Shown piece by piece: positions 1 through 32,894 of a stretch of 32,894 nt of DNA (the first letter of the stretch is position 1; each line of letters starts with the position of its first letter). The notes beneath the pieces are model-generated. The model saw only the letters and a program-made list of their open reading frames with translations. It had not been told where the DNA came from and did no database searches. The stretch is from a virus, in IMG/VR virus record IMGVR_UViG_3300028025_000859, positions 1-32,894 of that record. One strand, written 5' to 3'. A program made the translations under genes and the position numbers.

Positions 1-45
1 CAATTAGCTAGTGAAGCTCGTGAACAAATAAAAGAATACAGTTAA
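1..45 (+). CDS. C-terminal end of a convergent plus-strand gene (partial)
   Basis: The first 45 bases are an open plus-strand frame ending in TAA; its last residues read LASEAREQIKEYS. The stop is followed at once by an A-rich run and a strong hairpin with a T-tract, as expected at the end of a plus-strand gene. No other plus-strand gene is supported in the window, so this would be the 3' end of the opposing transcription unit. Only 14 residues are visible, so no family or function can be assigned. The main doubt is that such a short open frame could occur by chance. Confidence 0.5.
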   Translation, partial: QLASEAREQIKEYS

Positions 46-90
46 AAAAAAATAACCCCTACTAGGATAATTCCTAATAGGGGTTTTTTA
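44..90. terminator. Bidirectional rho-independent terminator between convergent units
   Basis: Bases 54-67 pair with 72-85 in a 14-bp stem with one C-A mismatch and a 4-nt loop. The stem is flanked by a T-run (84-89) on the plus strand and by an A-run (44-50) that reads as T on the minus strand. It can therefore end both the plus-strand gene stopping at 45 and the minus-strand late operon, whose last stop codon is at 103. Confidence 0.9.
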
Positions 91-102
91 TTTGACTAAG
101 TT

Positions 103-3100
103 TTAATCTTCATATTTCTTAATGAAAGCTAATGTACGTTCATCTTCAGACTTCTCATAGATAGCTTTTGATTTATTAATATTACCTTTAGAACCTGTAG
201 CACCATACGTCATCTGACCAATACCTTCTTTACGGGCAGCAGTCATAAGCTTAGAAGCAGTATTGTTAACGTTGTTACTAAAGTTACGTACCCATGAATC
301 CAACCTGTTAGAAGGTCCACTGAGCTTTAACATTTCTTTTGATAACAAAGCAAGCTTCTTAAACTGGCTAGGTGTAACAGCAAGATGTTGTCTGATGTGT
401 TCTCCACCCATACTGTCTGTATCAGGTATAGATCCTGGTGCTCTCCAACCATTAGCCTCTGCTTCTTTGAGCATTTGACTAATACGTTGTTGATACTTTA
501 ACCATGATTCTTGAGAGTTATATTTACGATTTAAGAACAATTCTTTATAAGCACCATCATCTTGAATACGATCGTACTGCTCATCTAAGTAAGCACCAAG
601 AGCAGGATAGTCACCTTTATCTCCGATACCTACAGGACGTGCATTGTCTTTTACTCTGTTAAATTCTGTTTCTTCAGCATCTTTAATAACCTTAGCAAAT
701 TTATCTCCAAACTTAGCAATCTGTGGGATAGCTTGAGGAATAGAAATGTTGTTGTAAGCATTACGATAGATCAAAGAGCCACCAGCAGAAGAAATAATAG
801 AGTCGTGAACCCACAAAGCAGGTGTTGGCATCTTCTTATCTTTATTAACAAACAAAGTAGTAGCTTTAACTAAGTCACCATCAATAGATTGAATAGGCAT
901 AACAACCATTTGTCGAGCTTGGCTTGTACCAATAGCATTATTGAAGGCATCATACTTCTTAGTACGAGTATCAAAGAACATTTGAACACCCTTAGTAGCC
1001 GCAGGACTAGCACCCATCTGGGTTGACTCAATCTCTATAGACTGTCCAGCAGGATTAATAAAAGTATCTGTCTCATAAGACTTATACTTAACCATAACCG
1101 TTGAACCATCTTTAAGCTTAACAGGTAATACTTCTCCAGTACTATTTGCTTTATTAACAGGAGTTACTTCTACAGGGGTTAACAAGTAAGTATCACCAGT
1201 AATACCCGGCATCATAACAGTTGTATTAAGGATTGATGTATAACGACCAATGTCTTTAAGAACTTGTGTTGACTTAGAGTTAATTACTTCACGGAGTGTA
1301 GACTCAAGTGCATCATTAAGATCACTTGCGGCTTTCTCAAGGTCATTACTATAAGCAGGACTATTAAGAAGATACTCAGCAGCTTTATCTTGGAATGAGT
1401 CAGCAAGTAATTCAACCATCATCTCTTTAAACATTGATGCATCTTTACCATAAGCATTTTGCATCAGAGGTTTCTTAAAGAATTCTTTAGCAATCTCTGC
1501 TTTACCCATATCATCTTTAAGAGACTTAAAGAAGTTCATCCAAGATGAGTTAGCTTCAGGACGATCCTTAAGAATATGCTCAAGGTTAGCTACCATAGTG
1601 TTCATAGCGTATTCACGCATGTCATCTAAGGAAGGGTTAAATGTACCTAATCGTACAGCGTTATCTGGACTACCAAAGAACAATGCTTGCAGGAAAATAC
1701 CGTTTTGATTACCGTCATCAAATGAATGATGAGTTAATGGTACATGAATACGAGCAGTAGCAGGGTTATCAAGATTGGATTTCAAATTAAACATATCAGT
1801 CCATAGATTCTTAGCACCCATAGCTTCGCCCTTCTCCATACCAGCAAGAAGAGATTGAATATTATCTGTTGCATTTTCAGGATCAACTAAGAATTGTTCA
1901 AAGTCTTTACCTAATTCAGCAAGCTTGTTACCAATATTAACATTATATTTAGCAACAATATTTGCTGGAGCTTCTTTAACAATGTTAGGGTTAGAACCAT
2001 CAACAGCAGAGAAGAAATATATAACGCTATTCAGCATAGTACCAATAGCACCACGGTCTGAAGGGCTTAATGCTTCAAGAGCTTTATTCTGTTGTTCCCC
2101 AGGCATACGAAAGATTTTAACAGCTGTTTGTTTAAGTTGTTCTACTTTTTTATCATCAAATAACTTATCACCAGTGACATAGTCTTTAGATGCAAAGCTA
2201 ATCATATCTCGGATACCATTCTTAGAACCCATGTAGTCAGTATCATAACTGTTAGGGAAGAATCGTTGGTTAGCCAAGCTATGAATCCACTCTGAATAAC
2301 GAATACCCGGAGCGTTTTTAGCATTCATAATATCAAAGTTAAGAGTTGTAAGCTTATTATTAATTACTTCTGTTGCTTGTCTATCTTGTTGAGCTTCAAA
2401 CTGGCGAACATCATCTTGATTTGATGCATCAAAGTCTTTCTTAGGTTTAGTCTTTAACTTAGCTGCAATAAAATCTTTTTCACTGACACCATTACGTTTA
2501 GCCGCCCAATGATTACTAAACTTAATCCTACCTTGTTCATCTTTTTCTAGGTACTGTTCTGCTGTGATCAAACCAAACTCGACTTCTTTATATTGAACGT
2601 CTTTAGGATTGAACATTAAACCAATAGAACCAAGAATATCTTTAGTAGCTTCAGCCGCATCCATTACAAGACCGGGTTTACGTATAGACCTCTTAGTAAG
2701 TTGTTGTCGGTTAGCTGCAAATGAAGCACCACTACGATTAGGAGTAGTACTAGACTTACGTCTACTGTAGTCACCTACAAGGGCTTCTGATGCTATCTGC
2801 AAGTCACGAGCAATGTCTTTAAGGTCAGGACTCATTTGTACTACTGGACGATCGTTAATATGGAATACTTTAATAGTACCACGATCAATAGCATCTTGAA
2901 CAATAGCCTTAGACATAGCATTGATTGCTTTAGGTGATACCTTTTTGCCAATACGATTCAGACCATTAGTAGCGAAGTGTTTAACAGAATTAATAAAGTC
3001 AAGCATATAAGTTGCATCATCAATAGATGCTCCTGAGTCCGATATAACTCTACCAGTACCTTCTTTCTCACCCTTTTCTACTTTACCTTGTGTAGCAGAC

Positions 3101-3888
3101 TTAGCTAATGATACACCAAATACAAGACCAAAGTCAGCTAATTCTTCTGGGGAAGTAAAGCCATCTTCTGCTGCAGCTTTAAGACCAGCCGCAATAAGTA
3201 CTGGTGAACCATCAGCAGAAGCCATTTCACTTTTGATACGTGCATTAGAAGTAAACAATGCATCATTTGTTTGTGATACAATATTAGCTAGTGCTGTAGC
3301 AGTCTTATCTGAGTACCTATCAATCTCATCTTCAGACATATTTTGTTTAGACATCTGACGAGCACTGGCATTGAACATAGAGTCTTGTTGACCCTGTAGT
3401 AATGAAGCAGTAGCTACTTTAGACTGACCATAAGGATCAGCAGACATACCTTGCATGGCTTCCATAGTATTTAACTGGGAAGCCTTTTCCATTTCTAATT
3501 GAGCATTGTAGTCTGTTGGGGTAATAGTACGTAGCTTAGGTAAACCTGTTTCAGGATCAACAACAGGATTACCCATAGCATCCATTAAAGGTTCTTGTAC
3601 TTCACGAGCACCAAACCTAGAACGAGAAGCTATAGCAACATCCTCAGCAGTCCTGATAGGAGGTGCTTGCATAAGCATAGCTTCAGAAGAACCAGTAGGT
3701 TGTGGTACTTCTAAAGGCTGAGGCATATATTGTTCTACTTGTGCTTGCACTACCTTATTAGGATCTTCTACTGGTGCAGGTACTTGACCCATCATATCAG
3801 TAGAAACTCCTTGTAATGCAAGTAGTTGTTCAGCAGAGATGCCCGTTCTTGGCGAGCCTAAAGGTGCAACTTTAGTTTGAATAGCCAT
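103..3888 (-). CDS. Single-subunit (T7/N4-type) RNA polymerase-like protein, probably virion-packaged
   Basis: 1261 aa, last gene of the late operon. The core motifs of single-subunit RNA polymerases occur in the right order. Motif A is DDGNQNGI, with D725 in the place of T7 D537, and is followed by an Ala-Val-x-Leu stretch like that of T7. Motif B is KEFFKKPLMQNAYG: K801, K805, Y813 and G814 keep the T7 R627/K631/Y639/G640 spacing. Motif C is ALWVHDSI, with H1028 and D1029 in the place of T7 H811-D812. R542 in LANQRFFP may be the degenerate T/DxxGR site. Spacings A to B (88 residues) and B to C (216) are near those of T7 and the N4 virion polymerase. About 500 N-terminal and 230 C-terminal residues are unassigned. 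The start is set by an AGGAG overlapping the preceding gene's stop. Its place after large ejection-type genes suggests injection with the DNA to transcribe early genes; that role is inferred. Confidence 0.78.
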   Translation of the reverse strand: MAIQTKVAPLGSPRTGISAEQLLALQGVSTDMMGQVPAPVEDPNKVVQAQVEQYMPQPLEVPQPTGSSEAMLMQAPPIRTAEDVAIASRSRFGAREVQEPLMDAMGNPVVDPETGLPKLRTITPTDYNAQLEMEKASQLNTMEAMQGMSADPYGQSKVATASLLQGQQDSMFNASARQMSKQNMSEDEIDRYSDKTATALANIVSQTNDALFTSNARIKSEMASADGSPVLIAAGLKAAAEDGFTSPEELADFGLVFGVSLAKSATQGKVEKGEKEGTGRVISDSGASIDDATYMLDFINSVKHFATNGLNRIGKKVSPKAINAMSKAIVQDAIDRGTIKVFHINDRPVVQMSPDLKDIARDLQIASEALVGDYSRRKSSTTPNRSGASFAANRQQLTKRSIRKPGLVMDAAEATKDILGSIGLMFNPKDVQYKEVEFGLITAEQYLEKDEQGRIKFSNHWAAKRNGVSEKDFIAAKLKTKPKKDFDASNQDDVRQFEAQQDRQATEVINNKLTTLNFDIMNAKNAPGIRYSEWIHSLANQRFFPNSYDTDYMGSKNGIRDMISFASKDYVTGDKLFDDKKVEQLKQTAVKIFRMPGEQQNKALEALSPSDRGAIGTMLNSVIYFFSAVDGSNPNIVKEAPANIVAKYNVNIGNKLAELGKDFEQFLVDPENATDNIQSLLAGMEKGEAMGAKNLWTDMFNLKSNLDNPATARIHVPLTHHSFDDGNQNGIFLQALFFGSPDNAVRLGTFNPSLDDMREYAMNTMVANLEHILKDRPEANSSWMNFFKSLKDDMGKAEIAKEFFKKPLMQNAYGKDASMFKEMMVELLADSFQDKAAEYLLNSPAYSNDLEKAASDLNDALESTLREVINSKSTQVLKDIGRYTSILNTTVMMPGITGDTYLLTPVEVTPVNKANSTGEVLPVKLKDGSTVMVKYKSYETDTFINPAGQSIEIESTQMGASPAATKGVQMFFDTRTKKYDAFNNAIGTSQARQMVVMPIQSIDGDLVKATTLFVNKDKKMPTPALWVHDSIISSAGGSLIYRNAYNNISIPQAIPQIAKFGDKFAKVIKDAEETEFNRVKDNARPVGIGDKGDYPALGAYLDEQYDRIQDDGAYKELFLNRKYNSQESWLKYQQRISQMLKEAEANGWRAPGSIPDTDSMGGEHIRQHLAVTPSQFKKLALLSKEMLKLSGPSNRLDSWVRNFSNNVNNTASKLMTAARKEGIGQMTYGATGSKGNINKSKAIYEKSEDERTLAFIKKYED

Positions 3889-3892
3889 TTAT

Positions 3893-6800
3893 TTACTCCT
3901 TGAGAGATTCTTTAAGTTCTTTAGCCACAATAGGAAAGCTACCAATGACAGGTGTAGCACGAGCAAGCTGTGCAGCACCTCCAGCAGTATCGCCTTGGCT
4001 AATCATATAAGCACCACGAACAGGTTTATCTGCCCATGACACTACAGGTGAAATATCTTTTAATGTTTCATAAGACCACTTAGCAGGATTGTCCAGCACA
4101 GATGGTTTGTTTTGTGGGTAAAGAGGCATAATACCATCTACTACTCGTTCATATTGTCCTAACAATCCTGAACCATAAATAGTACGTTGTATATTAGCTA
4201 CATTACCTTTAATATATGGATTCTCTTCACCATAAGCCAGTTCATCTTTAATAGCATTAGCAATCATAGAGAACAAGATAGCCATAGCTACTACAGAGAA
4301 AGCTTGATAACGCATACCAACACTACCTTCCATAATATAATTACGGTACAGTCGTGGTAACACAGTACTATGTAGACCAGCCATAAAACGAGTCATAGCA
4401 GTAATCAAACGTAGACGTGGATCATGATAGTACTTAGGTAAATTATGTGGTTGTGGATTAACAATCTTACCATCAATCATATTACCAAGAGTAGTAAGAA
4501 TATTTTCTTGTAAGAATTTAGCATTAGAATCTAATGGAAATGTTTCTTGGGTTAAACTCTTTTCAGAAAAGAATTTATAAGGATCCAAGTTTTGAGATTC
4601 AATATTATCTAATATCTGTATAACACCCATAACATCCATACCAAACTCTTGTAATTCTTTTACGGCTTGTCCTTGTTGGTTAGTTAAATTAATACCAGTA
4701 GTAATAGCTTTAACTCTATCTTCTTGAGGAATAGCCCTTAAACTTTGTAGCTTAGTAACAACAGCATCAGAAGCAAATGACAAGGATGACATACGAATAG
4801 CGTCTGTAGTAGCCCTTAAACCAATCACAGCTGCAAACACTTGCATAGACTTTCTCATGTTACTATTAGGTAACTCAAACTTAGCTTGTGTATTGTATCC
4901 TGCTTCATTGTAACCTAAATGTTCAAACAATGAACGACCAAAAGACTTACGGAATAATTCTTCTACTTGAGAAGATATTTTAGCATACTCCTTAGTATGA
5001 TCTCCGGGTTTAGATTGTAAATCATTAAGTTTATTTTCAAGATCTGCTATTTGTTTACGAATAGTAGCATGAGGACTGTATCGAGCATAAGAAATACCTA
5101 ATTGAGCAGAGCTAAATGAGGCACCAGCATTAAGATCATTCTTTAATTCTTCTTTAAGAGTACTAAAGTAAAGAGCTAATTGAGATTTAACTTGATCACC
5201 ATTAGTTCCTAGTGTAGCCATAGCTGCTTCAGCTTGAGAGCTAATAGCCGCTTTGCCTAATGAAGCTAACATAGTTAAGGTAGTACCCCAACCAATAATC
5301 TTTTCTAGCTTAGGATACTTAGTTAACGGATTATAGTTACCAGTAATGATATCATACCAGTCTCTTACATTCTTAACGGTATCCATGTACTGCTGATCAT
5401 TTTCAAATTCATTATTGTCTTTAGCTTTTTGAAGTAACTTAGATAATACTGCACCATCTTTACCAAGGAATACCTCATTAGAAATTCGGTGAGCAACACT
5501 TTCTTTTAAATTCTCCATGCTGTTAAACAAGTTAGTTTCAAACACATGATTAAGATTAGGATCAGCAAACACACCATGCTGAGACATCCAGTCTCTAGCT
5601 GATTTAGCTAAGTCAACATCACCAGAAACAATATTGTTAACTGCTTCATTAGCTTGTCTACGATTACTACCATTACTTATCATTGTGCTTATAACAGCTT
5701 CACGATTAGCCATAAGAGTAGCAGGGTGAACTGAAGAAGATTCAAACAAAGGGTTAGATGAATCTAAGTCAGAGCTTGTTGTATTAAACCTGTCAGCCTC
5801 TGTCTTCATACGAATAAGAGTAGTGTCTAGGTTATCTTTCCAGTTTTGTAATTCAATATTTTGTGGTGAAGTTGCTGGTAATTTTTGACCTTTAGACCAT
5901 GTATTTTGCCAAGATTCTTTAACCATTGTGTTAGCTGTTGATACACTAGTTTTAAGGTTACTTGCTAATTCTTCAGCAGTATTACCAGCAAAGCTACCTT
6001 GTAAACGTTGTTTAAAGCCTGAGTAATTGTCTCCGGGCAAAATACCTTTACCACCAATAATTGATTTAAGATAAGCTAAGTTAGTCTTAAATGTACCATC
6101 TTCTTTGGTAATAGAAGGTATAGCAGTGTCAACAAGTTGTCTAACAAGTCGACCAGGATCTGTAATAATAGATTTGAAACCATTCCAAGCACCTTCTAAA
6201 GCAGGTAAACTTTTTAAGTCTGGTACTGGTTTGTTTATTGGTTCATCTTTAATAGCTCTAACCATACTAACAGTATTAGCATAAGCATTAGGGTCTTTTT
6301 CTCTTGCACGTAATACTTGATCATTATTAAATGACTGTTCAGAACTTAGCTCTCTATTAAACTTACTACGAGCATCTGACAATGATTGCCATTCAGCATT
6401 GTTCTTAAGTTGTCCTGCTGTACCAAACATAGCACCCATAGTACCACCACCAATAGCGGCATCCATAAGGTTCTGATAGAAGTTACGTTCATATTGGATA
6501 TCAGTATCCCATACACCAGTAGTAGCCATCATCTCAAGATATTGTTGAGCAGATTCTGTTAAGGCTTCTCCACCAGTAGATGTTGTTACTTTAGCAAGTC
6601 CACGTAGTGCGGCTTCAGTAGAAGCATATTGTTGTTTAGCTAATGCGGCACCAGCTTTAGACATATCTACTAATTCACGCTTAGTAGCTTGTTCAATTAA
6701 GTTCATGGCTTCTGATTGTGTACTTGCTTTACCTGATTTAATTAATATATCAGTGATTTCATCTCGACCCGCTTTAGTTAGCACATTACTGCTAATCATC

Positions 6801-8080
6801 ATACCTTCAAGACCTAGCCTATCAAGCACAGCAGAACCAATACCTAATGTAACAGCTAAGTTAGCATTCTTTTTATCATCAGGTTGATCCGCATAAAATC
6901 CACCAGCATAAGCTAATGAAGTAGGAACAGTAGATAAACCATAAGCTATTAATGCAGGTATATTTGCTCCACCAGTTGCAGCAGTAGAAGCCAGCATAAG
7001 AGCTAAGCTAGGTAATGTTCCTGCAATAAGGTTACCTGAGTATGTTGCTGTATCTTTAATAGCTGACCAAGGGTCGTTAGTTCTAATATCTTTAAATGAA
7101 GTTAATGTGTCTGCTAATTCTTCTTGCCCTGCTTTAGTAGAACGAACCATTGTTTGACCTTTATCAGACAACCATTCCCATTCAGACTTATCACCAGTCA
7201 TTTGTAGTAAACCACCAAGGCTCTTATACATATCAAGAGAAGCTCTATGAAGTGTAGTACTAAACTGATCATAAGCTTGATTCATCATAGTACGATCGCC
7301 ATGACGAACCATAACACCACCAACCATATCTGGTGTAGTAGCGGCTAAATATAAACGCTCTTTAGAGGTTTGTAACTGTTGTTGCAACTTATCCCTAGTT
7401 TCAGGTTTAAGCTGTTCAGTCTTAAGTATTCTTTCTATACGAGCAATTTCTTCTTGCTCTGCTTTAGCCGCAGGAATACCTGTAGAATTCTTAATTGCAG
7501 CATAAAGCTTTTCATCTTGTACATTTATTTTAGGTACATACAAGGGGTTACCACCAGCTTTAGCAATAGCTTCTTCTTTACGTTCACGAGCAAGTCGTAA
7601 CATAGGATCGGCATTTGTTAGCTCAGGCATTACCCTTGAGATAGCATTTAATGTAGCATTTCTTTGTACTGCTTCATCTGTACTGTGTAAGTTAGTCCTT
7701 TGCAGTCCTAGTGCTGTGAGTGTATCACCAAGTGACTCACCTAACTTATTAGTTTGTCGAGCTAATACTCGATTATAAGGGTCTCTACCCTCTGTTTCAA
7801 GATTAGTATATCCACCTAACTGTGCAATAGTATTTACATCCTCTTGAGATGTATCATTCTTTACTTGGTTAGGTACGAATATACCACCTTGTAACTTCGC
7901 TGTCTCAGGGGCATTAAATCCCCTAAGACGATATGAAGTGTTACCAACCTTAACCGTATCAGGATCAATTATTTTAACATTGGAATCTACAGGCTTACCA
8001 TCTATTGTGGTGACCGGAGACCCTGCAACGTTCTTATTAGCAAGTGCTAATGCTCGTGCGTCTTCTTCTAATGTGCTCAT
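3893..8080 (-). CDS. Large internal virion/ejection protein with N-terminal SNase-like nuclease domain
   Basis: 1395 aa. Residues about 33-130 match the staphylococcal nuclease fold: DPDTV (D41, equivalent of SNase D21), [10 protein letters not shown] (R51 for R35, E59 for E43) and RDPYNRVLA (R104 for R87). The Ca2+ ligand D40 is replaced by N56. After a helical, charged section come hydrophobic stretches at about 345-397 (including [16 protein letters not shown] and [14 protein letters not shown]), near 930 and near 1270. The C-terminal 200 residues ([44 protein letters not shown]) resemble the C-terminal part of large polyvalent/internal proteins of podoviruses. The likely role is an ejected protein that forms or lines a channel across the cell envelope, carrying a nuclease into the cell. 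It lies 18 bp after the 986-aa gene and 4 bp before the polymerase gene, with an AGAGGA ribosome site. The nuclease domain is well supported; its activity is uncertain. Confidence 0.75.
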
Positions 8081-8098
8081 AGATTCCTCTTGTTTAAA

Positions 8099-11059
8099 TT
8101 AAATATTACCACCAGTTGTTTTTAACCAGTATAACATGGGTGTTGATCCAGACACGCCTTTAGACATGTCAGAAAACTTTTTCTTATCAGCAGTGCTTAA
8201 ACTGTTCCAACGCTTTTCGATTTGCTCGCTAGCTTGATCTAACGGAATACCTTGTTGCTTATATACATCTAGTGCATTACCTAAAGCAACTTGATATTCG
8301 GCAGAAGGTAATTGTAATTTTCCTTTATCACCTTTAGTTGCATAAAGATCACGACTACTTTCTTTCATACGAGTTTCAATAACAGCATTACCAAAGAAAG
8401 CTTTACGCAAACCTTCTTCTGTCAATGATGCATTACCTTTTGCCATAGCAAAATCAATAGCAGATGATACTGCGTTCTCAGACATTTTAGCAAAAGAAGT
8501 TGGTGAAATATTAGGACCTAAATCTTCTTTAAGTAACAACAAACTTTGTGTGTATTTATCAGCTTCAGCATTAGCATCATAACCTTTTTGCTTACCAAAA
8601 GCATTCTTAAGAGGAGATACTAAACGCTTAGTTGTTGCACTCTCCATCTCTTTACGATTTCTACTGTTGTCTTCTGCAGATTCAAAACGTTTTAAGTCTA
8701 ATGGGTTAATTGTTTCCCATTCACCTTTAGTATTTACTCTTTGAACTTCACCTTTAAAATTTCTAAATTGAATTGGCTTACCATCAAAGAATCCTTGAGA
8801 AACATTACCGGGCTTTGCCGCATCTTTATCTTCAACATTCTTATTAGATTTAAGAAGATTAATAACAGCACGTTGTTTAGCTTCGGTATCTGCTTGGCTG
8901 TACAATTCCATAGCTTGCTTACGAACATTTGCAGGAACATTTTCACCAAGAGCAGTGCGGTAATCACTGTCTAATCGTTCACGTAGTTCACGAGTGTTCT
9001 TAACAGACTCTGCACGAGCAGCAGCTTCAGTAGCTTGTCGTTTTTCAGCAGATTGCAATGTGTTTAGTCCAGCAAACTTAAGTGATCCACCAACAGAACC
9101 GCCTGTAAGCAGACCACCAGCGGCTAACAAAGAAAACTTAATTAGCTCTTGATCACCAAACAAACCTGATTTACCAAACAAACCAGATAAAGCTCTTTCA
9201 AGAAAGTTCTTTTGTTGAACTGGATCAGGAATTTTTTGTGCTTCTGCTTTAGCGGCTTCAACTTGAGGAGCAACTTGTTGAGAGTATTGAGCAAGCATTG
9301 TATTAAACTTTGGGTCATCTACCGGCTTATCATTAACTGTCATAACAGATTCTGGTTTAGGAATATCAGGAACAATATCAGGAACTGGTTGTGAAGCTTC
9401 TATTTGTTTATTAATCTTTTCAGGTAATACATTTGATCCAGTTACTTGACGAATACGCTCTTGGTTAGTCATTGTTCCTGTTGGAATTACTGGCTCTCCA
9501 TTACGAGTTATACGATTGATTTCTGAATAAGCCCACTTCTTATCGTTAGCTGTAATAGATGGATCATTAATAATTTCGCTTAATCTAATAAGATCTTGCT
9601 GATCTTTATTAAACAAAGGTGCTTCTTTTAAAGGAGGTACTTGAGTAGGTGTTGACCCCGAATCCATTATGTTATCACGAGCAAAAGAAAAACCAGAACG
9701 TTTAGCTGGAACTTGTGGAATAGACACAGGTACGGGTACTGCAACTTCAGCAACAGGCAATGTTCCAGCTTGTGCTGATGGGATAATATCTGTAGCTGTT
9801 TGTGCTAAAGACTTACCAGCTTTAGTTGCTTTTTCAGCAATAAACTTTTTAAAATCACCAGCTGTTTTACCAAAATATTTATTTTGTTTTAATTCATTTT
9901 CAGTAAAATGTTTAGCTAATAATTCATCATCTTTAGCCGCAATAGCTGATACACCTCGAGGACCAAATCCAGCAGCATAAAGATTTTCTACTGTTAAAGG
10001 TAAACCTTTTTTCTTAAGTTGTTTTGCATAATCATCATACTGAGTATCAGACAATTCTCTTTGGAATTCAGGTTTAAAATAAGCTTCAGAGTTATGTGCA
10101 ACACCCTGTAATTTAGGATTTATCTTTTGATACAAAGGTAATGTACCCACAGTAGTTCCTGTAAGGCTAGAAGCTGTTTGATTAAGTTGTGGGTTCTTTG
10201 CTTTAGGATCATTAGATGCTTCAGCAAAAGATCTCATCTTAAAAAAATCTTCTTTAGATACTTCATTAGGATTGTTTGAAGCTAACGGTGCAACAGGTTG
10301 TGTTGCAGGGATTTGCTGACCTCCTAAGAAATTAAGAAATCTGTCTACATAAGATACATTCTCAGTACCGTCATCATACCCTGCAGCAGACTGTACCTGT
10401 TGTGGTACTACACCATATGTACCATTAGAGTAATTAGCTTGAGCAGAAGAGCCACGGCTAAAGTCAAATACATTCATTGTGCCATGCATGAATGAAGATC
10501 CGGGTACGTCTGGATGCATGTATGCTAATGATGGAACACCGCTAGTACCGTCTGCATGATACTTAGCCTGTCCAGGAGCATCTGAATAACGTACATCTAC
10601 TGCACCGTCACGCATATTAGCCTTACGACCTTCTTGTACCATACGCCTAATAGCTTTTTTATTCTTAGGATCTTGTGCTGCAGCACGAGGAATAACAGCT
10701 TCTCCGGGAGTTAACATAGCAGGAACTGTATCAGTACCTTGTGCTTGGAATATAGGTTGTGGTAAATTACGTTGACCTTGTTTAAACATACCAGTGCCAG
10801 CTAAAGGATTTTGAGTTGGAATACCCAACTTCTGTTTGTTCATTTTAGGAGGAGGAATACCCATATCCTTAAGTTTAGCATTATTAACTTGTTCTTTATG
10901 ACCTAAACCTTGATTAGCTTTTGCAGCTGCTTCCTGAAGTTTAATCTCATGTAATTGTTGTTTACGACTTTCGTCAAGTCCCATCTTAGCCGCTTCACGG
11001 GCTTCTTTATTTTGAAACTTGAGGTACTCTCTTTGTTGTTTACCTGATAATGGTGCCAT
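8099..11059 (-). CDS. Large virion protein with LTPGE motif and possible lysozyme-like segment
   Basis: 986 aa. The N terminus is a charged, probably helical segment (1-65). VPAMLTPGEAVIPRAAAQ (112-129) is the LTPGE motif often seen in phage tape-measure and internal virion proteins. Four copies of a short G-T-x-x-V motif follow (about 168-235). Residues about 309-415 (with GLPLTVENLYAAGFGPRGV) resemble the C-terminal part of transglycosylase-like domains in phage virion proteins, but no clear catalytic glutamate site is seen, so it may be degenerate. A hydrophobic Ala/Gly/Leu stretch near 636-655 could insert in a membrane; the rest is Lys/Glu/Ala-rich and probably helical. It precedes the nuclease-fusion and polymerase genes and is probably the third large ejection protein, a counterpart by position of the T7 gp15/gp16 group. 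The start has an AAGGAA site. The exact function is not recognised. Confidence 0.6.
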   Translation of the reverse strand: MAPLSGKQQREYLKFQNKEAREAAKMGLDESRKQQLHEIKLQEAAAKANQGLGHKEQVNNAKLKDMGIPPPKMNKQKLGIPTQNPLAGTGMFKQGQRNLPQPIFQAQGTDTVPAMLTPGEAVIPRAAAQDPKNKKAIRRMVQEGRKANMRDGAVDVRYSDAPGQAKYHADGTSGVPSLAYMHPDVPGSSFMHGTMNVFDFSRGSSAQANYSNGTYGVVPQQVQSAAGYDDGTENVSYVDRFLNFLGGQQIPATQPVAPLASNNPNEVSKEDFFKMRSFAEASNDPKAKNPQLNQTASSLTGTTVGTLPLYQKINPKLQGVAHNSEAYFKPEFQRELSDTQYDDYAKQLKKKGLPLTVENLYAAGFGPRGVSAIAAKDDELLAKHFTENELKQNKYFGKTAGDFKKFIAEKATKAGKSLAQTATDIIPSAQAGTLPVAEVAVPVPVSIPQVPAKRSGFSFARDNIMDSGSTPTQVPPLKEAPLFNKDQQDLIRLSEIINDPSITANDKKWAYSEINRITRNGEPVIPTGTMTNQERIRQVTGSNVLPEKINKQIEASQPVPDIVPDIPKPESVMTVNDKPVDDPKFNTMLAQYSQQVAPQVEAAKAEAQKIPDPVQQKNFLERALSGLFGKSGLFGDQELIKFSLLAAGGLLTGGSVGGSLKFAGLNTLQSAEKRQATEAAARAESVKNTRELRERLDSDYRTALGENVPANVRKQAMELYSQADTEAKQRAVINLLKSNKNVEDKDAAKPGNVSQGFFDGKPIQFRNFKGEVQRVNTKGEWETINPLDLKRFESAEDNSRNRKEMESATTKRLVSPLKNAFGKQKGYDANAEADKYTQSLLLLKEDLGPNISPTSFAKMSENAVSSAIDFAMAKGNASLTEEGLRKAFFGNAVIETRMKESSRDLYATKGDKGKLQLPSAEYQVALGNALDVYKQQGIPLDQASEQIEKRWNSLSTADKKKFSDMSKGVSGSTPMLYWLKTTGGNI

Positions 11060-11068
11060 AGTATTTCC

Positions 11069-12016
11069 TTAAAATATTCCTAGCTTTTTAGCTAACAATG
11101 CTCCACCAATGACCATACCTACAGGTCCCATAGCGGCTAATGCGGCTTCACCACCAGCCATTGCTGCTCCCGATGCTCCTGCAGTTGTTGCGGCAGTAGC
11201 TCCAGCATTAGCAACAGTAGCGCCTGTTTGGGCAGCAGCTGATAGCGGTGCAGCAGTATAAGCTTTGTATGCTGTGTCAATTCCTTTAGTAGCGGCATCA
11301 ACACCTTTGCCCATTAACATAGAACCTAATTGTTGTTCTGTACGATCAGGCATACGACCCATAGCTTGCTCGTTAGATGGTCTGATCTCTGCGGCTAATG
11401 GTGCAGACACAGGTTGGGCATTAGCCCATGACCATGGATCATCATCAACACGCATGCTACCGTTGTAATAGCCGGGAACTGACATAGTACCGTTAGCCCA
11501 ACCGGGAGCATCACCTACCCCAACAGATCCACCAGCAGTACCGTCACTACTACCACCTTCACTTGGTGCAGATACGCCTTCAGAGATAGATGCGTCATCA
11601 ACCGCTAATCCAAGAGCATTTTCAGCAAGACCTTCTGCCGTAGCTCCTGTGTTACCAATAGCAGTTAAAGATACGTCAGGAATAGACAGATTAGCAGGTG
11701 CGGCTAACCCAGTAATACTGTTTACTGTGTTATTATCTGATACAGTATTACTATCAGAAGTTGTTCCACCATTATTTCCATCACCACCAGAGCTTCCACC
11801 GTCTGTTACAGTTGTATCTTTAGAAAGAGGTGCTACATAATCTTTTGTATAATTGTTTAAATACGTTTTACCATAAACAATAGGTGTGTTCATAGCAGTA
11901 GTTAATGGTCTACCCATAGCATCTACTGTTGTACCACCACCTTTTCCACCACTTGCTTGTTGAAGGGCGGCTTCTTTATTATAAGCATCTGCTGTTGCGC
12001 CTTGAATACCAGCCAT
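11069..12016 (-). CDS. Small Gly/Ala/Ser-rich virion-associated protein
   Basis: 315 aa, low complexity: a Gly/Ser/Asp/Asn/Thr-rich middle (about 70-175), then WANGTMSVPGYYNGSMRV, two copies of the G-[TS]-x-x-V motif that also occurs four times in the next protein. The C terminus is Ala/Gly-rich and hydrophobic (AMGPVGMVIGGALLAKKLGIF is the last 21 residues, given here only as its tail GALLAKKLGIF), a pattern common at the end of small phage core or ejection proteins that may touch the membrane. The start overlaps the previous stop in a TAATG junction, so translation is probably coupled. By position it could be a T7 gp14-like or P22 gp7/gp20-like small ejection protein. No enzymatic motif is seen, so the call rests mainly on context and composition. 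Confidence 0.45.
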   Translation of the reverse strand: MAGIQGATADAYNKEAALQQASGGKGGGTTVDAMGRPLTTAMNTPIVYGKTYLNNYTKDYVAPLSKDTTVTDGGSSGGDGNNGGTTSDSNTVSDNNTVNSITGLAAPANLSIPDVSLTAIGNTGATAEGLAENALGLAVDDASISEGVSAPSEGGSSDGTAGGSVGVGDAPGWANGTMSVPGYYNGSMRVDDDPWSWANAQPVSAPLAAEIRPSNEQAMGRMPDRTEQQLGSMLMGKGVDAATKGIDTAYKAYTAAPLSAAAQTGATVANAGATAATTAGASGAAMAGGEAALAAMGPVGMVIGGALLAKKLGIF

Positions 12017-12705
12017 TACTTACCTCCAGTCGCCTGTTGTCGTGCAGGATTACCATAAATAGTTGATGCATAACGTTGAAGACCTTGGAATGTAGCATCA
12101 AGACCTTGTTGATCAATATTTCGTTGTTGATTACCAAGGTTAGCAATACTAGATACCCCACCTGATGCAATACCAGAAGCTGTTTGAGCACCTGACTGTA
12201 ATGCAGACTCAGCGGCAAGACGATTCTTAAACATGTTAGACTCATAGTCAGCATCAACCTTAGCAAGCTGACCTGTAGTTTCAGCGTTCTGAGCGCCTTG
12301 CATAACAGCTTGTCGTGCTGATCCTAAAGTACCAGCTGAACCAAAGCCTGTATTTAATCCTGCTACTTTCTTTTGTGCATCTTGAACAATAGCTGCTTTA
12401 GTAGCGGCTAATGTTTCAGCACTAGGTGATGTTGCCATAGTAGACAATCTTTTATTTTGATCACCTAAAGAACTAAGAGCAGTAGAGGTAGTAGCACCAA
12501 GCATATTAGCACCTTCACCAAATGCTTTTTGTTGTAGTGTAGATGCACCAGCAACCTTACTTAACTCACCTGCACCATAAGATTGTTCAGCGGCATTACC
12601 AACATTTTTCATATACGGAGCAGCCCATTCAGGAATACTACTTACTGTATTGCCACCACCGCCACCGTAGTTCTTCTTAATAGAACCATTAATTTTATAT
12701 TTCAT
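12016..12705 (-). CDS. Probable internal virion (ejection) protein, Ala/Gly/Ser-rich
   Basis: 229 aa. A short basic N terminus with a poly-Gly tract (YGGGGGN) leads into IPEWAAPYMKNVGNAAEQSY, then a long Ala/Gly/Ser/Gln-rich stretch with probable amphipathic helices (AATKAAIVQDAQKKVAGL, then QAVMQGAQNAETTGQLAKVD). The opening 'glycines, then PEWAAPYMKNV' pattern is typical of small internal/ejection proteins of podoviruses from aquatic samples. It overlaps the GNAT-like gene at TAATG, and a ribosome site (AAAGGA) lies just upstream. It is followed by the 315-aa protein and the three large ejection-type proteins, which fits an internal core or tail-needle role. The function is inferred from context; no catalytic motif is visible. 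Confidence 0.45.
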   Translation of the reverse strand: MKYKINGSIKKNYGGGGGNTVSSIPEWAAPYMKNVGNAAEQSYGAGELSKVAGASTLQQKAFGEGANMLGATTSTALSSLGDQNKRLSTMATSPSAETLAATKAAIVQDAQKKVAGLNTGFGSAGTLGSARQAVMQGAQNAETTGQLAKVDADYESNMFKNRLAAESALQSGAQTASGIASGGVSSIANLGNQQRNIDQQGLDATFQGLQRYASTIYGNPARQQATGGK

Positions 12706-13121
12706 TATAAATCCTTTCGCATTACTACGTAAGCTTCTTTAAATCCGGGTACATACTTTGGTAGTACCTTTGCCCATCCTGGACGACCCCATTGTTCAAT
12801 GGCTTTACAACCAGAATCACGGGCAAACTGTTCTACAGTAGGAAAAACCTTAGACTGTTCTTCAAAGTTATCACCAGCAAAAGCAATAATATGAAGGGTT
12901 TTATGTTGTGAATATTGTAAGTACTGAGTTAAACCAGCACCAATAATATTTAAATCATTATCTACTAACGCCCAACATTGAACGTACTCATTAAGAATCT
13001 TTTTAAGATAGTCTGTTAATGTAGATTCTCCTTGTCCATGATCAATTACTTTCTGTAATAGTACAGAGAGTGTTGACCAATGTTGTACGGTTTGTTCAGG
13101 TGTTAGTAGAATGATTTTCAT
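12705..13121 (-). CDS. GNAT-fold acetyltransferase-like protein (T7 gp13-like position)
   Basis: 138 aa, the same length as T7 gp13. The layout suits a GNAT fold: an N-terminal helix pair, then beta strands (CWALVDNDLNIIGAGLTQYL, KTLHIIAFAGDN), a helix (FPTVEQFARDSGCKAIEQWG) and a C-terminal GRPGWAKVLPKYVPGFKEAYV, which matches the end of phage GNAT-like proteins found beside tail and ejection genes. The acetyl-CoA pyrophosphate loop (Q/R-x-x-G-x-G/A) is not obvious, so catalysis is doubtful and a structural or assembly role is possible. It overlaps the long fibre gene by 4 bp (ATGA) and the next gene by 1 bp. Confidence 0.6.
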   Translation of the reverse strand: MKIILLTPEQTVQHWSTLSVLLQKVIDHGQGESTLTDYLKKILNEYVQCWALVDNDLNIIGAGLTQYLQYSQHKTLHIIAFAGDNFEEQSKVFPTVEQFARDSGCKAIEQWGRPGWAKVLPKYVPGFKEAYVVMRKDL

Positions 13122-16100
13122 TTGTTTTCTAATTCGTTTATACGAGTTGTTAATTGATTTACTTTAATATTTAATTCTTGTACTGCTTTAGTTAATACAC
13201 TGATCAATCCAATGTAGTCAAGACTCTTAATACCGTTCTCATGTGTTTGATTAAGTGAATCATTAGTATCTGTAACAAGAAGTTGAACATCATCAGCTAA
13301 GAACCCGTGGAACTTAGTTGTTTGTTCAATATCGCTACGAGTAAATGTTACTGGTCTGAGCTTAGTTACAAAGTCTAATCCAAGGGCTTCATCTTGTATA
13401 TCATCTTTAAGACGTTTATCGGATACAGCCTGTAATGTTAATGTATTACCACTACCAAAGAAGTTGTATGTACCAACAAGACCTGTACCTGTTATGATAT
13501 TCATACCAGATCCAGCAGCATTAGCACCACCAAAGCCGGGGTTACCATTAAAGATACGACCCCATGATCCGGGTCCATAGCCACCTAATGCGGCAGAGTC
13601 TGCAGCTTGACCAGATGTACTTAATGGTGTATAACCTAAAGCACCTGTAACATTACCACTTGTAAGAGATAATGAACCACCAAGAGTTAAATTACCTGAT
13701 GTTGTAACAGTTCCACTAAGAGACAAACCAGACACAGTACCTGTACCACTTACACTAGTAACAGTTCCTGTACCACCAGTTGAAGGAGTTGACCAAGTAC
13801 CGTCACCACGTAAGAACGTAGATGAGCTTGGTGAACCACCATTCTCACCTAATGCGGCTCTAACTTCTGACATAGTTGCCCATGTACGAGCACCAGAAGC
13901 AGTAGCTAAAATACGGTTACCACTAGACGATACATTAGAAGCTAATGCAGTACTATTAAGCTGAGTAAAGTCTGTTAAAGAACTTACATAGGCTAATGCA
14001 CCAAGACCTAATGATGACTGCAGAGCAGACACTGTAGGTGTATTAAGTGTAAGGTTACCTGTAGACGTTACTGTACCAGTTAAAGAAAAACCTAAACCAG
14101 AGCCTGTTCCACTAACTGACGTAACACCACCTGAAGTTATAGAAGCCCATGTACCATCTTGTCTAAGATAACCAGTACCACCAGAAGTAGGAGCTGTAAT
14201 AGCCGCTGAACCCCAGTTAAATATTCCCCATGGAGCAACTGATGTACCTAAGTTCATCCTTGTTCCTGATGAAGCATTACCAGAGAAATTAGGACCGGGA
14301 GTTGTACCTGCTGTGCCTGCGTTAACTAATACACCAGCACTATAAGTACTTGTACCAGAATAACCAGCGGCAAGAACTATATTAGAAGCATTAGTAGCAA
14401 ATCCAGGAGATGTAATACCTGCTAGATTACTTGTAAACCTTGCGTTAGTAGCACCAGTCTCATTACTAAACAAATCAAAACCATTAATTGTAATATTGCT
14501 ATTACCATTAACAGCAGTACCATTAGCCGCATAGTAAGCTACTTGTCCTGAGTTACCTGTGTTAACAGTACCAGAACCAGAAACTACTGGAGGAGTAAAT
14601 GTAAGTACACCTGATGTGTTGTTGTATGCAAGAGCGCCTGAACCAAAGGCAGAAGCAGTTGTAACACTTAATGGGTGAACGTGATCACCACGAGCAAACT
14701 TAGTTGCTGAACCTGTAGCTGCTGTACCTGAAGCATTTGGTACTGTAGTGTAACCATAGTCTAAACCAGATAAATCTGTTAGTGTTGGAGTTTGTAAACC
14801 ACTCTCAAATCTATTAACAGAGTTTGTTGTGTATGCGTCTACTGCACTATCAAAAGCACAACCAGTTAAATCAATAGTACAGTTGGTATTAGCAATAGTT
14901 GGTCTAGCACCAGTTGGGGTATAGCCTCCTAAACCCTTAAATCCACATCCAGTAATAGCTACTTTAAAACCACTACCTGATGTTGCTTCAAGTTTAATAT
15001 TATTAGTAGCATAAGCAATAGGAGGAGTAGAACCAACACGGTTAAACGAACAACCTGTAATAGCATTACTTACTCCGGGCTTAGCAAATGTACTTGTTGC
15101 ATACAAGTCAGCAATACCTAAGTTACCTTCAAAGTAAACACCTGATAAGTTAAATCCAACAGAGGATTCAATAGCTGTATTACCTGATGGTTCTGCAATA
15201 CGTAGACCCCAGTTGTTAACGTCTCCTGTTGTTGTACCATTAACCTCAATAGCACCACCAATCATGTTGAACACACCGGGACCGTTTACAAAAATACCAT
15301 AAAGACTGTTAACACCAAACTCACAACCAAACATATTAATTGCATTAGGTGAAGTAGCATATTGACCTGATACAGGTATACGCTCAAACAATGCACCACG
15401 AAGATTAAACCTGAAAAAACAAGAATCAAAGTTAGATGTTAAAAAGTTAGCACCGTATACACCATAACCCCAGTTAGTAAAGAAACAAGATTTAAAATGA
15501 AAGAAAGCACCACCAGAAATAGATATTCCACGGCTGTTATCTCCTCCTGATCCTACAAAGGTTAAATTTTCAACCATAGTGTAAACATTAGGATTAACAA
15601 GGATAGGTGGAGTAGCGCTAGGATTACCTGTATTACAAGCTAATGATAAAGCAGTAGCTCCTGCTGTAGTTTGGTATATACTAGAAGCATTAATACCATC
15701 ACCTAAAAAGTGAACTCGAGCATAAGGGTCTGCATTAGCTGGTGATGTGTATGTTAACGAGCTGGTAATTCTATAAGTACCATTAGGGAAGTATACTACA
15801 CCACCTGTAATTGTAGCCGCATTAATAGCTGATTGAATAGCTGATGTATCGTCTGTGCTACCGTTACCTATTGCACCATAAGCTTTAACATTATATTGAT
15901 GCTCATAAGCAGTTACAGTAGACCAGACACCATCACCACGAAGAAAGTTAGTGTTAGTTGCTGTACCAGAACCTAAAGACGTTACAGGAATTTGACCACT
16001 ATAACCAAGAGCCAATGTACCATTAGCAGTTAATGGAGAGCCTGTTACAGAGAATCCTGTTGGAGCAGTTAAAACAATATTAGTAATACCACCAGACGCA

Positions 16101-18844
16101 CTTGTAACACCCCATGTACCGTTACCACGTAATACTTTATTTACGTCATTAGGAGGAGGTTGAACACGTACAACAGTAGAACCACCATAGATAGGATCTG
16201 TACCATTATTAAGAACACCTGTGTAAGCATTCATAGTAGCAGTATTAGTACCTGATGCTAAACCTACAGTAGCTCTTCTAAATGTTATAACAGTAGAATT
16301 TATTGTTCCAGAAGCAGTAACAGCCCATTTGTTTTCAATGTTAGAAGCAATAGCATCAGCAAGTTGTTGTGTTGTGTTTAGTAATTCTGAATCATACTCA
16401 AGATAAAAATTATAATTACTATTTTCTAAAGTTACATTAAATACTAATGAGCCTTCTGTTTCAAAATTAAACGAAGGCATTGTTATGCTAGCATAAGTAC
16501 CCGGAGTAACAACACCACTACTGTCTGAAGGTAAATCAAAACCTCGGAAATAACCAATACCTGATTTAGTTCCTGCTGTTCCTGATGTACCGGATACACC
16601 ATCAAAAGCGTAACCATTACCTGAGCCGCCAGCAAAAAAAGCCGCACCAGTACTTGAGCCATTAAGCGCCATAAACACTGGGTTAGTATGACCTGAACCT
16701 ACAACATCTACACGAAAAGCCGCATCAGGATTACTATTATTATTTAATGCACCGTAATAAAGTCTACCATTACCACTTGAAACAGCTGATAAACCATTAC
16801 CAGTACCACTAGTATTAGCAGTAAGACCTGAACCTGTGTTAGCAGAATAATCAAGCCAAATAGGGTTAGTTACACCAGCACCACCACTAATACCAATAAC
16901 AGCATTAGTAACGTCTGATCCACCACCACCACCCATAGTAAGAAACTTTGAATTAGCGGAGTCATATGCAGATATCCTGTTGTCTCGTACTGTTGTTGAT
17001 GGAGGCACAAGACTGTTAATCTCAATACGTTGACCTGTTGTTGCTGTTTTAAAACCTGAGGTTTGAATCTCACCAGCAGTTACTGTACCGATGTTAGCAG
17101 TAATAGCAGACAAAGCACTAACAGAAAGTTTACTTGCTGTAATTGTATTCTCTACAATAAGAGAACCAGTAATATAAGAAGTAAATAAAGTCCAACCAAC
17201 TGAAAAACGATATACAGCTGCTAAATTAAAATTATTATAACTAACTGTTGCAATATCTCCAGCTACTGGAGTGCGACCAATAGCGGCAAGTACTTCAGGG
17301 TTGGTAGGCTCTCCACCATCATTAGCTACACGAGTAATAACAAAAGTAGCTGAACCTGCACCACCAGTAGCACCATTAGCACCGTTATAAGCAATACCTC
17401 TAATAGGATTACTTACGTTAGTCCAGTCAAGAGTAGAAGATACAACAGTAGCCGCTTCATTTAATGGAACAGTAATACTCCATAAATAATATCCCGCAGT
17501 TGTTTCACTAGGAGCAGATGTGTACCAATCTGTAGGTGGTGTATAAGCTCCTGTAGCCCATGTATATGTAGACGTTGTTGTAGGTCTTGCTGGAGGAGTA
17601 GAGTTAGCTGTCCATCTGTATATTGATGGGAACGCAGACATAACCCCGTTAGCACCTGCTTGACCCGGAACACCATTGTATACTACAGGCATACTAATAG
17701 TTTTACTTAATGGGCTTGCAAGGTTAGAACCGTTAACTGTTAATGTAACATCTACTTTAGTTGCAGCAGATAATGGAGTAACTGTAATAGTACTCAAAGA
17801 ACCTGATGCAGGGGTGGCACCACTAACAGACCAGCTATATGTAGGACTTGTAACATTAGTTGTAAGGGCAGTTAATACAGCGTTAGGTGGTGTAAATGCA
17901 CCACTAGACGCTTGTACAAAAGAAGTATAACCAGATATATCTATTGATGGTCCACTTGTACCTGTTGCACCTTGTGTTCCTGGATCAGAAAACACTAATT
18001 GAAGACTTGCGACACTAGACTGAGTAACTACACCAGCACTATCTTTATAACGAATAGGTACTGAGATTGTAGCTGGACTTGATGCCATAGCAGAGGGTGC
18101 AGGGAACTGAGCGTATGAACCTGCGTCTGTAGGAGACCCCATTGTAATATTAGTATAGCTAATGTCTGCAAGACCTGTAGTTGAGCTTGCACCAATACGC
18201 CATGTATTGTTTGTAAATGCAGCGTCTGAGTCAGTTGTTGCTCCTGAATACTGTACAATAGTATTTTGGTTAGTAGCGTATACACGAGGTGTAACGTTAG
18301 TAAACACAGGAGCTAATGGGTTACCTGCTCTTGGTACCTGCATTGTAGCAGGAGTAAAGAAAGATAAGAATGTACTTGCACCAGCAGACACAGGAGCCGA
18401 AGTAACAATATCTAAATCAATAGATACTCCGGGTTCTTGTAACCAACTTGTAGCAGGTGCTGTAGTACTAACTGAGAAGTTGATCTTACGACCACCTACA
18501 GATAAATACCACAAGAACTTTGTTGTACCAAACCCACCAGTAACTTCAAACCAACGGTAGTCCGCAGGGTTATTTGACTCAACAGAAGAGTCTGAATTCT
18601 TTAAACCATAGTATAGTCTGTTGGTAGGCACATTAGATATGTTAGTACCAACATTATCATCAGCATACTTAACAGCAATATATTTATATAAGTATGCTAC
18701 AAGGTTACCAAATTGATCACTAATAACACCAGTAGTAAGATCAGCACTTAGACCATCAGAGCCGCCACCAGACGTTCCTTCAAGAACAAGTTGTGCTAAG
18801 AAAGCATCTAGCTCTTTGTCACCAGTAATAGGTGGATTAAACAT
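13118..18844 (-). CDS. Long tail fibre/tailspike with beta-helix and self-cleaving S74 chaperone
   Basis: 1908 aa from the chosen start. The N-terminal domain (KYIAVKYADDN, NPADYRWFEVTGGFGTTKF) is of a type seen in phage tip and fibre proteins. Ig-like and short collagen-like Gly repeats follow (near 395 and 490), then a lambda-J-like segment near 575 (NTITASKLSVSALSAI). Residues about 975-1350 are a pectate-lyase-type right-handed beta-helix beginning YNVKAYGAIGNGSTDDTSAI, typical of polysaccharide-binding or -degrading spikes. FARGDHVHP near 1385 is a common fibre motif. The C terminus is a peptidase-S74 chaperone: SDKRLKDDI has S1808 and K1813 in the dyad spacing of endosialidase S911/K916, so it should trimerise the fibre and cleave itself off before S1808. 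The end is a leucine-rich coiled coil. GGAGGT sits 3 bases before the Met at 18844; an earlier in-frame Met at 18874 lacks such a site. Confidence 0.85.
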   Translation of the reverse strand: MFNPPITGDKELDAFLAQLVLEGTSGGGSDGLSADLTTGVISDQFGNLVAYLYKYIAVKYADDNVGTNISNVPTNRLYYGLKNSDSSVESNNPADYRWFEVTGGFGTTKFLWYLSVGGRKINFSVSTTAPATSWLQEPGVSIDLDIVTSAPVSAGASTFLSFFTPATMQVPRAGNPLAPVFTNVTPRVYATNQNTIVQYSGATTDSDAAFTNNTWRIGASSTTGLADISYTNITMGSPTDAGSYAQFPAPSAMASSPATISVPIRYKDSAGVVTQSSVASLQLVFSDPGTQGATGTSGPSIDISGYTSFVQASSGAFTPPNAVLTALTTNVTSPTYSWSVSGATPASGSLSTITVTPLSAATKVDVTLTVNGSNLASPLSKTISMPVVYNGVPGQAGANGVMSAFPSIYRWTANSTPPARPTTTSTYTWATGAYTPPTDWYTSAPSETTAGYYLWSITVPLNEAATVVSSTLDWTNVSNPIRGIAYNGANGATGGAGSATFVITRVANDGGEPTNPEVLAAIGRTPVAGDIATVSYNNFNLAAVYRFSVGWTLFTSYITGSLIVENTITASKLSVSALSAITANIGTVTAGEIQTSGFKTATTGQRIEINSLVPPSTTVRDNRISAYDSANSKFLTMGGGGGSDVTNAVIGISGGAGVTNPIWLDYSANTGSGLTANTSGTGNGLSAVSSGNGRLYYGALNNNSNPDAAFRVDVVGSGHTNPVFMALNGSSTGAAFFAGGSGNGYAFDGVSGTSGTAGTKSGIGYFRGFDLPSDSSGVVTPGTYASITMPSFNFETEGSLVFNVTLENSNYNFYLEYDSELLNTTQQLADAIASNIENKWAVTASGTINSTVITFRRATVGLASGTNTATMNAYTGVLNNGTDPIYGGSTVVRVQPPPNDVNKVLRGNGTWGVTSASGGITNIVLTAPTGFSVTGSPLTANGTLALGYSGQIPVTSLGSGTATNTNFLRGDGVWSTVTAYEHQYNVKAYGAIGNGSTDDTSAIQSAINAATITGGVVYFPNGTYRITSSLTYTSPANADPYARVHFLGDGINASSIYQTTAGATALSLACNTGNPSATPPILVNPNVYTMVENLTFVGSGGDNSRGISISGGAFFHFKSCFFTNWGYGVYGANFLTSNFDSCFFRFNLRGALFERIPVSGQYATSPNAINMFGCEFGVNSLYGIFVNGPGVFNMIGGAIEVNGTTTGDVNNWGLRIAEPSGNTAIESSVGFNLSGVYFEGNLGIADLYATSTFAKPGVSNAITGCSFNRVGSTPPIAYATNNIKLEATSGSGFKVAITGCGFKGLGGYTPTGARPTIANTNCTIDLTGCAFDSAVDAYTTNSVNRFESGLQTPTLTDLSGLDYGYTTVPNASGTAATGSATKFARGDHVHPLSVTTASAFGSGALAYNNTSGVLTFTPPVVSGSGTVNTGNSGQVAYYAANGTAVNGNSNITINGFDLFSNETGATNARFTSNLAGITSPGFATNASNIVLAAGYSGTSTYSAGVLVNAGTAGTTPGPNFSGNASSGTRMNLGTSVAPWGIFNWGSAAITAPTSGGTGYLRQDGTWASITSGGVTSVSGTGSGLGFSLTGTVTSTGNLTLNTPTVSALQSSLGLGALAYVSSLTDFTQLNSTALASNVSSSGNRILATASGARTWATMSEVRAALGENGGSPSSSTFLRGDGTWSTPSTGGTGTVTSVSGTGTVSGLSLSGTVTTSGNLTLGGSLSLTSGNVTGALGYTPLSTSGQAADSAALGGYGPGSWGRIFNGNPGFGGANAAGSGMNIITGTGLVGTYNFFGSGNTLTLQAVSDKRLKDDIQDEALGLDFVTKLRPVTFTRSDIEQTTKFHGFLADDVQLLVTDTNDSLNQTHENGIKSLDYIGLISVLTKAVQELNIKVNQLTTRINELENK

Positions 18845-18845
18845 T

Positions 18846-20396
18846 TTACCTCCGATCAGCAGGTTTAGCTTCAAGAGCCATCATAGCCAGCCGCCAATAA
18901 TTAGTTGCAGTAATTCTGTAGTTAAGTACACGACCATTAACCCGTGGGTCAACCTTATAGCCTTGTGACTTGTCATTGTTAGGTAGGAATGTAAATGTGT
19001 CTTTTAATGCGGCATCATCTACAGATAAATCTACGTTTCTAACATAATTGTTTTGTCCTACAACCCTAATAGTAATATTAGAATCATTAGGTACAGTATC
19101 AAACACAGGGTACAGAGAAGTAATTAAAGAACTTCCTGTAACATCACCTGAATTAAGTTTCTTTTTCTCTATATAAGAAGTATAAGACGCTAATGCAGTA
19201 CCATTCCACATTTGATAAGCATCAGACTCTACAAGAGTTGTTGTTGTAGTTGTTGTAAAGTATACTACTTCTTTACCATACTGAAATGCGTTAGACACAT
19301 TTGATGGACCAAAGAAAGAGTATGTCATGTTAGTAGCTTGACGTTTAGACCATGTATTGTTTTTATAATTATAAACAAGAACTTCGTTACATACTGTAGA
19401 AGACCCTTTAGGATAGTTAATCCAGATCTCTTTATAGAAAGCATGTCTTGTTACATGAACTTTGTCAATAGCATTCTTATTTAAATTATTATAAAAATAC
19501 TTTTTAATTCTGAAGTCAGCAAGGGAATCAATTTGACCTGAACCATTGTGTAAGTAAATATCATTACGGTCAACAACAAAATGTTTGCCATCAAACTCAC
19601 ATACACAGTCTACAGATAAGATTCCATAAGACCGACTATAAGGAACAACTCGTGTTCCATTAATTCCAATAGACAATATACTAATACTGTCTGAGGAATA
19701 TATAAACATGTTACCTCTCAACTCAGCCATATCTAATATGGGAGATGTAGAGTTAACTTCAAATTCGTCTGCGGTATCTGTAGCAGTAGTTGGTTCCCAT
19801 TGGTTAGGGATAGCGCCTGTAGCGGCTTGAGCAGATACTCTTACTGTGCTTGGTGCATATGTTGTAACGCCAGTAGTGCTGTTAGCAATAGTGAGGTTAG
19901 CGGCAACAAGAGAGTAGTTAAGTGACCTAACAACCTTAGCTGTAATAGTTAAACCAGCTGAATAGTTCCAGTTAGGAAGTGGGAGAAATGCAGAGTCAGC
20001 ATTGATGTCTCCATATAAACAATATATAGGTGTTGTTCTACCATTGTTAAGTACAATAGCATAACCACCATTAAACAAGGTTCCTTGCCAATCACTGTTT
20101 GTATAAGAGCCACCAGTACCAGCATACATAGTAGACTGGTTACCAGCAGCATCTACACGAACAACATTACCATCTTTAGCAAAGATGTTATAACCTTGGT
20201 CTGGACGTCTCCAATGAATTCCATAGTCAGGAGAAATAGAGACTGTTCTGTATATAGATTCACCTGTAATTGTTGATACTGCTTCATCATCAAAGCGTAC
20301 ATTGAGTACGTCTGTGAATGTATTTTGAGGTACAATCATAGGAGGTAAGTCTGTATTAAGACCGCCTTTACCTAGCTGTTCGATTGGAATTGCCAT
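18846..20396 (-). CDS. Tail hub/nozzle (head stabilisation) protein, P22 gp10-like
   Basis: 516 aa. It begins MAIPIEQLGKGGLNTDLPP, the usual opening of P22 gp10-like stabilisation/nozzle proteins of podoviruses. Beta-rich repeats follow, consistent with a propeller-like fold: ELRGNMFIYSSDSISILSI, VVPYSRSYGILSVDCVCEFD, HFVVDRNDIYLHNGSGQID, then an IWINYP strand and VLVYNYKNNTWSKR. In this family the protein forms the lower tail tube below the adaptor and holds the fibres. The gene stops 1 bp before the 1908-aa fibre start (TAAAATG) and starts 21 bp after the endolysin stop, with an AAAGGAT site. The placing of the lysis genes between the fibres and this hub gene is notable. The family call is by motif recognition, not alignment. 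Confidence 0.75.
   Translation of the reverse strand: MAIPIEQLGKGGLNTDLPPMIVPQNTFTDVLNVRFDDEAVSTITGESIYRTVSISPDYGIHWRRPDQGYNIFAKDGNVVRVDAAGNQSTMYAGTGGSYTNSDWQGTLFNGGYAIVLNNGRTTPIYCLYGDINADSAFLPLPNWNYSAGLTITAKVVRSLNYSLVAANLTIANSTTGVTTYAPSTVRVSAQAATGAIPNQWEPTTATDTADEFEVNSTSPILDMAELRGNMFIYSSDSISILSIGINGTRVVPYSRSYGILSVDCVCEFDGKHFVVDRNDIYLHNGSGQIDSLADFRIKKYFYNNLNKNAIDKVHVTRHAFYKEIWINYPKGSSTVCNEVLVYNYKNNTWSKRQATNMTYSFFGPSNVSNAFQYGKEVVYFTTTTTTTLVESDAYQMWNGTALASYTSYIEKKKLNSGDVTGSSLITSLYPVFDTVPNDSNITIRVVGQNNYVRNVDLSVDDAALKDTFTFLPNNDKSQGYKVDPRVNGRVLNYRITATNYWRLAMMALEAKPADRR
18848..18853 (-). promoter_or_regulatory. Ribosome binding site that sets the start of the 1908-aa fibre
   Basis: GGAGGT on the minus strand lies 3 bases before the ATG at 18844 and partly within the stop region of the hub gene. 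The upstream in-frame ATG at 18874 has no comparable site and would overlap the hub gene by 29 bp, so the internal start is preferred. Confidence 0.75.
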
Positions 20397-20417
20397 GAGA
20401 TATCCTTTTTATTACTA

Positions 20418-20864
20418 TTAGGTACCAAGTAAAGCGCATTCAGCTTTGCGTCTTTTGTTAAGACCAGCTAAAACTTTACCCCCACCTTTGTTCCATTTCA
20501 TTAACTCTACTTTAGCGGCTTCCCAATCTTGCTCATTAATCTTTCGTCTTAATGTACTTGTTTGTAGCCTACCAACACCTAAGTTATAACAGAAATCAAC
20601 AATGGCGTTTAATTTCTTTTCATCTGTAGCTAGTACAGGACAATACCTAAGTGTTCCGGGCAAATAGGTATGATGTAATTCTTTAAGTAAAAGATCATAA
20701 GCTTCAGGCTCACTCATAGGAGGATCCTGAAGCGTTACTTTCCTACCGTCAGCATAGTATGTACTGCCGTAGCCTATAGTAGCTACATTGGCAGGACACA
20801 TGTAAGGCTTAGAACTAAAGCCTTCAAAATGTTTACACAAGTCTGCGGCTATAGTTAAGTTCAT
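20418..20864 (-). CDS. Endolysin, GH24 (T4-type/lambdoid R-type) lysozyme
   Basis: 148 aa. The GH24 catalytic triad is visible in the form E-x8-C-x5-T: E14 in HFEGFSSKPY, C23, and T29 in ATIGYGSTYY. This cysteine variant also occurs in P21/P22-like endolysins. The downstream family motifs are AIVDFCYNLGVGRLQTSTLR and FNKGG-like WNKGGGKVLAGLNKRRKAE, and the length is normal for the family. It cleaves the MurNAc-GlcNAc bond of peptidoglycan. There is no signal peptide or SAR segment, so it should stay in the cytoplasm until the holin opens the membrane. Its start overlaps the holin stop by 4 bp (ATGA), so holin and lysozyme are translationally coupled. Confidence 0.93.
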   Translation of the reverse strand: MNLTIAADLCKHFEGFSSKPYMCPANVATIGYGSTYYADGRKVTLQDPPMSEPEAYDLLLKELHHTYLPGTLRYCPVLATDEKKLNAIVDFCYNLGVGRLQTSTLRRKINEQDWEAAKVELMKWNKGGGKVLAGLNKRRKAECALLGT

Positions 20865-21358
20865 AGCCCACGCTTGCTTAGTGTACGATCAAGGAACCAG
20901 TAGTTAAGAGTACCAGAGACAAGAGCCGCAAAGTCTGCTGACATCATTACTTTAAATACTTCTACTGGAGGCATACCATTAATCCATGAATTATAAGCTA
21001 ACCATACATGGACAAATGACCACAATGCTAAGATCCAATATGTTACTACAGGTCGTACTGAGGCTGACAATGCGGCTACCCATCCACCACCAGCGGCTTT
21101 AACCATCTCTGTTTGTTGTTCAATAGCAGACTGGAAAGCACCCATAACACCAACATCAATAGCGGCTTCACGTTGAGCACCAATCTCTGCTAGCTTTTGT
21201 ACACCTCGTTGAGCTTCAAGATCACACTGAAACTTAAACATATTAAGCTCATGACTACGCTCATTCTTCTTATCTAACCACTTAAGGACTTCAGGGGCTA
21301 GTCGGAATAGACCGCCAAACACTGATCCTAGAATACCACCACTTAAAATATCTAACAT
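20861..21358 (-). CDS. Holin, three-transmembrane (GTA_holin_3TM-like)
   Basis: 165 aa. An N-terminal hydrophobic stretch (LSGGILGSVFGGLFRLAP) is followed by a long charged helical section (about 25-75) and two clear membrane segments near the C terminus: SVRPVVTYWILALWSFVHVW and the stretch around FAALVSGTLNYWFLDRTL. The RPVVTYW and LNYWFLDR motifs are typical of the 3-TM holin family of gene-transfer agents and many phages. It would permeabilise the inner membrane to release the cytoplasmic lysozyme encoded directly after it, with a 4-bp ATGA overlap. The start has an AAGGAT site 8 bases upstream. Confidence 0.85.
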   Translation of the reverse strand: MLDILSGGILGSVFGGLFRLAPEVLKWLDKKNERSHELNMFKFQCDLEAQRGVQKLAEIGAQREAAIDVGVMGAFQSAIEQQTEMVKAAGGGWVAALSASVRPVVTYWILALWSFVHVWLAYNSWINGMPPVEVFKVMMSADFAALVSGTLNYWFLDRTLSKRGL

Positions 21359-21361
21359 ATA

Positions 21362-21610
21362 TTAATCCTTACATTTATGACACTTGTCATCTTTATCATG
21401 AGAGAGTTTAACTCCAGCTAATAGACCGATGAAACCGCCTATGATAGTCTGAAATGCTGGTGAGAGGAGCTTGAAAATCTCTGCATTGTCAACCTCTTTA
21501 GCCCATAGACCAAGAACAAAAGCAGCCATCATAGCTAACACAGATAAGCATAAAGTAAAGCTTACCATAAACGTTACATAGAACGTTAGTTTAGATTTAA
21601 CATCATCCAT
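21362..21610 (-). CDS. Small two-TM protein with C-terminal cysteine pair, lysis region
   Basis: 82 aa with the start at 21610 (MDDVKSKLTFYV), chosen because AAGGAA lies 6 bases upstream and because the longer frame from 21763 would overlap most of the 79-aa gene. There are two membrane segments, about 8-34 (VTFMVSFTLCLSVLAMMAAF) and 48-66 (FQTIIGGFIGLLAGVKL), then a charged tail ending DKDDKCHKCKD. The CHKC at the end could bind metal or form a disulfide. It sits 3 bp before the holin gene and could be a second holin, antiholin or other lysis accessory. No named family is recognised. Confidence 0.65.
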   Translation of the reverse strand: MDDVKSKLTFYVTFMVSFTLCLSVLAMMAAFVLGLWAKEVDNAEIFKLLSPAFQTIIGGFIGLLAGVKLSHDKDDKCHKCKD

Positions 21611-21616
21611 AGGTTT

Positions 21617-21622
21617 TTCCTT
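21617..21622 (-). promoter_or_regulatory. Ribosome binding site that sets the start of the 82-aa membrane protein
   Basis: AAGGAA on the minus strand lies 6 bases before the ATG at 21610 and overlaps the stop codon of the 79-aa gene. This supports an 82-residue product over the longer 133-residue frame, whose extra N terminus would be a second reading of the 79-aa gene. Confidence 0.75.
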
Positions 21623-21860
21623 ATGCGTATATGTCAAGGGTTGGGTTGCTGATTTGTCTCTCAACAATAAGCTCTTTATTTTTAATGTTATATAACTCAA
21701 GCTGGTAGTCACGAAATGCTTTAGTAACCCTTTCAATCTCTCTAAGAAGTTCTCTTTCAACATTTAATAATTCCATTTTCTTGTTGTACAACTTTAGTTG
21801 TGTGTCTGAATAAGTAGGGTGTACTACGGGATAAAGTTTATCATAACTATATAGTTTCAT
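21621..21860 (-). CDS. Small coiled-coil hypothetical protein
   Basis: 79 aa. The N terminus is Tyr-rich (MKLYSYDKLYPVVHPTYS) and is followed by a continuous charged helix, about 20-66 (NKKMELLNVERELLREIERV and on to KNKELIVERQ), with a heptad-like Leu/Ile pattern. There is no signal peptide or membrane segment, so it is not an obvious spanin despite lying among lysis genes. The start overlaps the secreted-protein gene by 4 bp (ATGA) and has a GAAAGGGAAAAG ribosome site. Function unknown; it may be a cytoplasmic partner of the neighbouring membrane proteins. Confidence 0.65.
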   Translation of the reverse strand: MKLYSYDKLYPVVHPTYSDTQLKLYNKKMELLNVERELLREIERVTKAFRDYQLELYNIKNKELIVERQISNPTLDIYA

Positions 21861-22144
21861 TTCTTTTCCCTTTCAAGTGCGTTTTTATAGGCTCTAATAA
21901 CTAAATGCCTTAACTCTGCGCTATCTGCGCTTCCAGCCCACTCTGATAAATTATTCCAGATAACTACCATGTCTTTGCTTGAGCATAAATTATGATGGTT
22001 ATTTAACCAAACAGACATTTGCATATGACGTTCTGAAGGATTATGAATTTTATAAGCTATGCCATAAAATTCTCTTACGCTACACTTGTCCTCAGCAGAT
22101 GTTGTTAAGGTTAATAGAAGTATAGCTAAGAGAATCCACTTCAT
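21857..22144 (-). CDS. Small secreted protein with signal peptide, unknown function
   Basis: 95 aa. MKWILLAILLLTLTTSAEDK is a clear signal peptide with probable cleavage after TSA, placing the mature 77-residue protein in the periplasm. The mature part has cysteines at 21 and near 54 (HNLCSSKDM) that may pair, and the motifs REFYGIAYKIHNPSERH and NNLSEWAGSADSAELR. Similar short proteins recur next to phage lysis genes, but their job is unknown to me. There is no lipobox, so it is not an Rz1-type lipoprotein. The start overlaps the preceding stop by 4 bp (ATGA) with no good ribosome site, so translation is probably coupled. Confidence 0.7.
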   Translation of the reverse strand: MKWILLAILLLTLTTSAEDKCSVREFYGIAYKIHNPSERHMQMSVWLNNHHNLCSSKDMVVIWNNLSEWAGSADSAELRHLVIRAYKNALEREKK

Positions 22145-22398
22145 TTTAAATGAAACTTATTATCTATTGCTAACCATATTGCACCAAAGAAAGCTCCAAC
22201 AATAATAATTGGTTTAACTGCTCTGGCAAGCCACTCAAGAACAATAAATGCACCTTGAGCAGCGTTAAAAGCTTTAACTACTTCGTTAGTGCTTTGATCT
22301 AGTTTATCTACTTTAGCTTCTAATGCTAGGAGTCGTTCGTAGATTTGTTCGTGAGTTACTTCTAGTTTTAACTCTTGATTTAAATTTAGATTAGACAT
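22141..22398 (-). CDS. Small coiled-coil plus single-TM protein (holin-like accessory)
   Basis: 85 aa. The N-terminal half is a helix with heptad character (EQIYERLLALEAKVDKLDQS), followed by one membrane segment at about 62-78 (VKPIIIVGAFFGAIWLAI) and a short charged tail (DNKFHLK). This layout is common for small phage membrane proteins beside holin genes, where they are sometimes annotated as holins or lysis regulators without proof. It overlaps the 401-aa adhesin gene by 8 bp and the next gene by 4 bp. The nearest purine-rich site (CAGGAA) is rather far from the start, which suggests reinitiation. Confidence 0.65.
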   Translation of the reverse strand: MSNLNLNQELKLEVTHEQIYERLLALEAKVDKLDQSTNEVVKAFNAAQGAFIVLEWLARAVKPIIIVGAFFGAIWLAIDNKFHLK

Positions 22399-23596
22399 TT
22401 GTAGTCAATGTTCCTGAAGCCGTAAAAGTATGTGTTGTGATACCACTTGCTTGTGTAATTACACCGCCTGTAGCTCTTGGTGTTCCTGCATAACGAATAA
22501 TAACAACGCCTGATCCACCAGCACCAGGGACATATGAGCCTTGACCCCCACCACCGCCTCCACCAGTGTTAACAGTCCCTGCTACACCATTAAAACCACC
22601 ACTACCACCCCCAGCACCACCCCCACCTATACCACCGGGAGGAAGATTAGTTGCAATAGCTTCCCAAGCACCACCACCACCACCAGCATAGTAGTTACCA
22701 TCTACCCATTGCAATCCATCACCACCCTTGGATAAATTACCAGTTCTTGCAGTACCGCAATCAAAGCCGCCAAAGTAACCAACTTGGCTAGCCCCCCCGC
22801 CTCCACCGCCTGAAGCACAAGTATTAAGAGAACCACCACCAGCAAATCCTTGACCTGAAGTACCTGCAGCACCTGTTGATTGGTTACTATCACGACCACG
22901 ACCACCTCCAGAACCACCTGCCAAAGGAGGTATGCTACTAGCCGCACCACCACCTCCACCGCCTATTGCTGAAAACCCTAAAAAAGAAGAATTTTGACCA
23001 TTAGTCCCTGCAGTACTTGTAGTGCCTGTTCCACCAGCACCAACAGTAACAGGGTATCCAGTTGCAGATGCTAAAAGTGATGTACTAGATAAATAACCTC
23101 CAGCACCACCACCACCACCACCGTTTCCACCCCCAGCACCCCCACCTGCAACTATTAAATAAGTAACTTCAAGTGCGGCAGACTGGTAAAAAGGATACCA
23201 ATTTGACTGGGCTACAGAATACCATTCGTTATACCCAAGCGTAGTATTAAATCTAATCATTCCATTAGTAGGGCTTGCAGGACGTTGTGCAGTAGTTCCT
23301 GTAGGTAAATCAAAATATCCTGTACTAGTATTATTTTGATCACTCACAGCAGCAGCAGTTGGTGGAGTCACAGTACCCCAAGATGCGGCAGTACCGTTTG
23401 TCGTCAGGTATTTCCCCGACTGACTTGTTTGTGAAGGCAAGCTATCAACAGCCGCCCATGAAGATGTTGTACCATCTGTTGTTAAATACTTACCCGATTG
23501 ACTAGCTTGTGCAGGTAACCCACCGCCACTAGCAGTAAGAATACCATTTGAATCTATGTTATCTGCTATCTTAGATAAATTACGTGGGATACTCAT
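22391..23596 (-). CDS. Glycine-rich tail adhesin-like protein (paralogue 4)
   Basis: 401 aa. The N terminus is MSIPRNLSKIADNIDSNGIL, then two tandem copies of the SQSGKYLTT(D/N)GT module (about 25-72) that also occurs three times in the 1050-aa fibre. Next is LPTGTTAQRPASPTNGMIRF with NTTLGYNEWYS, the linker shared by the paralogues. From about 145 on there is a glycine-rich domain (TYLIVAGGGAGGG, GGGGAGGYLSS, AIGGGGGG, FNGVAGTVNTGGGGGG) ending GSGVVIIRYAGTPRATGG and HTFTASGTLTTNV. The Gly runs suggest stacked polyglycine-II helices, as in T-even gp38 adhesins, with loops between them (GGFDCGTARTGN, SLNTCASGG) as candidate receptor contacts. The ribosome site AAGGAGG is strong. Host recognition is inferred. 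Confidence 0.75.
   Translation of the reverse strand: MSIPRNLSKIADNIDSNGILTASGGGLPAQASQSGKYLTTDGTTSSWAAVDSLPSQTSQSGKYLTTNGTAASWGTVTPPTAAAVSDQNNTSTGYFDLPTGTTAQRPASPTNGMIRFNTTLGYNEWYSVAQSNWYPFYQSAALEVTYLIVAGGGAGGGNGGGGGGAGGYLSSTSLLASATGYPVTVGAGGTGTTSTAGTNGQNSSFLGFSAIGGGGGGAASSIPPLAGGSGGGRGRDSNQSTGAAGTSGQGFAGGGSLNTCASGGGGGGASQVGYFGGFDCGTARTGNLSKGGDGLQWVDGNYYAGGGGGAWEAIATNLPPGGIGGGGAGGGSGGFNGVAGTVNTGGGGGGGQGSYVPGAGGSGVVIIRYAGTPRATGGVITQASGITTHTFTASGTLTTNV
23221..23300 (-). repeat. Linker repeat shared by adhesin genes (copy in the 401-aa gene)
   Basis: Bases 23221-23290 line up without gaps to 27081-27150 in the 343-aa gene, with about 59 of 70 identical by eye and a near-perfect core over the later 50 bases. 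A related copy lies near 26045-26115 in the 362-aa gene. It codes for the GTTAQRPAS...NTTLG linker. Confidence 0.75.
23386..23520 (-). repeat. Two SGKYLTT(D/N)GT modules in the 401-aa adhesin gene
   Basis: Tandem copies at about 23391-23443 and 23469-23520 code for residues about 25-72. They match the modules in the 1050-aa fibre gene at 27470-28010 and are absent from the other three glycine-rich paralogues. Confidence 0.8.
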
Positions 23597-23622
23597 GTAG
23601 CCTCCTTGAATTTAATTTTCAT
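23593..23622 (-). CDS. Possible 9-codon leader ORF coupled to the adhesin gene
   Basis: Between the 333-aa and 401-aa genes, an AAAAGGA site precedes an ATG, 9 codons (MKIKFKEAT) and a TGA that overlaps the 401-aa start as ATGA. The ribosome site of the 401-aa gene (AAGGAGG) lies inside this mini-ORF. It may be a coupling minicistron or simply an accident of an AT-rich spacer. No protein function is claimed. Confidence 0.25.
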   Translation of the reverse strand: MKIKFKEAT

Positions 23623-23633
23623 ATTATTTCCTT

Positions 23634-24635
23634 TTAGGCTAAATATGTACCTGATGAAGTGAATGTGTGAATTGTGTAGCCATTAGCAGAAGTTACTGTA
23701 CCGCCTGTACCTTTTTGAGATCCAGAATAACGAATAATTACAATACCAGAACCACCAATTGTAGATGTACTAGTTCCCTGATTATTTCCGCCTTTGGAAC
23801 CCCCTCCACCACCCCCAGTATTAACTTGAGCATTATTAGAAGTTGTTAAATCACCAGCACCAGTCCCACCGCCTCCTAAACCACCAACCGAACCAGAAGA
23901 GCCAGCCCAGTTTACGTTCGTTTGGCGACTACCCCCACCGCCTCCTGCTCGATAAGTAGAAGTTCCATTAATTGAAGAAGCAACGCCAATACCACCAACG
24001 CCAAGGGAAACACCAGCGTTTTGACCAACACCCCCTGCACCCCCACCCCCAGCTCCTTGTTGAGAAGAACCTGTTCCACCTGTTCCACCCGCATAACCTT
24101 GACCTGCTGTGCCACTACCTCCAGATGATGCATTGTATGAGCCTCCACCTCCAGAACCACCAGCTGAACCTAAATTTGGTATAGAACCATTATAAGCATT
24201 TCCACGACCACCACCAATAGAAGTAATTGAACCAAAAACAGAATTGTTTCCGTTTGCACCAGTTCCACCTGCTCCAACGGTTACTGTATAAATAGTACCG
24301 CCTGTTAATAATAATGGTGATTCTGCGTTTGCTCCTCCACCAGAAGATTCACCAGCTACTGAAGAACGATATCCTCCAGCGCCACCTCCTCCGCTTTCAG
24401 CACAACACTCAATACCTGCAAGACTCCCTCCGCCACCCGCAACTACAAGGTATTCAACTGGATATATTGGAGAATCAGAAAAAAGTATCCATGATGAGGT
24501 TGCAGAACTCCACCATTCAAGTTGATTTAATGTTGTATTATATCCAAACTGACCAGCATTAGGGCTTGATGGTCGTCCGGCAGTGGTCCAAGATGCGGGT
24601 GTTGTACCCTTTGTACCATCAAGTGTAATAGGCAT
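23634..24635 (-). CDS. Glycine-rich tail adhesin-like protein (paralogue 3)
   Basis: 333 aa, the shortest of four paralogues. The N-terminal part (MPITLDGTKGTTPASWTTAG then RPSSPNAGQFGYNTTLNQ) is a shorter, different version of the linker and lacks the GTTAQRPAS form; WWSSATSSWILFSDS matches the other copies. From residue 60 the Gly-rich domain follows (VEYLVVAGGGG, SGGGGAGGYRSS, VTVGAGGTGANGNNSVFG, SIGGGRGNA) and ends GGSGIVIIRYSG and YTIHTFTSSGTYLA. A Cys-Cys pair in IECCAES sits in the first variable loop. It is probably a fibre-tip adhesin with specificity loops set on a polyglycine core. AAGGAG just before the start overlaps the stop of the 49-aa gene. Confidence 0.75.
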   Translation of the reverse strand: MPITLDGTKGTTPASWTTAGRPSSPNAGQFGYNTTLNQLEWWSSATSSWILFSDSPIYPVEYLVVAGGGGSLAGIECCAESGGGGAGGYRSSVAGESSGGGANAESPLLLTGGTIYTVTVGAGGTGANGNNSVFGSITSIGGGRGNAYNGSIPNLGSAGGSGGGGSYNASSGGSGTAGQGYAGGTGGTGSSQQGAGGGGAGGVGQNAGVSLGVGGIGVASSINGTSTYRAGGGGGSRQTNVNWAGSSGSVGGLGGGGTGAGDLTTSNNAQVNTGGGGGGSKGGNNQGTSTSTIGGSGIVIIRYSGSQKGTGGTVTSANGYTIHTFTSSGTYLA

Positions 24636-24644
24636 ATTGTCTCC

Positions 24645-24794
24645 TTACCAATTATTTAAAGGACAACTTGCTGAACTTACTTTTCTTAAAAATATTAAGA
24701 AACAATTACATTCACCGCATCTAGTCCCGTTTTTACTTTTACAATTATTGCAAATGTTTTCTCTAGTTTGTCTTGTTGATTCACTAGTAAACAT
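24645..24794 (-). CDS. 49-aa four-cysteine-cluster (zinc-ribbon-like) protein
   Basis: A short frame of 49 residues that fills the spacer between the 116-aa and 333-aa genes exactly. It starts in a TAATG overlap with the 116-aa stop, and its own TAA forms part of the next gene's AAGGAG site. Cysteines lie in C-x2-C (ICNNCKS), then C-x2-C-x-C (TRCGECNCF), with a last one in SASCPLNNW. This resembles small phage zinc-ribbon proteins of the form 'C-x2-C ... C-x2-CGCF ... ASCPxGKW'. The first four cysteines could hold one zinc ion. Its role is unknown; neighbours are adhesins, so it might be a virion cofactor or a regulator. The perfect fit between two genes supports that it is real. Confidence 0.75.
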   Translation of the reverse strand: MFTSESTRQTRENICNNCKSKNGTRCGECNCFLIFLRKVSSASCPLNNW

Positions 24795-25144
24795 TATTCA
24801 GAAACTTGTTCCCAAGCTGTTGTTGTTTCATTCCACATATACACTTTACCGTCTGTAGGGTAAGGTGTTGGAGGATTCCACAAGCATGTGTCATCATTTA
24901 ATGTCCATGAGTTAAACGGTTGTGGAGGAATAAATGCGTCTCTAGTACGGTCATATGTATAACCAATACCCGCATAATTCTTACGGAGAGGTGTACCGCC
25001 ATTGGCGTGGACTCCTCCGTGTGTGTTGTATGATGTTTGAATCCACTCACCCGGACTTGTGTCTACGAATGTTGTGAAAAATTCTGGTTCAGCAACGATT
25101 ACTTGCGTTACTTTCCCGTCTGTTACTTTTGCAAAATGTGCCAT
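24794..25144 (-). CDS. Conserved phage hypothetical protein (MAHFAKV family)
   Basis: 116 aa. The start MAHFAKVTDGKVTQVIVAEP, the centre RKNYAGIGYTYDRTRDAFIP and PPQPFNSWTLNDDTCLWNPP, and a final Trp/Tyr-rich KVYMWNETTTAWEQ form a pattern I know from many aquatic phages, especially T4-like cyanophages, where it lies near tail-fibre genes. The function is not established; a small beta-rich structural or fibre-associated protein is plausible. It has an AAGGAA site, lies 20 bp after the 362-aa adhesin gene and overlaps the 49-aa gene by one base. Confidence 0.7.
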   Translation of the reverse strand: MAHFAKVTDGKVTQVIVAEPEFFTTFVDTSPGEWIQTSYNTHGGVHANGGTPLRKNYAGIGYTYDRTRDAFIPPQPFNSWTLNDDTCLWNPPTPYPTDGKVYMWNETTTAWEQVSE

Positions 25145-25164
25145 GTTAAATTTGTTCCTTAATA

Positions 25165-26253
25165 TTAAGATGTAAAGTTACCTGATGAGGTAAATGTGTG
25201 GTATGTGTAACCACCAACTTGGGTAATTGTTCCACCAGAAGCACGAGGAGTACCTAAATAACGAATGATACAAATTCCAGAACCACCAGCACCTGATAAA
25301 GCAGATGAGGTGTCTCCATTATAACCACCCCCACCACCTCCACCACCTGTATTTACAGTCCCGGTACCACCTGTAACAGTTCCTCTTTGTCCATTACCAC
25401 CACCTCCGGCACCACCAGTTCCTGCTACACCACTTGTACCATAACCAGCACCATAACCAACACCACCACCGCCACCGCCAGCATAGTAAGTTCCTAATGA
25501 TTTCCAATCAAGACCCATACCACCATTTCCGCTTACATTAGTACTTCCTGTTATAAGGGCAGCACCACCAGCACTAGAGGCACCACCCCCACCACCGGAA
25601 GGATAAGGGGAGCTGTTATTGCCACCTGCACCACCAGAATTACCCTGACCTGAAGTTGCGCTACCTGCAGCAGAGTTGTACCCTCCACCACCGCCAGAAC
25701 CCCCACTAATACCTGAATATGAAGCTGTCCCACCTCCACCACCACCAATAGCAGTTACGCTAATCCCTGCACCATTAAGCGAAGAATTAACCCCTAAATT
25801 ACCTTGGGAATTATAATTAGATTGGGCAGCACCCCCAGCACCAAGAACTACAGTAAGCGTAACTCCAGGAGAAAGTACAGTGCTTGTTAAATTTGTAACG
25901 CAGCCTCCAGCCCCTCCTCCTCCTCCGTAGCCACCACCGCTACCACCACCAGCAACAACAATATAATCAATATTTAAAGTTGCAGGATCAGAAAAAGGAA
26001 CCCATGAGGAAATTACAGAACTCCACCATTCGGGGTTACCTGTTGTAGTGTTCATACGTGTCATACCTGCAATAGGGCTAGATGGTCTTTGCGCAGTAGT
26101 ACCTGTAGGTAAAGTTAAAGCACCTGTATTACTTGCGGCAGTAACCACACCAGTACTAGCCTGTAACTCAAGGACACCACTAGAGTCTGCACTTGTTTTA
26201 AGTCCTGCAGAACCGGACACAACGCCATTGTCTGCGTTTATTATTGTTGTCAT
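25165..26253 (-). CDS. Glycine-rich tail adhesin-like protein (paralogue 2)
   Basis: 362 aa. The N-terminal section (INADNGVVSGSAGLKTSADS then GVLELQASTG) is of a kind found at the start of short aquatic-phage fibre proteins. LPTGTTAQRPSSPIAGMTRM and WWSSVISSWVPFSDP match the other paralogues. The Gly-rich domain starts near 95 (IDYIVVAGGGSGGGYGGGGG), contains SSLNGAGISVTAIGGGGGG and GGAGGGGNGQRGTVTGG, and ends GGSGICIIRYLGTPRASGG and YTYHTFTSSGNFTS. The central 'LDWKSLGTYYAGGGGGG' is almost the same in the 343-aa and 401-aa proteins, while the stretches between Gly runs differ. The likely role is a receptor-binding tip or accessory adhesin. The ribosome site is AAGGAC-like and sits after a 9-bp gap. 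Confidence 0.75.
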   Translation of the reverse strand: MTTIINADNGVVSGSAGLKTSADSSGVLELQASTGVVTAASNTGALTLPTGTTAQRPSSPIAGMTRMNTTTGNPEWWSSVISSWVPFSDPATLNIDYIVVAGGGSGGGYGGGGGAGGCVTNLTSTVLSPGVTLTVVLGAGGAAQSNYNSQGNLGVNSSLNGAGISVTAIGGGGGGTASYSGISGGSGGGGGYNSAAGSATSGQGNSGGAGGNNSSPYPSGGGGGASSAGGAALITGSTNVSGNGGMGLDWKSLGTYYAGGGGGGVGYGAGYGTSGVAGTGGAGGGGNGQRGTVTGGTGTVNTGGGGGGGGYNGDTSSALSGAGGSGICIIRYLGTPRASGGTITQVGGYTYHTFTSSGNFTS

Positions 26254-26262
26254 GTTATGTCC

Positions 26263-27294
26263 TTATGCTGTAAATGTTCCTGAGGATGTAAATATGTGAT
26301 AGGTGTAACCACCAACAGAAGTTATTGTTCCACCAGTTCCTCTTGGAGAGCCTATATAACGAAGTGTAAAAATACCTGAACCCCCAGCACCTCCACCACC
26401 ACTTGCATAACTAAAACCACCGCCACCGCCTCCACCAGTATTAATAGCGCCATTAAATCCTATAGTAGTATTACCATTGCCCCCACCGCCAGAACCACCA
26501 GCGCCTCCTAAGCTAGCACCGCCACCACCGCCACCACCTCCATAAAAAGTACCAAGAGATTTCCAATTGACACCTACACCGCCAGCGCCACCTTCGGGTG
26601 TGGCATTTGACCCAACACTACCAGCACCACCGCCACCGCCACCCCCATTATCGTTAATCCGATTTCCACCAGCAAAGCCTTGTCCAAAAGTTCCAGCATA
26701 TCCATTTCCTGAATTTGGAATTCCCCCACCACCAACGTATCCACCACCTCCACCACCTGAACCGCCTGTTGAACCTGCAAGTGGTGTAGAGGATGAACTT
26801 CCAGCACCTCGGCCACCCCCAATAGAGGTGTATCCAAAAGCAGTAGAATTATTTCCGTTAAAACCAATTGTTTGAGTTGCAACCGAAGAAGCTCCAGCGC
26901 CAACAATAATTGAATAAGGCGTTGCAGGAACAACAGAATAAGAAATATCAATTAAACCACCTGCACCACCACCACCTGAAGTTGAACCTGTACCTCCACC
27001 ACCACCCGCAACAAGCAAAAACTCAACTGTATATGCGGGTGCGCTAGAAAATGGTAGCCAAGTCGATAAAGTTGCTGAATACCATTCTGTAATACCTAGC
27101 GTAGTATTAAATCTAGTCATTCCATTTACAGGACTTGCAGGACGTTGTGCTGTAGTACCAACTGGAATAGTCAAAGCACCAGTTCCATTAACAGTAAGTA
27201 TTCCACTATCAGGAGTTAAAACAATATTACCAGTAGTATCCCCAGTAGTAACTAACGCTGTAGTACTTGTAGTACCAGCTCTAATTTCACTCAT
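26263..27294 (-). CDS. Glycine-rich tail adhesin-like protein (paralogue 1)
   Basis: 343 aa. The N terminus is MSEIRAGTTSTTALVTTGD, followed by GNIVLTPDSGILTVNGTG, a module found in many aquatic-phage fibre proteins. The shared linker is IPVGTTAQRPASPVNGMTRF with NTTLGITEWYSA. The Gly-rich part begins near 92 (VEFLLVAGGGGGTGS, SGGGGAGGLI), carries FGYTSIGGGRGAGSSSSTP and VNWKSLGTFYGGGGGGGG, and closes with GGSGIFTLRYIGSPRGTGG and YTYHIFTSSGTFTA. It follows the 1050-aa fibre gene by 10 bp with an AAGGAG site. The four related genes probably arose by duplication and are shaped by recombination at their conserved ends. Confidence 0.75.
   Translation of the reverse strand: MSEIRAGTTSTTALVTTGDTTGNIVLTPDSGILTVNGTGALTIPVGTTAQRPASPVNGMTRFNTTLGITEWYSATLSTWLPFSSAPAYTVEFLLVAGGGGGTGSTSGGGGAGGLIDISYSVVPATPYSIIVGAGASSVATQTIGFNGNNSTAFGYTSIGGGRGAGSSSSTPLAGSTGGSGGGGGGYVGGGGIPNSGNGYAGTFGQGFAGGNRINDNGGGGGGGAGSVGSNATPEGGAGGVGVNWKSLGTFYGGGGGGGGASLGGAGGSGGGGNGNTTIGFNGAINTGGGGGGGFSYASGGGGAGGSGIFTLRYIGSPRGTGGTITSVGGYTYHIFTSSGTFTA
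27081..27160 (-). repeat. Linker repeat shared by adhesin genes (copy in the 343-aa gene)
   Basis: This is the partner of the repeat at 23221-23300. It marks the border between the variable N-terminal section and the glycine-rich domain and is a likely point of recombination between paralogues. Confidence 0.75.
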
Positions 27295-27304
27295 ATATTT
27301 CTCC

Positions 27305-30300
27305 TTAAATAATTACCCATCGTTGTCCACTAGCTACAGTCACAGAGTAACCACTCTGAATAGTTACTGGACCAACAGAGAAACCATTTGTTCCGGATGA
27401 GATTGTTTGATTAGTTGATACTGAATCAGCGTTAAATGTAATTGGTCCACCACCAGTAGACACAACACCCCATGATGCTGTTGTACCATCTGTTGTAAGA
27501 TATTTACCTGCTTGACTTGCTTGAGAAGGTAATGATACAGGCGCTGGTAACCATGCCCCTGCTGTACCGTTTGATGTAAGTACATAACCGTTTGTACCAC
27601 CAACAACTCCATTAGCCGCTATCTGACCTACATTAAGAACATTATATACAATTGCTTCAACAATATCGTTTAATGCCGCAGCTGAAGCAAGAACAAAAGT
27701 TGTTCCATTAGATGCAGTATAGTCAGTACTATCTAACAACACACCATTAAGATATACTTGCAATAGTGCTGATGTATAGTTTACTGTAAATGTAGTTTGA
27801 CCTGACGTAGCAATAAAAGATGTACGTGTGTATGTCTGTGTAGGTAATGTTACTGGAGACCAAGAGGCAGTCGTACCGTCTGTTGTAAGGTATTTACCTG
27901 ATTGACTTGTCTGAGAAGGTAATGCTTCTACTGTAGCCCATGACGAGTTTGTTCCATCTGTCTTAAGATACTTATTAGCATTACTTGTTTGACTAGGTGC
28001 AAGAGCATTAAATGCTGTGTTAGCAGTTGTCTGTCCTGTACCACCATTAGCAATAGCTACTGTACCTGTAACGTTAGCAGAAGTACCTGTTGTATTTTGA
28101 TTTAATGTTGGTATATCTGAAGCAACAACTGCTCTAAATGTAGGTACACCAGCTGTTCCGTTAGGAGCCGCTAATACAAAATTTGCAGTCTTAGATGCAT
28201 ACGGGTTTTGTGTATCACCATAATTAGCCTCTAAACTAATTGCAGGAGTAGCACCACCGCTAGACGCAATAGGAGACGAACCTGTTACTGATGTAACTGT
28301 ACCACTGTTTGTAGCCGCAATAGTAATTGATCCTGCACCATTTGTAACAGAGATACCTGTACCAGCAGTTATATTAGCTTTTTCCCACAAGCTTGTTGTT
28401 TGATTATATACAAGAGTTTGTCCATTAACTGGATTCTGAGCAGACACATTGTGTAGCTCATCCATCTCATAACCGTTTTGAATCTTAACTTCAATAGTAC
28501 CTTGAGTAGCATGACTACGTGTAACAATACCTACATACACTAAATGAATAGGTGCATAAGGTTTAACATTAGTTAATGCACCTGCGACAGTTCCACTAAG
28601 GTATAACTGAGCACCATCAGCATATGACGCTGTGTTTATATTACTTACAACACCAATAATAACTACGTAACCATTATTATTAGTAGTAATGTCTGCTTGT
28701 ACAACACCATAAGTTTGCGCTGAAGTAGCGTCACCTGTAGCAATAGCTTTAGACACAAGAGCTTTGTTGCCTGATGCGCCACTAATATATACAACAGTAC
28801 CTTTAGTAAGTGTTGCACCAGTTTCATTACGTACTTGGCTAATTAATGTAGCAGTACTACCCGCAATACCTACAGATAAATCTCTTGTAGTTCCTGTTGG
28901 GCTAATAACAACACTACCGTCAACAGATGTTAATGTTTGTATTGCTGTGTCTGCTGTTGCACCTTGAGTTGATGTAGCATATGCTGTACTATCAGTAGTA
29001 GCCGCAGTACCAAGCTCAAGAGATGTGCGACCTGTAGCAGCTACAAGACCTGTTGCCCCACCATCCCACTTGAGACGGTCTGCGTAAGCAGTATCAGCAT
29101 TAGTGCCTTGTGCGGCAGTTGCAAACGAAGATGTTGCTTGAGTAGCCGCAGAACCTAGTCCTGAAATATCAGCATAAGCTAGTGTAACATTACCTGTACG
29201 ACCCGCAACAGAAGTAACTAAGTTAGTCTGATCAATCTTTTGCCATGTTGTACCATTATAAATAGCCCAGTCACCAACAACCCAGTCAGTTACGCCATCA
29301 AGGTTAGTGTTACCAGAAACCGATACTACATAGTATGATCCTTGAGTACCTACTCCTGAGGCAAGTGTTGGTGTGTTAGTTGATGCATTCCATGAACCAT
29401 TATAAATCAAACCACCAGTAAGACTTACCCATGTAGTATCATAGTTAGTACTACTTACTTTAGAAAGAACTTGCCCTGCTGTACCGCCAGTAGCAATACC
29501 CGGAGTATTCATCCATGCAGAGCCTGTATATACCTTCATGATGTTTGTACTTGAATTAAAGTACATTGCACCTGTCAATAGGGCATTACCATCATTGTCT
29601 ACTGTTGGGTCTGTAGCCTTAGCGCCAAGATAACGATCATCAAAAGAATCAAAAGATGCTGCAGCAGATGTTGCACTATTAGCCGCACTTGTTGCACTGT
29701 TAGCTGAACTTGTAGCTGACCCTGCCGAATTATTAGCAGAAGTCTGTGAGTTAGATGCTGAGTTAGCCGCATTAGTAGCACTTGTACTTGCATTACCTGC
29801 AAAAGTAGAAGCACTGCTAGACGAATTAGCCGCATTAGTTGCGCTAGTAGCCGCATTTGTTTCTGATGTAGCTGCTGCAACAGCAGAGTTATTAGAATTA
29901 GTTGCTGAAGATGCAGATGCTGAAGCACTTCCTGCTGAAGATATCGCTGAATTAGAAGCATTATTAGCAAAGGTACTTGCTGAACTTGCTGAACCAGCCG
30001 CATTAGTTGCAGATGTACTAGCCGCATTAGCTGAGGAAGCCGCATTAGTTGCACTAGTAGAAGCATTAGATGCAGAACTAGTAGCTGAAGCCGCTGAGTT
30101 AGTTGCACTAGTAGCTGAGGCAGTCGCAGATGTAGCTGAAGCAGTTGCACTAGTAGACGCATTAGTTGCGGTAGTTGCACTACTTGAAGCGTTATTAGCT
30201 GATGTAAGGGCATTAGCCGCACTAACAGAAGCCGCACTAGCCGCATTTTGAGCTTGAGTTACTGCAGTACCAATACTTGCAAGAGATCCTGCAGCCGCAG

Positions 30301-30457
30301 TAGCAGAGTTAGCCGCAGATGTTGCGCTGAGAGCTGCTGCAGCCGCACTTGCCGCAGCCGCACTAGGGTATTGAGCTGACGTTACTTCATCAAAGTTATC
30401 GTACTCACCACCGTCAGACATATTTCCGGTTGTTCCCGGATTTAATTGATATGCCAT
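27305..30457 (-). CDS. Tail fibre with long Ala/Ser/Thr/Asn-repeat shaft
   Basis: 1050 aa. A short N terminus (MAYQLNPGTTGNMSDGGEYD) leads into an Ala/Ser/Thr/Asn repeat shaft at about 30-272 (units such as SATNAANSAS), which should form a trimeric coiled-coil rod as in lambda Stf-like fibres. Then follow FDDRYLGAKATDPTVDNDGN and LTGAMYFNSSTNIMKVYTG, common in aquatic-phage fibres, DWVVGDWAIYNGTTWQKID, and a beta domain with TGATLTKGTVVYISGASGNK and IQNGYEMDELHNVSA. IANGGTGQTTANTAFNAL and three SQ(S/A)GKYLTTDGT-type modules lie at about 819-974, and the C terminus is GPVTIQSGYSVTVASGQRWV. It is the first of the fibre genes after the adaptor and may carry the short adhesins at its tip. The ribosome site AAGGAGG is strong. 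Confidence 0.8.
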   Translation of the reverse strand: MAYQLNPGTTGNMSDGGEYDNFDEVTSAQYPSAAAASAAAAALSATSAANSATAAAGSLASIGTAVTQAQNAASAASVSAANALTSANNASSSATTATNASTSATASATSATASATSATNSAASATSSASNASTSATNAASSANAASTSATNAAGSASSASTFANNASNSAISSAGSASASASSATNSNNSAVAAATSETNAATSATNAANSSSSASTFAGNASTSATNAANSASNSQTSANNSAGSATSSANSATSAANSATSAAASFDSFDDRYLGAKATDPTVDNDGNALLTGAMYFNSSTNIMKVYTGSAWMNTPGIATGGTAGQVLSKVSSTNYDTTWVSLTGGLIYNGSWNASTNTPTLASGVGTQGSYYVVSVSGNTNLDGVTDWVVGDWAIYNGTTWQKIDQTNLVTSVAGRTGNVTLAYADISGLGSAATQATSSFATAAQGTNADTAYADRLKWDGGATGLVAATGRTSLELGTAATTDSTAYATSTQGATADTAIQTLTSVDGSVVISPTGTTRDLSVGIAGSTATLISQVRNETGATLTKGTVVYISGASGNKALVSKAIATGDATSAQTYGVVQADITTNNNGYVVIIGVVSNINTASYADGAQLYLSGTVAGALTNVKPYAPIHLVYVGIVTRSHATQGTIEVKIQNGYEMDELHNVSAQNPVNGQTLVYNQTTSLWEKANITAGTGISVTNGAGSITIAATNSGTVTSVTGSSPIASSGGATPAISLEANYGDTQNPYASKTANFVLAAPNGTAGVPTFRAVVASDIPTLNQNTTGTSANVTGTVAIANGGTGQTTANTAFNALAPSQTSNANKYLKTDGTNSSWATVEALPSQTSQSGKYLTTDGTTASWSPVTLPTQTYTRTSFIATSGQTTFTVNYTSALLQVYLNGVLLDSTDYTASNGTTFVLASAAALNDIVEAIVYNVLNVGQIAANGVVGGTNGYVLTSNGTAGAWLPAPVSLPSQASQAGKYLTTDGTTASWGVVSTGGGPITFNADSVSTNQTISSGTNGFSVGPVTIQSGYSVTVASGQRWVII
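27470..28010 (-). repeat. Three SGKYLTTDGT-type modules in the 1050-aa fibre
   Basis: Related copies lie at about 27481-27535, 27871-27920 and 27951-28003. Each codes for a version of PSQ-x-SQSGKYLTTDGT followed by (A/S)SW. Two further copies lie in the 401-aa gene (23391-23443 and 23469-23520), so the module is shared between fibre genes some 4 kb apart. Confidence 0.8.
29640..30370 (-). repeat. Low-complexity Ala/Ser/Thr/Asn-coding repeat in the fibre shaft
   Basis: About 730 bases made of degenerate copies of a short unit coding for (A/S)-A-x-x-(A/S)-A and similar, with recurring pieces such as gccgcattagttgcactagt. It codes for residues about 30-272 of the 1050-aa fibre. Such repeats can change in length by slippage or recombination, which would alter the rod length. 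Confidence 0.8.
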
Positions 30458-30467
30458 TTATACCTCC

Positions 30468-31382
30468 TTAGATGAGTCCATTTGTATTGAAGTTAACTTG
30501 TACGTTACCTCCAGAAGCCCTACGCCACTTTTCTTCTTTGTTCAATGAGAATACATTCTCAGCAAACTTCTTTTCGTATCTCTGTTCCATCTTTTCGTCA
30601 AACAAATAGGAACCTAAATTATATAACGCACCCCATATAAGAAGCCGTTCATTTTCATCTCTTAACCAGTTAGGTACTTCTTGACCCACATAATACTTTG
30701 TTGTTACTGTTGGGTTGTAAGCTTGAGCTTCAGCCAATGTAGCAAAACAACGCATAATAGAATTAGCTGTTGAGAAGTACAATGGTATATCTGTGTTAAC
30801 ACCAGTTAATGTTAGGTATGGTTGAGCCGCATCAGACAATCCAATAACATAGTTAACAGGAATAACAGAGTATGTAGCATTCAAAGCAGGAAGTCTACGA
30901 TAATAACTGATCTCTACTTGTGCACCAACTGCTAGTTGTGGATGGATAAATACTTTACCATCTTTCCACATCCAGTTATATACAGAATATTTTTCACTGT
31001 ATAAGTCAAAGAAAGTACGTGAGTCTGTCACTTCATTAAATACTTTACTGACATTTGAAGGGAATGTAGAGTATGATGTACCAATGTTGTCTTGTGCTAG
31101 TGTACGTATATAAGTAAATTGAATTAAGTCTTCTGGAATATCAAAAGATGTATAAGCATTTCCATAAGGAAGTCCTGCGCTATTGTCTCCTACATTATCT
31201 GCTGATTCAACAACATATGTAATAGTAGTTTCAAGTGGAGGAATACGTAGTACTCGATAGCATTCATCGGCAGAATAAGCTAGGCAATCTTGTATGACGC
31301 TATTTGGAATAGTATTCACTTCGGGTTTGTTTGACCAGTCACGTACTTTGTCTACGAGTGCGTCATATCTTGGGGTTGGCAT
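30468..31382 (-). CDS. Head-tail adaptor protein (SU10-type)
   Basis: 304 aa. The start MPTPRYDALVDKVRDWSNKP, the helix IPNSVIQDCLAYSADECYRV and the strands FDIPEDLIQFTYIRTLAQD, GKVFIHPQLAVGAQVEISYY and RRLPAL are typical of podovirus adaptor (connector) proteins encoded near the capsid gene, where they bridge the portal and the tail hub. The C-terminal helices (ENERLLIWGALYNLGSYLFD, EQRYEKKFAENVFSLNKEEK) fit the same fold, in which tail fibres may also dock. The gene lies 10 bp before the 1050-aa fibre and 19 bp after the 107-aa protein, with an AGGAGAA site. The family assignment is by overall pattern and position, not alignment. Confidence 0.72.
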   Translation of the reverse strand: MPTPRYDALVDKVRDWSNKPEVNTIPNSVIQDCLAYSADECYRVLRIPPLETTITYVVESADNVGDNSAGLPYGNAYTSFDIPEDLIQFTYIRTLAQDNIGTSYSTFPSNVSKVFNEVTDSRTFFDLYSEKYSVYNWMWKDGKVFIHPQLAVGAQVEISYYRRLPALNATYSVIPVNYVIGLSDAAQPYLTLTGVNTDIPLYFSTANSIMRCFATLAEAQAYNPTVTTKYYVGQEVPNWLRDENERLLIWGALYNLGSYLFDEKMEQRYEKKFAENVFSLNKEEKWRRASGGNVQVNFNTNGLI

Positions 31383-31401
31383 AGATTATTCTCCTGTAAA
31401 A

Positions 31402-31725
31402 TCAGAATGCCTTTACGTTACTTGTTTTAAGTAAAGGATAGTCTGTTTCAATTATTTGTTTTAATCGTCTTAGGTTTGCAGGTTCCTGCATGAATGTCTC
31501 TGAGTGAATATCAAGACCATATTTAGTCAGGATGTCAATAGCTACAATATCAGGGATAATTGCAAATGAACGGTATGTCCGACCGTTGGCGGCAAATGAA
31601 TCTAATTCTCTTTGTTGTGCTGCATAATCTTTGTATGCACTCACATCTTGTACTAGTTGAAAATCTTTTTCATCAGTCTTAACTTGGAAACTATTTTTGT
31701 TTCCGTCTTGTGATAGAAAGCCCAT
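31402..31725 (-). CDS. Conserved small head/tail-region protein
   Basis: 107 aa. Motifs are GRTYRSFAIIPDIVAIDILT, KYGLDIHSETFMQEPANLRR and LKQIIETDYPLLKTSN. Proteins with this YRSFA-IPDIVAI-ILTKYG pattern recur just after SU10-like capsid genes in phages from aquatic samples, but I know of no proven function. It has no signal or membrane segment and is mixed alpha/beta. The start at 31725 is supported by AGAGGA 6 bases upstream, and the gene lies 14 bp after the 95-aa gene. Confidence 0.68.
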   Translation of the reverse strand: MGFLSQDGNKNSFQVKTDEKDFQLVQDVSAYKDYAAQQRELDSFAANGRTYRSFAIIPDIVAIDILTKYGLDIHSETFMQEPANLRRLKQIIETDYPLLKTSNVKAF

Positions 31726-31739
31726 GTGTCCTCTTGTTT

Positions 31740-32027
31740 TTAGTTAGTCATATAGTTGCTGAAAGCACCGTCATTGGTGAAACAACCATATTCATATTTT
31801 GTGTTAGCACCTGTAAAAGCGGGGGTAGCCGCAACCACAATAGCTCCAGCTGTCGCATTAGCACCATCATAATATTTTACCTGAGTAATCTTGCCACGAA
31901 TAACTTTGGGTGCGGCATAGTCAGAGCCAGCATCAAATGTGTCTGCAGATGTAGCAACATTTACTACATGATTATCAGGAATGTATTGACGAGTACCATC
32001 TGTAGCGGTAATCCGTAGAAATTCCAT
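31740..32027 (-). CDS. Small beta-rich head-region protein
   Basis: 95 aa, mostly predicted strands: MEFLRITATDGTRQYIPDNH, then KVIRGKITQVKYYDGANATA and GAIVVAATPAF. It lies directly after the major capsid gene and its terminator, with a good AAAGGAA site. Position and size would suit a capsid decoration or head-completion protein, but no family is recognised and there is no catalytic motif. It is rich in Ala, Thr and Asn, with a single Cys near the end. Confidence 0.6.
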   Translation of the reverse strand: MEFLRITATDGTRQYIPDNHVVNVATSADTFDAGSDYAAPKVIRGKITQVKYYDGANATAGAIVVAATPAFTGANTKYEYGCFTNDGAFSNYMTN

Positions 32028-32043
32028 TTGTGTTCCTTTTGAT

Positions 32044-32083
32044 AAATAAAAAAGGGAAGCAAGGTTTCCCTCACCTCCCTTTT
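32044..32083 (-). terminator. Rho-independent terminator after the major capsid gene
   Basis: Read on the minus strand, bases 32083-32074 (AAAAGGGAGG) pair with 32059-32050 (CTTCCCTTTT) with one mismatch, and the stem is followed by TTTTTTATTT. It lies 20 bp after the capsid stop codon and before the next gene's ribosome site. Genes downstream must be reached by read-through or by a promoter I cannot identify, which would give more capsid mRNA than tail mRNA. Confidence 0.82.
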
Positions 32084-32102
32084 ATAGGTTAGTTAGCTAC
32101 TA

Positions 32103-32894
32103 TTAAGCGCCAGACAAACCGAAGATCATACCGCAACCCTTAGGATTACGGCACTCAAGTGTACCCTCTTCAACGATCTGACCGATGATAGAGTCACCCA
32201 GCTGACCGAGGTCAACTTCTTGCAGAGGACGCAAGCTAGCGTAGCTGAACCACATTGGGTCATATACGAATGCTGTAAAGTTAGCTGTGTTATCCAGACC
32301 AGAAACGGCAGTATTAGAAATACCCATTACGTAGTTAGGAACAACCATGATGTCACCGAAGTCGGACATGTAGATTTCAACTGACTGACGGAGTTTACCG
32401 TCAGCGTCAATATTTCGACGAACGTTACCATCACCAGCATTAGAAGTAGTAGAACCTGCAGACTGAGCCTTAGCAGAGAACACACGACGATTTGCAGGAG
32501 ACAACATCAACTTAGTGGCTTTACCACCGTTTTCGTAGATGCCTTGCATAACTGTGTCAACGTGTGACAGAGCCAAAGAGACTTTGTCAGCAGAAGTAAC
32601 AGTAGCAAATGTACCGCAAACACCACCACCTGGATTAGTAGGAGCAGTGTATTCACCGGGAGTAGTCAACACGTTCAATGCAGTAGCAGGAGTTGTGCTA
32701 GCGGCAGTGTAGTTAATCCAAGACTGATAGCCACCGAAAGTACGGGTGCCAGAGCCGTTAGAAGACTTCCAACCGTTAGTCAAGTCAAACTCAACGTCAC
32801 GACGAAGTTCGGTACCACGCTTTTTGAGCTGGTATGCGTATTCATCAGCAACACCTGCTTGGTCAACAGCACGCTTAGTGCCAGTAACTGTAAC
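32103..32894 (-). CDS. Major capsid protein, SU10/DUF5309-type (5' partial)
   Basis: 263 C-terminal residues are visible. The frame stays open from the right edge, starting VTVTGTKRAVDQAGVADEYA, and an apparent TTG start at 32783 is internal. Motifs typical of the SU10-type (DUF5309) capsid family are AYQLKKRGTELRRDVE, FGGYQSWI, VMQGIYENGGKATKLMLSP, NRRVFSAKAQ, GNVRRNIDADGKLRQSVEIY and MSDFGDIMVVPNYVMG. It is expected to have the HK97 fold and to build the head shell. Only the N-terminal arm, about a quarter of the usual length, is missing. Codon use shows more C- and G-ending codons than the rest of the window (for example many GCA/GTA/AAC and few AT-only codons), as expected for a highly expressed gene. 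A terminator follows the stop. Confidence 0.92.
   Translation of the reverse strand, partial: VTVTGTKRAVDQAGVADEYAYQLKKRGTELRRDVEFDLTNGWKSSNGSGTRTFGGYQSWINYTAASTTPATALNVLTTPGEYTAPTNPGGGVCGTFATVTSADKVSLALSHVDTVMQGIYENGGKATKLMLSPANRRVFSAKAQSAGSTTSNAGDGNVRRNIDADGKLRQSVEIYMSDFGDIMVVPNYVMGISNTAVSGLDNTANFTAFVYDPMWFSYASLRPLQEVDLGQLGDSIIGQIVEEGTLECRNPKGCGMIFGLSGA

Follow-up and report, generated by a model that had tools for sequence, protein, structure and literature searches.

The question raised by this locus is whether the large protein encoded by the last gene of a marine phage's late operon is a further structural component of the particle or an RNA polymerase carried within it. The window analyzed here is a stretch of 32,894 nucleotides (IMG/VR record IMGVR_UViG_3300028025_000859). 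A preliminary description, made from the sequence alone, read the product as a compact virion RNA polymerase. Its open reading frame was present at positions 103 to 3888 with an ATG start and a cysteine-free product of 1261 amino acids, and its strand is corrected here to minus. Within the structural operon, which runs on the minus strand, the gene is the most distal and follows those for two other large proteins; the window stops 102 bases past it. The same position at the end of the late operon, as originally proposed, was seen in a ~61-kb relative (G005) whose contig appears nearly whole. The gene order in G005 is terminase, portal, scaffold, capsid, tail genes, ejection cluster and the polymerase-like gene, followed by an opposite-strand replication module that encodes a T7-like RNA polymerase, a primase-helicase and a DNA polymerase.

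Eight residues (R542, D725, K801, K805, Y813, G814, H1028, and D1029) had been nominated as parts of polymerase motifs before any homologue was seen, and each was found at its cited position in the translation. Motif A (FDDGNQNGI, residues 723-731) is encoded at 1696-1722, motif B (KEFFKKPLMQNAYG, residues 801-814) at 1447-1488 and motif C (WVHDS, residues 1026-1030) at 799-813, all on the minus strand. Motif C is preceded by an IQSID block (residues 999-1003; 880-894, minus strand), whose Q1000 and D1003 are invariant in the family. The aspartates of motifs A and C and the K-x7-Y-G of motif B occur in the order of the single-subunit RNA polymerase superfamily, and by these motifs the predicted protein belongs with that superfamily.

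The relatives of the protein in IMG/VR comprised close ones with 72-95% identity, one with 55% and a group with 22-25% that includes gp33 of Roseobacter phage CRP-7, the cultured homologue. A later scan detected further branches of the family, whose cores are 38-48% identical to that of the window protein; no family members were found in bacterial or archaeal genomes. Seven of the eight nominated residues were invariant in 13 relatives with identities down to ~22% and the eighth, K805, was lysine or arginine (hypergeometric P of 3.6e-6, given 13% invariant columns among 13 sequences). When the comparison covered 21 members, R542, D725, Y813, H1028, and D1029 were invariant in all covering sequences, K805 was again lysine or arginine, and G814 was glycine or serine. 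K801, in the position of the catalytic arginine of N4 (R666) and T7 (R627), was lysine in 16 of the 21 members and serine or alanine in the other five. Motif A was altered to DARQSN in the CRP-7 group. R542 (2263-2265, minus strand) was invariant first in 13 and then in 21 members and lies outside the profile alignment described below; it is still a candidate for the T/DxxGR arginine. Judged by sequence, the two aspartates and the core of motif B hold throughout the family, and motif B lacks its first basic residue in some members.

Comparison of a profile of the family core with one of 12 Schitoviridae virion RNA polymerases (vRNAPs) by hhalign gave a single local alignment (probability 88%) that brought motifs A, B, and C into register. 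Residues 607-1032 (793-2070, minus strand) aligned with residues 428-954 of the N4 mini-vRNAP with a score of 61.8 and a P of 3.1e-6, a value that, like the other hhalign P-value given here, refers to one chosen comparison and is not database-corrected. The alignment paired D725 with N4 D559, K805 and Y813 with K670 and Y678, D1029 with D951 and IQSID with IGTGD. The best score among 200 column-shuffled profiles was 29.5. First runs with gapped alignments gave no matches or weak, split ones, and the single alignment came from clean match columns. A deeper, 22-row profile repeated the match (score 57.4, P of 1.8e-5, null maximum 26). When the vRNAP profile was run against 18 protein families of these phages, only the polymerase-like family (58.6) and the T7-like RNA polymerase (40.1) exceeded ~24. 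The family scored 17.6-17.7 against the phages' own T7-like RNA polymerase, weaker than against N4. Used alone in HMMER, the Schitoviridae vRNAP profile recognized the CRP-7 group by motif C and the window group by motif B, each about as strongly as it recognizes T7 polymerase itself. Motif C is VHDA in several other Schitoviridae, which resembles the VHDS and IHDA of the present family. The protein gave no match to PF00940, the T7-like RNA polymerase model. The homology of the central region (residues ~607-1046) to N4-type vRNAPs is supported by these comparisons, and the protein is likely an N4-type polymerase homologue.

The resemblance to N4 gp50 and other Schitoviridae vRNAPs extends from the motifs and the IQ/IGxxD block before motif C to the lack of cysteine, the position as last late-operon gene beside other ejection proteins and the presence of a second polymerase in the phage. 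In contrast, N4 gp50 is a three-domain protein of ~3500 amino acids, and no signal of its N- and C-terminal domains was detected in the 1261-aa protein or in the neighboring large proteins. The major capsid protein of N4 belongs to phrog_1357, whereas that of the present phages is phrog_1328, a type common to many podoviruses of the LUZ24/phiEco32 sort; by capsid, these phages are not Schitoviridae.

Two large cysteine-free proteins, probable partner ejection proteins, are encoded next to the polymerase-like gene, one of 1395 amino acids (3893-8080, minus strand) and one of 986 (8099-11059, minus strand); CRP-7 gp34 and gp35, respectively, are in the equivalent places. The cluster continues with a cysteine-free protein of 315 amino acids (11069-12016, minus strand) and a cysteine-free DNA-ejection-protein homologue of 229 (12016-12705, minus strand; phrog_4287, E 1.8e-4). 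The five adjacent proteins contain no cysteine in 4186 amino acids, for which a simple model using the average of the G005 open reading frames gives a chance of ~3e-17. Cysteine is also absent from the N4 vRNAP (3500 amino acids) and its 66-kDa and 16.5-kDa neighbors, from T7 gp15 and gp16 and from CRP-7 gp33, gp34, and gp35. T7 gp15 and gp16 are likewise large, and their genes occupy the corresponding part of the late operon. The companion T7-like polymerases (PF00940, phrog_414), which share the superfamily motifs and are encoded separately by these phages, contain 11-14 cysteines. A cysteine-free set fits proteins that pass through the tail. Packaging of the putative vRNAP is indirectly supported by its position in the ejection cluster, its lack of cysteine and the separate T7-like polymerase.

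Several other features of the window stood out. The N-terminus of the 1395-aa protein (7601-8080, minus strand) appeared staphylococcal-nuclease-like by eye (the stretch includes DPYNRVLA), and Pfam and PDB searches gave no match to it. A tail-fibre-like protein of 1918 amino acids (13118-18874, minus strand) has a TTG start that overlaps the upstream gene and ends in a DKRLKDDI stretch, which we take to be typical of self-cleaving intramolecular chaperones. Four glycine-rich proteins with a common layout and similar endings (GSGIVIIRY...HTFTSSGTF), encoded at 22391-27294 (minus strand), are apparently a paralogous tail-fibre array.

A PF00940 T7-like polymerase was detected in 13 of 15 and seven of nine records (20 of 24 overall). 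Its absence from some records and from the window means little because the contigs are short and the window ends so soon after the gene. N4 also has two polymerases, vRNAP and RNAPII (PMC12633501); unlike in N4, the second polymerase here is a one-chain, T7-like enzyme. A promoter-like motif, GGTACCTAATAG, was found once in the window (20415-20428, minus strand), upstream of the gene at 18846-20396. The general form, GGTACCTA[AT]TA[GC], with the long form TAGCCGGTACCTAATAG, occurred three to six times per genome in three relatives (G005, G002, and G004; L063-L073), mostly in intergenic positions on the transcribed strand and in early and late modules alike, and was not found in CRP-7. Because it serves both modules, we assign the motif to the companion T7-like polymerase, as its probable promoter. 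Repeated hairpin promoters of the N4 type, with a 3-nt loop, were not found in the genomes examined. Two genomes share one unrepeated hairpin with an 8-bp stem, a 9-nt loop and one compensatory end pair, followed by GGGGACAATCCGTCCAT. It directly precedes the first early gene (L065 17617-17641, which is G005 57617-57641; L068 7968-7992, which is G002 27968-27992) and is a candidate early promoter or RNA element. A conserved block rich in G and T also lies in the divergent region that separates the early module from the terminase (G005 58000-58450; G002 28400-28720; minus strand).

Together, we consider it probable that the gene product is a compact RNA polymerase of the single-subunit, N4 virion type, a natural mini-vRNAP that is ejected to start early transcription. 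The alternative that survives best, although we regard it as unlikely, is a protein that descends from an N4-type vRNAP and has lost polymerization but not ejection, for example one with an inner-membrane role like that of T7 gp16 while the host polymerase makes the first transcripts. The loss of K801 in five of 21 members, the altered motif A of the CRP-7 group, the other polymerase carried by the phages and a cysteine-free protein in the position of T7 gp16 agree with such a descendant, but both catalytic aspartates, the lysine or arginine and tyrosine of motif B and the histidine of motif C are invariant or conservatively changed over relatives with only ~22% identity, a pattern difficult to reconcile with a protein that does not catalyze. 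T7 gp16 is not known to have polymerase motifs. An ordinary podovirus ejection protein with polymerase-like motifs by chance would account for the lack of matches to RNA polymerase models in Pfam, PHROGs, and NCBIfam and to PDB sequences, and for AlphaFold2 models, made from 15-row alignments, too poor to read a fold (pLDDT of 49 for the window protein and 40 for the CRP-7 relative). Chance is very improbable, however, when residues nominated without an alignment turn out to be invariant and the profile match is far above those of shuffles and of 16 other families of the same phages. Least credible is a palm enzyme of another kind, for example a relative of the family A DNA polymerases. Those enzymes have motif B (K/R-x3-K-x7-Y-G) in common with the single-subunit RNA polymerases, but motif C here is HDS or HDA rather than HDE in all sequences that reach it, motif A (DDGNQNG) resembles ADGVTNG of N4, the family profile did not match the DNA polymerase of the phages themselves (score 17.4), and relatives already encode a complete DNA polymerase.

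The evidence on balance favors an active, packaged early polymerase. For such an enzyme we infer the following scheme of packaging, ejection, catalytic activity, order of transcription and use of sites by the two polymerases. The core would be about the size of the active mini-vRNAP of N4, without the N- and C-terminal thirds of the 3500-aa protein. The polymerase would be made late and packed with the two large cysteine-free proteins (1395 and 986 amino acids), and all three would pass unfolded through the short tail, after which the polymerase would refold inside the cell. There, the putative enzyme would start transcription by transcribing the first genes from the entering DNA, among them the T7-like RNA polymerase gene, and the T7-like polymerase would then use GGTACCTAATAG-type promoters to transcribe the middle and late genes. 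It seems likely, at a somewhat lower level of confidence than for the gene itself, that the phages are a ~58-64-kb podovirus lineage with LUZ24/phiEco32-type capsids and two single-subunit RNA polymerases, one T7-like and the other an ejected N4-type enzyme naturally pared down almost to its catalytic core.

No publication describing this protein family as a polymerase was found in the open-access literature. The paper on CRP-7 mentions no RNA polymerase other than ORF30 (PMC6918029), gp33 is recorded as hypothetical, and a 2025 structural study called the giant vRNAP unique to Schitoviridae (PMC12633501). Outside Schitoviridae, a vRNAP was earlier suggested for large proteins of F116-like phages and for Stenotrophomonas phage StenR_269, in the latter from its size, its content of helices and the absence of cysteine (PMC10747016; PMC5217972). 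As candidates for further vRNAPs, neither the StenR_269 protein nor the F116 proteins scored with the Schitoviridae profile or that of the present family, which differs from them in having the catalytic motifs.

A vRNAP of 3500 amino acids has to pass through a ~35 Å tail and is kept inactive by its C-terminal domain. A natural version one third the size, in which no such domains were detected, would reduce ejected transcription to a minimal system, and a cultured phage that carries gp33, Roseobacter phage CRP-7, makes the family open to testing. If the proposed function is true, Schitoviridae are not alone in having virion RNA polymerases, and the giant flanking domains are not needed for packaging, ejection or control.

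What the first reader, a model, noticed from the sequence alone, without database searches (positions are those of the whole stretch)
3893..8080. Staphylococcal-nuclease-like domain fused to the N terminus of a large ejection protein
Residues about 33-130 keep D41, R51, E59 and R104 in the order and spacing of SNase D21, R35, E43 and R87, inside the family signature R-L-x-G-x-x-x-P-E. The rest of the protein (hydrophobic stretches near 345-397, 930 and 1270, and a C-terminal part like those of podovirus internal proteins) looks like a DNA-ejection protein. A nuclease delivered with the genome could degrade host nucleic acid at entry or break up barriers outside the cell. SNase enzymes need Ca2+, which is high in the periplasm and medium and low in the cytoplasm, giving a natural way to limit activity to one place and spare the packaged genome. 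This fusion is not one I recognise.
Basis: partly seen in the sequence, partly recalled or inferred. Interest (0 to 1): 0.78.

Follow-up and report, generated by a model that had tools for sequence, protein, structure and literature searches.

The report
Nuclease domain on phage ejection protein
A group of uncultured phages, with one cultured marine relative, carries a staphylococcal-nuclease-type domain with an intact set of catalytic residues at the front of the large protein that such phages probably inject ahead of their DNA, where phage T7 carries a cell-wall-cutting enzyme; this would be a nuclease packed next to the genome and delivered at entry.

Summary
Residues ~33-130 of the 1395-aa protein (3893-8080, minus strand) are a genuine SNase-family domain. 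A 26-member profile hits S. aureus nuclease in the PDB at E=1.5e-9, and the AlphaFold model matches only SNase. In 32 distinct homologues, sampled without selecting on the N-terminus, the only invariant positions in the domain are D39, D41, T42, R51, E59 and R104 (SNase D19, D21, T22, R35, E43, R87). The Ca2+ ligand D40 is Asn in 25 and Asp in 7.

The rest is ejection-protein-like. Residues 588-1361 align collinearly with T7 gp16 (profile score 51-57; controls at most 27), hydrophobic segments fall in similar places, and the gene before it carries a lysozyme or transglycosylase domain in many relatives. A cultured podovirus, Roseobacter phage CRP-7 (gp34, 'hypothetical'), has the same protein.

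So the wall-cutting N-terminal domain of gp16 is here replaced by a nuclease. Catalysis, virion location, Ca2+ gating and substrate are inferred, not shown. One precedent for SNase on a phage entry protein exists (BtI1 hub protein, PMC2147016). The next gene resembles a single-subunit RNA polymerase.

The parts
3893..8080 (-). 1395-aa protein: SNase domain fused to a T7-gp16-type ejection protein
7691..7984 (-). SNase-family domain, residues 33-130; invariant D39, D41, T42, R51, E59, R104
6809..7030 (-). hydrophobic segments, residues 351-424 (candidate inner-membrane part; T7 gp16 has them at 330-412)
3998..6319 (-). residues 588-1361, collinear with T7 gp16 558-1266
   Evidence: controls: reversed, shuffled,
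5243..5299 (-). hydrophobic segment, residues 928-946
4250..4306 (-). hydrophobic segment, residues 1259-1277
8099..11059 (-). 986-aa neighbour in the ejection cassette; many orthologues carry an SLT/transglycosylase, pesticin-type lysozyme or gp16-type endolysin domain, not detected in this copy
12016..12705 (-). 229-aa protein, weak hit to phage DNA ejection protein (phrog_4287, E=1.8e-4)
103..3888 (-). 1261-aa neighbour at the end of the cassette, with single-subunit RNA polymerase-like motifs (candidate virion RNAP)

Best explanation
The protein is a T7-gp16-type internal (ejection) protein of a podovirus-like phage in which the N-terminal wall-cutting enzyme domain of gp16 has been replaced by a catalytically competent SNase-family nuclease; wall cutting sits in the neighbouring upstream ejection gene in many relatives. 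SHOWN by computation: homology and fold of the SNase domain, invariance of the catalytic residues, fixed fusion in all homologues whose N-terminus is on the contig, collinear similarity to T7 gp16, muralytic neighbour gene. INFERRED: it is packed in the capsid core, leaves ahead of the DNA, and, as modelled for gp16-N, its N-terminus ends up on the periplasmic side while the hydrophobic segments enter the inner membrane and the C-terminal part handles the incoming DNA. There, millimolar Ca2+ (seawater, periplasm) would switch it on, while low Ca2+ in the producing cytoplasm would keep it from cutting the phage genome. Most likely job: clearing nucleic acid at the entry site, either extracellular or periplasmic DNA/RNA or the DNA of a competing phage.
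For: SNase identity. Catalytic set invariant in 32 sequences with median pairwise identity 29%, found by C-terminal patterns or whole-protein similarity, so not selected on the N-terminus. dN/dS about 0.05-0.07 in the domain between close relatives. gp16 link: hhalign score 57 and 51 in the local rerun, 588-1361 against 558-1266, versus at most 27 for 15 shuffles and two reversals and 23 for the neighbour family; hydrophobic segments in similar places; a distant homologue's C-terminal part matches a KPP25 'virion structural protein', E=9e-6. Muralytic neighbour: phrog_342 'internal virion protein with endolysin domain' 2.3e-10 and transglycosylase 1.3e-14, Pesticin PF16754 above its cut-off in CRP-7. 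gp16-N in the periplasm: PMC8954989.
Against: No activity or virion proteomics data. SNase Ca2+ ligand D40 is Asn in the window and 25 of 32 relatives (Asp in 7), which may weaken Ca2+ binding, though a plasmid thermonuclease, L075, also has Asn there. The C-terminal model (pLDDT 67) found no clear PDB relative. The AF2 model of the domain is of moderate confidence (mean pLDDT 75.6), with the loop 59-74 starting at the catalytic E59 below 50. No result separates periplasmic from cytoplasmic action.
Confidence: 0.7

Rival explanations
1. The nuclease is active but works in the host cytoplasm on the host chromosome or on RNA early in infection (shut-off, nucleotide supply).
For: SNase enzymes cut both DNA and RNA (established knowledge); ejected phage proteins do reach the cytoplasm (polyvalent proteins, PMC5512222).
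Against: The domain is N-terminal of the hydrophobic segments, the place that in T7 gp16 stays periplasmic (PMC8954989); cytoplasmic Ca2+ is low; it would also threaten the phage's own DNA.
Confidence: 0.2
2. The domain is a catalytically dead OB fold that binds DNA or plugs the ejection channel.
For: Asn at the Ca2+ ligand D40 in most members; OB folds commonly bind nucleic acid.
Against: The only invariant positions in 32 diverse homologues are the metal and catalytic residues, including the R35, E43 and R87 equivalents that a binding fold would not need.
Confidence: 0.15
3. The nuclease acts on the phage's own DNA, for example nicking or trimming at packaging or as ejection starts.
For: Ejection proteins share space with packaged DNA in P22 (PMC8402733).
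Against: SNase enzymes are non-specific, so self-cutting would need tight control; nothing in the sequence points to site specificity.
Confidence: 0.08
4. The protein is a late non-virion protein (not ejected) with a nuclease domain.
For: No virion proteomics for this family.
Against: Position at the end of the structural module next to a gene of the T7 gp16/endolysin family, collinear similarity to gp16, KPP25 structural protein link.
Confidence: 0.07

Closest known systems
T7 gp16 (internal virion protein D)
   Same: Large ejection protein, N-terminal enzyme domain, hydrophobic segments near 330-420 and in the last 200 residues, collinear C-terminal two thirds.
   Different: Enzyme is SNase, not lytic transglycosylase; overall sequence similarity only visible by profiles.
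Roseobacter phage CRP-7 gp34 (MK613349, hypothetical protein)
   Same: Full-length homologue in a cultured podovirus, same SNase residues, same gene neighbourhood.
   Different: 23% identical overall; SNase D40 kept as Asp; upstream gene has a pesticin-type lysozyme domain.
BtI1 baseplate-hub protein (homologue of phage 0305phi8-36 gp147)
   Same: SNase-related domain at the N-terminus of a phage entry protein, where its relative has a transglycosylase (PMC2147016).
   Different: Baseplate hub in a prophage-like element of a Gram-positive host; not an internal ejection protein; sequence not compared here.
Staphylococcal nuclease / bacterial thermonucleases (PF00565)
   Same: Fold and catalytic residues.
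   Different: Free-standing enzymes; here a domain of a 1400-aa phage protein, D40 often Asn, too divergent for the Pfam model.
Polyvalent proteins of phages and conjugative elements
   Same: Large multi-domain proteins thought to be delivered with DNA, some with nucleases (PMC5512222).
   Different: The words SNase, staphylococcal and thermonuclease do not occur in that survey's main text.
KPP25 ORF088 / phiR18 gp01 virion structural protein
   Same: Distant C-terminal similarity, podovirus.
   Different: No SNase domain found in it.

Membership tests
SNase (PF00565) superfamily | OB-type barrel with SNase order of strands and helices | tested here: met
   AF2 model and Foldseek/VIA: all listed PDB matches are SNase, Z up to 7.3
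SNase (PF00565) superfamily | Statistically significant sequence relationship | tested here: met
   Profile searches E=1.5e-9 and hhalign 97.5%; single-sequence Pfam scan fails
SNase (PF00565) superfamily | Catalytic D21, R35, E43, R87 | tested here: met
   Invariant in 32 of 32
SNase (PF00565) superfamily | Ca2+ ligand Asp at position 40 (feature of S. aureus SNase; variable in the superfamily) | tested here: not met
   Asn in the window protein and in 25 of 32, Asp in 7; Asn also in annotated thermonuclease L075, so not strictly defining for the superfamily
SNase (PF00565) superfamily | Metal-dependent nuclease activity | not testable with these tools
   needs purified protein
T7 gp16-type ejection proteins | Homologous C-terminal DNA-translocation part | tested here: met
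   Collinear profile match with controls; hhalign probability itself only 48-71%
T7 gp16-type ejection proteins | N-terminal lytic transglycosylase (T7-specific; known to move between ejection proteins) | tested here: not met
   SNase is there instead; a muralytic domain lies in the upstream gene of many relatives; such swaps are described in PMC8954989
T7 gp16-type ejection proteins | Present in the capsid core and ejected | not testable with these tools
   gene position and homology only
T7 gp16-type ejection proteins | Fold of the C-terminal part matches solved gp16 | tested here: inconclusive
   all-helical model of moderate confidence, no clear match

The most novel reading that the evidence does not exclude
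An active, metal-gated, non-specific nuclease is a constitutive part of the DNA ejectosome of a whole lineage of podoviruses: packed against the genome, harmless in the low-Ca2+ cytoplasm of the producing cell, switched on in the envelope of the next host, and used there to clear competing nucleic acid before the phage genome passes.
Probability: 0.4. Interest if true: 0.82.

Novelty: new variant of a known kind. Interest (0 to 1): 0.64.

Why it matters
Podovirus ejection proteins are known to carry wall-cutting enzymes; a nuclease in that position raises the question of how a phage packs a DNA-cutting enzyme with its own genome and what it needs to cut at entry. The domain is more constant in this lineage than the detectable wall-cutting domain, and a cultured member (CRP-7) makes the question testable now.

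Tried and rejected
Single-sequence Pfam, PHROG and PDB searches of the protein and its N-terminus: nothing for SNase. tblastn of the N-terminus in 50,697 phage records: none. The first homologue set was partly keyed to the NAPETAK motif itself, so conservation was re-measured on loci fetched by C-terminal patterns. L040 first looked like a member without the domain; it has it with a GTG start. Bacterial genome contigs: no relative. PDB searches with the C-terminal profile and model: no informative match. Phage GBSV1 nuclease as a precedent: its paper reports no homology to known nucleases. A search with the 26-member domain alignment in IMG/VR could not be run, too little conserved in a row. 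Literature searches for an ejected or virion-associated SNase found only the BtI1 remark; papers outside the open library were not searched.

Full report
OBSERVATION. The ORF at 3893-8080 (minus strand) is a single uninterrupted 1395-aa frame. Pfam, PHROG and PDB searches with this protein or its N-terminus alone give no SNase hit. Relatives were therefore fetched from IMG/VR. A search with the protein alone gave five close relatives; a search with an alignment including Roseobacter phage CRP-7 gp34 gave 23 loci, but one of its search patterns was the SNase motif itself. A third search used only the last 430 residues (alignment A4) and gave 41 loci; their N-termini are not selected by any N-terminal pattern.

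SNase IDENTITY. A profile of 18 N-termini hits S. aureus nuclease as the top PDB matches, E=2.9e-7; with 26 N-termini E=1.5e-9. Profile-profile comparison with six annotated plasmid thermonucleases: 97.5% probability, E=5.4e-12 for that one comparison. In the reverse direction, an HMM of the phage domain run over 3651 ORFs of all loci in hand finds the ejection proteins, those six thermonucleases and nothing else; the T7, N4, KPP25 and phiR18 loci give no hit. The AlphaFold model (mean pLDDT 75.6) has the SNase order of elements, and every listed PDB match is SNase (Foldseek prob up to 0.97, E about 0.01; VIA Z up to 7.3). The best viral match is a 1368-residue protein, the length of CRP-7 gp34.

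ACTIVE SITE. In 32 distinct proteins (30 from the C-terminal search, the window, CRP-7) with median pairwise identity 29% over the N-terminal region, the only invariant positions between residues 33 and 130 are D39, D41, T42, R51, E59 and R104, the equivalents of SNase D19, D21, T22, R35, E43 and R87. The position of the Ca2+ ligand D40 is Asn in 25 and Asp in 7, nothing else; Asn is also found there in one plasmid thermonuclease, L075. SNase Y85 is Tyr in 27 of 32. Between close relatives the domain is under purifying selection, dN/dS about 0.05-0.07. The one apparent exception, L040, has the domain with a GTG start. Four loci are cut by a contig end before the domain and say nothing.

THE REST OF THE PROTEIN. 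The hydrophobic stretches reported are present and shared by the family. T7 gp16 has hydrophobic peaks starting at 330, 355 and 394 and between 1137 and 1270; the window protein at 351-424 and 1259. Profile-profile comparison with seven gp16 proteins gives a collinear match, score 57, probability 71%; a local rerun gave score 51, probability 48%, covering 588-1361 against 558-1266, while 15 column shuffles and two reversals of the alignments score at most 27 and the neighbouring 1261-aa family scores 23. The homology is thus likely, though the hhalign probability alone would not carry it. A C-terminal stretch of the distant homologue L062 matches the KPP25 virion structural protein ORF088, E=9e-6; no SNase was found in the KPP25/phiR18 protein. 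The C-terminal AF2 model is all-helical, pLDDT 67, without an informative PDB match.

NEIGHBOURS. The gene directly upstream carries a muralytic domain in many relatives: phrog_342 'internal virion protein with endolysin domain' (L062, L065, L045), transglycosylase phrog_4067 (L036, L035, L014) and Pesticin PF16754 in CRP-7 gp35. In the window copy no such domain was detected. In CRP-7 the three large genes lie at the end of the structural module after terminase, portal, capsid and tail genes. CRP-7 is described as a podovirus of Rhodobacteraceae strain FZCC0042; the paper's main text does not use the word nuclease (PMC6918029).

MECHANISM. In T7, gp16 residues 1-156 (transglycosylase) stay on the periplasmic side while C-terminal parts enter the membrane and cytoplasm (PMC8954989). 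By analogy the SNase domain would be exposed in the periplasm or at the cell surface. That SNase needs Ca2+ is established knowledge; that Ca2+ limits it to the envelope is inference, weakened by Asn at position 40. Substrate and benefit are inference.

COMPARISON AND NOVELTY. Swapping of enzyme domains between ejection proteins is known (PMC8954989), and one SNase-bearing entry protein was noted in 2007, the BtI1 hub protein, whose authors wrote that the reason was not obvious (PMC2147016). An SNase on an internal ejection protein, fixed across a diverse lineage, was not found in the papers searched. I file it as a new variant of a known kind. In the membership table the one SNase feature not met is Asp at position 40; since that position also varies in an annotated thermonuclease, I read the domain as an SNase-superfamily member with a modified metal site rather than a canonical SNase. 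For gp16 the feature not met is the N-terminal transglycosylase, so the protein is called gp16-type in its C-terminal two thirds, not a gp16.

Noticed in passing
window 103-3888 (-), 1261 aa; CRP-7 gp33 (L006:15964-19671): Motifs in the order and approximate spacing of T7/N4 single-subunit RNA polymerases: DDGNQNGI (motif A, D725 invariant), K...KPLM...AYGK (motif B, Y813 invariant), IQS.DGDL and HDS (motif C, H1028/D1029 invariant); 10 of 11 members match a loose A-B-C pattern, 0 of 2000 shuffles. Pfam, PHROG, PDB and hhalign are not significant. Candidate virion RNA polymerase in the ejection cassette of a non-N4 phage; CRP-7 also has a separate T7-like RNA polymerase, gp30.
   Followed up: partly
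window 8099-11059 and its orthologues: The upstream ejection gene varies in its detectable wall-cutting domain (SLT, pesticin-type, gp16-type endolysin, or none detected), while the SNase domain downstream never changes.
   Followed up: partly
window 13118-18874 (-), 1918 aa: Tail-spike-like protein with a pectate-lyase-like domain (PF12708, 1.4e-18) and a C-terminal endosialidase-type chaperone, peptidase S74 (PF13884, 8e-6).
   Followed up: no
window 22391-27294 (-): Four genes of 333-401 aa (22391-23596, 23634-24635, 25165-26253, 26263-27294) hit the same family, phrog_2295: an apparent local expansion of one family among the tail genes.
   Followed up: no
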